Of a stretch of 64,000 nucleotides of DNA, positions 1-64,000 are shown one piece after another. Source of the DNA: Thiohalobacter sp. (GTDB lineage: Bacteria > Pseudomonadota > Gammaproteobacteria > Thiohalobacterales > Thiohalobacteraceae); contig NZ_JALTON010000053.1 of NCBI RefSeq assembly GCF_027000115.1, positions 1-64,000 of the forward strand, given 5' to 3'. Numbering within the stretch: position 1 is the stretch's first letter; each line of letters starts with the position of its first letter. The notes under the pieces are model-generated. The model made no database searches, had not been told where the DNA came from, and saw only the letters and a program-made list of their open reading frames with translations. The translations under genes were made by a program, and so were the position numbers.

Positions 1-70
1 ACCCTGGCCCTCCCCGCCCCGACTGTTGTAAGGTTGCGCCACCCCCTGCGCGCGGCACTGGCAAGCCCCC

Positions 71-1231
71 ATGAGATCAGGTTCCGAGGCACCGCAGCTC
101 TCCGACCGCTTCCTGCTCGGCCATGCCGAAGCCCCCGAATGGGAAAAGGCCGCAGAACAGTGCCTGCAGCAGATCGGCTACGTGCCCCCCGAGGCCAACC
201 TCGGCTTTCTGTACGCCACCGATACTCATGCCGGCTTGCTGCCCCACATCCTCGACCACTTCCGCGAGGAAACCGGCGTCCGTGACTGGGTGGGCACCGT
301 GGGCATGGGTATCTGCGCAAGCGGGCGCGAGTATTACGAAACCGCGGCCATGTCGGTGATGATCGGCAGCTTCCCCGAGGCAGGCTACCGGATACTGCCG
401 CCAGTGGCCGACCCTACCCTGGCCGGCGTGGAGACACTGGCGCCCTGGCTGGCGCGCTCGGACAGGCACGTGGCCGTGATCCATGGCGATCCGCGCAATG
501 CCGCCACACCCGAACTCATCGAGGCACTGGCCCGCCGGCTGCCGGGCGGCCATCTGGTCGGCGGCCTCAGTTCCTCGCGCGGCGACGAACCCCAGATCGC
601 CAATGCCGTGGTCCAGGGGGGGCTTTCGGGCGTGGTCTTCGATGCTGCGCAGGTGCATATGGTCACCGGGCTGACCCAGGGCTGCACGCCGATCGGCAAG
701 GTGCACCGCGTCACCGGCTGCGAGCGCAACATCGTCTCGCACATCGATGGCCGACCGGCGCTGGATGTCCTGTTCGAGGACATCGGCGAGATCCTGGCCC
801 GGGATCTGAACCGCATCGCCGGCTACATCTTCGCCGGGCTGCCGCTCGCCGGTTCGGACAGCGGCGACTACCTGGTGCGCAACCTGGTGGGCCTGGATAC
901 CGGCAACAGGCTGCTCGCCATCGGCGACCTGGTGGAACCCGGCCAGCCCATCCAGTTCTGCCGCCGTGACGGCCGCTCGGCGTGGGAGGACCTGGAACGG
1001 ATGCTGACCGACCTGCGGGACCGCGTCGGCACACGCCCGATCCTGGGTGGACTCTATTTCTCCTGCCTGGGTCGCGGGCAGAACCTGTTCGGCGAGGATT
1101 CCGAGGAACTGCGCTTCATTCGCCAGCAACTGGGCGACTTCCCGCTGGCCGGCTTCTTCGCCAACGGCGAGATCTCGCACGACCGTCTCTATGGCTACAC
1201 CGGGGTCCTGACCCTGTTCCTGGGGGACTGA
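71..1231 (+). CDS. FIST domain sensory protein
   Basis: 386 residues with the layout of FIST_N (about residues 25-220) followed by FIST_C (about 225-375); the C-terminus LYGYTGVLTLFLGD is typical of FIST_C. FIST domains are proposed to bind small ligands such as amino acids in signal transduction. There is no signal peptide or membrane segment, so a cytoplasmic location is expected. The chosen ATG lacks a strong Shine-Dalgarno sequence. The stop lies 3 nt before the GTG of the aldo-keto reductase, so the two are probably co-transcribed. Family assignment is firm; ligand and partner are unknown, and no kinase or cyclase is adjacent. Confidence 0.85.
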   Translation: MRSGSEAPQLSDRFLLGHAEAPEWEKAAEQCLQQIGYVPPEANLGFLYATDTHAGLLPHILDHFREETGVRDWVGTVGMGICASGREYYETAAMSVMIGSFPEAGYRILPPVADPTLAGVETLAPWLARSDRHVAVIHGDPRNAATPELIEALARRLPGGHLVGGLSSSRGDEPQIANAVVQGGLSGVVFDAAQVHMVTGLTQGCTPIGKVHRVTGCERNIVSHIDGRPALDVLFEDIGEILARDLNRIAGYIFAGLPLAGSDSGDYLVRNLVGLDTGNRLLAIGDLVEPGQPIQFCRRDGRSAWEDLERMLTDLRDRVGTRPILGGLYFSCLGRGQNLFGEDSEELRFIRQQLGDFPLAGFFANGEISHDRLYGYTGVLTLFLGD

Positions 1232-1234
1232 TCC

Positions 1235-2293
1235 GTGACCGGCACGCAGGAGATGCCGCGGCGAAGGCTGGGCCGAACCGACATCGAGGTCAGCCTGATC
1301 TGCCTCGGCACCATGACCTTCGGCGAACAGAACACGCCCGAACAGGCCTTCGCGCAGATGGATCTGGCGCTGGAGCGCGGCGTCAATTTCCTCGATACCG
1401 CCGAGCTCTATTCGATCCCGCCGCGGGAAGCGACCTATGGCCGTACCGAGGAAATCGTCGGCGAATGGCTGCAGCGCAGCGGCCGGCGCGACCAGGTGGT
1501 GCTCGCCAGCAAGATCGCGGGTCCCGGCGAGGACTGGATTCCCTGGATCCGCGGCGGTCGCACCCGTTTCGATCGCACCCACATCCGCGCCGCCCTGGAC
1601 GGCAGCCTGCGGCGGCTGCGGACGGAGTACATCGATCTCTACCAGTTGCACTGGCCGGAGCGGCGAACCAACTTCTTCGGCCGGCTCGGCTACACCCCGG
1701 AGACGGACGACTTCACCCCCTTCGAGGAAACGCTGGCCGCCCTGGCCGCGGAGATCGAGGCCGGGCGCATCCGTGCCTGGGGCCTGTCCAACGAGACACC
1801 CTGGGGCACGATGCGCTTCATCAGTACCGCCGAACGGCTGGGCCTGCCGCCGCCGGTGAGTGTGCAGAACCCCTACAACCTGCTCAATCGCAGCTACGAG
1901 GTGGGCATGGCCGAGGTCTCCTGGCGGGAGCGCTGCGGCCTGCTGGCCTATTCGCCGCTGGGCTTCGGCGTGCTGTCGGGCAAGTATCTGGACCATGCCC
2001 GGCCGGCGGGCGCGCGGCTGACCCTGTTTCCGGACTATACGCGCTACTCGAATCCGCAGGCGGTGCGCGCCACGCGCCGTTACGTGGCGCTGGCCCGCAA
2101 ACACGGGCTGGATCCGGCCCAGATGGCGCTGGCCTATGTCAACAGCCGCCCCTTCCTGACCTCGACCATCATCGGCGCAACCACCCTCGAACAGCTCGAG
2201 GCCAACATCGCCAGCACTTGGCTGACTCTGGATACCGAGATACTGGAAGGCATCGAGGCCATCCATGTCGACCAGCCCAACCCGGCACCCTGA
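1235..2293 (+). CDS. tas: Tas-type NADP(H)-dependent aldo-keto reductase
   Basis: 352 residues, close in length and pattern to E. coli Tas (346 aa). The aldo-keto reductase catalytic tetrad is visible: D54 and Y59 (FLDTAELY), K93 (LASKIAGP) and H139 (LYQLHWPE). Tas-specific stretches such as GTMTFGEQN, LSNETPWG, QNPYNLLNRS and DPAQMALAYV are present. It reduces carbonyl substrates with NADPH; the physiological substrate is not defined. A GTG start with a GGGGGA Shine-Dalgarno is used here; an ATG at 1253 sits too close to its own GGAG. It follows the FIST gene by 3 nt. Confidence 0.92.
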   Translation: MTGTQEMPRRRLGRTDIEVSLICLGTMTFGEQNTPEQAFAQMDLALERGVNFLDTAELYSIPPREATYGRTEEIVGEWLQRSGRRDQVVLASKIAGPGEDWIPWIRGGRTRFDRTHIRAALDGSLRRLRTEYIDLYQLHWPERRTNFFGRLGYTPETDDFTPFEETLAALAAEIEAGRIRAWGLSNETPWGTMRFISTAERLGLPPPVSVQNPYNLLNRSYEVGMAEVSWRERCGLLAYSPLGFGVLSGKYLDHARPAGARLTLFPDYTRYSNPQAVRATRRYVALARKHGLDPAQMALAYVNSRPFLTSTIIGATTLEQLEANIASTWLTLDTEILEGIEAIHVDQPNPAP

Positions 2294-2392
2294 GGACAGG
2301 AAAGGTGCTGAAGACACCTCAGCGAATCATCCCGGAACGTCCGTTGCCCCCGGAGTCCGGCCGCCCGCTTCCGCCCTGGTGCAATATGCGGG

Positions 2393-2842
2393 CTACATCA
2401 CCAGATAGCCCTCGCGGCGCAGGCGCTCGACCTCGTCGGGACCGTAGGGCACCAGTTCGATGAACGCCGGCATGTCCTCGGGTTTCAGGCCCAGCGCCTT
2501 CATCCGTGTGCGGCAGGCCTTGACCTCGATGACATGAAAGGCATCCAGCCGCGCCGCCAGATCGACCAGCTCGCGATAGTGGTCGTAGTGGTCGCGGGCG
2601 AAATAGGCCAGCTCAGGGCCGTGCAGCACCAATGCCACCGAGGGCTGCGTGCCGCTGGCCTGCGGCCCCTCGCTCAGCTGTTCGAGACGACGCAGCAGCA
2701 GCATCAGCTCGCCGGGGTCGTGCAGGCTGATGTCGTAGACCCGGCCCGCCTCCGGTTGCGGCGCGCCGGGCGGCAGGCCCTCGTCAGCGGCCGACAGCGG
2801 CAGCGGCAGCAGCATGCAGAACAGCCACAGCAGACGACACAT
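2393..2842 (-). CDS. Secreted DsrE-like sulfur-relay family protein
   Basis: 149 residues. A signal peptide (MCRLLWLFCMLLPLPLSA) is followed by a single DsrE/YchN-like domain with one conserved-position cysteine in VKACRTRMKALG. The start at 2842 is chosen for a GGGAGGT Shine-Dalgarno and because it begins exactly at the signal peptide. DsrE-fold proteins carry sulfur or tRNA-thiolation persulfides in the cytoplasm; exported single-domain members are common in sulfur bacteria but uncharacterised. It is divergent from heme A synthase with only 46 nt between starts. Confidence 0.75.
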   Translation of the reverse strand: MCRLLWLFCMLLPLPLSAADEGLPPGAPQPEAGRVYDISLHDPGELMLLLRRLEQLSEGPQASGTQPSVALVLHGPELAYFARDHYDHYRELVDLAARLDAFHVIEVKACRTRMKALGLKPEDMPAFIELVPYGPDEVERLRREGYLVM

Positions 2843-2888
2843 CCGGACCTCCCGGAAAAACCCCGACTTTGCGTTACAATGCCCCGCC

Positions 2889-3941
2889 ATGAATGAATCC
2901 GCAAGCCAGCGTCGCCACGACCGCATCATCGCCCTGTGGCTGTTTGCCTGCTGCGCGCTCGTCTTCGCCATGGTGGTGCTGGGTGGCGTGACCCGCCTCA
3001 CCGGCTCCGGCCTGTCCATGGTCGAGTGGGATCCCATCTTCGGCATCGTGCCGCCGCTGTCGCAGGAGGCATGGCAGACGGTATTCGAGAAGTACCAAGC
3101 CTCGCCGGAATACAAGAAGAAAAACTTCGGCATGGACCTGGACGGGTTCAAGGAAATCTACTGGTTCGAGTATGCCCATCGGGTACTTGGCCGTACCATC
3201 GGCAGCGCCTTCCTGCTGCCCTTCCTGTTCTTCCTCTGGCGCGGCTGGATTCGGCGGCCGCTGGTCCCGAAGCTGGTAGCCATGTTCGTGCTCGGCGGCC
3301 TGCAGGGACTGCTCGGCTGGTACATGGTGAAGTCCGGGCTGGTCGATGACCCGCACGTGTCCCAGTACCGGCTGACCGCCCACCTGCTGCTGGCTTTCCT
3401 GATCTACGGGTTCATTCTCTGGGTGGCGCTGGATCTGTGGCGCGGTGACCGCGTGGCACCCCATCCGCGTTGGCGGCCGGCGGCCACACTGACGGCACTC
3501 ACCTTCGTCACCATCGGCTCGGGCGGGCTGGTGGCAGGGCTCAAGGCCGGTCATGCCTACAACACCTTCCCGCTGATGGACGGCCGACTGGTGCCCGAGG
3601 TCTGGCTGATGCTGGAGCCGGCCTGGCGCAACTTCTTCGAGAACATCGCCACCGTGCAGTTCGATCACCGACTGCTGGCGATCACCACCCTGACCCTCAC
3701 CCTGCTCTTCGCCTGGCGCGCCGCAACCGACGCCTCGCTGCCGGCCGCCAGCCGCCGCGCCCTGCTGCTGTGGGGCGGCATGGCCATCGTGCAGGTCATG
3801 CTGGGCATCGGCACCCTCCTGCTGCACGTACCCATCGCGCTGGCCTCGAGTCATCAGGCCGGCGCGCTGGTGCTGCTGACGCTGGCACTCAACGCGGTGC
3901 ACCGGCTGCGGCGGCCGGCCCCGGCTCACTCCGCCGGCTGA
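2889..3941 (+). CDS. ctaA: Heme A synthase (COX15/CtaA)
   Basis: 350-residue polytopic membrane protein of the COX15/CtaA family, which converts heme O to heme A for cytochrome c oxidase. Conserved family histidines are visible in FEYAHRVLGR, YRLTAHLLLA, VQFDHRLLA and SSHQAGALVL; the stretch NTFPLMDGRLVPE is diagnostic. About eight hydrophobic helices. The ATG at 2889 is preferred to an upstream in-frame ATG that would overlap the divergent gene; there is no clear Shine-Dalgarno. No ctaB, ctaG or oxidase subunit genes lie nearby, so it is detached from the usual cta cluster. Its 3' end overlaps the convergent glycosyltransferase by 16 nt. Confidence 0.93.
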   Translation: MNESASQRRHDRIIALWLFACCALVFAMVVLGGVTRLTGSGLSMVEWDPIFGIVPPLSQEAWQTVFEKYQASPEYKKKNFGMDLDGFKEIYWFEYAHRVLGRTIGSAFLLPFLFFLWRGWIRRPLVPKLVAMFVLGGLQGLLGWYMVKSGLVDDPHVSQYRLTAHLLLAFLIYGFILWVALDLWRGDRVAPHPRWRPAATLTALTFVTIGSGGLVAGLKAGHAYNTFPLMDGRLVPEVWLMLEPAWRNFFENIATVQFDHRLLAITTLTLTLLFAWRAATDASLPAASRRALLLWGGMAIVQVMLGIGTLLLHVPIALASSHQAGALVLLTLALNAVHRLRRPAPAHSAG

Positions 3942-5395
3942 AGCCGCATCAGCACCAGTCCCCGCAGTTCGCCCACCTGCACCCCCATTCTGCCCACAGC
4001 GGCAACCTGGGCGAGGAATCCCTGTTTGCTTGCCGCGGGTACCAGGAACAAGCGCCGGGTCTCATCGGCCAGCAACTCCTCCGAAAGCGCCTCGTCTGCC
4101 GTCAACCCCTGCCGCGGACAGGCTGCCGGCAGGCACACATGCTCGACCTCGCCGCCCAGATAGAAGTGCAGCCCGTAACGCGGAGATGCGTCGACGAAGA
4201 CGTACTCGGCATAGTTGCCACCGGCCACCGCCTGCAGCTCGGCGGCCAGCTGCCGGTCGTCCTGCTCGTGCCGCATCTGCCCGGCATACCCCTTGAGTCC
4301 GACCAGGATCGCGGCCAGGACGATACTCGACAGCACCCATGCCCGCTGTCGCGACAACCAACTATCGGGAATCGCGGCCGCCAGCAACAGGGCCAGCGGC
4401 ACGAACAGGGGCAACAGATAGAAGGGCAGCCGGGAACGCGCCAGCATGAACACCGCGAGCGGCAACAGGAACCAGAGCCAGAGAAAGCGCAGCCTGCCCC
4501 CATTCCCACCCGACTTACCCTGCCGCCATGGGCGCGCCAGCAGCAACAGGCCCCAGGGCAGGGTCCCGATCAGCAGGGTCGGCCCGTACACCAGCAGGCC
4601 GCCGTACCATTCCCCATGGCGATGATGCGCCGCGCCGGCGATGCGTTCCACCACCTCGAAGCGAAGCAGATAGTCCAGCAGTCCCGGGGTGTCGGCCAGC
4701 ACCCACAGATACCAGCCGCCACCCACCACCAGGAACAGCAGCAACCCGGGCCAGCGGAACAGGCGCCGCAGCAGGGCCCAGTCCCGCTGCCATACCAGCA
4801 GCACCGCCACCGCCAGCAGCGGCAACAGCCCGGGCGGCCCCTTGGTCAGGAAGGCCAGCCCGAAGCCGAGCCACATCAGCAGCACCCAACGCGTCTGCCG
4901 TGGCGAGCGCCAGGCACGCACGAAGCCGAACAGGGCCAGCGTCTCCCACAGCGTCAGCAGCGTGTCGGTGGTCACGGCCTGCGCGGCGATGACCGGCAGC
5001 AGCGCGGTGGCATGAAACAGCGCCGCCAGCCGGGCGCGCGATTCGTCGAACAGCGTCCTGCCAATGGCCCACACCAGCAGGACAGTGAAAACATAGGCCA
5101 GCGCGTGCGGCAGGCGTGCTGCCCATTCGCTGTGCCCGAACAGGTCCAGGCTGGCGGCGATTGCCCAGTAGGTCAGCGGTGGCTTGGTGTAATGCGGGTG
5201 TTCGAAGTGGAGATGCGGATGCAGATAGTCGCCGCGTTCGATCATCTCCAGCGCCACGCCGACATAGCGGCCCTCGTCGGGCGACCACAGGCCACGACTG
5301 CCCTGAAAGGCAAAGGCCAGCAGCAGCACGAGCAGAATGAGCAGGAATGCCGGCAGGGGGTGACGGAGAGCAGCCAAGCACGACTCCGAGGGCAA
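3926..5395 (-). CDS. GT83/ArnT-like membrane glycosyltransferase
   Basis: 489-residue integral membrane protein. The first periplasmic loop carries the WSPDEGRY motif and the FEHPHYTKPPLTYW segment found in ArnT-like (GT83, PMT_2) enzymes, which move a sugar from undecaprenyl phosphate onto lipid A, glycan or protein acceptors. About 11-12 hydrophobic helices precede a smaller soluble C-terminal domain. No arnA/B/C/D/F genes are nearby, so aminoarabinose transfer cannot be inferred. Monocistronic; convergent with ctaA. Confidence 0.83.
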   Translation of the reverse strand: MPSESCLAALRHPLPAFLLILLVLLLAFAFQGSRGLWSPDEGRYVGVALEMIERGDYLHPHLHFEHPHYTKPPLTYWAIAASLDLFGHSEWAARLPHALAYVFTVLLVWAIGRTLFDESRARLAALFHATALLPVIAAQAVTTDTLLTLWETLALFGFVRAWRSPRQTRWVLLMWLGFGLAFLTKGPPGLLPLLAVAVLLVWQRDWALLRRLFRWPGLLLFLVVGGGWYLWVLADTPGLLDYLLRFEVVERIAGAAHHRHGEWYGGLLVYGPTLLIGTLPWGLLLLARPWRQGKSGGNGGRLRFLWLWFLLPLAVFMLARSRLPFYLLPLFVPLALLLAAAIPDSWLSRQRAWVLSSIVLAAILVGLKGYAGQMRHEQDDRQLAAELQAVAGGNYAEYVFVDASPRYGLHFYLGGEVEHVCLPAACPRQGLTADEALSEELLADETRRLFLVPAASKQGFLAQVAAVGRMGVQVGELRGLVLMRLQPAE

Positions 5396-5438
5396 AGTAA
5401 CGACCCGCAGCGCGGCGAGCCGGATCAGGCAAGGGGGA

Positions 5439-5472
5439 CCCGGCGACGGGGGTGGCGGCCCCCGTCACCGGG
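5439..5472 (-). terminator. GC-rich hairpin downstream of the small cytochrome c gene
   Basis: Two 14-nt arms (5439-5452 and 5459-5472) pair with a single G-U wobble around a 6-nt loop. The hairpin begins 9 nt past the stop of the minus-strand cytochrome gene. No U-tract follows on either strand, so it may stabilise a 3' end rather than act as a full intrinsic terminator. Confidence 0.55.
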
Positions 5473-5480
5473 CCGGCGTC

Positions 5481-5783
5481 TCAAAGGCTGGAATAGTAGG
5501 CGGCCAGGTTCTCGATGTCGGCATCCGACAATGGCTTGGCCATGGGCGTCATCATCGGATCCTGACGTGTGCCGTCACGAAAGGCGCGAAGCTGCTTGGC
5601 GAGGTAACCGGCCTTCTGGCCCGCCAGATTGGGCCACATCGGATTGTTGCTGATGCCATTGGCGCCGTGACAACCGGCACAACTGGCGGCCTTGGCCTTG
5701 CCGGCGGCGATATCGGCAGCCTGGGCGGCCAGCGGCAGACTCAGTGAAACCCCCAAGACACAGGACTTGACCAGATTGTTCAT
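5481..5783 (-). CDS. Small periplasmic cytochrome c (c553-like)
   Basis: 100 residues. Signal peptide to about residue 22 (LAAQAADI), one heme site CAGCH, then a C-terminal methionine-containing segment ([26 protein letters not shown]) supplying the sixth ligand. This is the layout of class I cytochromes of the c4/c553 type, monoheme electron carriers. AGGAGG lies just upstream of the start. It stands alone, divergent from the HDOD operon. Confidence 0.9.
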
Positions 5784-6016
5784 GCATCCTCCTCAAGGTG
5801 TTGACAGCATTCAGGATGAGCGTGTAAATGCCCGGCGCGGAACGCTGGACGATTTCATCCATCCGTCGCCGCCTTTGATCCTGTTCGCGGCCACAAGTTT
5901 CCCACATCCGCGGCCAGTGGCAGCGCTTCGCGACATTTGTGTAGAATCGGGCGGACAACCCCGGCAAGTAGCAACATACCAGACCAGGGGAGAACAAGGG
6001 AGCCTGATGACCGGCC

Positions 6017-6361
6017 ATGACCTACTTCGAGCTGGATGCCGTGGAACCGGGCATGGTCGTGGCGACGGATGTCGAAGGCGGAAGCGGACAGATCCTGTTG
6101 CGGGCGGGGACCCGGATCGATGCGCGGCACATCCGCCTGCTTGCCGCCCATGCTGTCAAGGGCCTGGAGATTCGTACCGCAGCGTGCGAAGCCGGCGCGC
6201 CGGATGCAGCGATCGATCCGGCGCGGGTCGAGGCTGCCGTGGACGTCCTGTTCCGTGACACCGACACCGCCCACCCCTTCATTCAGGCGCTGATGCGCGT
6301 GACCCGGGCAAGGATGCTGCAGGGAAACCGGATACATGAGCGAAACGACACCGAGCGTTGA
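6017..6361 (+). CDS. Small conserved protein upstream of HDOD protein
   Basis: 114 residues, soluble. The first 55 residues (ELDAVEPGMVVATDVEG, LLRAGTRIDARHIRLLAAHAVKGLEI) resemble the small beta-rich domain found before HD-GYP and HDOD domains in other proteins; the rest is not recognised. It overlaps the following HDOD gene by 26 nt, so the two are translationally linked, and may be the split N-terminal partner of that regulator. Function is inferred from context only. Confidence 0.68.
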   Translation: MTYFELDAVEPGMVVATDVEGGSGQILLRAGTRIDARHIRLLAAHAVKGLEIRTAACEAGAPDAAIDPARVEAAVDVLFRDTDTAHPFIQALMRVTRARMLQGNRIHERNDTER

Positions 6362-7205
6362 ACGACTGATCGGCCGAACCCTGGAGCTTGCCTCGCTGCC
6401 GGAAGTGGTGATGCGGGCGATCGATCTGATCAACGATCCCGATTCCTCCGCCGCCGACATCGGCAACGTCATCCGTGAAGATCCCGCGCTGACCGCGCGG
6501 CTGCTGAAGATCGTCAACAGCCCCTTCTACGGCTTTCCCTCGCGCATAGAGACCGTGTCCCGCGCCATCACGGTGGTCGGCACCCTGGAACTGCTGGATC
6601 TGATCCTGGCCGCCAGCGTCATCAAGGCCTTCTCCGGCATCCCCGGCCAACTGGTCACCATGGACGACTTCTGGGAACACAGCCTGCACGTGGGCTGCGT
6701 TGCCCGGGTGCTGGCCATGCGCCATCGCGCGCCCAATCCCGAGCGCTACTTCGTCGCCGGCCTGTTGCACGACATCGGTTCGCTGGTTCTTTACCGGCAA
6801 CTGCCGGGAGTGGCCGCTGCCGCGTTGAGGCGGGCACGCGACCAGGGCGAGGTGCTGCACAACGTGGAACGCGAGCTGCTGGGCTACGACCATGGCGAGG
6901 TCGGCGCGGCGCTGATGCAAGCCTGGCATCTGCCGGAAAGCTTCGCCACCGCCATCCGCTACCATCATTTCCCCATGGAGGCGCCGGCCCACCAGCTGGA
7001 GACGGCCCTGGTGCATCTGGCCGATGTCACCAGTTGTGCGGTGCGCAGCGCCGCCGCCGAGTCCGGCCGGGTACCGCCGCTGGCTGCGGGCGCCTGGGAA
7101 CTGGTCGGCCTGTCGCCCGACATCGTCGAGGGCGTGGTCGCCGAGGCCGACCTGCAATACGAAGATGCGCGTGCCGCCATCCTCGGCAGCATCTCCGCCG
7201 CCTGA
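6336..7205 (+). CDS. HDOD domain signalling protein
   Basis: 289 residues. The HDOD domain spans most of the protein: LPEVVMRAIDLINDPDSSA near the start, ALTARLLKIVNSPFYGFP, then LLHDIGSLVLY, a vestigial HD motif, and YDHGEVGAALMQAWHLPE. HDOD domains are related to HD phosphohydrolases but usually lack full catalytic residues and act as regulatory scaffolds in two-component and c-di-GMP networks. It overlaps the upstream small gene and converges on the 24-residue ORF at 7219-7293. Confidence 0.88.
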   Translation: MSETTPSVERLIGRTLELASLPEVVMRAIDLINDPDSSAADIGNVIREDPALTARLLKIVNSPFYGFPSRIETVSRAITVVGTLELLDLILAASVIKAFSGIPGQLVTMDDFWEHSLHVGCVARVLAMRHRAPNPERYFVAGLLHDIGSLVLYRQLPGVAAAALRRARDQGEVLHNVERELLGYDHGEVGAALMQAWHLPESFATAIRYHHFPMEAPAHQLETALVHLADVTSCAVRSAAAESGRVPPLAAGAWELVGLSPDIVEGVVAEADLQYEDARAAILGSISAA

Positions 7206-7218
7206 ACCGCGAGCCGAT

Positions 7219-7293
7219 TCACTTCGCCAGCCAGAACCACCACACGATCAGCAGGATCAGGACCAGCCCGGCCAGATTCACCCACAGCTCCAT
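7219..7293 (-). CDS. 24-residue single-helix membrane microprotein
   Basis: A 24-codon ORF starting 1 nt after the stop of the copper ATPase, with GAGGCGG upstream as a possible Shine-Dalgarno. The product is one hydrophobic helix: MELWVNLAG at the start and IVWWFWLAK at the end. From memory this matches the N-terminal membrane anchor of small cupredoxin-type proteins that often follow CopA ATPases, but here the cupredoxin part is missing and the stop is immediate. It is either a true microprotein (ATPase modulator) or a remnant. ATPase-microprotein coupling looks likely from spacing. Confidence 0.55.
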   Translation of the reverse strand: MELWVNLAGLVLILLIVWWFWLAK

Positions 7294-7294
7294 G

Positions 7295-9523
7295 TCACGC
7301 CGCCTCGCTCGGGTCCAGCCAGCGCAGTCGGTTGGCGTTGCTGACCACGGTGACCGAGGACAGGGCCATGGCCGCACCGGCAATCATCGGGTTGAGCAGC
7401 ATGCCGGTGAAGGGATACAGGGCACCGGCGGCGATGGGGATCCCCAGCGCGTTGTAGAAGAAGGCGCCGAACAGGTTCTGCCAGATGTTGCGCACCGTCG
7501 CCCGCGAAATGCGGATGGCCTTGAGGACGCCGAACAGCGAGGTCCCCATCAGGGTGATGTCGGCGCTCTCGATGGCAACGTCGGTGCCGGTGCCGATGGC
7601 GAAGCCGACGTCGGCGCGCGCCAGCGCCGGGGCGTCGTTGATGCCGTCGCCCACCATGCCGACGACTGCGCCCTCGGCCTGCAGCGCGGCGACACGCTCG
7701 GCCTTGTCCCCGGGCAGCACCTCGGCCTCGACGCGATCGATGCCAAGCTGCCGGGCCACGGCCTCGGCCACCCGCCGGTTGTCGCCGGTGAGCATGACCA
7801 CCCTGAGCCCGGCGCGATGAAACGCGGCGATCGCCTTCGCGGCCTCCGCACGCGGGGTGTCGGCGATGGCCAGCAGGCCGACCGCCTGGCCCGCCTCGGC
7901 GACGAACACCGGGGTCTCGCCGGCGCTGGCCCAGGAGTCGGCCGTCGCCGCCAGGGAATCGATGTCGACGCCCAGTTCACGCATCAGCCCGGCATTGCCC
8001 ACCGCGAGCGCTGTCCCTGCCACCTCGCCGACCAGCCCACGCCCGGCACGGGCCTCGAAGCCGGACACCGGCAGCAGTTCGAGTCCGCGTTCCCGCGCGG
8101 CCTCGACCACCGACTCGGCCAGCGGATGCTCGGACGCGGCCTCCAGCGAGGCCACGCGTTGCAGCAGTGCCGCCTCGTCCTGGCCGCCGGCCACCTGCAC
8201 CCGCTGCAGCCGTGGCCGACCCTCGGTGAGGGTGCCGGTCTTGTCGAGTACCAGGGTGTCGATCTGCCCGGCGCGCTGCAGCGCCTCGCCGCTGCGGATC
8301 AGGATGCCGTGCTCGGCGGCCTTGCCCACGCCGACCATGATGGAGATGGGCGTGGCCAGACCCAGTGCACAGGGACAGGCGATCACCAGCACGGTAATGG
8401 CGGTCACCGTGGCATAACCCAGCCGCGGCTCCGGTCCCCAGTTGAACCACACCAGAAAGGTGCAGACGGCGATGATCAGCACCGTCGGCACGAACACTGC
8501 GCTGACCCGGTCCGCCAGGCGGCCGATGGCCGGCTTGGAGTTCTGCGCCTCGCGGACCCTATCGATGATGCGCGCCAGCACCATGTCCTTGCCGATGCGC
8601 CGGGCGCGAATCAGCAGGGTGCCGCTGCGATTGAGGGTGCCGCCCACGACCTCGTCGCCGGCCGTCTTCTCGACCGGGATCGGCTCGCCGGTGAGCATGG
8701 ACTCGTCGACCGAGGAGTGGCCCTCGATGACCACGCCGTCGACCGGGATCTTCTCGCCCGGCCGCACCCGCAGGGTCTCGTCCAGGCCGACCTCCTCGAT
8801 GGGCACGTCCTGCTCGCGGCCGTCGCGCACCACCCGCGCCGTGCGCGGCTGCAGCCCGATCAGCCGCTTGATCGCCTCCGAGGTCTTGCCGCGCGCACGC
8901 ATTTCCAGCGCGCCGCCGAGGTTGATCAGCGCCAGGATCACCACCGCGGCCTCGAAATAGGCATGCCGCGCCAGCACCGGCACCCACTGCGGCGCCAGCA
9001 CCACCACCATGCTGTACAGCCAGGCCGTGCCCGTGCCCAGCGCGATCAGGGTGTCCATGTTGGCGTTGTGATGCCGCGCCGCCGCCCAGGCACCGCGAAA
9101 GAAATGGCCGCCGGAATGGACCAGCACCCCCAGGGTCAGTACCCCGACCAGCAGCCAGAAACCCCGCCCCTCGCCGGCGGCGAGATCCGGCAGTGCATCG
9201 AAGACCATGCCGCCCAGAACCAGCGGCAGTGCCAGCACGCCCGCCACCGCCGCCTTGCGCAGCAGGGCGCGGTAGTGCGCAAATTCAGCCGCCTCCTTGT
9301 CGAGTTCGTCGGCCAGGCTTCTGAGCTCTGCGGCGTCATAGCCGGCCGCGCGCACCGCGGCCACCAGGGCATCGGCCGAAACCTCGCCCTCCACCAGCGC
9401 CGTGTGCTCGGCGAAGTTGACGCGGGCCCCAGTGACACCGGGGACCGAGCGCAGTGCATCCTCCACCGCTGCCACGCAGCCGGCGCAGGACATTCCCGAG
9501 ATCGACAGTCGAATGCTCGCCAT
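7295..9523 (-). CDS. copA: Cu(I)-exporting P1B-ATPase
   Basis: 742 residues. One N-terminal HMA domain with GMSCAGC (about residues 9-15), then the P1B core: TGEP actuator loop, CPC in the sixth helix ([11 protein letters not shown]), DKTGT phosphorylation site, SEHPLAE, TGDN and GDGINDAP. The last two helices carry YN (FFYNALGIP) and MxxSS (AMALSSVTV), the signature of the Cu(I)/Ag(I) subclass P1B-1. It pumps cytoplasmic Cu(I) to the periplasm. It starts 67 nt from the divergent MOSC gene. A second P1B-ATPase with a different N-terminus occurs at 35600-38224. Confidence 0.94.
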
Positions 9524-9590
9524 GCGGCGCCTGCCTCTGCTTCAATGATCGCCAGGATGCTATGATCGCACGATCGACCCCGGAGACCCC

Positions 9591-10283
9591 ATGCCGGAAA
9601 CCGTTCGCATCGAAGGGCTATATGCCGGACAGGTTGATCACCGTCTCGACCCGCCCAGCGCCATCGGCAAGGCCGCCGTCAACGGCCGCGTATCGGTCGG
9701 GGCGCTCGGACTCGCCGGTGACCAGCAGGCGGACACCGCACATCACGGGGGCGCCGACCGCGCCCTGCTCCTCTACGCACGCGAGCACTATGCCTGCTGG
9801 CAGGCCGAACATCCCGCGCACCGGTTCGAACCGCCCGGCTTCGGCGAAAACCTGTCCACGCTCGGACTCACCGAACAGGATGTCGCCATCGGCGACCGTT
9901 TCCGCGCCGGCGAGCTGCTGCTCGAGGTCAGCCAGCCACGCACGCCCTGCTGGAAACTCGACCGTCGCTTCGGCATTGCCGGACTGGCACGCGCCGTCCA
10001 GGACAGCACGCGCTGCGGCTGGTTCTGCCGGGTGCTGGCGCCGGGCAGTCTCGCTGCCGGCGACAGCCTGGAGCGCGTCGCCTCGCCGCAGCCCGAATGG
10101 ACGATTGCGAGGGTCATGCAGCTCGTACATGGCGAGCCCCACGACCCCGAGGCCCTGCAGGCACTGGGCGAGCTGCCGGCGCTGGCCGACAACTGGCGCG
10201 ACAAGGCGCGCCAGCGGCTCGCCCGCGGACGCCCGGGCAGCGGCCGCCAACGGCTGTCCTGGCCTGCCTTCGGAAAACGATAA
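9591..10283 (+). CDS. MOSC domain protein (YiiM-like)
   Basis: 230 residues. The MOSC core carries the conserved Cys in ISQPRTPCWKLDRRFG, the ligand expected to hold a sulfur or molybdopterin group, and the layout GLAGDQQADTAHHGGADRAL and GENLSTLGL typical of YiiM-type proteins. These reduce N-hydroxylated bases using molybdenum cofactor in E. coli; whether that holds here is inferred. A short C-terminal helical tail (about residues 165-225) matches the YiiM 3-alpha domain. Divergent from the copper ATPase. Confidence 0.85.
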   Translation: MPETVRIEGLYAGQVDHRLDPPSAIGKAAVNGRVSVGALGLAGDQQADTAHHGGADRALLLYAREHYACWQAEHPAHRFEPPGFGENLSTLGLTEQDVAIGDRFRAGELLLEVSQPRTPCWKLDRRFGIAGLARAVQDSTRCGWFCRVLAPGSLAAGDSLERVASPQPEWTIARVMQLVHGEPHDPEALQALGELPALADNWRDKARQRLARGRPGSGRQRLSWPAFGKR

Positions 10284-10316
10284 CACGCAAACAAAACCAG
10301 GACACTGGAGGCTGTC

Positions 10317-11036
10317 ATGCGCATTCACTTTCTGCAACATGTGCCCTTCGAGGGCCTCGGCAGTCTCGCCGAGTGGATCGACCGCGGCGGTCACCAGATC
10401 GGTGGCACCCGGCTGTATGCCGGTGATGGCCTGCCGCGCCCGGATGCGGTCGAGCTGCTGATCGTGCTCGGCGGCCCCATGGGGGTGCACGACGAGGCGG
10501 ATTATCCCTGGCTGCGGGTGGAGAAGGACTTCATCCGCCGCGTCGTCGAGGCCGGCGGCGGGGTGCTGGGCATCTGTCTCGGCGCCCAACTGCTGGCCGA
10601 AGTCCTGGGTGCCCGGATCACGCGCAACCCGGCGCGCGAGATCGGCTGGTTTCCGGTCACGCGCGACCCGGCGCTGGCCGGCCACTGGCTGGCCGAGCGG
10701 CTGCCGGAACGCTTCCCCGCCTTCCACTGGCATGGCGAGACCTTTTCCCTGCCCGAGGGCGCGCTTCCCGTGGGTTCGACCGCGGCCTGTGCCTGCCAGG
10801 GCTTCGTGCACGGCGACCGGCTGCTGGGCTTCCAGTTCCATCTGGAAACCACGCCCGCCTCTGCCCACGCCCTGGTCGAACACTGCGCCAATGAACTGGA
10901 CGGCAGCGAGTGGGTGCAAGGGCCGGCGCAATTGCTCGCGGAGGACGCGCCTTTCGGTGAAATCAATGCCCTGATGACCCAGGTCATGGAGGGACTGGCC
11001 GGGCAGCTGCAGACTTCCGCCTCCCCCGGCGAGTGA
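10317..11036 (+). CDS. Class I glutamine amidotransferase-like protein
   Basis: 239 residues. GATase1 fold as in the amidotransferase half of GMP synthase: the nucleophile elbow GICLGAQLLAE contains the catalytic Cys, and FHWHGETFSLP and GFQFHLETT supply the C-terminal His-x-Glu pair. No synthetase domain is present, so it belongs to the stand-alone GMP-synthase-like amidotransferases, several of which hydrolyse gamma-glutamyl compounds. GGAGG lies 5 nt before the start. The Crp/Fnr gene follows 9 nt later. Confidence 0.87.
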   Translation: MRIHFLQHVPFEGLGSLAEWIDRGGHQIGGTRLYAGDGLPRPDAVELLIVLGGPMGVHDEADYPWLRVEKDFIRRVVEAGGGVLGICLGAQLLAEVLGARITRNPAREIGWFPVTRDPALAGHWLAERLPERFPAFHWHGETFSLPEGALPVGSTAACACQGFVHGDRLLGFQFHLETTPASAHALVEHCANELDGSEWVQGPAQLLAEDAPFGEINALMTQVMEGLAGQLQTSASPGE

Positions 11037-11045
11037 ACCACCGCC

Positions 11046-11735
11046 ATGCTCAGTGAAGACCACATCCCCGCACTCAAGCGGACCTATCTGTTCTCGGCCC
11101 TGGACGAGGACCAGCTGCGCACCGTGCTCACCACAGCCGTGGAGGTGAACCTGGCCGAGGGCCGGCTGCTGTTCGAGCAGGGCCAGCCGGCGGAACGCTT
11201 CTACCTGCTGACCGAGGGCCAGGTGAAACTGTATCGCCTGTCCGAGGAAGGCGACGAGAAGGTGGTGGAGGTGATCAAGCCCGGCCGCAGCTTTGCCGAG
11301 GCGGTGATGTTCATGTCCGCCCACTGCTATCCGGTGAACGCCGAGGCGCTGGTGGACAGCCGGCTCATCGGCTTCTCCAGCCAGACCTTTCTCAACATCC
11401 TCCGCGGCTCGGTCGACACCTGCCTGCACATGCTCGGGGTGATGAGCCAGCGCATGCACTGGCAACTGAGCGAGATCGACAGTCTCACCCTGCACAACGC
11501 GACCTACCGGCTCGCGGCCTACCTGCTGCGCGAGCTGCCCGAGCGCGGCTGCGGCCCGCAACAACTGAGCCTGGAGACGCCGAAACAGGTGATTGCCTCG
11601 CGGCTGTCGATCAAGCCCGAGACCCTGTCACGCATTCTCACCCGGCTCGCGCGGGATGGGCTGATCGAGGTGAAGGGCAGCCAGATCACGCTGCTGGACC
11701 TGGAGCGGCTGCAGGCGCTGGTGGATGGGGAATGA
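11046..11735 (+). CDS. Crp/Fnr family transcriptional regulator
   Basis: 229 residues: cyclic-nucleotide-binding-like beta roll (about residues 10-130; FEQGQPAERFYLLTEGQVKLYRLSEEG) and a C-terminal winged helix (KQVIASRLSIKPETLSRILTRLARDGLI). There is no N-terminal or central Cys cluster for an Fe-S centre; this differs from FNR and resembles the Dnr/NnrR-like branch, which may sense NO or heme. With nap genes in the same window a role in nitrogen-oxide control is possible but unproven. Confidence 0.88.
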   Translation: MLSEDHIPALKRTYLFSALDEDQLRTVLTTAVEVNLAEGRLLFEQGQPAERFYLLTEGQVKLYRLSEEGDEKVVEVIKPGRSFAEAVMFMSAHCYPVNAEALVDSRLIGFSSQTFLNILRGSVDTCLHMLGVMSQRMHWQLSEIDSLTLHNATYRLAAYLLRELPERGCGPQQLSLETPKQVIASRLSIKPETLSRILTRLARDGLIEVKGSQITLLDLERLQALVDGE

Positions 11736-11740
11736 TTCAG

Positions 11741-11773
11741 AGCGCCACGGAAGTCACCGAATCCACGGAAAGG
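11741..11773 (+). repeat. Dispersed 33-bp repeat, copy 1
   Basis: Begins AGCGCCACGGAAGTCACCGA and ends ATCCACGGAAAGG. A second copy at 13108-13140 differs at only two adjacent bases. Both lie just outside coding regions on the plus strand, 1.4 kb apart. It looks like an intergenic repeat family; function is unknown. Confidence 0.7.
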
Positions 11774-11891
11774 GCATGACCCGCAGGGTGCGCCGTGCGC
11801 ACCGTCTGGCTGGTCGGGAATGCATGGACCCGCAGGATGACCAGGGCGCAGCGCGCCCATCACAGCCAGACGGCCGGACCGCCTGACCAGG

Positions 11892-11983
11892 ACGCGGAGG
11901 GCGCGGAGGCGCAGAGCACACGGAGTGTTTCCTGTCTGTGCATGTTTCTCTCTGCGAGCTCCGCGTCTCCGCGCCCTCCGCGT
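11892..11983. repeat. Inverted ACGCGGAG-type repeat pair
   Basis: A 17-bp sequence, ACGCGGAGGGCGCGGAG at 11892-11908, recurs inverted at 11967-11983. Degenerate relatives with ACGCGGAG and GAGGCGCAGAG occur at 50961-50987 and 52889-52916, again between genes. Together with the other repeats here this fills the 485-bp gap between the Crp/Fnr gene and the next gene; no ORF in the gap is convincing. Confidence 0.65.
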
Positions 11984-12013
11984 TCCGGCAAATCGCTCAC
12001 TAGGCCGCAGTCG

Positions 12014-12180
12014 CCCGTAGGATGGGCAAAGCGAAGCGTGCCCATCATTGACAAATGCTGAGCCTTAGCCGGCTCGCGGAGTCGGGCTGAATGGGACGCC
12101 ACCGAAACCATTCGTGCCGCGGTGCGGGTGGAGTCTTTGTTGATGGTGATGGGCACGCTTCGCTTTGCCCATCCTACGGG
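12014..12180. repeat. REP-like inverted repeat pair, family GTAGGATGGGCAAAG
   Basis: Two exact 34-bp copies in opposite orientation at 12014-12047 and 12147-12180. Each copy alone folds into a hairpin with stem GATGGGCA/TGCCCATC, and the opposed pair can form a larger one. The same family recurs at 51021-51115 with a changed but still self-complementary centre. The layout resembles REP/BIME elements spread by RAYT transposases; no RAYT gene is in the window. Confidence 0.8.
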
Positions 12181-12220
12181 GATTCGTGGCGCGGTTCGCT
12201 GTTGGGGATACGAAAGCAGG

Positions 12221-12556
12221 CTAGATATGCGTAACCAGCTTGGCCTCGGGGACGCGATCCTGCACGGCGCAGGCGATCGCGTTGCGCAGGCCAGTGACCG
12301 GGCGGACGGAAACCCAGAGCAGGTTGAGGCGGATGTTCAGTTCCGCGAACACCACCTCGTCGGAGAAACAGGCCAGCACCGAATGGATGCGGCTCATGAC
12401 CTCCTGGATCATGGGCCTTGGCCGGTCGCGCAGCCCCGGAATGAGCATCATGAAATCCGACAGTGGCCGCCCCTCCTCGTCCGCGGCCGGCGCGCGATGA
12501 CGCAACGGTTCGGCGGCATCCATCAGCGGGAACAGGGCTACGCGGGGCAGGTTCAT
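12221..12556 (-). CDS. Conserved hypothetical protein
   Basis: 111 residues, soluble, no signal peptide and no recognised motif. Codon use and GC at third positions look coding, and this frame avoids the stop-rich composition of the neighbouring repeats. It lies downstream of the DUF302 gene, separated by an intrinsic terminator, so it probably has its own promoter. A longer frame overlapping it on the same strand (12174-12617) is judged spurious. Confidence 0.5.
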   Translation of the reverse strand: MNLPRVALFPLMDAAEPLRHRAPAADEEGRPLSDFMMLIPGLRDRPRPMIQEVMSRIHSVLACFSDEVVFAELNIRLNLLWVSVRPVTGLRNAIACAVQDRVPEAKLVTHI

Positions 12557-12592
12557 CGGCAGGCACCGGTCGGCGGTCGCATGCCCCGAGTC

Positions 12593-12629
12593 TAAACAAA
12601 ACGGGGCGGGATTTCACAACCCCGCCCCG
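12593..12629 (-). terminator. Rho-independent terminator of the DUF302 gene
   Basis: On the minus strand a 9-bp perfect stem, CGGGGCGGG (12602-12610) with CCCGCCCCG (12621-12629), encloses a 10-nt loop and is followed by a U-rich run read from the A-tract at 12593-12601. It sits 19 nt past the DUF302 stop. Confidence 0.85.
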
Positions 12630-12647
12630 CCGCGAGATGAAGCCCCT

Positions 12648-13037
12648 TCAGGCGGCGAGTGCGTCGCGCACCCGCATCAGTTTTTCGCGCACCTGGCCGG
12701 CCAGGGTCTCAATGCCTTCCTTTTCAACCAGTTTCAGCACCGCGGCCGGATCCATGAAGGCCACGGTGACGCTGCCATCGTCCTCCTCGCGCACTACCAC
12801 GTTGCAGGGCAACAGCAAACCGATGTCGGGGTCGGTCTCCAGCGCCTGGTGAGCGAGTTTTGGATTGCAGGCACCGAGGATCCTGTAGGGACGCTTGTCG
12901 ATGTCGAGCTTTTTCTTGAGCGTCGCCGAGACATCGATTTCGGTCAGCACGCCGAAGCCCTCCTTCTGCAGCGCCTCGGTCACCCGCTGTATCGCGGCGT
13001 CGAAGCCGTCCTTTACCTTCACATCGAATCCATACAT
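12648..13037 (-). CDS. DUF302 family protein
   Basis: 129 residues matching the DUF302 fold: FDAAIQRVTEALQKEGFGVLTEIDV, then YRILGACNPKLAHQALETDPDIGLLLPCNVVV, with two cysteines in the conserved ACNP and LPCNV positions. DUF302 proteins are common beside sulfur and metal redox genes, but their biochemical role is unknown. No signal peptide. GGAGG lies 5 nt upstream of the start. Single gene ended by the terminator at 12593-12629. Confidence 0.88.
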   Translation of the reverse strand: MYGFDVKVKDGFDAAIQRVTEALQKEGFGVLTEIDVSATLKKKLDIDKRPYRILGACNPKLAHQALETDPDIGLLLPCNVVVREEDDGSVTVAFMDPAAVLKLVEKEGIETLAGQVREKLMRVRDALAA

Positions 13038-13107
13038 GGCTTGCCTCCTGTCTGCAAGGTCGGGAATGTTTCGAATGGCGGCATTCTACCATCCAGTGAA
13101 GCGCAAG

Positions 13108-13140
13108 AGCGCCACGGAATCCACCGAATCCACGGAAAGG
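13108..13140 (+). repeat. Dispersed 33-bp repeat, copy 2
   Basis: Same sequence as 11741-11773 apart from a two-base change. Lies between the DUF302 start and the end of the CFA-synthase-like gene. Confidence 0.7.
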
Positions 13141-13185
13141 AGAATGGCCCGGACTGCGGCCCGGCTGGAGGGCGCAGGCAGGCGG

Positions 13186-14481
13186 TTACGGGCGGTAGAG
13201 ATCGTCGCGCCGCAGGGGCACCGATGGCGTGTCGTAGAGGCGGCCGGCGAGGATCTGGTAGACGTTGGTACTGCCCTCGCTGAAGAAGTAGGCCGAACCC
13301 GCCATGTACAGCCGCCACAGGCGTGCTGTCGCCTCGCTGGTGCAGGCCACCGCCTCGTCCCAGCGAGCCTCGAGGTTGCGTATCCAGGCGCGCAGGGTCA
13401 GGGCATAGTGCCGGCGCAGCGACTCCACATCCAGAATCTCGAAACCGGCACGCTCCATCTCGGTCTGCACCGTCGATACCTGGGCCAGCTCGCCGTCCGG
13501 AAATACATAGGCATTGACGAACCGCGTAATGGGGGTGTCGATCCAGCCGGTGTCGTTGGTGATGCCGTGATTGAGAAACAACCCGCCCGGCCGCATCAGC
13601 TTGCGGACCAGTCCGAAGTACCGCGGGAAGTTGCGCACGCCGATGTGCTCGAACATGCCGACGCTGACCACGCGGTCGTAGCTCGGCTCGGGCGGCAGAT
13701 CGCGGTAGTCGCGCAGCTCAATGGTCACCCGGTCCTGCAGGCCCTCACGAGCCACGCGCTCGCGGGCGAAGTCGCACTGGGCCTGGCTGAGGGTGATGCC
13801 GTGCACCTGCGCGCCATAGTGCCGTGCGGCCCGGATGGCCAGCGCGCCCCAGCCACAGCCGATATCGAGCAGGCGCTGGCCCGGGGCCAATCGCAGCTTG
13901 CGACAGATGTAATCGAGCTTGTCGCGCTGGGCCTCGTCCAGACTCTGGGCCTCGTCGCGGAAGTAGGCGCAGGAATAGACCCGCTCGGCATCCAGCCACA
14001 GGCCGTAGAAATCATTGCCGACGTCGTAGTGGTGGCGAATGGCCGTAGCGCTGTTTTCATGGACCCGGCAGGGGCCGCAGCCTTCGGCCGTCCCGTCGTG
14101 GCGCGGCAAGCGCCAGGCCTGCCAGGCCAGTCCCAGGCGGCGACGCAGCGACCAGTCCTGGCGCCGCAGATACTCGACCAGGTCGAACAGGGTTTCCATG
14201 TCGCCCTCGACGTCGAGTGCACCGCCGAGATAGGCCTCTCCGAAACGGACCAGGTCGCCGTGCAGCAGCAGCTCGCGCAGGGCCCCGGGGTGCCGCACCA
14301 CCAGGGTCGCGGGCGCACCGGGCGCGCCCACCGGCCAGCGACCGTCCCACAGCCGCACGCCCACCGGCCCTCGATAACCGGCCAGCAATCGCCGCAACAG
14401 TTCGACCGAGCGCTCGGCCAGAAAGGCATCCCCCGCAGCGCGGGTCTGCCGGCTCTCCGGCAGGGTCCGATCCATGCTCAT
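13186..14481 (-). CDS. Cyclopropane-fatty-acyl-phospholipid synthase-like methyltransferase (paralogue 1)
   Basis: 431 residues. An N-terminal non-catalytic domain (about 1-130) is followed by a SAM methyltransferase domain with motif I LLDIGCGWGALAIRAA and the CFA-synthase signatures RHHYDVGNDFYGLWLD, SCAYF, GMFEHIGVRNFPRYF. Such enzymes methylenate or methylate unsaturated acyl chains in membrane phospholipids. The start at 14481 has GGAGG 6 nt before it; an upstream in-frame extension is rejected. It is divergent from the TetR gene, with the palindromic operator between them. A paralogue with the same motifs lies at 33729-35036. Confidence 0.9.
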   Translation of the reverse strand: MSMDRTLPESRQTRAAGDAFLAERSVELLRRLLAGYRGPVGVRLWDGRWPVGAPGAPATLVVRHPGALRELLLHGDLVRFGEAYLGGALDVEGDMETLFDLVEYLRRQDWSLRRRLGLAWQAWRLPRHDGTAEGCGPCRVHENSATAIRHHYDVGNDFYGLWLDAERVYSCAYFRDEAQSLDEAQRDKLDYICRKLRLAPGQRLLDIGCGWGALAIRAARHYGAQVHGITLSQAQCDFARERVAREGLQDRVTIELRDYRDLPPEPSYDRVVSVGMFEHIGVRNFPRYFGLVRKLMRPGGLFLNHGITNDTGWIDTPITRFVNAYVFPDGELAQVSTVQTEMERAGFEILDVESLRRHYALTLRAWIRNLEARWDEAVACTSEATARLWRLYMAGSAYFFSEGSTNVYQILAGRLYDTPSVPLRRDDLYRP

Positions 14482-14671
14482 GAGCACCTCCCTCCGATTC
14501 CATGAGTTGACCGCATGATCTGCACCCTGATTCAAGTGTAATCGAGGAATCGAATCCGGATTGTGACCATTTTTGGTCAAACACATATTATTGAGGCCTA
14601 CTTCAACCAAATTAATAAAATCACGCAATTTCCGCTAGATGATGTCCACAGAGTGATCTCCAGGAGCATCC

Positions 14672-14711
14672 GAACAGCAGTTCTAGAACCGTTGTTCTAG
14701 AACTGCTATTC
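14672..14711. promoter_or_regulatory. Long palindromic operator upstream of the TetR gene
   Basis: AGCAGTTCTAGAAC (14676-14689) and its exact reverse complement (14694-14707) are separated by 4 bp. With one mismatch the arms extend to 18 bp each (14672-14689, 14694-14711). The site ends 11 nt before the TetR start and lies in the spacer shared with the divergent CFA-synthase-like gene. It most likely binds the adjacent TetR protein. Confidence 0.85.
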
Positions 14712-14722
14712 TGGTCCTTGCG

Positions 14723-15313
14723 ATGACTGCTCTCGCCCACGACCGGATTCAGGACACCCGGGACCGCACCCTGGAAGCGGCGCTGGAACTGTTCATGGCG
14801 CGCGGCTACTTCAACACCACCATCCAGGACCTCAGCGAACGGGCCGGAGTGAGCGTGGGCTCCATCTACCATCACTTCGGCAGCAAGACCGGCGTCGCCC
14901 GTGCCCTCTACCAGGGACTGATGGGCGAACTCGAGGCAGCCGTCGACGATATCGCCGCACGGCCGGTGTCCAGCGCCGAACAGTGCCGCGCCGTCATGGC
15001 ACACCTGCTGGCCTTCGCCGAGCAGCGTCCGCGCGCCATGCAGTTCATTCTCGAGGCCCGGCACCAGGAGTTCCTTCCGGAAGAGCCACCGATGTGCTCG
15101 TCGCAACCCTTCGTGCGCATGCGGGAGCTGGTCCGGCGCGGCATCGAGCGCGGGGAGATACGTGACATCGATGTCAATGTCGCGGCCACGTCGGTCTTCG
15201 GCGGCGCCCTGCGCCTGATCGCCATGCGCCTGGACGGGGCGCTGGACACGCCGCTGCCGGAACATCTGGACGCCCTCTGGACCTGCGCCTGGCGCGGGGT
15301 CGCGGCGCCGTGA
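14723..15313 (+). CDS. TetR family transcriptional regulator
   Basis: 196 residues. The N-terminal TetR helix-turn-helix is clear: TLEAALELFMARGYFNTTIQDLSERAGVSVGSIYHHFGSK spans about residues 16-55. The C-terminal ligand domain is not assigned. The palindrome at 14672-14711 overlaps its promoter, suggesting autorepression and control of the divergent CFA-synthase-like gene. Its 3' end overlaps the lipoprotein gene by 4 nt. Confidence 0.92.
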   Translation: MTALAHDRIQDTRDRTLEAALELFMARGYFNTTIQDLSERAGVSVGSIYHHFGSKTGVARALYQGLMGELEAAVDDIAARPVSSAEQCRAVMAHLLAFAEQRPRAMQFILEARHQEFLPEEPPMCSSQPFVRMRELVRRGIERGEIRDIDVNVAATSVFGGALRLIAMRLDGALDTPLPEHLDALWTCAWRGVAAP

Positions 15314-15909
15314 TGCGGCCCGGCTGGCGCCTTGCGCTCCCCCTCGCCGTCATCGCGCTCGCGGGCTGCGCCGCGCTGACGCGCCCTGCGGGCGAACACT
15401 TCATCGATGAACGCACCGGACTGGACGGCTGGCGGTGGGAACACCAGGGCCTGTCAGTCACCCTGATCCAGCGCCTGCCGGACCAGACCCGCGCCTTCTT
15501 TCTCGCCCGCGGCTTCAGCCGCGCGGCAGTGGACGAGCTGGCCGCCACCTGCGTGTTCCAGACCATCATCGGCAACACCGGAGAAAGCGGGCGGGTCGAG
15601 CTGGACCTGCACGACTGGCGGTACACCGCCAAAGGCGAAAGCGGGCCGCTGCGGCTGAAGGAGGACTGGCTGGCGCGCTGGACGGAACGCGGCGAATCCA
15701 TGCCGGCGCGGGTCGCCTTCCGCTGGTCCTTCTTTCCCACCGTGCAGCGCTTTGCGCCCAACGACTGGAACATGGGCATGACCAGCGTCCCGGTGCCGCC
15801 GGGCACCACCCTGGACCTGCATTTCCGCTGGACTCGCGACGGCGTGCAGCACCGCGGGGTGCTGCGCGGCGTGCGCTGCGCCCCCGACGAATCGATGGAG
15901 GCAACATGA
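15310..15909 (+). CDS. Putative lipoprotein
   Basis: 199 residues with a lipoprotein signal ending in LAGC (Cys about residue 20). The mature part is beta-rich and unrecognised; one conserved-looking pair of cysteines (AATCVFQ and GVRCAPD) could form a disulfide. It overlaps the TetR gene (ATGA-type junction) and the downstream thioredoxin gene (ATGA, 15906-15909), so it is in one operon with both. A link to the thioredoxin as a disulfide substrate is an inference. Confidence 0.75.
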   Translation: MMRPGWRLALPLAVIALAGCAALTRPAGEHFIDERTGLDGWRWEHQGLSVTLIQRLPDQTRAFFLARGFSRAAVDELAATCVFQTIIGNTGESGRVELDLHDWRYTAKGESGPLRLKEDWLARWTERGESMPARVAFRWSFFPTVQRFAPNDWNMGMTSVPVPPGTTLDLHFRWTRDGVQHRGVLRGVRCAPDESMEAT

Positions 15910-16445
15910 AACGACTCGCCTGGCTGTGGCTGCTGCCCGCACTGCTGACTGCGGCAGCCCTGATGGCGGCCCAGCCACCGGCGTTCGAGCCGACGCTCAA
16001 GGCTGCCGAGCCCCGGCCCGACGCGCCCGACTTCGCCCTGCCCGACATGGATGGCCGGGTGCACCGGCTGTCGGACTATCGTGGAAAGGTGGTGATCCTC
16101 AACTTCTGGGCCACCTGGTGTCCGCCCTGCCGGCGGGAGATGCCCTCGATGCAGCGCGCCTGGCACAAAATACGCAACGAAGGGATCATGATGCTGGCGG
16201 TCAATGTGGGCGAGACCGAGGATACGGTGTTCCAGTTCATGGGCGACTACCCCATGGACTTCCCGGTGCTGTTCGACCATGACGGCAGCGTCAGCGAGGC
16301 CTGGCCCATGCTGGCCCTGCCCACTACCTTCGTCATCGACCCCGAGGGGCGCATCGCCTACCGCGCCGTGGGCGGCCGGGAATGGGATGACGACCGGCTG
16401 CTCGATCCCGTCCGCGCCCTGCGCAGGCCGGCGGCCGAACAATGA
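15906..16445 (+). CDS. TlpA/ResA-type periplasmic thioredoxin
   Basis: 179 residues. An N-terminal signal or anchor (residues 1-22) is followed by a thioredoxin domain with the active site WCPPC (Cys72, Cys75) in NFWATWCPPCRREMP and the cis-proline segment LPTTFVIDPEGRI. TlpA/ResA proteins reduce disulfides in the periplasm, often for cytochrome c maturation or copper-site assembly. Start codon overlaps the lipoprotein stop. A longer upstream frame is out-of-frame noise from the lipoprotein gene. Confidence 0.9.
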   Translation: MKRLAWLWLLPALLTAAALMAAQPPAFEPTLKAAEPRPDAPDFALPDMDGRVHRLSDYRGKVVILNFWATWCPPCRREMPSMQRAWHKIRNEGIMMLAVNVGETEDTVFQFMGDYPMDFPVLFDHDGSVSEAWPMLALPTTFVIDPEGRIAYRAVGGREWDDDRLLDPVRALRRPAAEQ

Positions 16446-16497
16446 CCACCGCCTGTTGCATCAAGGGCTGCGGATGATGCCGGATTTGCAGCCGGAC

Positions 16498-18435
16498 TCA
16501 GGGGCGCAGCGGCAACACATCGCGGGGCAGGCCCCTGCCGCCCGGCGTGTGCGGACGCAGCACCGTGAGCAGCCGCGCATCCGGCCGCCATTCAAGTGCC
16601 TGCTCGGCATCCATGGGGCGGGTCAGGTAATAGCCCTGCACCGTTTCGCAGCCCAGCGCCTGCAGGGCAGCCAGGGTATCGCCGTCTTCCACGCCTTCCG
16701 CGACTACCTTCAGGCCCAGGCGGTGAGCAAGGTCGATCACCGAGCGCACGATGGCCTGGTCGCCGCGGTCATGCAGCATGTCGGACACGAAGTCCCGGTC
16801 GATCTTGAGTTCATCCGCCGGCAGCATCTTGAGATAGGCCAGCGATGAGAAGCCGGTGCCGAAGTCGTCGATGGACACCCGGATGCCCTGGTCACGCAGC
16901 CGCTGCAGATGCGCGCATACGCGCTCGGGCTCGGAGAGCATGGCGCTTTCGGTAACCTCCACCGTGAACCGCGCGCCGGCCACGCCCGCGCGGGCCAGGA
17001 TCCGTGCCAGAGCGGTACAGAAATCGCGGTCATGCAGGTTTTTGGGAGAGATGTTGACGGCCACGTCACCCTCCGGCCGCCGCGCGACGAACGCCAGTGC
17101 CTGTTCGACCACCCACTCGGTCAGAGCGCCTATGTGCCCGGTCTGTTCGGCGACTTCGATGAACTCATCGGGTGGCACCATGCCCAGTTCGGGATGCCGC
17201 CAGCGCACCAGTGCCTCGTGTCCGCACACCCGCCCGCGAGAAAGCTCGACCTTGGGCTGGAACTGCAGGCAGAGTTCACCACGCTGAATGACCCCGCGGA
17301 GGTCGGAAGCCAGGCGCAGCCGGCGCCGACTGAGCTCCATGTCCGGCGTTTCGTAGAATCTCGGCCCGGTCCCCTGCTCCTGCGCATTCCTCAATGCGAT
17401 CTCGGCAGCCTGGATCAGGGTCCCGCCATCGCCGCCCACTTCCGACCAGAGCGCACCCCCCACCGACAATTGCGCCTCCAGTTCGATTCCGGCCGCCTCG
17501 ACCGGGCGCCGGGTCTCGTCGAGGATGCGGCCTGCACAGGCACGGGCCTCGTCCGCGGTGGCGACAGGTAGCAGTACGGCAAACTCGTCGCTGCCCACGC
17601 GCGCCAGACTGCCGTTGGCACCAAGCACCGTTCGTATCCGCCGGGCCAGCTCGGTGAGCACGGCATCACCGCACTGGTAACCGAGGACATCGTTGATTTC
17701 CTTGAATCCATCGACGTCCATCAGCAACAGGACCATGTCCGGTGCCAGCAGGTCGCTGTCGGACTGTACCCTGTCCAGGTGGTCGTGCAGCCAGGCCCGG
17801 TTGGGCAGGCCGGTCAGGGCATCGTGGGTCGCCTGGTGGGTCATGGCCTCGGTGGTGGCACGCAGCTTCCTGGAAATGAAGGAAGCCAGCACCAGGGCCA
17901 CCCATACCGCGAGCCAGATCACCACCAGGCCGGTGGCCAGGAAGCGCATGCCCACCAGATTCCACAGGCCCAGCTCGTGCGCCTCCTTGCGCTGGACCAG
18001 CAAGAGACGGTAGGGCAGCTCGAACAGCGGCCGGGATACCCAGTGGAAAGCGGCCTCTCCCTGGTCCAGACGGCCGGTCTCCCGCCCGGAGAAGGCGGCG
18101 TTGCGCAAGGCGGCCTGCAATCCAGGCGTGGTCCGCGCGCTCTCCCCCAGCGCGCCGCTCGCTGCCTGCAGGCCACGGTGATCGTACAGTAGCAACAGGT
18201 CCGCGTCCGGCACATACTGCTGACGGTAACGCTCCACCAGCGTGTCACTGAGCGAGTCGGATACGACCGCGAGCGATATCTCCCTGGCCAATACCTCCGC
18301 CCGACGCTGCAGCATTTCCTGCCGCACACCCTCCTCGGCCTCCACGGTCAGCCAGTAGGCAATCCCCCCGAAGATGAGCTGTGACAGGACAGTGATGCCC
18401 ACGATGGCCACCAGCATCTGGGTGGACAGGCGCAT
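16498..18435 (-). CDS. Membrane GGDEF-EAL c-di-GMP protein, GGDEF degenerate
   Basis: 645 residues from an ATG at 18435 with GAGGG 5 nt upstream; a TTG at 18447 is less likely. An N-terminal helix, a periplasmic domain and a second helix (about residue 160-185) precede a GGDEF domain whose signature reads RVGSDEF instead of GGDEF, then an EAL domain with EALVRWRHP, DDFGTGFSSL and AEGVED intact. Predicted main activity is c-di-GMP phosphodiesterase; the altered GGDEF may bind GTP as an allosteric site. The DUF2892 gene ends 8 nt upstream on the same strand. Confidence 0.9.
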   Translation of the reverse strand: MRLSTQMLVAIVGITVLSQLIFGGIAYWLTVEAEEGVRQEMLQRRAEVLAREISLAVVSDSLSDTLVERYRQQYVPDADLLLLYDHRGLQAASGALGESARTTPGLQAALRNAAFSGRETGRLDQGEAAFHWVSRPLFELPYRLLLVQRKEAHELGLWNLVGMRFLATGLVVIWLAVWVALVLASFISRKLRATTEAMTHQATHDALTGLPNRAWLHDHLDRVQSDSDLLAPDMVLLLMDVDGFKEINDVLGYQCGDAVLTELARRIRTVLGANGSLARVGSDEFAVLLPVATADEARACAGRILDETRRPVEAAGIELEAQLSVGGALWSEVGGDGGTLIQAAEIALRNAQEQGTGPRFYETPDMELSRRRLRLASDLRGVIQRGELCLQFQPKVELSRGRVCGHEALVRWRHPELGMVPPDEFIEVAEQTGHIGALTEWVVEQALAFVARRPEGDVAVNISPKNLHDRDFCTALARILARAGVAGARFTVEVTESAMLSEPERVCAHLQRLRDQGIRVSIDDFGTGFSSLAYLKMLPADELKIDRDFVSDMLHDRGDQAIVRSVIDLAHRLGLKVVAEGVEDGDTLAALQALGCETVQGYYLTRPMDAEQALEWRPDARLLTVLRPHTPGGRGLPRDVLPLRP

Positions 18436-18443
18436 CGCGGCCC

Positions 18444-18662
18444 TCAACTGAGCTGGGCAGTATTGATGCCGGCCAGTGCGTAAAAGGGACAGTAACGAAT
18501 GATTGCCACCGCCAGATTGATGATGCCCAGCGTGGCGATCACCGCGGAACTGAAGGCATCGGAAATGAAATATTCATCAATCAGACTGATATAGAGCAGA
18601 CCCGCGCTGATCCCGATGCGCACAAGCTGATCGACACGACCGATATTGGGTTGCAACTTCAT
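18444..18662 (-). CDS. DUF2892 small membrane protein
   Basis: 72 residues from the ATG at 18662 (GGGAGCC upstream). Pattern MKLQPNIGRVDQLVRI followed by two hydrophobic helices and CPFYALAGINT is that of DUF2892/YgaP-tail proteins, small inner-membrane proteins often fused to or beside rhodaneses. Probably co-transcribed with the GGDEF-EAL gene, whose start is 8 nt downstream. Confidence 0.82.
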   Translation of the reverse strand: MKLQPNIGRVDQLVRIGISAGLLYISLIDEYFISDAFSSAVIATLGIINLAVAIIRYCPFYALAGINTAQLS

Positions 18663-19079
18663 GGCTGGCTCCCGGCTTTGGTACTGCGTCCGCGTCGCGT
18701 GGCCTGGTGACTCGTCAGCGAGCAGGGTCACTCCCGCCGAGGCCCGTGTCGCCGCGAACAGGCTTTTATCAGGCCCGCGGATGGCATAAGAGGAATCGGC
18801 AGCCGGCGGCCGGACTTGAGACCCGTCGGACCCGGCGAACCGCTGTCCCGCATATGGCCCGGCCCCGAACCGGAGGCTTCAACCTGTTGAATTATCGCGG
18901 ATAATGTCTCTTAGAGCATGTCCAGGCGGCCGCTATCGACCGCTGCGCGTTGCGGGTCGGACTGCCGTTACCGCCGCGCCCGTGGCACCGATTGCCGGGC
19001 ATACCCCCGAAATTCAAGGACGTTTGCCCCGCGCCGCTATCCCCTTCAACATCATGCGTGTTCTTCAGGAGCCCCGAGG
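18663..19079. other. 417-bp spacer between divergent genes
   Basis: Separates the DUF2892 gene (minus) from the periplasmic binding protein gene (plus). It must hold promoters in both directions. No confident -35/-10 pair, hairpin or small ORF was recognised; an open plus-strand frame beginning at 18904 runs into the next gene out of frame and looks like GC-rich noise. Confidence 0.5.
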
Positions 19080-19916
19080 ATGTACCGATTATTCGCTGTT
19101 CTTGCCCTGTGCCTGCCGCTGCTGCTGGCCGCCCGCGGCGCCACGGCCGACACCTTCGAGGAAGAACCGATCGTCGGCGCCGGCGCCCATTTCGCCTGGG
19201 TGGTATTCGACGCCCTGCGTCCCGATCTGGAACGCGCGACCGGCCGCCTGGTGGAACTGCATGGCCGCTACTCGGCGCTCGGCATGGGCTGCAACGCCGG
19301 CATAAAGATCGCGGCGCGCAATGGCGACCATTTCGGCTTCGTTTGCTGCCCCCTGGCCGATGAGGAGGTCAAGCGCAAGAAGCTTCGGGTTTTTCCCATC
19401 GCCCGCGAACCCATACTCATCATGGTCAACGACGCCAACCCGGTGCGCGAGTTGTCGGCCGAGCAGGTGCGTGCCATTTTCAGGGGCGAGATCGCGAACT
19501 GGAAAGACGTGGGCGGACGGGACGAACCCATCGTGGTGGTCACGCGACTGCATTGCAAGAAACGCCCGGGCCACTGGAAGACCATTCTGCCCGACGCCAG
19601 GGCCTTCCGCCCGCAACGACTCAATGTCTCCAGCGCAGCGGAGATGGAACAGCGCATCGCCGCCTTTCCCGGCGCCATCGGCCACATAGGCGCCACCTGG
19701 GACTTCCAGCCAGATTCCACCATCCATGCCCTGCGCATCGATGGCCGGGAAGCCACTGCCGACAACCTGCGCAGCGGTCACTATCCCTTCTACCGCGATC
19801 TCTCCGCAGTCACCGGGCCTGATCCATCCCCCGACGTGCTCACACTGATCGACCGCGTCCGCAACGGCGATGCCATCCAGCGCATCGTCGCTCGCTACCA
19901 GCTCATGAAACTCTGA
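19080..19916 (+). CDS. PstS-like periplasmic substrate-binding protein paired with a diguanylate cyclase
   Basis: 278 residues. Signal peptide to about residue 23 (LLLAARGATA), then a periplasmic binding fold of the phosphate-ABC type: VGAGAHFAWVVFDALRPD, MVNDANPVRELSAEQVRAIFRGEIANWKDVGG, which is the PstS-like signature. No transporter genes are nearby. Two adjacent cysteines (FVCCPLAD) are unusual. The start at 19080 is chosen because it begins the signal peptide and has CAGGAG upstream. The diguanylate cyclase gene starts 9 nt later, so the protein probably acts as the cyclase's ligand sensor. Confidence 0.82.
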   Translation: MYRLFAVLALCLPLLLAARGATADTFEEEPIVGAGAHFAWVVFDALRPDLERATGRLVELHGRYSALGMGCNAGIKIAARNGDHFGFVCCPLADEEVKRKKLRVFPIAREPILIMVNDANPVRELSAEQVRAIFRGEIANWKDVGGRDEPIVVVTRLHCKKRPGHWKTILPDARAFRPQRLNVSSAAEMEQRIAAFPGAIGHIGATWDFQPDSTIHALRIDGREATADNLRSGHYPFYRDLSAVTGPDPSPDVLTLIDRVRNGDAIQRIVARYQLMKL

Positions 19917-19925
19917 GCCCACCGC

Positions 19926-21497
19926 ATGCATCGGTCGCTCGGCTATCGGGAAAGAATGATCCTGTTCGTGGCCGCCATCGGGCTGCTGATGGTCGCCAGC
20001 CTCATCGCTTCCTACTACAGCGCACGCACGGTCATCTGGGAGGATGCCGCACTGCACCGTGAGCGCACCGTTCGTTTCCACGAGCGTAACCTGGAGAAGC
20101 TGCGCATCGATCTGACACATTATGCGCATACCATCCGGGCGGATCTGCGCATCCAGGACTACCTGTTCGCGACCATCCGCATCGGCACCACGGCGGATCC
20201 CATCGCGCAGCTCATCCAGGAACAGTTCAGCAAGCTCCAGGTGGACGAGATCGCCATTGCCGACCTGGATGGGCGGCGCATCGTCGGCCGCGAGGGAGAC
20301 CCACTGCTGGCGGCCGTAGACTGGACCGATACCACACGCCAGCCAAAGGTGGTCGGTTACGAGAACGCGGGCCTTCCCTGCATGGCAGCGGTATTGCCGG
20401 TACTCTATCGTGACGACCTGATCGCCCACGCGGCCACCGCCCGCTGCCTGGGGCGCGGCTGGCTGGAGTCCCAGCCACGGGATCGCAGCAACGAACTTCT
20501 GGTGGTCAACGGCGGTATCGTTCTGGCGAGTACAAGCCCCGCCCTCGAAGGCCTGGCTTTCAATCCTTCGGACAACACCATCGAACTCGGCGACCAGAGC
20601 TATCGACTGGCGCGGGTTCGATTACCGCTTCCCGGAGACAGCGGCGCGCAACTGTGGCTGGCGGACTCGGAAACCAGCCTGGTCAAGACGCTCGGCCGCT
20701 ACAACCGGGCCATGCTCAGCCTGATTGCGGTGACCATACTGGTCATGCTCTTCACCGGGCTGGTCGCCGTGAACAACTTCAGCCGTCCCATCCAGAGGCT
20801 CACTGAACTGACCCGCGAGATCGCGGAGGGGCACCTGCCGAGAATGCAGAAATCCACGGGCGGCACCGAGATCGACAAGCTCGTCAACCAGTTCGTGGAA
20901 CTCACCGAGTCCTTGCGGCGCAAGGAAGCAGAGGTTCGGGCTGCGCACGAACAGCTCAAGCGCAATGCCATCACCGACGAACTCACCGGCACCTACAACC
21001 GGCGCTACCTCAACGAGATCTTCCCCAGGCTGCTGGCCCAGGCCGAGCGCGAAGGGCAGCAGCTCTCGGCGATTCTCTGCGATCTCGACCGCTTCAAGCA
21101 GATCAACGACCGCCTGGGTCACCCGGCCGGAGATGCGTGCCTGATAGCATTTGCGGACATCCTGCGGGAAAACATTCGTTCCAACGATTTCATCTTTCGC
21201 ATGGGCGGCGAGGAGTTTCTCATTCTCACCGTCGGCCACGCACGCGATGCGGCACTTAGGCTGGCTGAAAAAGTCCGCCGTACAACAGCAGCCACGCCCG
21301 TGCCCTTCCAGGACACGAATATTTCAATGACGGTGAGCTGCGGCGTGGTCTGTACCCGGCCCAGCACCAGCTATCAGCCCACCCTGTCGCGCCTGATCTC
21401 CATCGCCGACCAGTGTCTCTATCGCGCCAAGGCCGCCGGCCGCAACCGTGTCGAGGCCTCGGAGCTCTGCGATACCGGGGATACGGTGGCCAGCTGA
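19926..21497 (+). CDS. Membrane diguanylate cyclase with periplasmic sensor
   Basis: 523 residues. One N-terminal helix, a periplasmic sensor domain (about 35-250), a second helix, HAMP (about 280-330), a short coiled coil and a GGDEF domain. The active signature is RMGGEEF and the allosteric I-site RSND lies five residues upstream, so product-inhibited c-di-GMP synthesis is expected. Directly downstream of the binding protein gene at 9 nt spacing. Confidence 0.93.
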   Translation: MHRSLGYRERMILFVAAIGLLMVASLIASYYSARTVIWEDAALHRERTVRFHERNLEKLRIDLTHYAHTIRADLRIQDYLFATIRIGTTADPIAQLIQEQFSKLQVDEIAIADLDGRRIVGREGDPLLAAVDWTDTTRQPKVVGYENAGLPCMAAVLPVLYRDDLIAHAATARCLGRGWLESQPRDRSNELLVVNGGIVLASTSPALEGLAFNPSDNTIELGDQSYRLARVRLPLPGDSGAQLWLADSETSLVKTLGRYNRAMLSLIAVTILVMLFTGLVAVNNFSRPIQRLTELTREIAEGHLPRMQKSTGGTEIDKLVNQFVELTESLRRKEAEVRAAHEQLKRNAITDELTGTYNRRYLNEIFPRLLAQAEREGQQLSAILCDLDRFKQINDRLGHPAGDACLIAFADILRENIRSNDFIFRMGGEEFLILTVGHARDAALRLAEKVRRTTAATPVPFQDTNISMTVSCGVVCTRPSTSYQPTLSRLISIADQCLYRAKAAGRNRVEASELCDTGDTVAS

Positions 21498-21518
21498 CGC
21501 TCCCGACAATATCCTGGC

Positions 21519-22016
21519 TCAATGACAGCCGCCACCCGACCCCGGCGTCTCCGCCAGCGCATCCAGCTCGATGTCCTCGACGAAGTGAACGAAGCCGCGA
21601 CGCAGGCGCTCGGCCCAGTCACCGCCCAGCCGGGCACCGGCATCGGCCAGCGCCTGCTCGATCTGGGCCAGCGACACCTGCAACAGGTCGTAGGTGATCT
21701 CCAGCTCGCTGTCCCTGATCACCACCGACTCCACACCCATCAGGCTGGCGAGATGGTCAATCACCGAACGGGCCTGCGCCTCGTCAAGCGCCGTGTCCAG
21801 ATGAATCCGGCGGCGCCGGCGTTCCACCTCGCCCCGCTGCCGGGGCGCCGGGTGGCCCGGTCGGCCGACATACAGCCCGGGCCGGGCGAGGAAGCGGTCC
21901 CGGCACTGCTGCGAGCAGAAAGCGAAGTGCATGCCCTGATGTTCCACGGCGAGGGCGTCCGGCGCGACCCGCATGCCGCAGACCGGGCACCGCAGCCGAT
22001 CCTGTTGCGCCTTCAT
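21519..22016 (-). CDS. YHS domain protein with ferredoxin-fold C-terminus
   Basis: 165 residues from the ATG at 22016 (GGAGGTGG upstream). N-terminal YHS metal-binding domain with C10, C13 (CPVCGM) and C34, C38 (FCSQQC), then an HMA-like alpha/beta domain (about 65-130) lacking the CxxC motif, and a tail rich in Gly and ending GCH. Probably a cytoplasmic copper or heavy-metal binding protein. It is the last gene of the minus-strand metal array, downstream of copB. Confidence 0.8.
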   Translation of the reverse strand: MKAQQDRLRCPVCGMRVAPDALAVEHQGMHFAFCSQQCRDRFLARPGLYVGRPGHPAPRQRGEVERRRRRIHLDTALDEAQARSVIDHLASLMGVESVVIRDSELEITYDLLQVSLAQIEQALADAGARLGGDWAERLRRGFVHFVEDIELDALAETPGSGGGCH

Positions 22017-22044
22017 GTCGCCACCTCCTGCCGCGCAGCGGGAC

Positions 22045-22866
22045 TCAGAACCAGAAGCGCAGGCCGGCCACCAGCGCGGTGGTGCGCGTATCCTCGCCTT
22101 CGGCGCGGGCGAGATCCGCAGTATCCCCGTAAAGACCGGTCCATTCCACACCCACATAGAACGCGAACTCGCGTCGAATCTCGTAGCGCAGGCGCAGGCC
22201 CGCCGTGAGATCGGCCAGACCGCTGCCCAGGCCGCGGGCTGGATCGTCCCTGCCGTACAGGTTCGCCTCCAGCCGCGGCGTCAGCACCAGGCGCTGGCTC
22301 AGCAACAGCTCGTAGGACAGGTCGACGCGCGCGGCGCTGCGCCCGGATTCGCCGAGGTAGCCGGTGACATCGACCTCGAACCAGTAGGGCGCAAGCCCCT
22401 GGACCCCGAACGCCAGCCAGTCACGCCCCGGCCCGGTCCCGCTGTCGTGACGCCAGCCCAGCTGGGTATCCCAGAAGGCCGCGAAGGCATGTCCCCAGAG
22501 CAGTTCGGTACGGGCATCCTGCAGCCGGCCACCGTCATGCTCGCCCTCGGACTTGAGCACGGCGCGGTCGTAGTCACGGCCGAACCAGCTCTGGAGATCG
22601 AACGCGGCCGAGCCGTTGTCGCGGGTGCGCACCCACTCCAGCTGCTCGACCCGCAGGGAAGCGAAGGCCTTCTCGTCTGCCAGCCGCAGCCGCGGGAGCG
22701 GGCCGAAGCCCTGCCCCTCGGCATAGGCATGCGGGTCACGGGCATCGGCGGGCGGACTTCCCCCCTGCATGCGGCCACCCTGCATGTCCGCCATGCTACC
22801 AGCCGTCGCCAGCGGGCCATGTGCCAGCGCGACGAACAGCGGGATTGCAACGAATCTTCTGTTCAT
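22045..22866 (-). CDS. copB: Copper resistance protein B, outer membrane
   Basis: 273 residues: signal peptide (to about residue 23), a short Met/Gly-containing linker (MADMQGGRMQGG), and a CopB beta-barrel with ELLWGHAFAAFWDTQLGWRHD, APYWFEVDVTGYLG and C-terminal aromatic GLRFWF. PcoB/CopB proteins work with the multicopper oxidase CopA in periplasmic copper resistance. The Met-rich segment is shorter than in Pseudomonas CopB. Follows the copA oxidase gene by 27 nt. Confidence 0.93.
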   Translation of the reverse strand: MNRRFVAIPLFVALAHGPLATAGSMADMQGGRMQGGSPPADARDPHAYAEGQGFGPLPRLRLADEKAFASLRVEQLEWVRTRDNGSAAFDLQSWFGRDYDRAVLKSEGEHDGGRLQDARTELLWGHAFAAFWDTQLGWRHDSGTGPGRDWLAFGVQGLAPYWFEVDVTGYLGESGRSAARVDLSYELLLSQRLVLTPRLEANLYGRDDPARGLGSGLADLTAGLRLRYEIRREFAFYVGVEWTGLYGDTADLARAEGEDTRTTALVAGLRFWF

Positions 22867-22893
22867 GGGAATTCCTCTCGTCAGTATGCGCAT

Positions 22894-24708
22894 TCAGGAC
22901 ACCACGACTTCGCGGAACATCCCGGCATCCATGTGATAGAGGAGATGGCAGTGCCATGCCCATCGCCCCAGTGCATCGGCGGTCACCAGAAAGCTGACCC
23001 GCTGCGCGGGCTGTACGCTGATGGTGTGCCGGCGCGCAAGGAAGCCGCCACCGGGCTGTTCCAGCTCGCTCCACATACCATGCAGATGCATGGGATGGGT
23101 CATCATGGTGTCGTTGACCAGCACCACCCTGAGGCGCTCGTTGTAGCGGAAGTGGACCGGCGTCGAACGGCCGAATTCCAGGCCGTCGAGGGACCAGGTA
23201 TAGCGTTCCATGTTGCCGGTCAGGTGCAGCTCGATCTCGCGCTCGGCATCACGGGCATCCAGCGGGCCGCCGAGGGTGTGAATGTCGGCGTAGGTCAGCA
23301 CCCGCCGGCCGTTGTCACGCAGCCCCACGCCCGGATCGTCCAGGTTGGTCCGAGGATAGTCCACCCGCATGTCGACACTGGGTCCGTACTCGGTGCGGGC
23401 ATGGCGTGCGCGCGGCATGCCGGACATGCCACCCATGCCGGCCATGTCATGCATGCCACTCATGCCGCCGTGCATGGCATGGGTGCCACCGCCGCCCATG
23501 CCACCTTGCGCCCCATGATCCATGCCGGACATGGCGCCGTGACCCATGCCGCCCTGGGCCATCGCCCCCATCATGTCCACCATGCCGAGCCACTGCGGGG
23601 GGTCGGGCTCGGGTACCGGGGCGCTCATCCCCGGACGCGGGGCCAGTGTACCGCGGGCGTAGCCGGTACGATCCATGGACTGGGCGTAGAGGGTATAGGC
23701 CCTGTCTTCCGGTTCCACGATGACGTCATAGGTTTCGCCAGGGCCGCAACGGAACTCGTCGATGGTGACTGGCTCCACATCCTGACCATCCACGTGCACC
23801 AGTGTCATTTTCAGCCCGGGTATGCGCACGTCGAAAAAGCTCTGGGTGCCACTGCTGATGAAGCGCAGGCGCACGCGTTCCCCGGACTTGAACAGGGCCG
23901 TCCAGTTACCGGCCGGCGGGGTGCCGTTCATCAGGTAGGTGTAGGTATAGGCCGAGATATCCGCGAGATCGGTCGGACTCATCCGCATCCGGTTCCACAT
24001 GCGGCGGCGGGCCAGCGCCTCGGACCAGCCGCGTTCCGAGACATCGCGGAGGAAATCCCCGAGCGTGGGCTGGTTGAAGTTGTAGTAGTCGCTCTGCTTC
24101 TTGAGCCTTGCGAAGACGTCCATCGGGTCCTCGTCCGTCCAGTCGGACAACTGCACCACGTAATCCCGGTCGGCACGGATGCGGGGGCCGTCGGCAGGAT
24201 CGATGATGATGGTACCGTACATCCCGGTCTGCTCCTGGAAGCCGGTATGCGAGTGATACCAGTAGGTACCGGACTGCTGCACCCTGAAACGGTAGACAAA
24301 GGTCTCGCCGGGCGCGATGCCGGGAAAGCTGACGCCGGGAACGCCGTCCATCTGGTAGGGCAGGATGATGCCGTGCCAGTGGATGGAGGTGCTGACCGGA
24401 AGGCGATTGGTCACCCGCAGCGTCACGGTGTCGCCCTCACGCCAGCGCAGGATCGGACCCGGTATCGAGCCGTTAATGGTGGTCGCCATCCGCGGCCGGC
24501 CGGTAAAGTTGACTAGGGTCTCGGAAATGACGAGATCGAACTCGGTGCCCGACAGCACCGGCACATTGCCGGTCACCGCGGCCCCGGGGGTGGCGCCCGG
24601 CCAGGCCCGGCCGGGCAGCGACAGCAGCAGGCCGCCGGCCGCCAGTCCCTCGATGAATCGCCGGCGCGAGCGGTCCGGCAGATCGTCAGACGCTTGGTAT
24701 CGCTTCAT
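22894..24708 (-). CDS. copA: CopA/PcoA-type multicopper oxidase
   Basis: 604 residues. A twin-arginine signal (SRRRFIEGL, residues 14-22) directs folded export. Copper sites: IHWHG, YWYHSHTG, HPMHLHG and WHCHLLYHMDAGM. A Met/His-rich stretch of about 50 residues (roughly 385-435) with repeated GMxGM units is typical of PcoA. It oxidises Cu(I) to Cu(II) in the periplasm. Not the same gene as the CopA ATPase at 7295-9523. Located immediately upstream of copB. Confidence 0.96.
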   Translation of the reverse strand: MKRYQASDDLPDRSRRRFIEGLAAGGLLLSLPGRAWPGATPGAAVTGNVPVLSGTEFDLVISETLVNFTGRPRMATTINGSIPGPILRWREGDTVTLRVTNRLPVSTSIHWHGIILPYQMDGVPGVSFPGIAPGETFVYRFRVQQSGTYWYHSHTGFQEQTGMYGTIIIDPADGPRIRADRDYVVQLSDWTDEDPMDVFARLKKQSDYYNFNQPTLGDFLRDVSERGWSEALARRRMWNRMRMSPTDLADISAYTYTYLMNGTPPAGNWTALFKSGERVRLRFISSGTQSFFDVRIPGLKMTLVHVDGQDVEPVTIDEFRCGPGETYDVIVEPEDRAYTLYAQSMDRTGYARGTLAPRPGMSAPVPEPDPPQWLGMVDMMGAMAQGGMGHGAMSGMDHGAQGGMGGGGTHAMHGGMSGMHDMAGMGGMSGMPRARHARTEYGPSVDMRVDYPRTNLDDPGVGLRDNGRRVLTYADIHTLGGPLDARDAEREIELHLTGNMERYTWSLDGLEFGRSTPVHFRYNERLRVVLVNDTMMTHPMHLHGMWSELEQPGGGFLARRHTISVQPAQRVSFLVTADALGRWAWHCHLLYHMDAGMFREVVVS

Positions 24709-24756
24709 GGTCCCGTTCTCCTTGTGATGCTTCGGCCCTGGAATGGATCGCTGCGC

Positions 24757-24963
24757 TCAGCGCAGCCAGAAGGCGACCAGACCGTAACAGGTCGTGCGCC
24801 AGCGGCAGTCCCGCTTGCGACAGCCCTCGCGTTCATCGGTGCCGCAACACATGGGCTGGCCGGACGCGCCCTGGATGCGCCGGACCAGGAGCACATCGGG
24901 CTGCTCCGCCGTGAATTCAATGCCCAGGCATTCCGCTTCCTGCTCTATCCGGCTTCGGTTCAT
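24757..24963 (-). CDS. Small cysteine-rich protein
   Basis: 68 residues with a strong GGAGGG Shine-Dalgarno. Six cysteines, including PMCCGT, EGCRKRDCRW and a late TTCYGL. No signal peptide. The family is not recognised. The start codon overlaps the stop of the upstream remnant ORF (ATGA at 24960-24963) and the oxidase gene follows 48 nt downstream, so it is part of the copA-copB unit; cytoplasmic metal binding is a guess from the cysteines. Confidence 0.6.
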   Translation of the reverse strand: MNRSRIEQEAECLGIEFTAEQPDVLLVRRIQGASGQPMCCGTDEREGCRKRDCRWRTTCYGLVAFWLR

Positions 24964-25145
24964 GGTCGCAGTCCCTCCTCGTCGTCGACAACCACCCATA
25001 CACGGCAATGGCGCCCCGGCTTCTGCCCACTGCCCGCACAGGGCGCCTCGTGGCCGGCGGTACCGTGGCAGCGGACCTGCCCGGTGGCGGGATAGCCGGC
25101 AACGCCGTTCAGGAGCGGCCCTCCGCCAGATGACGACAGCGGCAC
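24960..25145 (-). pseudogene. Remnant of a DUF1566/Lcl-type protein
   Basis: A 61-codon frame (GTG at 25145, or an internal start near 25113) whose middle, GYPATGQVRCHGTAGHEAPC and AGSGQ, matches the N-terminal repeat of DUF1566/Lcl proteins (TGQTxCYD...PCAGTGQDGE). The long C-terminal domain is absent and the reading frame ends after a basic tail. It overlaps the FAD oxidoreductase 3' end and shares ATGA with the next gene. Family link is from memory of the motif; it could still be translated as a short leader. Confidence 0.45.
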
Positions 25146-26248
25146 CAGGTACAGTCACATCCCGGGTGTGGCTGCAGCAGCGGCTGCTGGCGCCGACCGA
25201 CCCAGGCGCGATACCACAGCCGCTTGAGCAGCCGGGGCGCGTAGGCCCGGCGCAGATAGTCGCGCGGATCGCCATCCGCCGGAAAACGATGGATGACGGC
25301 ACGATAGCCGCGATCACCCAGGCGCTCGTAGAGCCAGCGGTTGGTGGCCGCGGTTTCCTGCCGGGGGCGCAGGCGCTCGCGCCAGAAGGTCTCGTAGTCC
25401 GCGGGCCGGCCGGCGGCCAGCGCCCGCCCGGCGGCCGCGCCACTGAGCAGCGCGCTGCGGAGACCGAACCCGAACAGCGGGTCCTGGAAGCCGGCCGCCT
25501 CGCCGGCGTAGAGGATATTGCCCTTGCGGGCGGTGCGCGGCAGGAAGAAGTTGCCGCTGCCGCCGAAGCGGCGCGGGTTGCGCATCACCAGGCCCACGCG
25601 GGCGCGGAAGAATGCCTCGACCCGCGCCACGTACTCGCGCTCGCGATGGAAATCGTCGAACAGACAGCTGGCCAGGGTACCCTGCCCGCCCTGGATCAGC
25701 AGGTAGGCGTAGCCCTTTGGCGCCAGGCGATCGGAGATGGCGGCATAGGCGGCGTCCGCCATGTCGGTCTCGAACAGCCAGCCTGCGGCGATGGCATCGG
25801 CCCGGTGCGGCCCCTCGGTCACGATGCCGCCCTGCGGCAGACGCGACACCGTGTCACCGAAGCGCAGTTCGGCGCCCGCCGCGAGCGCCTGGGCCTTGAG
25901 CGCCGCATCCAGGGTGCCGGGACCGGGGCCGCGGCGCAGCAGATGGAACAGCGGCGCCTCGGAGCGAAACAGCCGCGGCACGCCATCCGGATCGAACAGC
26001 GTGACCTCGTGAAAGGGAACCTGCCCGAACTCGGGCACAATCCCGGCAGCGGCCAGCTCGTCGAGCACGTCTCCGGGGGTTGTCCAGTTCTCCAGGCCCT
26101 GGAAATCGCCATGAAAGCGCAGCCCGACATCGGCCCGGCGCTCGTGGACCACGGCCTCACGCCCCGCGGCACGCACCGCCAGCGCCGCCGCCAGCCCGGC
26201 CGGACCCGCGCCAACGATCTCCACCACCTGCCCGCCCGCCTCAGCCAT
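25109..26248 (-). CDS. FAD-dependent oxidoreductase (geranylgeranyl-reductase-like)
   Basis: 379 residues. N-terminal dinucleotide fold VEIVGAGPAGLAAALAVRAAG, later FAD-contact segment ILYAGEAAGFQDPLFGFGLRSA as in the geranylgeranyl reductase/halogenase group. The C-terminus carries a small Cys cluster (CDCTWCRCRH) that may bind metal, unusual for the family. Its start overlaps the upstream ABC-YHS gene stop by 8 nt, so it belongs to the same transcript. Substrate unknown. Confidence 0.8.
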   Translation of the reverse strand: MAEAGGQVVEIVGAGPAGLAAALAVRAAGREAVVHERRADVGLRFHGDFQGLENWTTPGDVLDELAAAGIVPEFGQVPFHEVTLFDPDGVPRLFRSEAPLFHLLRRGPGPGTLDAALKAQALAAGAELRFGDTVSRLPQGGIVTEGPHRADAIAAGWLFETDMADAAYAAISDRLAPKGYAYLLIQGGQGTLASCLFDDFHREREYVARVEAFFRARVGLVMRNPRRFGGSGNFFLPRTARKGNILYAGEAAGFQDPLFGFGLRSALLSGAAAGRALAAGRPADYETFWRERLRPRQETAATNRWLYERLGDRGYRAVIHRFPADGDPRDYLRRAYAPRLLKRLWYRAWVGRRQQPLLQPHPGCDCTWCRCRHLAEGRS

Positions 26249-27113
26249 CCGCGTTCACCTGTCCCAGGTAACGCCGGGGATCGGCCGCGAAACGCTCCCG
26301 GCACCGTTTCGAGCAGAACACCACCGAACGGCCCCCGATTTCGAGGCGTTCGCTGGCGGTCCATTCGTCCACCCGCATGCCGCACACGGGGTCACGGACC
26401 CAGTGGTGCGGTTCGCTCCGGCGATCGCGGAGGGCCCCGTCCTCGAGCCAGAGGATCCGGTCCGCCACGTCCTCGACCCGCGGATCGTGGGTGACCATGA
26501 CTACCGCCCGTCCCTCGTCGCGGGCAATGTCGTGCAGCAGCATGACCACCTCCTGTCCCTTCTGCGAATCCAGATTGCCGGTCGGCTCGTCGGCAAGGAT
26601 CAGCGGCGGGCGATTGACCAGGGCGCGGGCAATGGCCACCCGCTGCTGCTCGCCACCGGAGAGGGTTGCCGGCAGGGCGTGGCGCCGCTCCAGCAGCTCG
26701 AAGCGTTCCAGCAGTTCCCGGGCCCGTGGCCGCGCCGCCGCCACGCCCCCGGGCGCCAGCTGCGCGGGAAACAGGATATTGTCCTCCACCGTCAGCGCCT
26801 CCAGCAGATTGAAGGCCTGAAACACGAAGCCGATGCGTTGTGCCCGCAGCGCCGGGCGGCGCCCCGGCGGCAGGGCGGTGACGTCGATGCCATCGATCTC
26901 GACCCGCCCCCGGTCCGGGGTCAGCAATGCCCCCAGCATGGACAGCAGCGTGGTCTTGCCGGAACCCGACGGCCCCATGATCAGCACCAGCTCGCCGCGA
27001 GCCACTTGCAGGCTGACCTCGTCCACCGCTCGCACCTCGGCCGGCCCGCTGCCGAAGGACTTGCTGATGCCCTCGGCCTGCAGGATGGGCCCCGGTTCGT
27101 TCGCGGCAGTCAT
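26241..27113 (-). CDS. ABC transporter ATPase with C-terminal YHS domain
   Basis: 290 residues. LolD/MacB-type ATPase: Walker A GPSGSGKTT (47-55), signature LSGGEQQR (151-158), Walker B LILADEPTG, H-loop VTHD. After residue 235 a YHS domain is fused: DPVCGMRV (C244) and FCSKRC (C267, C271) to about 284. The start at 27113 overlaps the permease stop (ATGA). LolD-type ATPases drive FtsX-like permeases in lipoprotein or macrolide/peptide export; the YHS tail suggests metal sensing or delivery in this one. Confidence 0.88.
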   Translation of the reverse strand: MTAANEPGPILQAEGISKSFGSGPAEVRAVDEVSLQVARGELVLIMGPSGSGKTTLLSMLGALLTPDRGRVEIDGIDVTALPPGRRPALRAQRIGFVFQAFNLLEALTVEDNILFPAQLAPGGVAAARPRARELLERFELLERRHALPATLSGGEQQRVAIARALVNRPPLILADEPTGNLDSQKGQEVVMLLHDIARDEGRAVVMVTHDPRVEDVADRILWLEDGALRDRRSEPHHWVRDPVCGMRVDEWTASERLEIGGRSVVFCSKRCRERFAADPRRYLGQVNADG

Positions 27114-28219
27114 CGTTGAAACGCCTCCAGCGGATCGACCCGCATCACCGCCCGCGCCGGCCACAGCGACGACAGCACGGCCACCGGCAGTCCGACGCCC
27201 GCCAGCCACAGCAGCATGGAACCATCTACCAGCAGCGAGATCTGCGGCATGATCTGCGGCACCCAGGGCAGCAGCCACCAGCCGCCCGCCGCCGCCAGCA
27301 GCACACCCGCCAGAGTGATCAGCGAGGTCTGCAGGATGACCGCGCCGTACAGGGCCGCGGCGCCGAACCCCAGCGCCCGCGCCACGGCCAGCTCCCGGCT
27401 GCGCCGTACCACCTGTCGCCAGGCCGTGAACGCCACCACCAGCACGGCCAGCAGGGCGCCGATCAGGGTCATGATGCGGATCACCTCGGTGCCCATCTGC
27501 ATGGCCATTTCCCGATCCCGCGCCACGAAGATCGCGGCCGGCAGGGCGCTGACCTTGTCGACCTCCGACTCGATGCGCTGCGCCAGCTCGGCTGGCGAGA
27601 CGCCGGGCCGGGCGCTGACCAGCAGGTAGCTGACCGCATCACGGACGTTCATGAGCTCCGCCAGGTCCGCGCGGGCGACGAAGGTGACCGAGTTGGCCAT
27701 GGAGAAGGTACCGCGAGACAGGCCGACGATGCGCAGGGCGCGGCCCAGCAGGGTTACCTGATCCCCCGGCCCGAGGCCGGCGATCCGTGCCAGCACCTCG
27801 GGCACCACCACCTCGCCGGGACCGGGCAGGCGCCTGCCGCTGGCCATCGCCCAGGGGCCGGCACGGCGCGCATCCCGGTCGACGCCCACCACATAGGTGA
27901 ACCACTCCCGGCCCCCGGCCGACACCACCGTGTTCAGGTACAGGATGGGCTCGACCGCCGCCACGCCGGGCACCCGCGCCACGCGGTCCAGTTTCCAGTC
28001 CCACAGCAGGGAGCTGGCCATGTGCATGTTGGACACGCCCTTCTGCATCACCCAGACGTCGGCGCCGGCATGGCTCGGATAGGCCACGATGCTCCGGGAC
28101 TCGCCCTCGAACACGGCATCGAAGAACAGCACCAGCAGGAAGGCGGCAGCCACCGCGACCGCGCCGGAAAGCGGCCGGCCGGGCTGGTGCAACAGGTCTC
28201 TGAGGCCCCAGTTCAGCAT
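27110..28219 (-). CDS. FtsX-type ABC permease 1
   Basis: 369 residues with the MacB/FtsX layout: one N-terminal helix, a large periplasmic domain (about 45-235), then three helices near the C-terminus (RIMTLIGALLAVLVVAFTAW, ELAVARALGFGAAALYGAVI, VGLPVAVLSSLWPARAVMRVDPLEAFQR). Pairs with permease 2 and the YHS-fused ATPase as an ABC unit. Starts 1 nt after permease 2. Confidence 0.87.
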   Translation of the reverse strand: MLNWGLRDLLHQPGRPLSGAVAVAAAFLLVLFFDAVFEGESRSIVAYPSHAGADVWVMQKGVSNMHMASSLLWDWKLDRVARVPGVAAVEPILYLNTVVSAGGREWFTYVVGVDRDARRAGPWAMASGRRLPGPGEVVVPEVLARIAGLGPGDQVTLLGRALRIVGLSRGTFSMANSVTFVARADLAELMNVRDAVSYLLVSARPGVSPAELAQRIESEVDKVSALPAAIFVARDREMAMQMGTEVIRIMTLIGALLAVLVVAFTAWRQVVRRSRELAVARALGFGAAALYGAVILQTSLITLAGVLLAAAGGWWLLPWVPQIMPQISLLVDGSMLLWLAGVGLPVAVLSSLWPARAVMRVDPLEAFQR

Positions 28220-28220
28220 C

Positions 28221-29351
28221 TCACCTCCGGAACACCCGCATCGGGTCCAGGCCCGTCAGCAGGCGCAATGGCACCAGTGCCGCGAACAGCGCAATCAGCA
28301 GGGTCGCTGTCGTGACCTGCGCCAGCAGCCGGGCGCCGGTCACCTCCACCCGGTACAGCGGCTCGCTCCACTCCACCAGCCCCGCGATCGCCAGCGCCGC
28401 GAGCAGACCGACGGGCAGCGCGGCCAGGGTCAGGAGCAGCGCCTCCAGCAGCGGAATCCGCAGCAGACTGCGGGCCGGGAAGCCGAGCGCCATCATCAGT
28501 CCGAGGCTCCGCTGGCGCCCCGCCACCGACGAGAACACGATCAGCGCCACCACCAGCAGGCAGATCAGATAGCCGATAGCCACCAACACGGTCATGACCG
28601 GCCCGAACAGGGTGCGGCCCAAGGTCACGTCGCGTTCCGCCAGCCTATCGGGCAGCCAGGCGCTGACATCCGGCACCGCGGCCTCGATCGCCTGCGCCAG
28701 ACGCTGCGCAGGCACGCCGGGGGCGGCATCGACGATCAGGTAACCCAGCAGGGGCAGGCTGGCCAGATCCCCCATCAGGTCCGACTCGAAGTAGAAGTCG
28801 ATCAGATCGTCGTAGCGAACGAACACCAGCGGGGTGAACATGGCAGCGGCCCCGCGCGTGGCACCGACGATGCGAAAACCGAATCCGGACAGTTCCAGGG
28901 TGTCGCCCACCGCCAGGTGCTGCAGGTCCAGCAGCGAGACATCGACCACCACCTCCCGCGGCCCCGCTATGCCCCGGCCCTGCACCAGCGGCCCCGGACC
29001 GCCGCGGCCATCGTGCACCAGCAGCATGATCGGGGTCTTGCGTCCGTGGCGTTCGTAGATCAGCGGCACCAGGGTGAGCGGCCAGGTGGCCGCGACCCCG
29101 GGCACGGCCTCGACCTCGCCGCGGCTGAGCTGGCGCAGCGTCGAACGGCTGGCAAGAAAGCTGGTCACGCCGCGCTGGGTGACGATGAGATCCCCGCCGC
29201 GCATCATGACCACCTGTCGCAACTGCTGGTACAGGCCGGACTCGAAACCCTGCAGCACCAGCACCACGGCCACCGCCGTGCCGATGGCGATGCAGGCGAA
29301 CAGGGTGTTGCCGCGTTCCAGGCGCAGCTGCCGAAGCAGCCAGCCCGTCAC
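28221..29351 (-). CDS. FtsX-type ABC permease 2
   Basis: 376 residues from a GTG at 29351 with AGGGGG upstream; a TTG at 29372 is the alternative. Same layout as permease 1: N-terminal helix (NTLFACIAIGTAVAVVLVL), periplasmic domain, three C-terminal helices, ending LDPMRVFRR. The two permeases differ in sequence, so a heterodimer is expected. Together with the ATPase it forms a DevBCA/LolCDE-like unit without an obvious membrane fusion partner. Confidence 0.85.
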   Translation of the reverse strand: MTGWLLRQLRLERGNTLFACIAIGTAVAVVLVLQGFESGLYQQLRQVVMMRGGDLIVTQRGVTSFLASRSTLRQLSRGEVEAVPGVAATWPLTLVPLIYERHGRKTPIMLLVHDGRGGPGPLVQGRGIAGPREVVVDVSLLDLQHLAVGDTLELSGFGFRIVGATRGAAAMFTPLVFVRYDDLIDFYFESDLMGDLASLPLLGYLIVDAAPGVPAQRLAQAIEAAVPDVSAWLPDRLAERDVTLGRTLFGPVMTVLVAIGYLICLLVVALIVFSSVAGRQRSLGLMMALGFPARSLLRIPLLEALLLTLAALPVGLLAALAIAGLVEWSEPLYRVEVTGARLLAQVTTATLLIALFAALVPLRLLTGLDPMRVFRR

Positions 29352-29422
29352 CGCCCCGCCCCCTGCCGGCAATCGGCAGCCCTGCGTGAGGCCACAGGCC
29401 GTGGCGACCGCTGCGTCATCTG

Positions 29423-30163
29423 CTAGCCCTCCGTGGCCTGGCCATCGCCGCAGAAACAGGAGGGCCGCCGGAAGTGGCGCCGGCTGTAGGCATCGATCAG
29501 CCGTGCGACCAGCTGCCCGGGATCGGCGTCGTACAGGACCTCGGCCCCAGTGTCCTTGTCGAATTGGCGGATGACCTCCGGCAGCGTATCGGTGATGCCG
29601 CCACTGCCGGAGAGGACGCCGATCAGCTTGCCCTCGTCATAGGCGATGGCGAACTCGCCCAGCGTACCCGACCGTCCGCCAACGATGATGACCATGTCGC
29701 TGGAGCGTATGTTGGTGACCTCCCGGCCCATCAGGCCACTGCCGGTATAGACCATGACGTCGAAGGCATCGGCGGGCGAGTGATACTTGTACAGATGCTC
29801 GTCCAGACTGAGCGCCGGCGAGATGCCGACCGAAAGGCCCTCCCGACTGCGGACCCCCTGCGCGCAGGCGTGGGGAAGCCCGGGACAGGCTCCGGTCACC
29901 AGGATCAGCCCGGCATCGCCGATGGCCTCGCCCAGCCGCTCGGCCTGGCGCTGAAGCGCGGGATCCGGATCGGCCGCGGCCGAGCCCATGACCCCGACCG
30001 CCAGGCGCTGGCCCTCGGCATTGCCCCGGTAGCGTTCGGTATCCTCGAGAAAGTGTTCGCGGCACCCCTCGCTGCAGAAGTACCAGGCCCGCCCGTCGAC
30101 TACGGCCATGGCCTCTGCCTCGCGCAGGTCAAACTTCATCAGACACACCGGATCACGCACCAT
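29423..30163 (-). CDS. LOG/TIGR00725-like Rossmann protein with N-terminal YHS domain
   Basis: 246 residues from the ATG at 30163, 7 nt after GGAGGG; ATGs at 30169 and 30181 overlap the Shine-Dalgarno. Residues 1-46 form a YHS domain (C7 in DPVCLM, C30 and C34 in FCSEGC), then a LOG-like Rossmann domain with TGACPGLPHACAQG and the GGRSGTLGEFAIAYDEGK motif of TIGR00725 nucleotide-binding proteins. LOG enzymes are nucleotide phosphoribohydrolases, but TIGR00725 members are uncharacterised. The fusion ties it to the metal island. Confidence 0.82.
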   Translation of the reverse strand: MVRDPVCLMKFDLREAEAMAVVDGRAWYFCSEGCREHFLEDTERYRGNAEGQRLAVGVMGSAAADPDPALQRQAERLGEAIGDAGLILVTGACPGLPHACAQGVRSREGLSVGISPALSLDEHLYKYHSPADAFDVMVYTGSGLMGREVTNIRSSDMVIIVGGRSGTLGEFAIAYDEGKLIGVLSGSGGITDTLPEVIRQFDKDTGAEVLYDADPGQLVARLIDAYSRRHFRRPSCFCGDGQATEG

Positions 30164-30216
30164 GTTCATGCCCTCCTTCATGATTGCCGGCGCTGCGGCC
30201 GCCACGCCGCTCGCGG

Positions 30217-30825
30217 TTACCGCCCCGCACGCCGCGCCTTTTCCAGCACCATCAGCAGCCCCAGCGCAGGGTGCTTGAACTGGGCATGGCGCAGCATGGG
30301 CCAGTAGCTGTCCAGATACTGCTCGATGAACCCGATCATGTGCCCCAGCGTCAGCACTGCGTAATGCCGGGGCGGTGGACTGGGCAGGCTGGTACCGAAG
30401 GCCATCAGCCGCACCCGGTGGCCGCTGTGGGTGACCGCCTGCCCGGCATGCAGCAGCTCGCCCACGGTGTGGTCCGCATGGCGCAGATCACAGCAGCCGA
30501 AGCGCGCCAGTACGGTACGCAGCACATCGGGGTTGCGCGCATTGCGGTTCAGTTCGGCGTGCCCTTCCTTGACCTCACCGATGAGCATGTCCGCCTCCGA
30601 GCCGTCGATGCCGAGCGCAGGATCTGGCGCGAACAGCGGCTGGTCCTCTCGCCCCGGCACCAGCCGGCCGGCGCCGGGAAAGCGAAAGGCCAGCATGTCC
30701 AGATCGGTCGCCGTCTCGTAGCTGCGGCGGCCGGCAGCCTCGATCACCGGATACTCGGCCACGGTGAAGTAACCATTCAGTTGCAGATAGGCCTGTACCA
30801 GGGCAACGGCATGATCCATGGGCAT
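30217..30825 (-). CDS. Putative PD-(D/E)XK nuclease-like protein
   Basis: 202 residues, soluble. The order TATDLDMLAFRFP, then DMLIGEVKEGHAELN, resembles the D...(E)xK core of PD-(D/E)XK phosphodiesterases (Asp in TDLD, Glu-x-Lys in GEVKEG). No DNA-binding domain or methylase partner is seen. A start at 30819 with GGAG at 8 nt is also possible. It is 9 nt downstream of the glucan phosphorylase gene. The nuclease assignment is motif-based only. Confidence 0.55.
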   Translation of the reverse strand: MPMDHAVALVQAYLQLNGYFTVAEYPVIEAAGRRSYETATDLDMLAFRFPGAGRLVPGREDQPLFAPDPALGIDGSEADMLIGEVKEGHAELNRNARNPDVLRTVLARFGCCDLRHADHTVGELLHAGQAVTHSGHRVRLMAFGTSLPSPPPRHYAVLTLGHMIGFIEQYLDSYWPMLRHAQFKHPALGLLMVLEKARRAGR

Positions 30826-30834
30826 GACTCCGGC

Positions 30835-32553
30835 TCAGCGGATCCCGTAGGCCTCGGTGGCATAGCGCCGCATCATGCGGTGGCTGTTGAAATAGCTGGC
30901 GTTCTTGGCGATGGCACCCTTCATCACGGCCACCCAGCCGGACCGGTCACCGTGATACAGCGGCAACACGACCTCATCCAGCTTGACGTAGAGGGCCTCG
31001 GCATCGCCGTCGCTCGCCGCCGGCACACTGTCACCCACCGCCCAGCCGGTCACGCCCTCGATGCAACCCTCTATCCACCAGCCGTCCAGCACGCTGAGGC
31101 TGGGCACGCCATTGAATGCCGCCTTCATGCCACTGGTCCCGGAGGCCTCCATCGGCCGCAGCGGCGTGTTGACCCACAGGTCGACGCCGGCGACCAGTGC
31201 CTGTGCCATCGCCATGTCGTAGTCCGGCAGGTAGACCACCGGCAGTGCCTCGCCCAGCTCGCGCGCCCAGGTGTGGATCCGGGCGATCAGCTGCTTGCCA
31301 CCCTCGTCGCGCGGATGCGCCTTGCCGGCGAGCACGATCTGGAAGGGATGACGCCCGGCAATGGCGCGCAGGCGGCCGAGATCCGAGAACAGCAGGTCGG
31401 GACGCTTGTAGGCCGTCATGCGCCGGGCAAAGCCCAGCAGGGGCCTGCCCGGATCCAGGGTGCGGCCGGTCACGGCCTGGATGTGATCGAGCAGGGCCGT
31501 CTTCGCCTCGGCATGCGCAGCGAGAATGGCATCGTCTCCGATGCAGCAATCGACCCGCGCCAGCAGTTCCGGCTCGTGGCACCATCCGGGGATGTGCGCA
31601 TCGTAGAGCCGGCGGAATGGCGCGCTGGTCCAGGTGAAGGGATGCACGCCATTGGTGATGGCGTGGACCTCGTAGCCGGGGAACATGCTGCGGGACACCT
31701 CGGCATGCCGCCGGGCCACGCCATTGACGTACTCGCTCATGTTGAGCGCCAGCCGGGTCATGTTCAGCTGGTCGCTGCCGGCCAGCCGGCGCAACAATGC
31801 CGGTTCGACCGGCTCGCCCAAGGCCTGCTGCACCAGGCCGTAGTCGAAACGGTCATGCCCGGCCTCGACCGGCGTATGGGTGGTGAAGCTCATTCGCTCG
31901 CGGGCACGGGGCAGATCGTAGGGCAGTTCGCCCGGGCGCAGATCCTCCGGCGGATAGCGGAACCGGCGCAGCAGTTCCAGCGCGATGAAGGCCGAATGGC
32001 CCTCGTTGAGATGGTAGTGGCGGATCTCGAACCCCAGCGCCTGCAGCAGGCGCACGCCACCGATGCCCAGCACCATCTCCTGCTGCAGGCGATAGGCCGC
32101 ATCGCCGCCATAGAGAAAGTCGGTCAGGCAGCGGTCCTCGGGCGTGTTTTCCGCAAGATCGGTGTCGAGCAGGATCACCGGCTGGCGACCGTTCATGTGG
32201 CCTTCCAGCACATGCAGCCAGCCCCCGATCCAGACCTTGCGCCCGCCGATCTCCAGCGCCACCCGTGCATCCAGCGGCCGCGCCCACTGCGCCGGATCCC
32301 AAGGGTCCGGCGCCTCCTGCTGACGGCCCTCGCCGTCGAGCGACTGGCGAAAATAGCCCTGTCGGCTCACCAGGGTCACCCCAACCAGTGGCAGCTCCAG
32401 GTCGGCCGCGGAGCGCAGAGTGTCGCCAGCCAGCACGCCCAGGCCGCCGGCATAGGTCGGAATCTCCGCCCGAAGTGCGATCTCCATGCTGAAGTAGGCT
32501 ACCCGTGGCCCGTGCACAAAGGGCTCGAGGAGATCGGCAACAGGCTCAGACAT
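30835..32553 (-). CDS. glgP: Alpha-glucan (glycogen) phosphorylase, short form
   Basis: 572 residues, the short TIGR02094/GT35 form that lacks the extra N-terminal region of classical glycogen phosphorylase. N-terminal VAYFSMEIALRAEIPTYAGG, central NEGHSAFIALELL, GMNGVHPFTW-type region (HAITNGVHPFTWTS), and the PLP-binding segment MEASGTSGMKAAFNG with the Lys. It releases glucose-1-phosphate from alpha-1,4-glucans. Its start overlaps the Rieske gene by 8 nt, an unexpected partner for a carbohydrate enzyme. Confidence 0.93.
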   Translation of the reverse strand: MSEPVADLLEPFVHGPRVAYFSMEIALRAEIPTYAGGLGVLAGDTLRSAADLELPLVGVTLVSRQGYFRQSLDGEGRQQEAPDPWDPAQWARPLDARVALEIGGRKVWIGGWLHVLEGHMNGRQPVILLDTDLAENTPEDRCLTDFLYGGDAAYRLQQEMVLGIGGVRLLQALGFEIRHYHLNEGHSAFIALELLRRFRYPPEDLRPGELPYDLPRARERMSFTTHTPVEAGHDRFDYGLVQQALGEPVEPALLRRLAGSDQLNMTRLALNMSEYVNGVARRHAEVSRSMFPGYEVHAITNGVHPFTWTSAPFRRLYDAHIPGWCHEPELLARVDCCIGDDAILAAHAEAKTALLDHIQAVTGRTLDPGRPLLGFARRMTAYKRPDLLFSDLGRLRAIAGRHPFQIVLAGKAHPRDEGGKQLIARIHTWARELGEALPVVYLPDYDMAMAQALVAGVDLWVNTPLRPMEASGTSGMKAAFNGVPSLSVLDGWWIEGCIEGVTGWAVGDSVPAASDGDAEALYVKLDEVVLPLYHGDRSGWVAVMKGAIAKNASYFNSHRMMRRYATEAYGIR

Positions 32554-33136
32554 CGGGGTCTACACCTATTTCGACGATGCTGTCGGCAACGTAACGATAA
32601 GGTGGGACCACAAGATTGCTCGGCGCCGGCATCCGCTTGTAGACCCGGCCCGCGAGGTCGTAGCGCGAGCCATGGCACGGACAGAAATAGCCACCGTCCC
32701 ACTCGGGCCCCAGATCTTCCGGCGCCAGGTCCGGGCGGAAGGTCGGCACGCAACCCAGGTGTGTGCAGATGCCGATGACCACCAGGTGCTCGGGATGGAT
32801 GGAGCGGGTGGCATTGCGGGCGTAGGGTGGCTGCTGGGTCGCGAGTTCGGAATCGGGATCACGGAGCCGGGCCCGGTGCGCGGGCGTTTCCATTGCCGCC
32901 AGCATCTCCGGGGTGCGGCGCAATACCCACACTGGCCGGCCCCGCCACTCGACGGTGATCTGCTGCCCGGGCTCGATGCGACTGATGTCCACCGTCACCG
33001 GCGCGCCGGCGACACGTGCCTTCTCGCTTGGCCACATGGAAGCCAGGAACGGCCACAGCGCCGCCACCGTGCCGGCCCCGCCCACCACCATGGTGGTGGC
33101 CACCAGGAACCGCCTCCGATCCTTGTCTCGCGTCAT
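32546..33136 (-). CDS. Orphan Rieske iron-sulfur protein
   Basis: 196 residues from the ATG at 33136 (GGAGGAAGGG upstream). A Tat-like N-terminus (RRRFLVATTMVVGG) with one helix anchors a Rieske domain whose ligands are in CTHLGC (124-129) and CPCHG (152-156), as in the PetA subunit of cytochrome bc1. No cytochrome b or c1 gene is adjacent, so it is not a normal petABC operon; it may serve another quinol pathway or be a spare PetA. Overlaps the phosphorylase gene. Confidence 0.9.
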   Translation of the reverse strand: MTRDKDRRRFLVATTMVVGGAGTVAALWPFLASMWPSEKARVAGAPVTVDISRIEPGQQITVEWRGRPVWVLRRTPEMLAAMETPAHRARLRDPDSELATQQPPYARNATRSIHPEHLVVIGICTHLGCVPTFRPDLAPEDLGPEWDGGYFCPCHGSRYDLAGRVYKRMPAPSNLVVPPYRYVADSIVEIGVDPDV

Positions 33137-33173
33137 GACACCCTTCCTCCATGTTGACAACGCTGACAGTCCC

Positions 33174-33437
33174 TCATTCTTGACCGCGTGCCGCTACCCG
33201 GTTGTGGATCGGCACCCAGATCAGGGCAAAGTACCAGCCGTAGGCATAGGCCTCGATCAGCCCCATGACAAAACTTTTCCACGACAACCACTGGAAACCC
33301 GGCAACAGCGCACGCCAGGACTGGTACATGGCCATGTCGGGAAAGGCCAGATCCCAGGCCACGCACAAGACGAAGGTAATGGCCAGGAACAGGCTGGTGG
33401 CATGACCCACCGCTGCCAGTGAAACCCGTGTACTCAT
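33174..33437 (-). CDS. DUF5676-like small membrane protein
   Basis: 87 residues with GGGAGGT upstream. Two hydrophobic helices (TSLFLAITFVLCVAWDLAF and SFVMGLIEAYAYGWYFALIW) around SWRALLPGFQWLSW, the pattern of DUF5676 proteins that accompany heavy-metal genes. The ATG overlaps the stop of the YHS protein gene (33434-33437), so the two are translationally coupled. Confidence 0.75.
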   Translation of the reverse strand: MSTRVSLAAVGHATSLFLAITFVLCVAWDLAFPDMAMYQSWRALLPGFQWLSWKSFVMGLIEAYAYGWYFALIWVPIHNRVAARGQE

Positions 33438-33706
33438 GGCGCACCTCCCGGTTGCGAATCGCCCTGCGGGCCTCCGATATAACGTTGCGGGTCGTCGTCG
33501 AAGCGCTCCAGGCAACGGCGCGAACAGAAGCGGTAGAGACGCCCGGAGTACATGCGCGCATAACCCTGTCCGGCTTCGACCGTCATCCCGCAGACCGGAT
33601 CGGTGCCCGCACCAAGGGTGCTGCCCGCAGCCGCGTGACCGCCATGCATGTCCAGCATCATCCAGATGCAGAGCGCGACAAGAAGGAACAGCAACAGACT
33701 TCCCAT
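33434..33706 (-). CDS. Membrane-anchored YHS domain protein
   Basis: 90 residues. An N-terminal helix (MGSLLLFLLVALCIWMMLDM) is followed by a short His-containing linker and one YHS domain with DPVCGM and FCSRRC. A small membrane-bound metal binder, possibly a copper donor or acceptor. Overlaps the downstream DUF5676 gene by 4 nt; GGAGG lies just before the start. Confidence 0.82.
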   Translation of the reverse strand: MGSLLLFLLVALCIWMMLDMHGGHAAAGSTLGAGTDPVCGMTVEAGQGYARMYSGRLYRFCSRRCLERFDDDPQRYIGGPQGDSQPGGAP

Positions 33707-33728
33707 GAGGCTTCCTCCGTTCCGCTGT

Positions 33729-35036
33729 TCAACCCGCCGCCGCTACGGGAGACGCCCGGTACAGGTCATCCCGTCGCAGCGGCAACTCCAGGGTATCGTG
33801 CACCCGTCCACCCAGAATCTGATAGACGTTGATGCTGCCCTCGTAGAAATAATGGGCACAACCCGCCATGTACAGCCGCCACAGCCGCCAGGTCCGCCGA
33901 TCGGCGCAGGCCGCGGCTGCCTTCTGGCTGGCCTCGAGGCGGGATACCCAGTGGCGCAGGGTCAGGGCGTAATGGCGCCGCAGGCTCTCGACATCGGCGA
34001 TCTCGAAACCAGCCTGTTCCATGGCCTGGACAACCTGCCCGAACCGTGCCAGCTCGCCATCGGGAAAGATGTAGCGATTCATGAACCGGGTCAGCGGCGT
34101 GTCCCGCCAGCCATGCTCGCTGGTGATCCCGTGATTGAGAAACAGGCCGCCCGGGCGCAGCAGCCGATGCACCGTTTCGAAGTAGCGCGGGAAATTGGCC
34201 ACTCCGATGTGTTCGAACATGCCGACACTGACAATGCGGTCATATACCGCACTGCCCTCGAGTTCACGATAGTCGCGCAATTCGATCCGGACCTGCCCCT
34301 CCAGGCCTTCGGTCCGCACACGCTCCCGGGCCCAGTGATACTGCTCTTCACTGAGGGTAATCCCATGCACCTTTGCGCCATGGCGCCGCGCCGCCCAGCA
34401 GGCGAGCGCACCCCAGCCGCAGCCGATGTCGAGCAGGTGCTGCCCTCGTCGCAGCCGCAGCTTGCGGCAGATATACTCCAGCTTGTCGCGCTGGGCCTCC
34501 TCCAGGGACTGGTCCGGGTCACGAAAATAGGCGCAGGAGTACACCCGCTCGGCATCCAGCCATAGGCCATAGAAGTCGTTGCCGACATCGTAATGGCGGG
34601 CGATGGCGGAAGAGGAATTGGGTTCCGGCCCGGCGCCCCGGCCAGCCCCAGCAGCGGTACCGCTGCGCGGCAGGCGCCAGGCCCGGCCCGCCAGGCGCAG
34701 CCGGTTGGCCAACGGCAATGACAGCGTTTCGAAGTGACCGGCCAGAGTGAACAGGGATTCCAGATCACCTTCCACCTCCACCCGCTCGGCCAGATAGGCC
34801 TCGGCGAGCTGCAGCAGGTCGCGCACGAGGATCAGATCGCGCAACACTCCGGGATCGCGCAGCAGGATCCGGCAACGCGCATTGGCCGGTCCGGCGACCT
34901 GCTGTCCATCCCAAAGCGCCACTGAAACCGGTGCTCGGCTGCCTGCCAGCAGCTGCGTCACAATATACTTGCCCAGGCGCAAATCCTTCTGCTTGTGCGC
35001 CCGCCCGAATGCCGGCTCTTCCGCAATCCCGCTCAT
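33729..35036 (-). CDS. Cyclopropane-fatty-acyl-phospholipid synthase-like methyltransferase (paralogue 2)
   Basis: 435 residues, same architecture as the gene at 13186-14481: N-terminal domain then RHYDVGNDFYGLWLD, SCAYF, LLDIGCGWGALACWAA, GMFEHIGVANFPRYF and a long C-terminal MAGCAHYFYEGSINVYQILGG. Conserved catalytic-site segments are retained. Placed between the MerR gene and the YHS gene, so possibly metal-stress-linked lipid modification. The two paralogues share most motifs but differ in their N-terminal regions. Confidence 0.9.
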   Translation of the reverse strand: MSGIAEEPAFGRAHKQKDLRLGKYIVTQLLAGSRAPVSVALWDGQQVAGPANARCRILLRDPGVLRDLILVRDLLQLAEAYLAERVEVEGDLESLFTLAGHFETLSLPLANRLRLAGRAWRLPRSGTAAGAGRGAGPEPNSSSAIARHYDVGNDFYGLWLDAERVYSCAYFRDPDQSLEEAQRDKLEYICRKLRLRRGQHLLDIGCGWGALACWAARRHGAKVHGITLSEEQYHWARERVRTEGLEGQVRIELRDYRELEGSAVYDRIVSVGMFEHIGVANFPRYFETVHRLLRPGGLFLNHGITSEHGWRDTPLTRFMNRYIFPDGELARFGQVVQAMEQAGFEIADVESLRRHYALTLRHWVSRLEASQKAAAACADRRTWRLWRLYMAGCAHYFYEGSINVYQILGGRVHDTLELPLRRDDLYRASPVAAAG

Positions 35037-35043
35037 ATCCCCT

Positions 35044-35067
35044 CCTCACGCCTCACGCCTCACGCCC
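35044..35067. repeat. Short tandem CTCACGC repeat
   Basis: About three and a half units of a 7-bp sequence, just upstream of the second CFA-synthase-like gene on the minus strand. Possibly slippage-prone; too short to be a CRISPR or regulatory array. Confidence 0.6.
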
Positions 35068-35112
35068 ACAGTCTGGAACCTACGCCCAGCACCCAGGTCA
35101 AGACATCGAACA

Positions 35113-35562
35113 TCACGAGGGGGCAATGGCCTGTTCGTCTTCCGACTCGATCAGATGGCACACCTGATCACCGTCCGGAACGCCGTCCGGCAGGTGCTGC
35201 CAGCGTTCCAGTGCACGTTCCATGCGCGTCTGCAGCGCGACCAGCTCATTCAGCACCTGTCGATTCTGCGCCACCCGCCGCTCGAGAATGCGGCGAACCC
35301 GCGGGCAGGGCGAGCGCCCTGAGTCGGCGTCCTGCAGGATCTCCGCGATCTCCTTCAGGCTGAACCCCAGCCGCTGGACCCGACGAAGGAAACGAATCCG
35401 CTTGGCATCACGCGGTCGGTAGCGACGATAGCCGTTGGCAGGATCGCGAGCCGGCTGCAACAGACCACGACGGGTGTAGTGACGCACCGCGTGCACGGTG
35501 GTCTCCGCGGCACGCGCCAGCTGTGCGACGGTCAGCCCCTGATTTCCGTTCCCCGAAGCCAT
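35113..35562 (-). CDS. MerR family metal-responsive regulator
   Basis: 149 residues from the ATG at 35562. MerR helix-turn-helix (LTVAQLARAAETTVHAVRHYTRRGLL) and the family PANGYRRYRPRD segment, long dimerisation helix, and two cysteines that could bind metal: C86 in SPCPRVRRIL and C135 in QVCHLIE, near the positions used by ZntR/CadR/HmrR-type sensors. It lies 37 nt downstream of the P1B-ATPase gene, its likely target operon. Confidence 0.88.
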   Translation of the reverse strand: MASGNGNQGLTVAQLARAAETTVHAVRHYTRRGLLQPARDPANGYRRYRPRDAKRIRFLRRVQRLGFSLKEIAEILQDADSGRSPCPRVRRILERRVAQNRQVLNELVALQTRMERALERWQHLPDGVPDGDQVCHLIESEDEQAIAPS

Positions 35563-35599
35563 TCCGCCATCACCAGCGGTCACTGATGCAACATGCGGG

Positions 35600-38224
35600 C
35601 TACAGTCGCACGCGCCGCAGCCGCAGGGCATTGGCGATCACCGACACCGAACTGAAGCTCATGGCAGCGGCGGCGATGATCGGTGACAGCAGCAAACCGA
35701 ATGCGGGATACAGCACGCCGGCGGCGACAGGCACGCCCAGCGAGTTGTAGATGAAGGCGAAGAACAGATTCTGGCGTATATTGCGCATGACCGCGCGACT
35801 GAGCCGGCGCGCCCGCACGATGCCGCGCAGGTCCCCCTTGACCAGGGTCACGCCGGCGCTCTCCATGGCAATATCGGTGCCCGTGCCCATGGCGATGCCG
35901 ACATGGGCCTGGGCCAGCGCCGGGGCGTCGTTGATGCCGTCGCCGGCCATGGCCACCATGCGGCCCTCGGCCTGCAGTTTCTTGACCACTTCCACCTTCT
36001 GTTCGGGCAGCACCTCGGCCTCGACGCGATCGATGTTCAGCTTCCGTGCGACGGCCTCGGCGGTGGTCCGGCTGTCCCCCGTGAGCATGACGATCTCCAG
36101 CCCTTCCCGGTGGAGATCGGCGATGGCCTCGGGCGTGGTGGGCTTGATGGGGTCGGCGACGCCCAGCAGGCCGGCGGCACGGTCGTCGATGGCGACAAAC
36201 ATCACCGTTTGACCCTCGCCCCGCAACCGTTCTGCAACCGCCGGCAGATCACCGAAGTCGATACCCAGATCGGCCATCAGCCGCGCATTGCCCAGTGCCA
36301 CCCGCCTGTCCCCGACGGTTCCGTTGACACCCTTGCCCGTGATGGCCTCGAATTCATTCGGCGACGAGAGTTCCAGCGCACGCGCCTCGGCCCCGCGAAC
36401 GATCGCCGCCGCCAATGGATGCTCGCTGCCTCGCTCCAGGCTGGCTGCCAGGCGCACCAGCGCCTGTTCCTCGAAACCCTCGGCGGGCGTCACGCTGACC
36501 AGTTCCGGATGCCCTTCGGTCAGGGTCCCGGTCTTGTCCACCACCAGCACATCGACCTTGCGCATGATCTCGAGCGCGGTGGCATCCTTGAACAGCACGC
36601 CCATGGTCGCGCCCTTGCCGGTACCGACCATGATGGACATAGGCGTCGCCAGGCCCAGAGCGCAGGGACAGGCAATAATGAGTACGGCGACGGAATTGAC
36701 GATGGCGTGGGCGAGTCTGGGCTCGGGCCCGATGCTGAACCAGGCCACGAAGGCCACGATTGCGATCAGCACCACGGCCGGCACGAACCAGGCCGAGACC
36801 TGATCGGCCAGCTTCTGGATGGGCGCGCGCGAGCGCTGTGCCTCGCTCACCATGCGCACGATCTGCGACAGCAGGGTATCGGCACCCACCTTCTCGGCAC
36901 GCATGAGCAGGCTGCCATTGCCGTTGATGGTGGCGCCGATGACGGTATCGCCCGGCTGCTTCTTCACCGGCAGGGGCTCACCGGTGACCATCGACTCGTC
37001 GACGGTGCTGCTGCCCTCGAGCACGGTGCCGTCCACCGGAATCTTTTCTCCGGGACGCACCCGGAGGCGGTCGCCGACCTGGACCTTGTCCAGTGGCATG
37101 TCCTCTTCGCGGCCATCCTCGCGGACGATACGGGCGGTACTGGGCGCCAGCCCCAGCAGCATCTGGATAGCGGCGCTGGTTCGCGATCGTGCCCTCAACT
37201 CCAGCACCTGCCCCAGCAGCACTAGGGCCGTGATCACGGCGGCCGCTTCGAAGTACACCGAGACGGTCCCGTCATCATGTCGCATGCTGGGCGGGAACAG
37301 TTGCGGCGCGATCAGGGCCACCACGCTGTAGGTCCAGGCGACCGCCACGCCGAGGCCGATCAGGGTGAACATGTTCAGGTTCCAGGTCACCACGGACTGC
37401 CAGCCACGGACGAAGAAGGGCCAGCCACCCCAGAGCACCACAGGCGTGGCGAGCGCGAACTCGATCCACTGGACCGTTTTCATGGAAAGACCGGACGGCA
37501 ACCACTGCGGCGCCAGGTCCGCCACCATGGCCAGCACGAACACGGGCAGGGCGAGGACCGCACCCACCCAGAAGCGCCGGGTCATGTCGATCAGCTCGGG
37601 ATTCTCCTCGACCTCCGCCGTGACGGTGCGAGGTTCCAGCGCCATCCCGCACTTGGGACAGTTCCCCGGATGGTCCTGCACCACCTCGGGGTGCATGGGA
37701 CAGACGTATTCGGTCTTGACCGCGGGCTGCGGCGCCGTTTCCGGCTCCAGCGCCATACCACACTTGGGACAGGTGCCCGGCCCCTTCTGCCGCACCTCCG
37801 GGTGCATGGGACAGGTGTAGATGGTTTCCACGTCGATGCCGCAGACATCGCCTTCGCAAGGCGCCCGTTCGCTGTCCGTTTCGCCATCCGTCGACGACGC
37901 ACCCACCGAGGGTCGGCCTGTGGCATGCCCCGCACCGCCGGACTTCGGCAGGTAGCGTTCGGGATCCTCGGAAAACTTGTGCTGGCAGCTCTCGCTGCAG
38001 AAGTGGAAGGTCACACCCGAATGATCCAGCTTCCAGGGCGACTCCTCTCCGACCTCCATGCCGCAGACCGGGTCCTGCCATGGCGGTCCGGCATAGATCC
38101 CGGGATTGCTGTTGAATTTCTCCAGGCAGGACTCGGAACAGAACAGGTAATTGCGCCCGGCATGTTCCGCCCGCCAGGGTGAGTCATCCGCGACCTGCAT
38201 ACCACAAACTGGGTCTTTCGCCAT
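35600..38224 (-). CDS. P1B-ATPase with two YHS and two HMBD domains
   Basis: 874 residues. The N-terminus has two YHS domains (about 3-45 and 50-92; C7, C29, C33, C54, C76, C80) and two heavy-metal-binding domains, YTCPMHPE (137-144) with CPKCGM, and YVCPMHPE (173-180) with CPKCGM, but no HMA domain. The core is complete: TGEP, CPC ([11 protein letters not shown]), [24 protein letters not shown]. Last helices have YNSLG and SFSSVSV, the P1B-1 Cu/Ag signature. AAGGAG before the ATG. Followed by the MerR gene. Confidence 0.93.
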
Positions 38225-38260
38225 GTTCAGCTCCTTGTTCTTGTCCCTGGATATTTCGAC

Positions 38261-38587
38261 TCAGGAACCGGGCTCCACCAGTGGCGCTCGGGTCCGTATC
38301 CGGTAAACCTGCTGGACCGGGAGGATGGCGACGATGCCATCGCCGGCCTCGCCTGTCGCGGCCTCTTCCATGATTGCCTGCGCAAGGCGCTCGGCGCGAT
38401 CGGCACGGGTAAAGATCTCCACGCGCGCATGGTTCACCAGCCAGTCCTTGTTGAAAAAATCCTTCAGCTCTCCACATCCGCGCACTTCGGTGACGGACAT
38501 GCCGCGGGCACCTTCCGCGGTCACCCGCTCCTCGATGCGTTCCAGCTTCTCCGAACGAACGATTGCAGTCACCTTGGCATAATTCAT
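38261..38587 (-). CDS. PII-like signalling protein
   Basis: 108 residues from the ATG at 38587 (GGAGACC upstream). PII fold: AKVTAIVRSEKLERIEERVTAEGARGMSVTEVRGCGE, then VEIFTRADRAERLAQAIMEEAATGEAGDGIVAILPV, the usual B-loop region. The T-loop is replaced by a short sequence without the uridylylated Tyr, so it is not a standard GlnB/GlnK. Between the P1B-ATPase and a DsbA-like gene, suggesting a metal-export role rather than nitrogen control. Confidence 0.8.
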   Translation of the reverse strand: MNYAKVTAIVRSEKLERIEERVTAEGARGMSVTEVRGCGELKDFFNKDWLVNHARVEIFTRADRAERLAQAIMEEAATGEAGDGIVAILPVQQVYRIRTRAPLVEPGS

Positions 38588-38613
38588 GAGGGTCTCCTGT
38601 TCGACCGTTATAT

Positions 38614-39276
38614 TCAGCACCAGCTCGCCTCGCCGGCCGCGGGATTGCGAAGCAACTCCCGAACATTCGCTTCGATGACGCTGTACCCGAGGTTGCCGTA
38701 CAGCCGCTGGCGCCCGTCGTTCAGCACCATCGTTGGACTGCCCTGCACCGCGTGTAGTTCCCGATCGGACAGATCCCGGAACAGTGCCGCCTGGGCCTCG
38801 CCGGACTCCATCGCTTCCCGCAAAGGCTCCACGGCAAGGCCCTGCTCGCGCGCAATGGCATCCAGCACCCGACAGTCCGACACATCCCTGGCCTCGGCAA
38901 AGAAGGCCTCCCGCACGGCCCAGTCCAGCCGCTCCGCCTGCTCGGGAGACGTCACGATCTGGGCGGTCTTGAGATAAAGGTGGGCATTGGCGGAGATGAC
39001 CGGCCGCACGCTATCCCAGACTGCGGGATTCAGCACCACGTGCTGCCAGCCGGCCGCAATCCCGCGCACATGCGCCCTGAAGTTCTCGAAGCCCTCGTCG
39101 TCCCCATACCCATGCGCGCGCACGCGGCCCTGCGCAGCGGCAAACACCTGGAGATAGCGGAACCGTATCCTCACCTGCGGACCGAAGGTTTCCCGCAACT
39201 GCTCGATTCTGGGCCTGGCCCCATAGGCCCAGATGCAGAGCACATCGGTGAAGTAGTCGATGACGACCTGCTTCAT
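38614..39276 (-). CDS. DsbA-family oxidoreductase with altered active site
   Basis: 220 residues, cytoplasmic (no signal peptide). DsbA/2-hydroxychromene-2-carboxylate isomerase fold: VIDYFTDVLCIWAYGA at the start and QGSPTMVLNDGRQRLYGNLG at the cis-proline. Only one cysteine (C14) stands at the active-site position, giving CIWA rather than CxxC, so disulfide exchange by the normal mechanism is unlikely; glutathione or isomerase chemistry is possible. Confidence 0.8.
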   Translation of the reverse strand: MKQVVIDYFTDVLCIWAYGARPRIEQLRETFGPQVRIRFRYLQVFAAAQGRVRAHGYGDDEGFENFRAHVRGIAAGWQHVVLNPAVWDSVRPVISANAHLYLKTAQIVTSPEQAERLDWAVREAFFAEARDVSDCRVLDAIAREQGLAVEPLREAMESGEAQAALFRDLSDRELHAVQGSPTMVLNDGRQRLYGNLGYSVIEANVRELLRNPAAGEASWC

Positions 39277-39283
39277 CCCCGAC

Positions 39284-39400
39284 TCAGCCCCCGTTTCTGC
39301 GCAGCAGCAGAACGACCACCACGATCAGCAGGATCAACAGCAGCCAGCCGCCGCCATGGCTCCAGCCCCAGAAACCCCATCCCGCCGTTCCGTCATGCAT
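39284..39400 (-). CDS. 38-residue single-helix membrane protein
   Basis: 39 codons including stop, with GCGGAGA upstream. A Gly/Trp-rich head (GWGFWGWSHGGGW) precedes one helix (LLLILLIVVVVLLL) and a basic tail RRNGG, so an N-out orientation is likely. It lies 7 nt upstream of the DsbA-like gene start and 55 nt downstream of the Met-rich gene. Not recognised beyond similarity in layout to small proteins near SHOCT genes. Confidence 0.6.
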   Translation of the reverse strand: MHDGTAGWGFWGWSHGGGWLLLILLIVVVVLLLRRNGG

Positions 39401-39455
39401 GACTTGTCTCCGCATTTGTGCCCGGCCCGCAGGATGCGCGGGCCGGGCGTGCACC

Positions 39456-39881
39456 TTACTCTTCCATCATGCGCATCTGCTCGCGCTGGTGCTGCATCAT
39501 CTGCTCCATCATGTGCTGCATCATGTCCATGCGCCTCTGCATTGCATCCATGCGACCCATCATGTCATCACCGGATGCCTTGTCGCCGCCCATCATGCCG
39601 CGGTCTGTATTTCCCATCATGCGCATGCCCTCCATCATCTGATCCATGTGCTCGCGCATGAGCTGGCGGTGGCGGTCAGGGTCGCGGGTGGTCCGGGCCT
39701 CGTCCATGAGCTGTTGCATGCGCGACATCCGGTCTTCCATGCCCATGCCTTCAGCCATGTGGCCAGTGCGGCCGGCATCCTGACCGGACATCATCCGGCC
39801 CGACATGCCACCACCCATGCCGGCCGCCCAGGCCTGCGCCGTGACAAACAGGGAAATCCATGCGAGCTGCTTCAGCTTCAT
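39456..39881 (-). CDS. Methionine-rich periplasmic protein
   Basis: 141 residues from the ATG at 39881 (AAGGAG upstream). Signal peptide of 19 residues (TAQAWA), then a soluble helical protein with about 30 Met residues in MxxM and MM patterns (HMMEQMMQ, MRMMGN, MGMEDRMSRM) plus His. This composition suits Cu(I)/Ag(I) binding in the periplasm. A longer upstream open frame is rejected. In the middle of the metal array. Confidence 0.82.
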   Translation of the reverse strand: MKLKQLAWISLFVTAQAWAAGMGGGMSGRMMSGQDAGRTGHMAEGMGMEDRMSRMQQLMDEARTTRDPDRHRQLMREHMDQMMEGMRMMGNTDRGMMGGDKASGDDMMGRMDAMQRRMDMMQHMMEQMMQHQREQMRMMEE

Positions 39882-39910
39882 CGTCACACTCCTTGATCTG
39901 ACACCTTGTT

Positions 39911-40150
39911 TCAGGACCCGGCGCCGGACTCGGCAACGAGCCGGCGCAACTCGGACTCGGTGGGCTGACCGGAATACATCAGGCGGCCATCCACCACGAT
40001 GTTCGGGGAGTGCCGGATGCCCAGACGCTCGGCGAGTTCCGGCGCCTCCTCGATGAAGACGACTTCGTAGGGCACGCCCAGATCCTGCAGCTCGCGCTCC
40101 AGATTGGGGCGGTGGCTGCAACTTCGGGTACACACGACTTGCACATTCAT
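39911..40150 (-). CDS. Small thioredoxin-fold protein
   Basis: 79 residues. A glutaredoxin-like fold with CTRSCSH near residues 7-13 (two Cys separated by three residues, not CxxC) and HSPNIVVDGRLMYSG as the cis-proline strand. Resembles the small thioredoxin-like proteins of arsenic and mercury operons. No signal peptide, so cytoplasmic. Preceded by GGAGAGC; 29 nt before the Met-rich gene start. Confidence 0.8.
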   Translation of the reverse strand: MNVQVVCTRSCSHRPNLERELQDLGVPYEVVFIEEAPELAERLGIRHSPNIVVDGRLMYSGQPTESELRRLVAESGAGS

Positions 40151-40174
40151 TCGTGGCTCTCCTTTTTCTCGGCT

Positions 40175-40462
40175 TCAGTTGCTCTCCTGCAGGAATTTCA
40201 ATACGTCCCGGGTGTCCTGCCCTGTCAGGCCACCACGGATGCGCATGTGGAAGACGATGGGCCGCCACAGGTCATCGCGGAATTCCCGGGGGTCACGGGC
40301 GTTGTGACAACGTGTACAGTTGTTGACCCAGACCTGCGCACCCCGCGCGAAATCGCCCTCCATGTCCTTCACGTTCTCCGCGGCCAGCGCCGGCAGCGCC
40401 GATACCGACACCATCAACAGGCTGCCCAGGCCCAAGACAAGGTTTCGAATCTCGGTTTTCAT
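40175..40462 (-). CDS. Periplasmic cytochrome c
   Basis: 95 residues. Signal peptide (to about residue 28, ALPALAAE), one heme site CTRCH, and a downstream Met in VFHMRIRGGLTGQD as probable sixth ligand. Class I monoheme carrier. GGAGAC upstream. Between the porin and the thioredoxin-fold gene. Confidence 0.87.
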   Translation of the reverse strand: MKTEIRNLVLGLGSLLMVSVSALPALAAENVKDMEGDFARGAQVWVNNCTRCHNARDPREFRDDLWRPIVFHMRIRGGLTGQDTRDVLKFLQESN

Positions 40463-40473
40463 CTCGTGTCTCC

Positions 40474-41721
40474 TCAGAATCCGTAGGCCATCTGCACCAT
40501 CAGGCTGTCATCGTCGGACGGCGCGCCCGACTGCCCGTCGTTGAACTCGTAGGCGATCTTGGCAACCACCTGGGGCGCAAAGAGGTAGTTCAGGCCGACC
40601 GCCCATTGCTTCTGGTCTTCGGAGGCGTGAGGCGAGTCGAAGTCCGTATAGCGGAGCACCGCCTCGAACTTGCTGGGGGTAAGCTTGTAGGCCGCCTGCG
40701 CATACCATGAAGACCAGGTCGCCGAACCCGTTGCGGTGGCCCCGCCCGAGTTGTCGGCACCCACATGGCTGCGGATGTACTCGCTGCGCACGTTGAGCGC
40801 GCCCCAGTGCCAGTTCAGGTCGGCACCCAGCACACGGTAGTCGCGCGCCGCCTGTTGGGTCGCGGTATCGGTCCCATCGAGTCGGGTGACCGCAATCCTG
40901 CCGGAAGCCAGCGAAAGACCCAGTTCGAGATCCTTCGAGGGCAGCAGGCCGAAACGCCCGCCCCAGACCTTCTGGCCGTCGGCATCACGGGTCCGCCCCT
41001 CGGCCATGATGCCTTCGAGTTCCACTTCGCCGTCCTCGGTCACGGCCTCGAGTTCGGGGCCGTTGGCAACATAGAGGGCATAGTTGGCCCTCATGTCTCC
41101 CAGCGGGAAGCCACCGCGTACCTGCAGGCCGGTGTCCGATGCGGGGGCAGCGCCGTCATGGCCGAATCCGGGCGGGGCGGAGGGCAGCTCGTTGATCCAG
41201 CTCGGGTGGAAGTTCTGCCGGAACTGGCCCAGGGGACTCAGGAACTTGCCTGCCACCAGGATCGCATAGTCGTTGAGCACCAGGTCCAGGGTGAGATATT
41301 CCAGCGCGACCTCGGTCTCGCCGTCGGCGGTGTTGGAGAACTCGAGTTCCGACTCGAGGATCATCAGGTCCTTGTACTGGTAATGAAAGATGGGCGAGAA
41401 CTGCACCTGGTCGAAACGCCCCCGGGCATTCTCGTTGTCAGTGTAGCCGACGGAACCGTAACCGGCCAGGTGCACCACCGAGGCGGCATTTTTCCACTCG
41501 GAATGGACCTTGGTGACGTCCTTGACCTCGGACTTCACGGCGGCGGTCTCCTTCTGCTGGGCCTCGAGCTGGGTCTGGATGGCCTGTAGCTGCCGCTGCA
41601 AGGCCTCGACCTGCTGCCTGAGCGCCTCGACATCGGTCGCGGCCGATGCGGACAATGGCAGCAGCGCTGAGACCGCCGCGGCAATCAGGGTTCGTGCGTG
41701 ATGCTGAAATAGGTGTTTCAT
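40474..41721 (-). CDS. Outer-membrane porin with N-terminal coiled coil
   Basis: 415 residues: signal peptide (to about residue 27), a coiled coil (about 30-70; VEALRQQVEALQRQLQAIQ) and a beta-barrel ending in aromatic F (QMAYGF). The N-terminal coiled coil plus barrel is the DcaP/OprP-like porin layout. Substrate not defined; in this island anion or metal passage is possible. GGAGG upstream; 156 bp separate it from the CopL-like gene. Confidence 0.85.
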   Translation of the reverse strand: MKHLFQHHARTLIAAAVSALLPLSASAATDVEALRQQVEALQRQLQAIQTQLEAQQKETAAVKSEVKDVTKVHSEWKNAASVVHLAGYGSVGYTDNENARGRFDQVQFSPIFHYQYKDLMILESELEFSNTADGETEVALEYLTLDLVLNDYAILVAGKFLSPLGQFRQNFHPSWINELPSAPPGFGHDGAAPASDTGLQVRGGFPLGDMRANYALYVANGPELEAVTEDGEVELEGIMAEGRTRDADGQKVWGGRFGLLPSKDLELGLSLASGRIAVTRLDGTDTATQQAARDYRVLGADLNWHWGALNVRSEYIRSHVGADNSGGATATGSATWSSWYAQAAYKLTPSKFEAVLRYTDFDSPHASEDQKQWAVGLNYLFAPQVVAKIAYEFNDGQSGAPSDDDSLMVQMAYGF

Positions 41722-41877
41722 TGCGGTTTCCTCCGATTTCCGGTGACGTGGCAGTCGGGCATTCCGATCACGAGGGCTGGAAGGCCGGCACTGCCCGGAA
41801 TCATCGATCCATGACGCGGGGTGACGGGCACCCGATCCGTACAGGGGTTGTTTGCGACCGCGAGCGGTCGTCGGAGG

Positions 41878-42273
41878 TCAAGCTTTTGGAGGATGGAAGG
41901 GCGGCGCAGTGATAAAACCGTCAGGATGACGCGCAAAAATGATTTCCCACTGCACCAGGGGCAGCGCAAAAGTGGCCGGCGGCAGCGGTGGCATGGCCGT
42001 GTTCAAATGTGCGGACGTGCAGCCACCGGCGCAGTCGCTCTGATGGAAAAATACGTTACAGCAGCAACAGCTCGCGTCAGAAGACAGCCTGGCCTCCGCC
42101 CGCGCCTCAGCAACATGGTCGCAGTCGGACATGCCGACGCTCGCCATCCCGTCGGTCTGGGTCCGGCTGGGCTGGGCATAGCCAGCCAGTGGCAGCACGC
42201 CCAGCGCACAGACCAGCCAGGTGACCAGCAGGTGCCGGAAACGAGTCATGGCCGATGGGCGGCGGGGGTTCAT
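41878..42273 (-). CDS. CopL-like secreted cysteine-rich small protein (copy 1)
   Basis: About 131 residues from the ATG at 42273; an ATG at 42249 is the alternative and neither has a strong ribosome site. Hydrophobic signal (LLVTWLVCALGVLPLAGYA), a cluster SDASCCCCNVFF plus SDCAGGCTSAH, and a C-terminal FITAPPFHPPKA. The Cys cluster is typical of DUF2946/CopL-like small metal-resistance proteins. The related gene at 49445-49858 bounds the other side of the cus genes. Confidence 0.6.
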   Translation of the reverse strand: MNPRRPSAMTRFRHLLVTWLVCALGVLPLAGYAQPSRTQTDGMASVGMSDCDHVAEARAEARLSSDASCCCCNVFFHQSDCAGGCTSAHLNTAMPPLPPATFALPLVQWEIIFARHPDGFITAPPFHPPKA

Positions 42274-42445
42274 GGCTGATGGACTTTCCCTGGACTGACG
42301 CAACCTCGATGGGTGCAGTATGAACACCCTGATCGAGGCCCGTCTTGATCCCGGTCAAGAAAAAGCCGAACAATTCCCACACAAAACAAGCAGTATAATG
42401 CAAGAGCGCTCGCTGAGCATATTCCGTGGCCCGCGGCGAAAGATC

Positions 42446-42745
42446 TCAGTGATGCCCGCCGCATTTGCCCTCGTTGGCCTTCATGTGTTCGGTGCCGCAC
42501 TTGCCCTCCGGCATGCTCTTCATGGCTTCCGGCTTTTCGGCCTTTTCAGCCTCTGCGGTATCCGCATCGGCCTTGCCGGCCTTGTTGTGATGGCAACTGT
42601 CGCCCCGCTCGCCGTCGGCGCTCGCAACCTGGATCGCCGGTCCGACTGGTTCGGCGGAAAACAGCGTGTCCGCCTGGGCGCCGCCGGTGGCCAGCAGGCC
42701 CGCGAGGGTGAGCACGAGGGTTTCGTTGGAAATCGAGGATTTCAT
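42446..42745 (-). CDS. Orphan bufferin/HvfA-like low-complexity peptide precursor
   Basis: 99 residues. Signal peptide to about residue 25 (LLATGGAQA), a low-complexity Lys/Glu/Ala middle, and two EGKCG motifs (80-84 and 92-96) with C51, C83 and C95. EGKCG repeats are the sites modified by MNIO (DUF692) enzymes in HvfA/bufferin copper-binding peptides. Only two motifs are present (other members have more), and no DUF692 or DUF2063 gene lies within the window. Only a weak AAGAG ribosome site. Confidence 0.7.
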   Translation of the reverse strand: MKSSISNETLVLTLAGLLATGGAQADTLFSAEPVGPAIQVASADGERGDSCHHNKAGKADADTAEAEKAEKPEAMKSMPEGKCGTEHMKANEGKCGGHH

Positions 42746-42786
42746 GGTGTACTCTTGTCAGTTTGGGTGAAGGGGAACCCGCTGCC

Positions 42787-43250
42787 TCAGCGGCGGCGGG
42801 ACTTCTGGTCGATCCGGTACCAGCCCTGGTAGGCCGGCTCGGGCCACAGCGATTGCAGCCAGCTCAGGATGGCGTCGATGTCGGCATCGCTCAGCCGGTC
42901 GCCCCAGCCGGGCATGTCGCTCTGGCGGGGATCGCGGCCGTGTTTGACGATCTGGTGCAATTGGCGCCAGGGATGGTGCCAGGCGTGACCGCTGCCGTTC
43001 AGCGGCGGTGGCCGAAAGCGCCCGTCCGGACGCCGCTCGCGCCATTGCGGGTCGCCCTCGGCATCGGCGCCGTGGCAGGCCGCGCAGTGCTGTGCATAGA
43101 GGTTGCGTCCGCGCTCCAGCACCGCGGTGTCATAGACCCGGGGCGGCGCCTGGCTCGCCGTCAGCGGCTCCACGGCCCCGGCCTCCTCCGGCCGCTCGCA
43201 GCCCGCGAGCAGCAGCGGAAACACCAGAAGGGACAGCAAGCGTCTCGCTG

Positions 43251-43254
<4 letters not shown>
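42787..43254 (-). CDS. Cytochrome c lipoprotein
   Basis: 155 residues. Lipoprotein signal ending LLAGC (Cys about 19), then a class I cytochrome domain with CAACH and the C-terminal [26 protein letters not shown] providing the Met ligand. Overlaps the CusA stop region by 4 nt (ATGA-type at 43251-43254), so co-transcribed with the efflux system; it may take electrons from copper oxidation. Confidence 0.9.
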
Positions 43255-46409
<3,155 letters not shown>

Positions 46410-46420
46410 GTCCGCCCCCG

Positions 46421-48127
46421 CTACTCGCCGCCAAGCACCTGGATGCTGTCGATGCGATAAACCCCGTCATCGCCCGGTACCAGCGTGAAATAGACGCGCT
46501 GACCCGCTTGCAGGCCCTCCAGGCTCGCCGTGTCCGTCAGCGCGAAGTCCATGGTCATCGCCGGCCAGCCCAGCGCCTCGATGGGCTCGTGCGCCAGGGT
46601 GAGCTTGCGCGCCTCGGCCATCACGGCCTCGACGGCGCCCATACCGGTAACCGGTTGCGGCTCGCCCATGCGATGGATCTGGGTGATGACCCAGCCCGAG
46701 TCCTGTTGCTCGAGGGTGAAGTGGATTTCCTCGCCGGCTTCGAGCCCGGTGATGTCCACGCCCTCGGCCACCAGGAAGTCCATGGTCATCGCCGGCCAGC
46801 CCAGCGCCTCGATGGGCTCGTGAGTCAGGTTCAGCTTGCCACTGGCGGCGTCCACTGCCTCGACCCGGCCCTGTCCGGTGACCGGGCCGTCCTGTGCCGC
46901 CCGCGCGTCCCCACCTTGCAAGCGCTGGATGCTGCCCTTGATGCTGGCCTCGGAATCGATCAGGAACTGGCCGGAGGTCACCACCGTCTCGCCTTCATCG
47001 AGGCCGGCGAGGATCTCCACCCAGTCGCCCGACTCCATGCCGGCCCGTACCTCGCGGGCGGTAAACTTGCCTTCGCCGAGCGCGATGATAACCCGCTCCA
47101 TGTCGCCGGTGCGGATCAGTGCCTCGCGCGGGATCATCAGCACATCGTCCTTCGGACCGGCATAGACGCGCGCATTGGCGTACATCTGCGGCTTGAGCGC
47201 CTCGTCGGGGTTGTCGAAGCGCAGGCGTGCGCGCAGGGTACGACTCTTGGGGTCGACGGTGGGGTAGACAAACTCGACCTCGCCCTCCCAGACCCTTCCC
47301 GGCAGATAGGGCAGGCTTACCTCGGCCGGCTGGCCGGCCGCCACCCAATTGGCCTGGCGCTCGAACACGTCGACCAGCAACCAGACGCTGGAGAGGTCCG
47401 CGAGCGTCATCACCTCCGTCTTCGGCGTCACATACATGCCCTCGCGCACGCGCAGATTGGCAACGATGCCATCCTGGCTGGCACGCACCCGCACCAGTTG
47501 CGCGGCGCGCCCTGTTCGCGCGATCTCGCGGATCTGGTCGGGCGCCATGCCCAGCGCGATCAGGCGCTCGCGCGAGGCGCGGACCAGGTATTCGCTGTTG
47601 GCGCGGTGGGCCTGGAGGTATTCCTCCTGGGCGTTGACCAGGTCGCGGGAATAGACCTCGAACAGCACCTGTCCCTTTTTCACCCGCTCGCCGTCGGACT
47701 TGACATACAGGCGATCGATCCAGCCGTCGGTCCGCAGATGCACATGACTGATCCGTCGTTCGTCGTAGTCGACGTAACCGACGGTCTTGATCATCCGCCA
47801 CAGCCGCCCGCGTTCCACCTTTGTGGTGCGCACGCCGAGGTTCTGTACCACTGCGGGGTCGATCTTGACGACATCGCCCGCGCCCGCCTCGTCCGCGTAC
47901 ACGGGCACCAGATCCATGCCCATGGGCGACTTGCCGGGCTTGTCGCGGCGGTAGTTGGGGTCCATGGGCGCGACCCAGTAGAGGATCTCGCGCTCGCCTT
48001 CGGCCGCGGCGTTGCCTTCAGCGGACTCGCCGCCACCGTCGGGGCCGCCCGCCGGCTGCAGATACATGCCGATGCCGACTCCGGCCGCCAACAGGACCGC
48101 GGCGCCCATCCAGTTGCTGACCTTCAT
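46421..48127 (-). CDS. cusB: CusB-type membrane fusion protein with two fused CusF-like domains
   Basis: 568 residues. N-terminal anchor, a heavy-metal-binding-like segment with no Cys ([28 protein letters not shown]), the adaptor barrel, lipoyl and hairpin regions (about 95-400), and then two CusF-type domains in tandem. The domains share [16 protein letters not shown] in both copies, starting about 77 residues apart, containing the W and M of the CusF copper site. CusF is a separate chaperone in E. coli; here it is doubled and fused. Between cusC and cusA in transcription order. Confidence 0.92.
46544..46822 (-). repeat. Perfect 48-bp direct repeat inside cusB
   Basis: Bases 46544-46591 and 46775-46822 are identical, 231 bp (77 codons) apart and in the same frame. 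They encode the shared [16 protein letters not shown] core of the two CusF-like domains. Identity at silent positions implies a recent copy event or ongoing gene conversion. The direct repeat could also delete one domain by recombination. Confidence 0.9.
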
Positions 48128-49389
48128 GATCTTTCCCCCTTGAGATAGAGCAGCCGGACGGCGGCACGGGCGCGGTCCACACGCAGCTTGAGGGCCATCA
48201 GGCGGCTGTCGAGTTCGGTGAGCCGGGCACGCATCAGCCCGGTGAAATCGGTGACATCGTTCTGGTAGGCAGTCAACGAGGCCTCGGCATTCTGGATCGC
48301 CTCGGGCACCACCTTCCGGTCATACAGTTGCACGCGTTCGTCCAGGCGCTGCCATTCCGCCCAGACCGCCTCCAGACGACGGGTCAGATCGCGCAGCAGA
48401 TCCTCGCGCGACAGGCGCTCCGCTGCCAGCGCCTCGCGGCGCGCGGCCAGCACACGGTCCTGGCGCTTGCCGGTGAACAGCGGCACGTCCAGCGACACCA
48501 TGGCAGAGAGGAAATCGGCGCGATCCGAGCCGTTGGGATTGTTGCCGACGCGGTCGCCATAGGTGACATCGACCATCCAGCCCGGCTTGTACTTCTGGCG
48601 GGCGATGTCGGTATCCAGTTCCCCGGCCTCGACCCGGCGCCCGGCAGCGATCAGCAGCGGATGCTCGTCGAGCCGCGCGCGCAGCTCCGCGAGCGGTGGC
48701 GGCGGCGAGAACACCGGCAACATGGCCGGCAGGTCGCGCGCGGCCTGCGGACCGATCAACCGGGCCAGCGCCGCGCGCGCCGTTTCCTCCGCGGTGCGAA
48801 TGCGGGTGCGGCGATCATCGAGCAGGCCCAGCTCGACACTGGCGCGCAACACGTCCTGCTGGTTGCGTCGCCCGGCAGCATAGTGGGCACGGGTGACCTC
48901 CAACAGTTGTCGGAAGAGTTCCCGGCTTTCGTCCACGATCCGGCCCGCGGCCACCTGGTACCAGACATCCAGCCAGGCCAGTCGCAGGTCACGTTGCACG
49001 CGCAGGCGCTGGTCCGCAGCGCGCGCGGCGCTGGCCTCGGACAGAACCCGGGTACGGGCCTCGCGCAACGCCAGGGTGCGGCCCGGCGGGAAGGCCTGCT
49101 GCACACCAACCTGCAACTGGGTCATGGCCTCCTGGCTGCGACTGAAACTGTCGGTGGGCAGATTCATGAGGCCCAGTTTCACCCGAGGATCGGGCAACTG
49201 GCCGGCGGCTACCGCCGCCTCGCGCAAGGCGCGCGCGCGGGCCTCGAGGCCGGCGGCGCTGACGTCATGTTCCAGCGCCAGGCGCTCGGCCTCGGCCAGT
49301 TCGAGCACCGGCACCTCCGCACGCAGCGAAGCGGCCAGTGCCATGCAGACGATCAGGGTCGGGGCGCGCAGCCCCCGTGGAATGGACAT
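48124..49389 (-). CDS. cusC: TolC-family outer-membrane factor of the efflux system
   Basis: 421 residues. Signal peptide (to about 24), then the helical TolC-type repeat structure: AGQLPDPRVKLGLMNLPTDSFSRSQEAMTQLQVGVQQAFPPG near the start and the second half VDVTYGDRVGNNPNGSDRADFLS. The third component of the tripartite RND pump. Its stop overlaps the cusB start by 4 nt. Confidence 0.9.
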   Translation of the reverse strand: MSIPRGLRAPTLIVCMALAASLRAEVPVLELAEAERLALEHDVSAAGLEARARALREAAVAAGQLPDPRVKLGLMNLPTDSFSRSQEAMTQLQVGVQQAFPPGRTLALREARTRVLSEASAARAADQRLRVQRDLRLAWLDVWYQVAAGRIVDESRELFRQLLEVTRAHYAAGRRNQQDVLRASVELGLLDDRRTRIRTAEETARAALARLIGPQAARDLPAMLPVFSPPPPLAELRARLDEHPLLIAAGRRVEAGELDTDIARQKYKPGWMVDVTYGDRVGNNPNGSDRADFLSAMVSLDVPLFTGKRQDRVLAARREALAAERLSREDLLRDLTRRLEAVWAEWQRLDERVQLYDRKVVPEAIQNAEASLTAYQNDVTDFTGLMRARLTELDSRLMALKLRVDRARAAVRLLYLKGERS

Positions 49390-49444
49390 GCCTTTCTCCT
49401 TTCGAGCAAACCGCAGAAGGTACGGGGCCGATCAGGAGTCCGGT

Positions 49445-49858
49445 CTAATCCAGGAAGACGCAGTATTGCAAATGCAGGGGAGGACGGGAGGGCGGAGACC
49501 GGTCGGCACAGACCGGGGCGCCTCGCACGACCGGGTGCGGCGCGGTGACGGCAGGTTCGAACTGCCGTGGCACGATCGTCAGAAGGTTGGCCGCCGCCAG
49601 CAGCTGCGGCTCGGCCGTCGACGCGGCCGGCTTGAGCACGCAGCCGGCGTGCAGACAGGGGTCGGCAGATTCCTCGCAACAGCCATGCTGCATCGCGGGG
49701 GCATCATGGCGGTGTTCCATCACATGACCGCCACGCGCATCGGTTTCCGATACCGACATGGCCTGGCATACGCCGGCGACGGCTGACAGCCAGCCGAGCA
49801 GCAGCACGCCGAACAGACTGCGCGCGAGCCAGTGCCGATGTTGCCGAAGACGATGCAT
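49445..49858 (-). CDS. CopL-like secreted cysteine-rich small protein (copy 2)
   Basis: 137 residues from the ATG at 49858; weak ribosome site. Signal peptide (LARSLFGVLLLGWLSAVAG), His/Met/Cys segment (HVMEHRHDAPAMQHGCCEE, DPCLHAGC) and the C-terminal PPLHLQYCVFLD typical of small DUF2946-like proteins. It is the first gene of the minus-strand island and lies 55 nt upstream of cusC, so probably its leader gene. Confidence 0.65.
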   Translation of the reverse strand: MHRLRQHRHWLARSLFGVLLLGWLSAVAGVCQAMSVSETDARGGHVMEHRHDAPAMQHGCCEESADPCLHAGCVLKPAASTAEPQLLAAANLLTIVPRQFEPAVTAPHPVVRGAPVCADRSPPSRPPLHLQYCVFLD

Positions 49859-49969
49859 AGCAGTTTTGTCCCGTCCAGGAACGGAAAGTTCCCTCCAGTG
49901 TACGCCCATCCTGTCCGCATTAGAATCCCGAGGGCCAGCCCGCATATGCACCAGAGGGCAAGGCACTGC

Positions 49970-50860
49970 TCAGCCCTGCCCGGTCAGGCGCCGCTGCGCC
50001 TCGCGATACTTCTCGGCGGTGCGCCGGATGATCTCGGGCGGCAGCCGCGGCCCCGGCGGCGTCTTGTCCCAGTCCAGCGTCTCCAGGTAGTCGCGCACGA
50101 ACTGCTTGTCGAAGCTGGGCGGACTGATGCCGGGCCGGTACTGGTCGGCAGGCCAGAAGCGGGAGGAGTCGGGCGTGAGCACCTCGTCGATCAGCACCAG
50201 GCGGCCGTCCTCGTCGAGGCCGAACTCGAACTTGGTGTCGGCAATGATGATGCCGCGCTCGCGGGCATACTCGGCGGCATCGGCGTAGATGGCAAGGCTG
50301 ACCTCCCGCACCTGGGCGGCCAGCTCCGACCCGAGCAGGCGCTCGGTCTCGGCGTAGTCGATGTTGATATCGTGGTCGCCGACCGCGGCCTTGGTCGAGG
50401 GCGTGAACAGGGGTTCCGGCAGGCGATCGGCCTGCCGCAGGCCGGGGGGCAGCCGGATGCCGCACACCGAGCCTGTGGCCTGATAGTCCTTCCAGCCCGA
50501 ACCGATCAGGTAACCGCGCACGATGGCCTCCACCGGCAATGCCTTGAGACGGCGCACGATCATGGCGCGGCCCTCGACCTGGGCGCGCGCCTCCGGGTCG
50601 GGAAGGACTTCCTCCAGCGTCAGCGCGGCGAGATGATTGGGCACTCTGTCCCGCAGCCGCTCGAACCAGAAGCGGGAGATGGCCGTGAGCACCGCGCCCT
50701 TGCCCGGTATCGGGTCCGGCAGCACCACGTCGAAGGCCGACAGCCGGTCGGTGGTGACCATCAGCAGGTGGTCCTCGCCTACCTTATATATATCCCGAAC
50801 CTTGCCGCGCGCCAGCAGCGGCAGGCTGTCGATCCGGGTTTCGTACAGGACATCCAGCAT
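49970..50860 (-). CDS. purC: Phosphoribosylaminoimidazole-succinocarboxamide synthase
   Basis: 296 residues from the ATG at 50860 (a GTG at 50869 is possible). SAICAR synthase motifs: [65 protein letters not shown]. It joins CAIR and aspartate in purine synthesis. The larger C-terminal part matches the eukaryote-like/short proteobacterial group of about 295 residues. Single gene, with purE-purK nearby in the opposite direction. Confidence 0.96.
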
Positions 50861-50960
50861 GGCTCTCACTCACCGGGCGGAAGGGGATGCGTATTCTAAC
50901 CCGCATCTTCCACCGGGGCGGAAGCGGGCATCGGCGGAACTTCCCGGGCCACGGTGTCCG

Positions 50961-51115
50961 AACGCGGAGCGCACCGAGGCGCAGAGGCCGCAGAACCTTG
51001 AAATATATTCTGCTCAGAACCGTAGGATGGGCAAAGGCCTGCAAGGCCGTGCCCATCATCGGGCCGCTCTGCATGCATGATGGGCACGCCGCTGCGCGGC
51101 TTTGCCCATCCTACG
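50961..51115. repeat. Repeat-filled spacer between purC and purE
   Basis: The 373-bp gap holds a degenerate ACGCGGAG/GAGGCGCAGAGG copy (50961-50987) and an opposed pair of REP-like units (51021-51059 and 51077-51115). The second pair keeps the outer GTAGGATGGGCA and TGCCCATCAT arms of the 12014-12180 copies but has different centres (GGCCTGCAAGGCC; GCCGCTGCGCGGC), each still self-complementary. No ORF is convincing in the gap; the remainder must include the purE promoter. Confidence 0.8.
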
Positions 51116-51233
51116 CCCGCTGCCTCCTGGCGTTGCCCCGGATTCCGGCCCTGCGGAGGAGGGGCCGATTACCCCGGACACCGCGCCATGGTATCATTCA
51201 GCGTTTCCGTTTTCGGAACAACGGGTTGAAACG

Positions 51234-51728
51234 ATGAACAAGACGCCCAGGGTCGGCGTGGTGATGGGCAGCAACAGCGACTGGCCGGTGATGGAACAGG
51301 CCGTGCAGATGCTGGAACGCTTCGACATCCCGCACGAGGCCCGCGTGGTCTCCGCCCACCGCACCCCCGATCTGCTGTTCGAGTACGCGGCCAGCGCCCG
51401 CGAACGCGGCCTGGCCTGCATCATCGCCGGCGCCGGCGGCGCCGCCCATCTGCCCGGCATGCTGGCCGCCAAGACCACGCTGCCGGTGCTGGGCGTGCCG
51501 GTGCCCTCGCGCTACCTCAAGGGCACCGACTCGCTGCTGTCCATCGTACAGATGCCGAAGGGTATCCCGGTCGCGACCTTCGCCATCGGCGAGGCCGGAG
51601 CGGCCAATGCCGGCCTGTTCGCGGCCAGCCTGCTGGCGGTCGAGGATGCAGCGCTGGCCGAGCGGCTGGCGGCCTACCGTGCCGAACTCGAACAGATGGT
51701 CCATGACATGACCCTGCCGCCGGCATGA
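51234..51728 (+). CDS. purE: N5-carboxyaminoimidazole ribonucleotide mutase
   Basis: 164 residues from the ATG at 51234. PurE class I motifs: [74 protein letters not shown]. Catalyses conversion of N5-CAIR to CAIR. Overlaps purK by 4 nt (51725-51728). Confidence 0.97.
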
Positions 51729-52849
51729 TGATCCTGCCCGACGCGACCCTGGGTGTGCTCGGCGGCGGCCAGCTCGGCCGCATGTTCACCCTGGCCGCCC
51801 ACGCCATGGGCTATCGTGTCGCCGTGCTCGACCCGGACCCCCACAGCCCGGCCGGCATGCTGGCAGACCAGCACATCGCCGCCGACTACCGCGATCACGC
51901 CGCGCTGCAGATGCTGGGCGACGAATGCGCGGCCGTCACCACAGAGTTCGAGAACGTGCCCGCCGAGAGCCTGGATTTCCTCGCCCGGCACTGTCCGGTA
52001 CGCCCCGGTGCCGAGGCGGTGCGCATCGCCCAGGACCGGATCGCCGAAAAGAGTTTCGTCCGCGACCACGACCTGGCCACCGCACCCTTCGTGGCCGTGT
52101 ACGAGGCCGGCGACATCGAGCAGGGCTTCTCCGAACTCGAACCGCCCATGCTGCTCAAGACCGCGCGACTGGGCTACGACGGCAAGGGCCAGATGGAGGT
52201 CAATACCCTGGACGAGGCGCTGGCGGCCTTCGGGCAGTTCGGCAACCCGCCCTGCGTGCTCGAGGAACGGGTCGAGCTGGCCGCCGAGGTGTCGGTGATC
52301 CTGGCCCGGGGCCTGGATGGCGAGACGGCCGTCTACCCGGTGGGCGAGAACCACCATGTCGGCGGCATCCTGGACACCACCCTGGTCCCGGCGCGCATTC
52401 GCCAGGAGACGGCGGACGAGGCCGTGGACATGGCCGCCCGCCTGGCCGACGGCCTCGGCTACTGCGGCGTGATGGCGGTGGAATTCTTCATCACTGCGCA
52501 GGGTGCGCTGCTGATCAACGAGATCGCCCCGCGCCCGCACAACAGCGGTCACTACACGCTGGATGCGAGTCTCACCTCCCAGTTCGAACAGCAGGTACGC
52601 TGCCTGTGCGGGCTGCCGCCGGGCGACAGCCTGCTGCTGTCACCGGTGGTGATGGTGAATCTGCTCGGCGACCTCTGGGCAGATCGCGCGCCGCGCTGGG
52701 AACGGCTGTTCCGCCAGCCGCAGGCCAAGCTGCACCTGTACGGCAAGCGCCACGCCCGGCCGGGCCGCAAGATGGGGCACTTCAACGTGCTTGCACCCGA
52801 CCTCGACCAGGCCATCGGAATCGCGGAACGGATTCGCGCCGAGTTGTGA
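51725..52849 (+). CDS. purK: N5-carboxyaminoimidazole ribonucleotide synthase
   Basis: 374 residues, ATP-grasp enzyme. Start [21 protein letters not shown], then ATP-grasp segments [12 protein letters not shown] and [28 protein letters not shown]. Uses ATP and bicarbonate to make N5-CAIR from AIR. ATGA overlap with purE; no terminator with U-tract follows but a hairpin at 52859-52882 does. Confidence 0.96.
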
Positions 52850-52858
52850 AATACGTCC

Positions 52859-52882
52859 CGCGCTGTCCTTTACGACAGCGCG
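52859..52882 (+). terminator. Hairpin after purK
   Basis: A 9-bp perfect stem CGCGCTGTC/GACAGCGCG around a 6-nt loop begins 10 nt past the purK stop. No U-tract follows, so it is a weak or processing-type 3' end. The following gap up to 53005 holds another ACGCGGAG-type repeat (52889-52916) and nothing else recognised. Confidence 0.5.
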
Positions 52883-53005
52883 GCACCAAACGCGGAGAAT
52901 AGCGAGGCGCAGAGGGCAGCGGGGGATTTGGGGCGTGCGCCTTGCAACGCCATGCTCCCTGTAGTCGGCGTCCTGCCCCGCCGGTCCGGTTGACGGGCAC
53001 GGCCT

Positions 53006-53620
53006 TCATCCCTCCTTGCGCGCCATGGCCACCGTGTACTGGCGGCCCTGCTTGACCTTGTCGTAGTTGCCGAAGATGTTCTTCAGCTCGCGCTCGAACA
53101 GCCGCCGCAGGCCGGTGATGGAGACCAGCCAGATGCGACCGCCGGGCACCATGCGCCGGCAGGCGTCATGCAGCATCAGGGTCAACAGCTCCCGGCCCAC
53201 CTTGGCCGGCACATTGGAAACCACCAGATCGAGCGGCGCCTCGGGCACCTGGTCGAAGCCGTTGCTCAGCATTGCGCGGGCATTGCGGATACCGTTGCGT
53301 TCGGCATTGGCGTTGGCATAGTCGACGGCGACGAAATCCTTGTCCACCATCAGCACCTCGCCACGCGGCGCCAGCCGCGCCAGGGTCAGGCCCAGCGCGC
53401 CATAGCCGCAGCCGAGATCCAGGCAGCGGTCCGAGGGGTCGACCTCCAGGTGGTCGAGCAGCAGGCGGGTTCCGGCATCAATTTCACGGGGCGAGAACAG
53501 GCCCCAGGTGGCATGGAATTCCAGCCGCTGCCCGCGCAGGGTTTCGCTGAACACCCGGTCCTCGCGCAGCCGCGCGATGGCCGGCTCGGACAGCCCGCCG
53601 CAGCCGCCCCCGTCACTCAC
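53006..53620 (-). CDS. Class I SAM methyltransferase (small RsmC-like)
   Basis: 204 residues from the GTG at 53620, preceded by GGAG; no in-frame ATG precedes the conserved domain. Motif I CLDLGCGYGALGLTLARLAP and post-I VLMVDKDFVAVDYANANAERN are clear; the catalytic segment reads VVSNVPAKVG, close to the NPP[FY] of RNA/DNA N-methyltransferases but with an altered middle. C-terminal KNIFGNYDKVKQGRQYTVAMARK. The target is unknown, rRNA G or A methylation is a guess. Confidence 0.75.
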   Translation of the reverse strand: MSDGGGCGGLSEPAIARLREDRVFSETLRGQRLEFHATWGLFSPREIDAGTRLLLDHLEVDPSDRCLDLGCGYGALGLTLARLAPRGEVLMVDKDFVAVDYANANAERNGIRNARAMLSNGFDQVPEAPLDLVVSNVPAKVGRELLTLMLHDACRRMVPGGRIWLVSITGLRRLFERELKNIFGNYDKVKQGRQYTVAMARKEG

Positions 53621-53667
53621 CCTGCCGACTCCGCAGCCCCCGCCACCATTTCCGTCTCGACCGACAT
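53617..53667 (-). CDS. 16-codon leader ORF overlapping the methyltransferase start
   Basis: A strong GGGGGAGGA Shine-Dalgarno 6 nt before an ATG starts a 16-residue frame (MSVETEMVAGAAESAG) whose TGA overlaps the GTG of the methyltransferase (GTGA at 53617-53620). Layout suggests translational coupling, since the methyltransferase itself lacks a good ATG start. It could instead mark a frameshift near the true N-terminus. Confidence 0.45.
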   Translation of the reverse strand: MSVETEMVAGAAESAG

Positions 53668-53925
53668 GAATGTCCTCCCCCGTTGCCCGGTTCCAATGGT
53701 GCACCTTGTCCGGCGTTGGTGCCAGAATGCCTCCAGGACACTGTGGTTTGTGGCTGCTGTCCGGCAGACCATATCAACAGGTTGTTTTCCAACAGGAATC
53801 ATCGGATTAAATATTAGAATATTATAATATTTTATCTGCGTTTCAAGAATGCTAATTGGCTCCCGGCAGTCTATTTTTATAGATTGCTGCGTCCTCCTCC
53901 ACTGGCAACACAACCGGGAACCTTC
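53668..53925 (+). promoter_or_regulatory. AT-rich upstream region of the soe operon
   Basis: The 258 bp between the divergent methyltransferase and soeA include a marked AT-rich block (about 53800-53880) in an otherwise GC-rich genome, with a perfect 14-bp palindrome AATATTATAATATT at 53818-53831. It probably holds the soe promoter and an activator or repressor site. No confident -35/-10 pair was assigned. Confidence 0.55.
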
Positions 53926-56844
53926 ATGCGCGAATCCAGACCCCTGCACGACCCGCTGTCCAAGGCCGCGGACGAATCGGCCCGCATCGAGGTCAAGAAC
54001 ACGACCTGCTACATGTGTGCCTGCCGCTGCGGCATCCGCGTCACCCTGCGTGACGGCGAGGTCCGCTACATCCAGGGCAACCCCGAGCATCCGCTGAACA
54101 AGGGCGTGATCTGCGCCAAGGGCGCATCCGGCATCATGAAACAGTATTCGCCGGCGCGGCTGACCAAGCCGCTCAGGCGCAAGGAAGGCGCCGACCGCGG
54201 CGACGGCGAATTCGAGGAGATCTCCTGGGACGAGGCCTTCGCCATCATGGAGGAGCGACTGAAGAAGATCCGCGCCACCGACCCGAAGAAGTTCGCGCTG
54301 TTCACCGGCCGCGACCAGATGCAGGCGCTCACCGGCCTGTTCGCCAAGAACTACGGTACCCCCAACTATGCCGCGCACGGCGGCTTCTGCTCGGTCAACA
54401 TGGCCGCCGGCATGATCTACACCATCGGCGGCTCTTTCTGGGAATTCGGCGGCCCCGATCTGGAACGATCCAAGCTGTTCGTGATGATCGGCACCGCCGA
54501 GGACCATCACTCCAACCCGATGAAGATCGAGCTGTCGAAGTTCAAGCGCCGCGGCGGCAAGTTCATTTCGATAAATCCCGTGCGCACCGGCTATTCGGCC
54601 ATCGCCGACGAATGGATCCCGATCAAGCCCGGCACCGACGGCGCGCTGTTCCTGGCGCTGATCCACGAGATCATCAACCAGGGTCTCTATGACCGCGACT
54701 TCCTGGTGCAGTACACCAACGCCGCAGAGCTGGTGAACATGGACGAGAACAGCACCGAATACGGCATGTTCGTGCGCTTCGAGGTACCGCCGGAGGAAGG
54801 CTGCTTCGACCCGCAGAACAAGCTGTGGTGGGATCGGGAACTGAATCGCCCCATCTCCACCCACACGCCGGGTGCCGACCCCTATCTGCTTGGCGAATTC
54901 CGCCTCGACGACGGCACCCCGGTCAAGCCGTCGTTCCAACTGCTGGTGGACCGAGTCAAGGAATACACCCCGGAATGGGCGGCCGAGATCACCGGCATCC
55001 CGGCCGACACCATCCGCCGCCTCGCGCATGAAATGGGCATTACCGCACGCGACGAGAAGATCGAGCTGCCGATCTCCTGGACCGACACCTGGGGCAACGA
55101 GCACGAATCGGTCACCGGCAACCCCGTGTCCTTCCACGCCATGCGCGGTCTGGCCGCCCATTCCAACGGCTTCCAGACCATTCGCGCCATGTCGATCCTG
55201 ATGTCCATACTCGGCACCATCGACCGCCCCGGCGGCTTTCGCCACAAGGCCCCCTTCCCGCGACCCATCCCGCCCTGCCCCAAGACGCCGACCGGTCCCG
55301 AGGGCGTGAAGCCGAATACCCCGCTGGACGGCATGCCGCTGGGCTGGCCGGCCGACCCCGATGACCTGTTCGTGGACGACAAGGGCGAGCCGGTGCGCAT
55401 CGACAAGGCTTTCTCCTGGGAGTATCCGCTGGCGGCGCACGGCCTGATGCACAACGTCATCACCAATGCCTGGCGCCAGGACCCCTACCCCATCGACACG
55501 CTGATGATCTTCATGGCCAACATGGCCTGGAACTCGAGCATGAATACCGCCGAGGTCCGGAAGATGCTCAACGACAAGGACGAGAACGGCGAGTACAAGA
55601 TCCCCTTTCTGATCGTCGCCGACGCCTTCGAGTCCGAGATGGTGGCCTACGCCGACCTGGTGCTTCCGGATACCACCTATCTGGAGCGCCACGACGTGAT
55701 GTCCATGCTCGACCGCCCGATCTCCGAATTCGACGGCCCGGTGGATTCGGTACGGGTGCCGGTGGTGCCGCCCAAGGGCGAGTGTAAGCCCTTCCAGGAG
55801 GTACTCATCGAGCTGGGCACACGGCTCAAGCTGCCCGCCTTCGTGCACAAGGACGGCAGCCGCAAGTACCGCAACTATCCTGACTTCATCGTCAACTTCG
55901 AGGCGGCGCCCGGCATCGGCTTCCTGGCCGGCTGGCGCGGCAAGGGTGGCGAGAAGTTCATGAAGGGCGAGCCCAACCCCAAGCAGTGGGAAATGTACGA
56001 GAAGAACAACTGCGTCTTTCACTACGAGCTGCCCAAGTCCTACCAGTACATGCGCAACTGGAACCAGGGCTACCTGGAGTGGGCGCAGAACCATCGCCTG
56101 ACCCGCTATGCGGAGCCGATCAACATCCACATCTATTCGGAGATCCTGCAGAAGTTCCGCCTGGCCGCGCAGGGCAAGAATCCCGGCGGGCGCACGCCGC
56201 CGCCGCATCTGCGCAAGCGCATCGAGACCCACTTCGATCCACTGCCCTTCTACACGCCACCGCTGGAAGCCGAGCTGACGGATCTGCACACCTATCCGCT
56301 CAACGCGGTGACCCAGCGCCCCATGGCCATGTACCACTCCTGGGATTCCCAGAATGCCTGGCTGCGGCAGATCCATACCTACAACTTCCTGCATGTAAAT
56401 CCCGAGACCGCGCGCAATGCCGGCATCGAGGACGGCGGATGGATGTGGGTCGAGTCGCCGCATGGCAAGGTCCGCTGCCTGTGCCGCTACTCCGAGGCCG
56501 TGGAACCCGGCACCGTGTGGACCTGGAATGCGATCGGCAAGGCCTCCGGCGCCTGGGGGCTGGACCCGGACGCCAACGAGGCACGCAAGGGCTTCCTGCT
56601 CAACCACCTGATCAGCGAGGAACTGCCCGCTCACGAGGCCGGCGAGCATGTCTCCAACTCCGACCCGGTGACCGGACAGGCCGGCTGGTACGATGTGCGC
56701 GTGCGCATCTATCCCGCCGAGGCCGGCGAACCCCCGGTCAGCTCGCCGCAGTTCGAGCCCATGAAACCACTGCCGGGACAGGACACCAGTCTCAAGGGCC
56801 GTGTGCTGGCCTACTTCGCGGGGCGCATGAAGAAGCGCGCCTGA
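53926..56844 (+). CDS. soeA: SoeA-type molybdopterin subunit, cytoplasmic sulfite dehydrogenase
   Basis: 972 residues, DMSO-reductase family. A [4Fe-4S] site C28-x2-C31-x3-C35-x27-C63 lies at the N-terminus (CYMCACRCGIRV), then Mo-bis-MGD domains (GRDQMQALTGLFAKNYGTPN, HGGFCSVNMAAGM, SINPVRTGYSAIADEWIPIKPGTD). There is no Tat signal, which fits the cytoplasmic SoeABC of Allochromatium rather than periplasmic PsrA/PhsA enzymes. It oxidises sulfite to sulfate. First gene of soeABC. Sequence resembles SoeA by memory; a related polysulfide or arsenite enzyme cannot be excluded. Confidence 0.82.
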   Translation: MRESRPLHDPLSKAADESARIEVKNTTCYMCACRCGIRVTLRDGEVRYIQGNPEHPLNKGVICAKGASGIMKQYSPARLTKPLRRKEGADRGDGEFEEISWDEAFAIMEERLKKIRATDPKKFALFTGRDQMQALTGLFAKNYGTPNYAAHGGFCSVNMAAGMIYTIGGSFWEFGGPDLERSKLFVMIGTAEDHHSNPMKIELSKFKRRGGKFISINPVRTGYSAIADEWIPIKPGTDGALFLALIHEIINQGLYDRDFLVQYTNAAELVNMDENSTEYGMFVRFEVPPEEGCFDPQNKLWWDRELNRPISTHTPGADPYLLGEFRLDDGTPVKPSFQLLVDRVKEYTPEWAAEITGIPADTIRRLAHEMGITARDEKIELPISWTDTWGNEHESVTGNPVSFHAMRGLAAHSNGFQTIRAMSILMSILGTIDRPGGFRHKAPFPRPIPPCPKTPTGPEGVKPNTPLDGMPLGWPADPDDLFVDDKGEPVRIDKAFSWEYPLAAHGLMHNVITNAWRQDPYPIDTLMIFMANMAWNSSMNTAEVRKMLNDKDENGEYKIPFLIVADAFESEMVAYADLVLPDTTYLERHDVMSMLDRPISEFDGPVDSVRVPVVPPKGECKPFQEVLIELGTRLKLPAFVHKDGSRKYRNYPDFIVNFEAAPGIGFLAGWRGKGGEKFMKGEPNPKQWEMYEKNNCVFHYELPKSYQYMRNWNQGYLEWAQNHRLTRYAEPINIHIYSEILQKFRLAAQGKNPGGRTPPPHLRKRIETHFDPLPFYTPPLEAELTDLHTYPLNAVTQRPMAMYHSWDSQNAWLRQIHTYNFLHVNPETARNAGIEDGGWMWVESPHGKVRCLCRYSEAVEPGTVWTWNAIGKASGAWGLDPDANEARKGFLLNHLISEELPAHEAGEHVSNSDPVTGQAGWYDVRVRIYPAEAGEPPVSSPQFEPMKPLPGQDTSLKGRVLAYFAGRMKKRA

Positions 56845-56895
56845 AGCCATGCCCAGGCGCCGACGCGCCCCTGCGTTGATACGGAGCTATACAAG

Positions 56896-57627
56896 ATGAC
56901 TCAACTCGCTTTGGTAATCGATCTCAACGTCTGCGTGGGCTGCCATGCCTGCGTCACAAGCTGCAAGGAATGGAACACTTCCGGGACTGCCGGACCCATG
57001 TCCGACTTCAACCCCTATGGCGCCGATCCCACCGGCACCTTCTTCAATCGCGTACAGACCTTCGAGGTCGGCTGTTTCCCGAACACGGAAACGGTCCACT
57101 TCCCCAAGAGCTGCCTCCACTGCGAGGACGCGCCCTGCGTGCCGGTGTGCCCCACCGGCGCCAGCTACAAGCGCGAGGAAGACGGCATCGTGCTGGTGGA
57201 CTACGACAAGTGCATCGGTTGCAAGTACTGCAGCTGGGCCTGCCCCTATGGCGCCCGCGAGCTGGACGAGCAGCAGAAGGTGATGAAGAAGTGCACCCTG
57301 TGCGTGGACCGCATCTATGACCAGACGCTGCCCGAGAACGAGCGCCGTCCCGCCTGCGTCATGGCCTGCCCGACCAACGCCCGCCTGTTCGGCGACGTGC
57401 ATGACCCGGATTCCGAGGTCTCGGTGGCCATCCGCGAACGGGGCGGCTATCAGCTGATGCCGGAATGGGGCACCAAGCCGGCCAATCACTATCTGCCACG
57501 GCGCAAGACCCGCATCGAGATTCACGAGGATGAACTCGAGCGCGTGGACAACCCGCTGAAGAAGGAGAAGGTGCATCCGGATCGGATCATCGACGAGCCG
57601 ACCCTGGACGACGTGAGCACCTTCTGA
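56896..57627 (+). CDS. soeB: SoeB-type iron-sulfur subunit
   Basis: 243 residues with four [4Fe-4S] ferredoxin-type sites: CVGCHACVTSCKEWN near the start, CLHCEDAPCVPVCPTGA, CIGCKYCSWACPYGA, and CTLCVDRIYDQ with a late ACVMACPTNA. Carries electrons between SoeA and SoeC. Follows soeA by 51 nt; a 162-bp non-coding gap follows before soeC. Confidence 0.87.
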   Translation: MTQLALVIDLNVCVGCHACVTSCKEWNTSGTAGPMSDFNPYGADPTGTFFNRVQTFEVGCFPNTETVHFPKSCLHCEDAPCVPVCPTGASYKREEDGIVLVDYDKCIGCKYCSWACPYGARELDEQQKVMKKCTLCVDRIYDQTLPENERRPACVMACPTNARLFGDVHDPDSEVSVAIRERGGYQLMPEWGTKPANHYLPRRKTRIEIHEDELERVDNPLKKEKVHPDRIIDEPTLDDVSTF

Positions 57628-57789
57628 ACGATCATGCCGTCGGCCACCGGTGGTTCACCGCCAGTGGAGCCCTCCTGAATCGCGCAACCCGGTTCCACAG
57701 CCGGTGACCGACGGCACCCAACTGGACGCACGCACGACCCACGGGCACGGCAGCCCCGGGCGAGTGAAACCTGGAACACTGGAGTCATC

Positions 57790-58773
57790 ATGCATCCTGC
57801 ATTCTCAGTCATCTTTCTGACCACTCTCATCGGGGTCGGCCAGGGTCTGTTCCTGGCGCTGTACACCGGCGAACTCTATTCCGTGGTCAAGGTTCTGCCG
57901 ACTCAGGCCAACCCGAACTTCTACGGTTTCGGCAGCCTGCTGTCACTGGCCTTCCTGGGCCTGGGCCTGTTCGCCTCCTTCTTCCATCTCGGCCATCCGG
58001 AACGCGGCTGGCGCGCCATCGCCCGCTGGCGCACCTCCTGGCTGTCCCGCGAGGTGATCGCGCTGCCTGCTTTCATGGGCACGGTGGCCGCCTATGGCCT
58101 GGTGCACTACACGGGCTGGAACCCGGTGTTCGTCGAGATCGGCGCGCAGGGCGACATTGCCGTCGACCTGTCTCTGCTGCTGGGCGCGCTGGGCACGCTG
58201 CTGTGCTTCGCACTCTTCATCTGCACCGGCATGATCTACGCCGCCATCAAGTTCCTGCAGGAATGGGCCACACCCCTGACCGTGATCAACTTCATCCTGC
58301 TGGGCTCGGCTTCCGGCTTCACCCTGGCCGCGGCCTACGCGGCCTACCTGGAACCGGGCATGCTCAGGTTCTATGGCGGCTGGGCCATCTTTCTCACGTT
58401 GCTGGCATTCATCACCCGTACCGCCAGCCTGATCCGCAATGGCCGCATCAAGTACAAGTCCACCGTGCAGACCGCCATCGGCGTGCGTCACACGCGCGTC
58501 GTCCAGAAGGCTCAGGGCAGCATGGGCGGTTCCTTCAATACCCGGGAGTTCTTCCATCACAAGACGCCCGGGTTCGTGAACGGGATGAAATGGCTGTTCC
58601 TGGTGTTGGTGTTCGCCGTGCCCGTGGTGTTGCTGGCCATCGGCCTCAAGGTACCGGCGGCGGCTGCCCTGGCGCTGGCGTTCGTGGCCCAGTACCTGGG
58701 GCTGATTGCGGAACGCTGGGTGTTCTTCGCCCAGGCCAATCACCCGCAGAACCTCTACTACCAGACAGTCTGA
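57790..58773 (+). CDS. soeC: SoeC-type membrane anchor (DmsC family)
   Basis: 327 residues, about eight to nine hydrophobic helices, in the DmsC-like family (MHPAFSVIFLTTLIGVGQGLF, ASFFHLGHPERGWRAIARWRTSWLSRE). It passes electrons from SoeB to the quinone pool. The gene order A-B-C and the DmsC rather than NrfD type of anchor match the SoeABC system. Ends just before the strong terminator. Confidence 0.87.
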   Translation: MHPAFSVIFLTTLIGVGQGLFLALYTGELYSVVKVLPTQANPNFYGFGSLLSLAFLGLGLFASFFHLGHPERGWRAIARWRTSWLSREVIALPAFMGTVAAYGLVHYTGWNPVFVEIGAQGDIAVDLSLLLGALGTLLCFALFICTGMIYAAIKFLQEWATPLTVINFILLGSASGFTLAAAYAAYLEPGMLRFYGGWAIFLTLLAFITRTASLIRNGRIKYKSTVQTAIGVRHTRVVQKAQGSMGGSFNTREFFHHKTPGFVNGMKWLFLVLVFAVPVVLLAIGLKVPAAAALALAFVAQYLGLIAERWVFFAQANHPQNLYYQTV

Positions 58774-58777
58774 GGCG

Positions 58778-58810
58778 GCGAAGGGGGTGCTCGACGCCCC
58801 CTTCGCTTTT
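58778..58810 (+). terminator. Rho-independent terminator of soeABC
   Basis: A 10-bp perfect stem, GCGAAGGGGG (58778-58787) with CCCCCTTCGC (58797-58806), is followed directly by TTTT. It begins 5 nt past the soeC stop. Confidence 0.92.
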
Positions 58811-58846
58811 GACTCCGGTCAATTCATTCCCCTGCGCGCCGTCCTA

Positions 58847-58875
58847 TTGTTGCGCCGTGGAACCGCGACTATAGT
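58847..58875 (+). promoter_or_regulatory. Sigma70-type promoter of moaA
   Basis: TTGTTG (58847-58852) and TATAGT (58870-58875) are separated by 17 bp. The expected start of transcription, about 7 nt downstream, falls on or next to the moaA ATG at 58882, and no Shine-Dalgarno is present, so the mRNA could be leaderless. Confidence 0.65.
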
Positions 58876-58881
58876 GAAGCC

Positions 58882-59865
58882 ATGAGCAGCCTGCTGACAG
58901 ACCGCTTCGGCCGCAACATCGAGTACGTCCGCCTGTCGGTGACGGATCGTTGCGACCTGCGCTGTTTCTACTGCATGCCGCGCGGCTTCCGTGACTTCGA
59001 GATTCCGGAACACTGGCTCTCCTTTGACGAGATCGAGCGCGTTATCGGCGCCTTTGCCCGCCTGGGCACACGGCGCGTGCGCCTGACCGGCGGCGAACCG
59101 CTGGTGCGACACGGACTCCCCGATCTGGCCCGGCGTCTGGCGGCCCTGCCGGGACTGGAGGATCTGTCGCTGAGCACCAATGCCACCCGGCTGGCCCGCC
59201 ATGCCGAGGCCCTGCGCGCGGCCGGCATCCAGCGCATCAATGTCAGCCTGGACTCGCTGGTACCCGAAACCTTCCGCCAGATCACCCGGGGCCGGCTGGA
59301 CAAGGTACTCGACGGCCTGATGGCCGCCCGAGCGGCCGGTTTCCGGCCCATCAAGATCAACATGGTGGTGATGAAGGGTATCAACGACCATGAAGTCGAG
59401 GACATGGTCGAGTTCTGTCTGGAGCATGGCTTCACGCTGCGCTTCATCGAAACCATGCCCATGGGCGATACCGGGCGCAATGCCAGTGACCGCTACCTGG
59501 ATCTGCGCGAGGTACGCGCGCGACTGGCCCGGCGCTTCGAACTGTTGCCGGGCGTCATGCCGGGAGGCGGGCCTGCGCGCTATGTGCAGGTGGCCGGCAC
59601 CGAGCTGCGCATCGGTTTCATCACCCCCATCTCCCAGCACTTCTGCGACACCTGCAACCGGGTGCGGCTGTCCGTGGATGGCACGCTTTACATGTGCCTC
59701 GGCCAGGAGCACCGCTTCGAACTGCGCCCCCTGCTGCGGAGCGGCTGCACCGACACAGAGCTGGAACAGGCGATCCGCGACGCCATCAATCTCAAGCCGG
59801 AACGCCACGAATTCACCGAAAAGCCGGAAAAAATCCTCCGCTTCATGTCGATGACCGGGGGCTGA
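58882..59865 (+). CDS. moaA: GTP 3',8-cyclase (molybdenum cofactor synthesis)
   Basis: 327 residues. Radical SAM cluster C24-x3-C28-x2-C31 (CDLRCFYC), GGEP (LTGGEPLVRH) and the C-terminal cluster CDTCNRVRLSVDGTLYMC. The C-terminus ends MTGG; a C-terminal GG is needed for MoaA function. It makes the first pterin intermediate from GTP. Lies between soeABC and nap, both of which encode molybdoenzymes. Confidence 0.96.
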   Translation: MSSLLTDRFGRNIEYVRLSVTDRCDLRCFYCMPRGFRDFEIPEHWLSFDEIERVIGAFARLGTRRVRLTGGEPLVRHGLPDLARRLAALPGLEDLSLSTNATRLARHAEALRAAGIQRINVSLDSLVPETFRQITRGRLDKVLDGLMAARAAGFRPIKINMVVMKGINDHEVEDMVEFCLEHGFTLRFIETMPMGDTGRNASDRYLDLREVRARLARRFELLPGVMPGGGPARYVQVAGTELRIGFITPISQHFCDTCNRVRLSVDGTLYMCLGQEHRFELRPLLRSGCTDTELEQAIRDAINLKPERHEFTEKPEKILRFMSMTGG

Positions 59866-59931
59866 GTCCCGCTGCCGAAGCGCCTTTGGCCCGCATGTCT
59901 TCACGGCGGGACCCGCGCCTTGCGGGCGCCA

Positions 59932-60552
59932 TTACATGTCGCCCACGGTTGCGGTCGGCAATTCCTCGCGCATGTCCGGCAGCTCGTGGGCAATACCCTT
60001 GTGGCAATCGATGCAGGTCTTGCCCTCCTCCAGGCCCTTCGAATGCCGCGCTACCGCACGCCGTCCCTGGTAGGTGAAGTCCATGGATTCATAGTCATGG
60101 CAATTGCGGCATTCCCGGGAATCGGTTTTCTTCATGGAGTCCCAGACATGACGCGCAAGCTCCAGCCGCTTGGCCTCGAATTTCTCCCGGGTGTCGATGC
60201 TCCCCATCACCTTATGGAACAGCTCGTTGGAGGCCTGGATCTTGCGAATGACCTTGTGCGTCCATTCCTTGGGCACGTGGCAGTCCGGGCAAGTGGCGCG
60301 CACGCCAGTGCGGTTGTTGTAATGGATGGTCTTCTTGTATTCCTCGTAAACGTTGTCACGCATTTCATGGCAGGACACGCAGAAGACCTCGGTATTGGTC
60401 GCTTCCATGGCCGTATTGAAACCACCCCAGAAAATGATGCCGGCCACGAAGCCCACCACCAGCACACCACCGAGAGAATAGGTGGCCGATGGACGCCGCA
60501 GGGCGGACCATATACGGGACAGCAGCCCCTGCTTGCCTGTATTGTCTGACAT
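59932..60552 (-). CDS. napC: NapC/NirT-type tetraheme cytochrome c
   Basis: 206 residues. One N-terminal helix ([20 protein letters not shown]) and four heme sites CVSCH, CPDCH, CRNCH, CIDCH. Quinol dehydrogenase that feeds electrons to periplasmic NapAB. Last gene of the nap operon, 33 nt after napB. Confidence 0.94.
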
Positions 60553-60585
60553 GGTGCGGTTCCCCTTTCGAGCAGTTGGCCTGCG

Positions 60586-61035
60586 TCACTGACCGGAGAT
60601 GGCCGGAATCGGCTGGAACGTATTCTCGACCAGCGGCTTGGCATCGGCCTGCGGCACGTGGCACTGGGTGCAGAAGTAGCGTCGTGCGGAGATGTTTGCC
60701 AGCACGTGCTTTTCCCGGTCCTCGAAGTGGGTCTGGCTGATCTTGGTCGCACCCGCCTCCTTGTAGTTGGCCCAGCTGTGGCAGCTCATGCACTTGTTGA
60801 ACTTGAGGTTGATCTGGTAACCCTCGATCTTGTGCGGAATGAGCGGCGGCTGCTGCACATAATCACGTGGCAGTACCTCGCCATCCTTTCTGTAGTGCTT
60901 GATCTCGGGCACATCCGGCGCCTGATCTATGGGCCGCATACCGCGCAGGGAGGTGATCTCCTCTGCGATCGCGCCGCTTGCGGCAGCCGCCAGCCCGCAC
61001 ATCAGACCGACCGCCATGACGAGAGACTTGTTCAT
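60586..61035 (-). CDS. napB: Periplasmic nitrate reductase diheme subunit
   Basis: 149 residues from the ATG at 61035 (GGAGGTC upstream, overlapping napH stop by 4 nt). Signal peptide (to about 24), then LRGMRPIDQAPDVPEIKHYRKDGE and two heme sites CMSCH and CTQCH. Electron-transfer partner of NapA. Confidence 0.94.
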   Translation of the reverse strand: MNKSLVMAVGLMCGLAAAASGAIAEEITSLRGMRPIDQAPDVPEIKHYRKDGEVLPRDYVQQPPLIPHKIEGYQINLKFNKCMSCHSWANYKEAGATKISQTHFEDREKHVLANISARRYFCTQCHVPQADAKPLVENTFQPIPAISGQ

Positions 61036-61943
61036 GACATGACCTCCATCTTTCCGGAATTCGAGCCCAGGTTGCCGGACCTGGACTGCCGATTGAAACG
61101 CGTGGTGAACTCGAAGACATCCTTCGAACAAACATCGATGCAGCGCCCGCAGTTGGTGCATTCACCGGACCGGATCACGGGGCCGAGCCTCTGCGCCGCG
61201 CCCTTGAGCGCCGGGCGGATGACCTGCGGCTCGGGGCAGACCGCAAAGCAGTCCATGCAGTCGTTGCACGCATCCCGCCGCGAGGCCGAAACGCGCATCA
61301 GCGAGACGCGACCAAGCAATCCATAAAAGGCACCCACCGGGCACAGGTGGCCACACCAGGCATGGCGGCTGACCAGGAGCTCCGCCAGGAACACGGCCAG
61401 AATCAGGGTCCAGCCCAGGCCCATGCCGAAGAGGATGCCGCGGTGCAGATAGGAGACGGGATTGACCAGTTCCCAGACCAGGGTACCGGTCAGCGCTGCC
61501 AGCAACAGGGTCATGCCCAGCACCCAGTAGCGCGTTTTGCGCGACAGCCGGGCCGCGCTGCGGATGTCCAGCCGCAGCCGCAGCCAGTGGGCCAGGTCGG
61601 TCACCGGATTGAGCGGGCAGACCCAGCTGCAATAGACACGGCCGCCGACCAGCAGATAGAACAGGAGCACGATCAGGGCACCGGTCAGCGCCGTCAGCTC
61701 GGGCAGGTGGCCGGCCGCCAGCGTCTGCAGCAGAACGTAGGGGTCGGTCAGCGGCAACAGGTCCAGGGTCAGGCTGGCATTGAGATTGCCCTTTACTACC
61801 CAGACCCCGAACCAGGGCCCGGCCAGGAACAGCGCCAGCACCGTGAACTGGCTCAGGCGGCGCAATAGCAGCCAGCGATGCGCAGGCCACCAGCCCTTCT
61901 CGCGCCGTGCCTCGCTGCCGGGCATGGGCGTTCGCCGGCTCAT
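61032..61943 (-). CDS. napH: Quinol dehydrogenase membrane component NapH
   Basis: 303 residues. Four hydrophobic helices, the conserved [13 protein letters not shown] and [15 protein letters not shown] loops, and two C-terminal ferredoxin sites [14 protein letters not shown] and [14 protein letters not shown]. With NapG it supplies electrons from quinol to NapC/NapB. Start overlaps the napG stop (ATGA). Confidence 0.93.
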
Positions 61944-62794
61944 GGCTTGCCCTGCCCGCGCCGCAGCGTTTCCAGCGCGCTGTCGCCGAATGGCGGTCCT
62001 GCCTCTGCCGACTCGCGGACGCGACCGCTCTGGTAGTCGTATTCCACGCCCTGCGGCAGGTTGAAGGCCCGCTCCGCATCCGGCGCCACCAGGCTTTCAC
62101 CGGCGGCCGCCTTCTCCTGCCAGCCGAGCCGATAGTGGGCCTGCCGCTCGCCCTTGGCCAGCCGCCGCGGCAGTACCTTGATGGCAGCCTCCTCCAGGAT
62201 GCAGGCGCGTTCGCACTTGCCGCAACCGGTGCAGGCATCGGAATGGACCACCGGGATGAACAGGGCATGGGTACCCGAACGCGGATTGTGGCGCAGGTCC
62301 AGGGTGATGGCCTGGTCGCGCAGCGGGCAGATGTTGTAGCAGACCTCGCAGCGCAGGCCCTGGAAGGCGATGCAGGCCTCCTGGTCCACCACCACCGCCA
62401 GGCCCATGCGTGCCTCGCGGATGTCGGTGAGGCCGTGATCGAGCGCACCGGTCGGGCACGCCTTCACGCAGGGAATGTCCTCGCACATCTCGCAGGGTAC
62501 ATCGCGCGCGACGAAATAGGGGCTCCCTGTCGCCACCGCCTCGCCAGGCGCCGCCAGGCGCAGGGTGTCGTAGGGGCAGTCGCGCACACACAGGCCACAG
62601 CGGATACAGGCACCGAGAAATTCCGGCTCGGCCAGCGCCCCCGGCGGACGGATGGCCTCGGCGGGCAGGCTGCGGGCGGAGCGGGCATGCAGAGCCAGCC
62701 CCAGCCCGAGCGCCGCCACCGCCGCCGCGGTGCGCGCCGTGTCCACCAGGAAACGGCGACGCCCCGCGTTGGTGGCCTGTCGTTGCGCAGTCAT
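61940..62794 (-). CDS. napG: Ferredoxin-type protein NapG
   Basis: 284 residues. Tat-type N-terminus ([14 protein letters not shown]), then ferredoxin sites [46 protein letters not shown] and [15 protein letters not shown]. Periplasmic partner of NapH in quinol oxidation. 16 nt after napA. Confidence 0.93.
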
Positions 62795-62810
62795 GGCCGC
62801 TCTTCGACCC

Positions 62811-64000
62811 TCAGGCCTTCACCACCTTCACCGCGCACTTCTTGTAGTCCGTCTCCTTGGACAGCGGATCGGTGGCATCGAGGGTCACCTTGTTGATCAG
62901 GCGACCGGCGTCGAACCAGGGCACAAAGATCAGGCCCCGGGGCGGACGGTTACGGCCCCGGGTTTCAACCCGGGCGATGATCTCGCCGCGCCGGCTGACC
63001 ACCTTCGCCGGCAGCCCGCGACGGAGGCCACGCTCGCGGGCATCATCGGGATGCATGAAGACCACGGCGTCGGGGAAGGCACGATAGAGTTCCGGCACCC
63101 GCCGGGTCATGGAACCCGAGTGCCAGTGTTCCAGTACCCGGCCGGTGGAAAGCCACAGATCGAACTCGTCGTCCGGGCTCTCCGCGGGTGGCTCGTAGGG
63201 TGCGGAGATGATGTTGGCCCGACCATCCTTCCGACCATAGAACTGGATGCCGGCCCCCTTGGCGACATGCGGATCGTAGCCCTCGCGATAGCGCCACAGG
63301 GTCTCCTTGCCGTTCACCACCGGCCAACGCAGGCCGCGCGCCTGGTGATACATATCGAAGGGCGCCTGCTCGTGGCCCTTCTTGGGCCCCTCGAGCTGGA
63401 AGCGACGATATTCCTCGAACAGACCCTTCTGCACGTAGTAGCCGAAGTGCTCGGACTCGTCGTTGTCGTAGACGTTGCCCTCTGCGTCCCGCACCGTGCC
63501 GTGCTCATAGGCGAAACTGTCCACCTGGCCATTGCGGAACAGGATCTCGTACAGGGTCTTGCCTCGATATTCAGGCTTCTTCGCCAGCAGCTCCTCGGGC
63601 CAGACCTCCTCGACCTTGAAGCGCTTGGAGAACTCCATGATCTGCCACAGATCGGACTTCGCCTCACCCGGCGCCTTCACCTGCTGGCGCCAGAACTGGG
63701 TGCGGCGCTCGGCGTTGCCGTAGGCGCCCTCCTTCTCCGTCCACATGGCCGTGGGCAGGATCAGGTCGGCGGCCATGGCGGTGACGGTCGGATAGGGATC
63801 CGATACCACAATGAAGTTGTCGGGGTTGCGGTAACCCGGCCAGGTCTCCTCGTTGAGGTTGGCCGCCGCCTGCATGTTGTTGTTGCACATGACCCAGTAG
63901 GCATTGAGCCTGCCGTCCTTCAGCATGCGGTTCTGCAATACGGCGTGGTAGCCGACCTTGCCCGGGATGGTGCCTTCCGGCAGTTTCCAGATCTTCTCGG
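62811..64000 (-). CDS. napA: Periplasmic nitrate reductase catalytic subunit (partial)
   Basis: About 396 C-terminal residues; the frame stays open to the right edge of the window, so the N-terminus, Tat signal and [4Fe-4S] site are outside it. Visible motifs: [70 protein letters not shown] and the end [17 protein letters not shown], characteristic of NapA. It reduces nitrate to nitrite with bis-MGD molybdenum. Order A-G-H-B-C, without napF or napD in view. Confidence 0.95.

Follow-up and report, generated by a model that had tools for sequence, protein, structure and literature searches.

The window, a 64,000-nucleotide stretch of DNA from a Thiohalobacter sp., encodes a protein in which an N-terminal YHS domain is fused to a SLOG domain. 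The fusion is real and conserved, its gene lies among copper resistance genes, and it is not described in the literature searched. We conclude that the protein probably acts as a nucleotide enzyme or sensor that responds to metal. Our preferred reading, put forward tentatively, is that a copper-responsive YHS domain sits on a nucleotide-binding, probably hydrolyzing SLOG domain, and that the gene is carried by mobile copper islands. A metal-linked nucleotide protein had been suggested in a preliminary description of the sequence; this is reasonable in view of the conserved fusion, the copper resistance setting and the Arg/Glu pair of LOG type, but the identification with LOG itself does not hold.

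The predicted ATG start at 30163 is preceded by a good ribosome-binding sequence, AAGGAGG, with an 8-nt spacer; an in-frame GTG at 30205 is a second possible start. Both Pfam domains score above their curated cut-offs: YHS (PF04945, residues 2–47) with 35.2 bits against 30.3 (E 1.2e-8), and LDcluster4 of the SLOG group (PF18306, residues 54–218) with 147 bits against 26.3 (E 3.8e-43). The latter profile is matched by 58 of 58 relatives. Scores for the NCBIfam models fall below their cut-offs, at 71.5 against 106.9 bits for TIGR00725, 25.9 against 300 for the LOG model NF058542 and 27.6 against 96.35 for the LOG model TIGR00730. Since the TIGR00725 score falls short of the curated threshold, the protein is best labeled SLOG cluster 4, TIGR00725-like. 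The open reading frame, its two-domain architecture, C7, C30, C34 and the GGRSGTLGE motif (residues 162–170) are all as the preliminary description gave them. It also called the CLM at residues 7–9 a variant; the residues are correct, but they are not unusual in the clade, where position 8 is most often L (15/30 rows).

Table 1. Features of the fusion gene and of the copper island in the window.
Feature	Position	Strand	Evidence or remark
YHS-SLOG fusion protein, 246 aa, ATG start	29423..30163	-	ORF, Pfam, AlphaFold (pLDDT 92.2, pTM 0.89)
YHS domain, residues 2-47; putative metal ligands D4, C7, C30, C34 and M9	30023..30160	-	Pfam PF04945, ligand counts
SLOG LDcluster4 domain, residues 54-218; R147/E170 at LOG catalytic-pair spacing	29510..30004	-	Pfam PF18306, alignment A1
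C-terminal SCFC (C236, C238)	29450..29461	-	Near-invariant in proteobacterial clade, missing from actinobacterial fusions
c27, PD-(D/E)XK nuclease-like protein, 202 aa, upstream neighbor	30217..30825	-	Weak fold matches, best Z 7.6
Copper P-type ATPase, two YHS domains and two HMBD motifs	35600..38224	-	Same direction as fusion gene
Second Cu-ATPase	7295-9523		
MerR-family regulator	35113..35631	-	
Small YHS protein	33434..33706	-	
MacB/LolD-type ABC ATPase, C-terminal YHS domain	26241..27278	-	
Permeases	27110-28219, 28221-29372		Upstream of YHS-bearing ABC ATPase
CopB and CopA multicopper oxidase	22045..24708	-	
CusA-type RND pump and CusB with CusF domains	43251..48127	-	
YHS protein, 212 aa	21519-22157		Extra uncharacterized C-terminal part
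Cyclopropane fatty acid synthase-type genes	13186-14628, 33729-35036		In or near copper island
Alpha-glucan phosphorylase	30835-32553		In or near copper island

The search for the same fusion across genomes that the preliminary description had proposed was answered by a scan of one genome per species, which returned 80 loci. YHS is fused at the same place in 37 of them (L001–L037), all from species-level genomes other than that of the window; 31 form one clade of proteobacterial type (L001–L031) and six are from Actinobacteria (L032–L037). These 37 further fusions of the same architecture rule out an artifact or chance ORF, and they decide the first refuting condition of the preliminary description, absence of the fusion from other genomes, in that description's favor. 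The SLOG domain without YHS is widespread: L038–L080 are relatives of this kind, mainly from Chloroflexi, Acidobacteria, Actinobacteria and Hydrogenedentes. The exception is L042, a Methylotenera metagenome genome, in which a frame-shifted, broken copy of the fusion gene was identified (L042:8001-8740). Alignment A1 contains 36 fused rows (the window and 35 others, two near-duplicates being omitted), 30 proteobacterial and six actinobacterial, and all 36 pass the YHS profile.

In a tree of the SLOG part only, the proteobacterial (98/93) and actinobacterial (100/99) clades are both well supported, and all fused rows group to one side of a poorly supported branch (71/0). A single fusion event is the simplest reading of this tree and is probably what occurred; independent fusions in Proteobacteria and Actinobacteria are not needed. 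The gene is sporadic: it occurs in 9/369 genomes sampled from the class and 2/296 from the actinobacterial phylum, and ten other genomes from the family to which the window belongs yielded no full-length ortholog. This sporadic presence would fit horizontal transfer. A plasmid-borne gene was considered and rejected, with no match among 72,556 plasmids. The SLOG proteins of L022 and L023, from genomes named Methyloversatilis and Methylocaldum, are nearly identical and have similar gene order, indicating recent transfer or misbinning. L025, a bin assigned to Candidatus Polarisedimenticolaceae (Acidobacteriota), contains a fusion gene of proteobacterial type, as a result of either transfer or contamination.

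The window is a copper island, in which five proteins have YHS domains (Table 1). The ABC ATPase and its two permeases constitute a YHS-bearing ABC exporter. Relatives of the 212-residue YHS protein are encoded near the SLOG gene in L014, L015, L024, L028, L030, L042 and L093. Two genes of the cyclopropane fatty acid synthase type and one for an alpha-glucan phosphorylase are also present in or near the island. Scanning the island for promoters was uninformative and returned no sigma-70-like sites.

The copper setting recurs in other proteobacterial loci. Metal-resistance markers occur within about 8 kb in 26/36 proteobacterial fusion loci, compared with 0/6 actinobacterial and 2/42 unfused loci. 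A Cu-ATPase is near the gene in 16/32 versus 1/43 loci (L042 is among the 43, and the count leaves out a distant match to a P-type ATPase in L003), and the Fisher value of 9e-7 for this difference overstates independence because the loci are related and probably go back to a single fusion event. In all six proteobacterial genomes with long enough contigs, the nearest Cu-ATPase is 0.1–24 kb away. Other island genes vary among loci and include those for glucan phosphorylase, cyclopropane fatty acid synthase, acetate kinase (five loci) and phosphoketolase (four loci). It could be speculated that ribose 5-phosphate from nucleotide cleavage feeds routes of this kind. Neighbors differ between loci, and no single obligate operon partner was found. 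The actinobacterial fusions (L032–L037) are near pyruvate dehydrogenase genes and, in most cases, menaquinone (futalosine) genes; four are beside a gene for an MBL-fold (CPSF-like) protein, and no copper genes were found near any of the six, which counts against the copper-responsive reading.

The putative metal site is strongly conserved. D4, C7 and C30 are invariant in 36/36 aligned fusions, and position 34 is Cys in 29/36 and His in 7/36. The spacing of these residues (D-3-C-23-C-4-C) equals that of D178/C181/C204/C208 in the YHS domain of the Mycobacterium phlei adenylyl cyclase, a Mg2+-dependent enzyme that is turned on by 1–10 uM Cu2+ via this domain (PMC4626032). From this precedent we infer that the YHS domain of the fusion may bind copper and gate the SLOG domain. 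A point against this is the YHS domain of toluene-4-hydroxylase, which has no bound metal (cited in PMC4626032). M9 is present in 29/30 proteobacterial and 0/6 actinobacterial rows. Among the 29 proteobacterial rows that reach the C-terminus, C236 is found in 28 and C238 in 29; none of the actinobacterial fusions has the SCFC motif. The additional Cys and Met residues mark the same clade that is found in copper islands, a match that represents one contrast between two clades and not independent events. C93 shows the same contrast between the fused clades, yet is also present in most unfused relatives.

The YHS domain might instead handle metal passively, buffering copper or docking the SLOG enzyme close to the copper pumps, with no gating of the enzyme. 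In support of this reading, YHS modules in the island occur on several proteins that are not otherwise related (Cu-ATPase, ABC ATPase, a small protein and an uncharacterized protein). We nevertheless consider passive handling unlikely, given that the pTM of 0.89 suggests a fixed arrangement of the two domains in the model and that YHS does gate an enzyme in the M. phlei cyclase (PMC4626032).

Support for a copper-responsive nucleotide protein also comes from the SLOG domain. The AlphaFold check proposed in the preliminary description gave a confident model (58 sequences; pLDDT 92.2, falling below 50 only at residues 239–246). Its best fold matches are TM1055 (Z 25.2), followed by molybdenum cofactor (Moco) carriers (23.2 and 22.7), Pseudomonas LOG (21.8) and PpnN (about 18). 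Alignment A1 (58 sequences) has 43 invariant columns, including R147, E170 and T167; E122-H123, S129-P130, T140-G141-G143-L144-M145-R147-E148 and GxSGTLGEFAIAYDE are invariant. R147 and E170 match Arg99 and Glu122, the proposed catalytic pair of CgLOG, at the same spacing of 23, and T167 matches Thr119 (PMC4979012). Other CgLOG positions are replaced (Gly116 by R164, Glu121 by G169, Lys100 by E148 and Met96 by L144). The LOG motif PGGxGTxxE is likewise altered to GGRSGTLGE, its P and second G being replaced, and a plain LOG enzyme is ruled out by motif and curated scores. Thus, of the earlier assignment as TIGR00725/LOG-like, the SLOG fold and the LOG-type Arg/Glu pair stand, but TIGR00725 is below cut-off, the LOG motif and adenine-site residues are replaced, and the fold is nearer to TM1055 and the Moco carriers. 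Most of the phosphate and catalytic positions are retained, whereas the adenine site is not conserved, and we would therefore expect the ligand to differ from that of LOG.

The second refuting condition in the preliminary description, a lack of the catalytic residues of LOG, is answered only by half: the Arg/Glu pair is present, but the Moco carriers and TM1055 retain it at the same spacing in pairwise alignments, and its presence is therefore not proof of catalysis. Moco carriers are not known to hydrolyze nucleotides. The SLOG domain could accordingly hold a phosphorylated cofactor in the manner of these carriers, acting as a carrier or sensor that does not hydrolyze its ligand, with YHS shielding the cofactor from copper or freeing it on copper stress. 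The shared Arg/Glu spacing and the ranking of TM1055 and the Moco carriers ahead of LOG are in keeping with such a role. Arg42, the proposed phosphate ligand of the Rippkaea orientalis Moco carrier (PMC7470044), has no apparent counterpart in the pairwise alignment, where its position borders an insertion, and molybdenum cofactor genes were not seen among the neighbors examined; both points speak against the carrier reading. On balance we regard a non-hydrolyzing carrier as rather improbable, and nucleotide hydrolysis by the SLOG domain as likely from its residue pattern.

The upstream neighbor c27 occurs in nine loci, window included. Its stop codon overlaps the SLOG start by 4 bp (ATGA) in L001, L002 and L093, indicating translational coupling of the two genes. 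No Pfam match and no match in a PDB profile search were found for c27. Its model has a pLDDT of 77, and nearly all of the best fold matches are PD-(D/E)XK nucleases, although every match is weak (top Z 7.6; Foldseek E no better than 0.14). D41, D43, E84 and K86 are common to the nine sequences. The overlap, the invariant residues and the fold matches would suit a module in which a nucleotide is produced or sensed by the SLOG protein and nucleic acid is the target of its coupled, nuclease-like neighbor. With c27 restricted to nine loci, its fold matches weak, and no PADLOC family (E 0.01) for either protein, such a module seems very improbable. A known anti-phage defense system is ruled out by the lack of a PADLOC match.

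In the copper-responsive nucleotide protein that we favor, the N-terminal YHS domain would bind copper through D4, C7, C30 and C34; in the proteobacterial clade, M9 and the C-terminal SCFC might contribute further ligands. Copper on YHS would alter the activity of the SLOG domain; we infer both this gating and its direction. The SLOG domain would accommodate a small, nucleotide-like ligand whose phosphate lies at SGT (165–167), and R147 and E170 would most likely cleave the N-glycosidic bond of the ligand, as in LOG and PpnN, with other base specificity. The most specific form of the proposal, a copper-gated phosphoribohydrolase or nucleotide-signal enzyme of new base specificity that is switched on by copper on YHS, is doubtful.

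Accounts of bacterial copper resistance usually center on pumps, oxidases and chaperones. Metal stress would be linked to nucleotide metabolism or signaling by a conserved cytosolic protein that combines a putative copper module with a nucleotide domain. If the proposal is correct, a copper-gated SLOG domain would give copper islands a metabolic or second-messenger arm besides efflux and oxidation, YHS-SLOG would join the adenylyl cyclases as a second enzyme class under YHS control, and the uncharacterized SLOG cluster 4 family would gain a testable physiological context. In the literature searched, which did not include the main SLOG survey (Burroughs 2015) and so may miss an earlier mention, the YHS domain is never paired with a SLOG or LOG family, and LDcluster4 and TIGR00725 are not mentioned.

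Several known systems share parts of this architecture. The best fold match, TM1055 (PDB 1rcu; Z 25.2, rmsd 1.8 over 164 residues, 28% identity), has, like the TIGR00725 family, a GGxxGTxxE motif, but it lacks a YHS domain and has no known function. Moco carriers (PDB 6y01, 2iz5; Z 22.7–23.2) have the Rossmann fold and the common Arg/Glu spacing, to which the fusion protein adds YHS and a copper context. The fold is also common to LOG, a cytokinin riboside 5'-monophosphate phosphoribohydrolase (Z 21.8). The Escherichia coli nucleosidase PpnN has a LOG-type core (Z about 18) inside a larger protein for which (p)ppGpp-bound structures have been solved; its extra domains are different, and it has no YHS. 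In Mycobacterium tuberculosis, disruption of log suppresses copper sensitivity via cytokinin-derived aldehydes, a different route from the one proposed here (PMC10470581). The M. phlei adenylyl cyclase likewise joins YHS to a nucleotide enzyme (PMC4626032), although there YHS is C-terminal and the catalytic domain, a class III cyclase, is unrelated.
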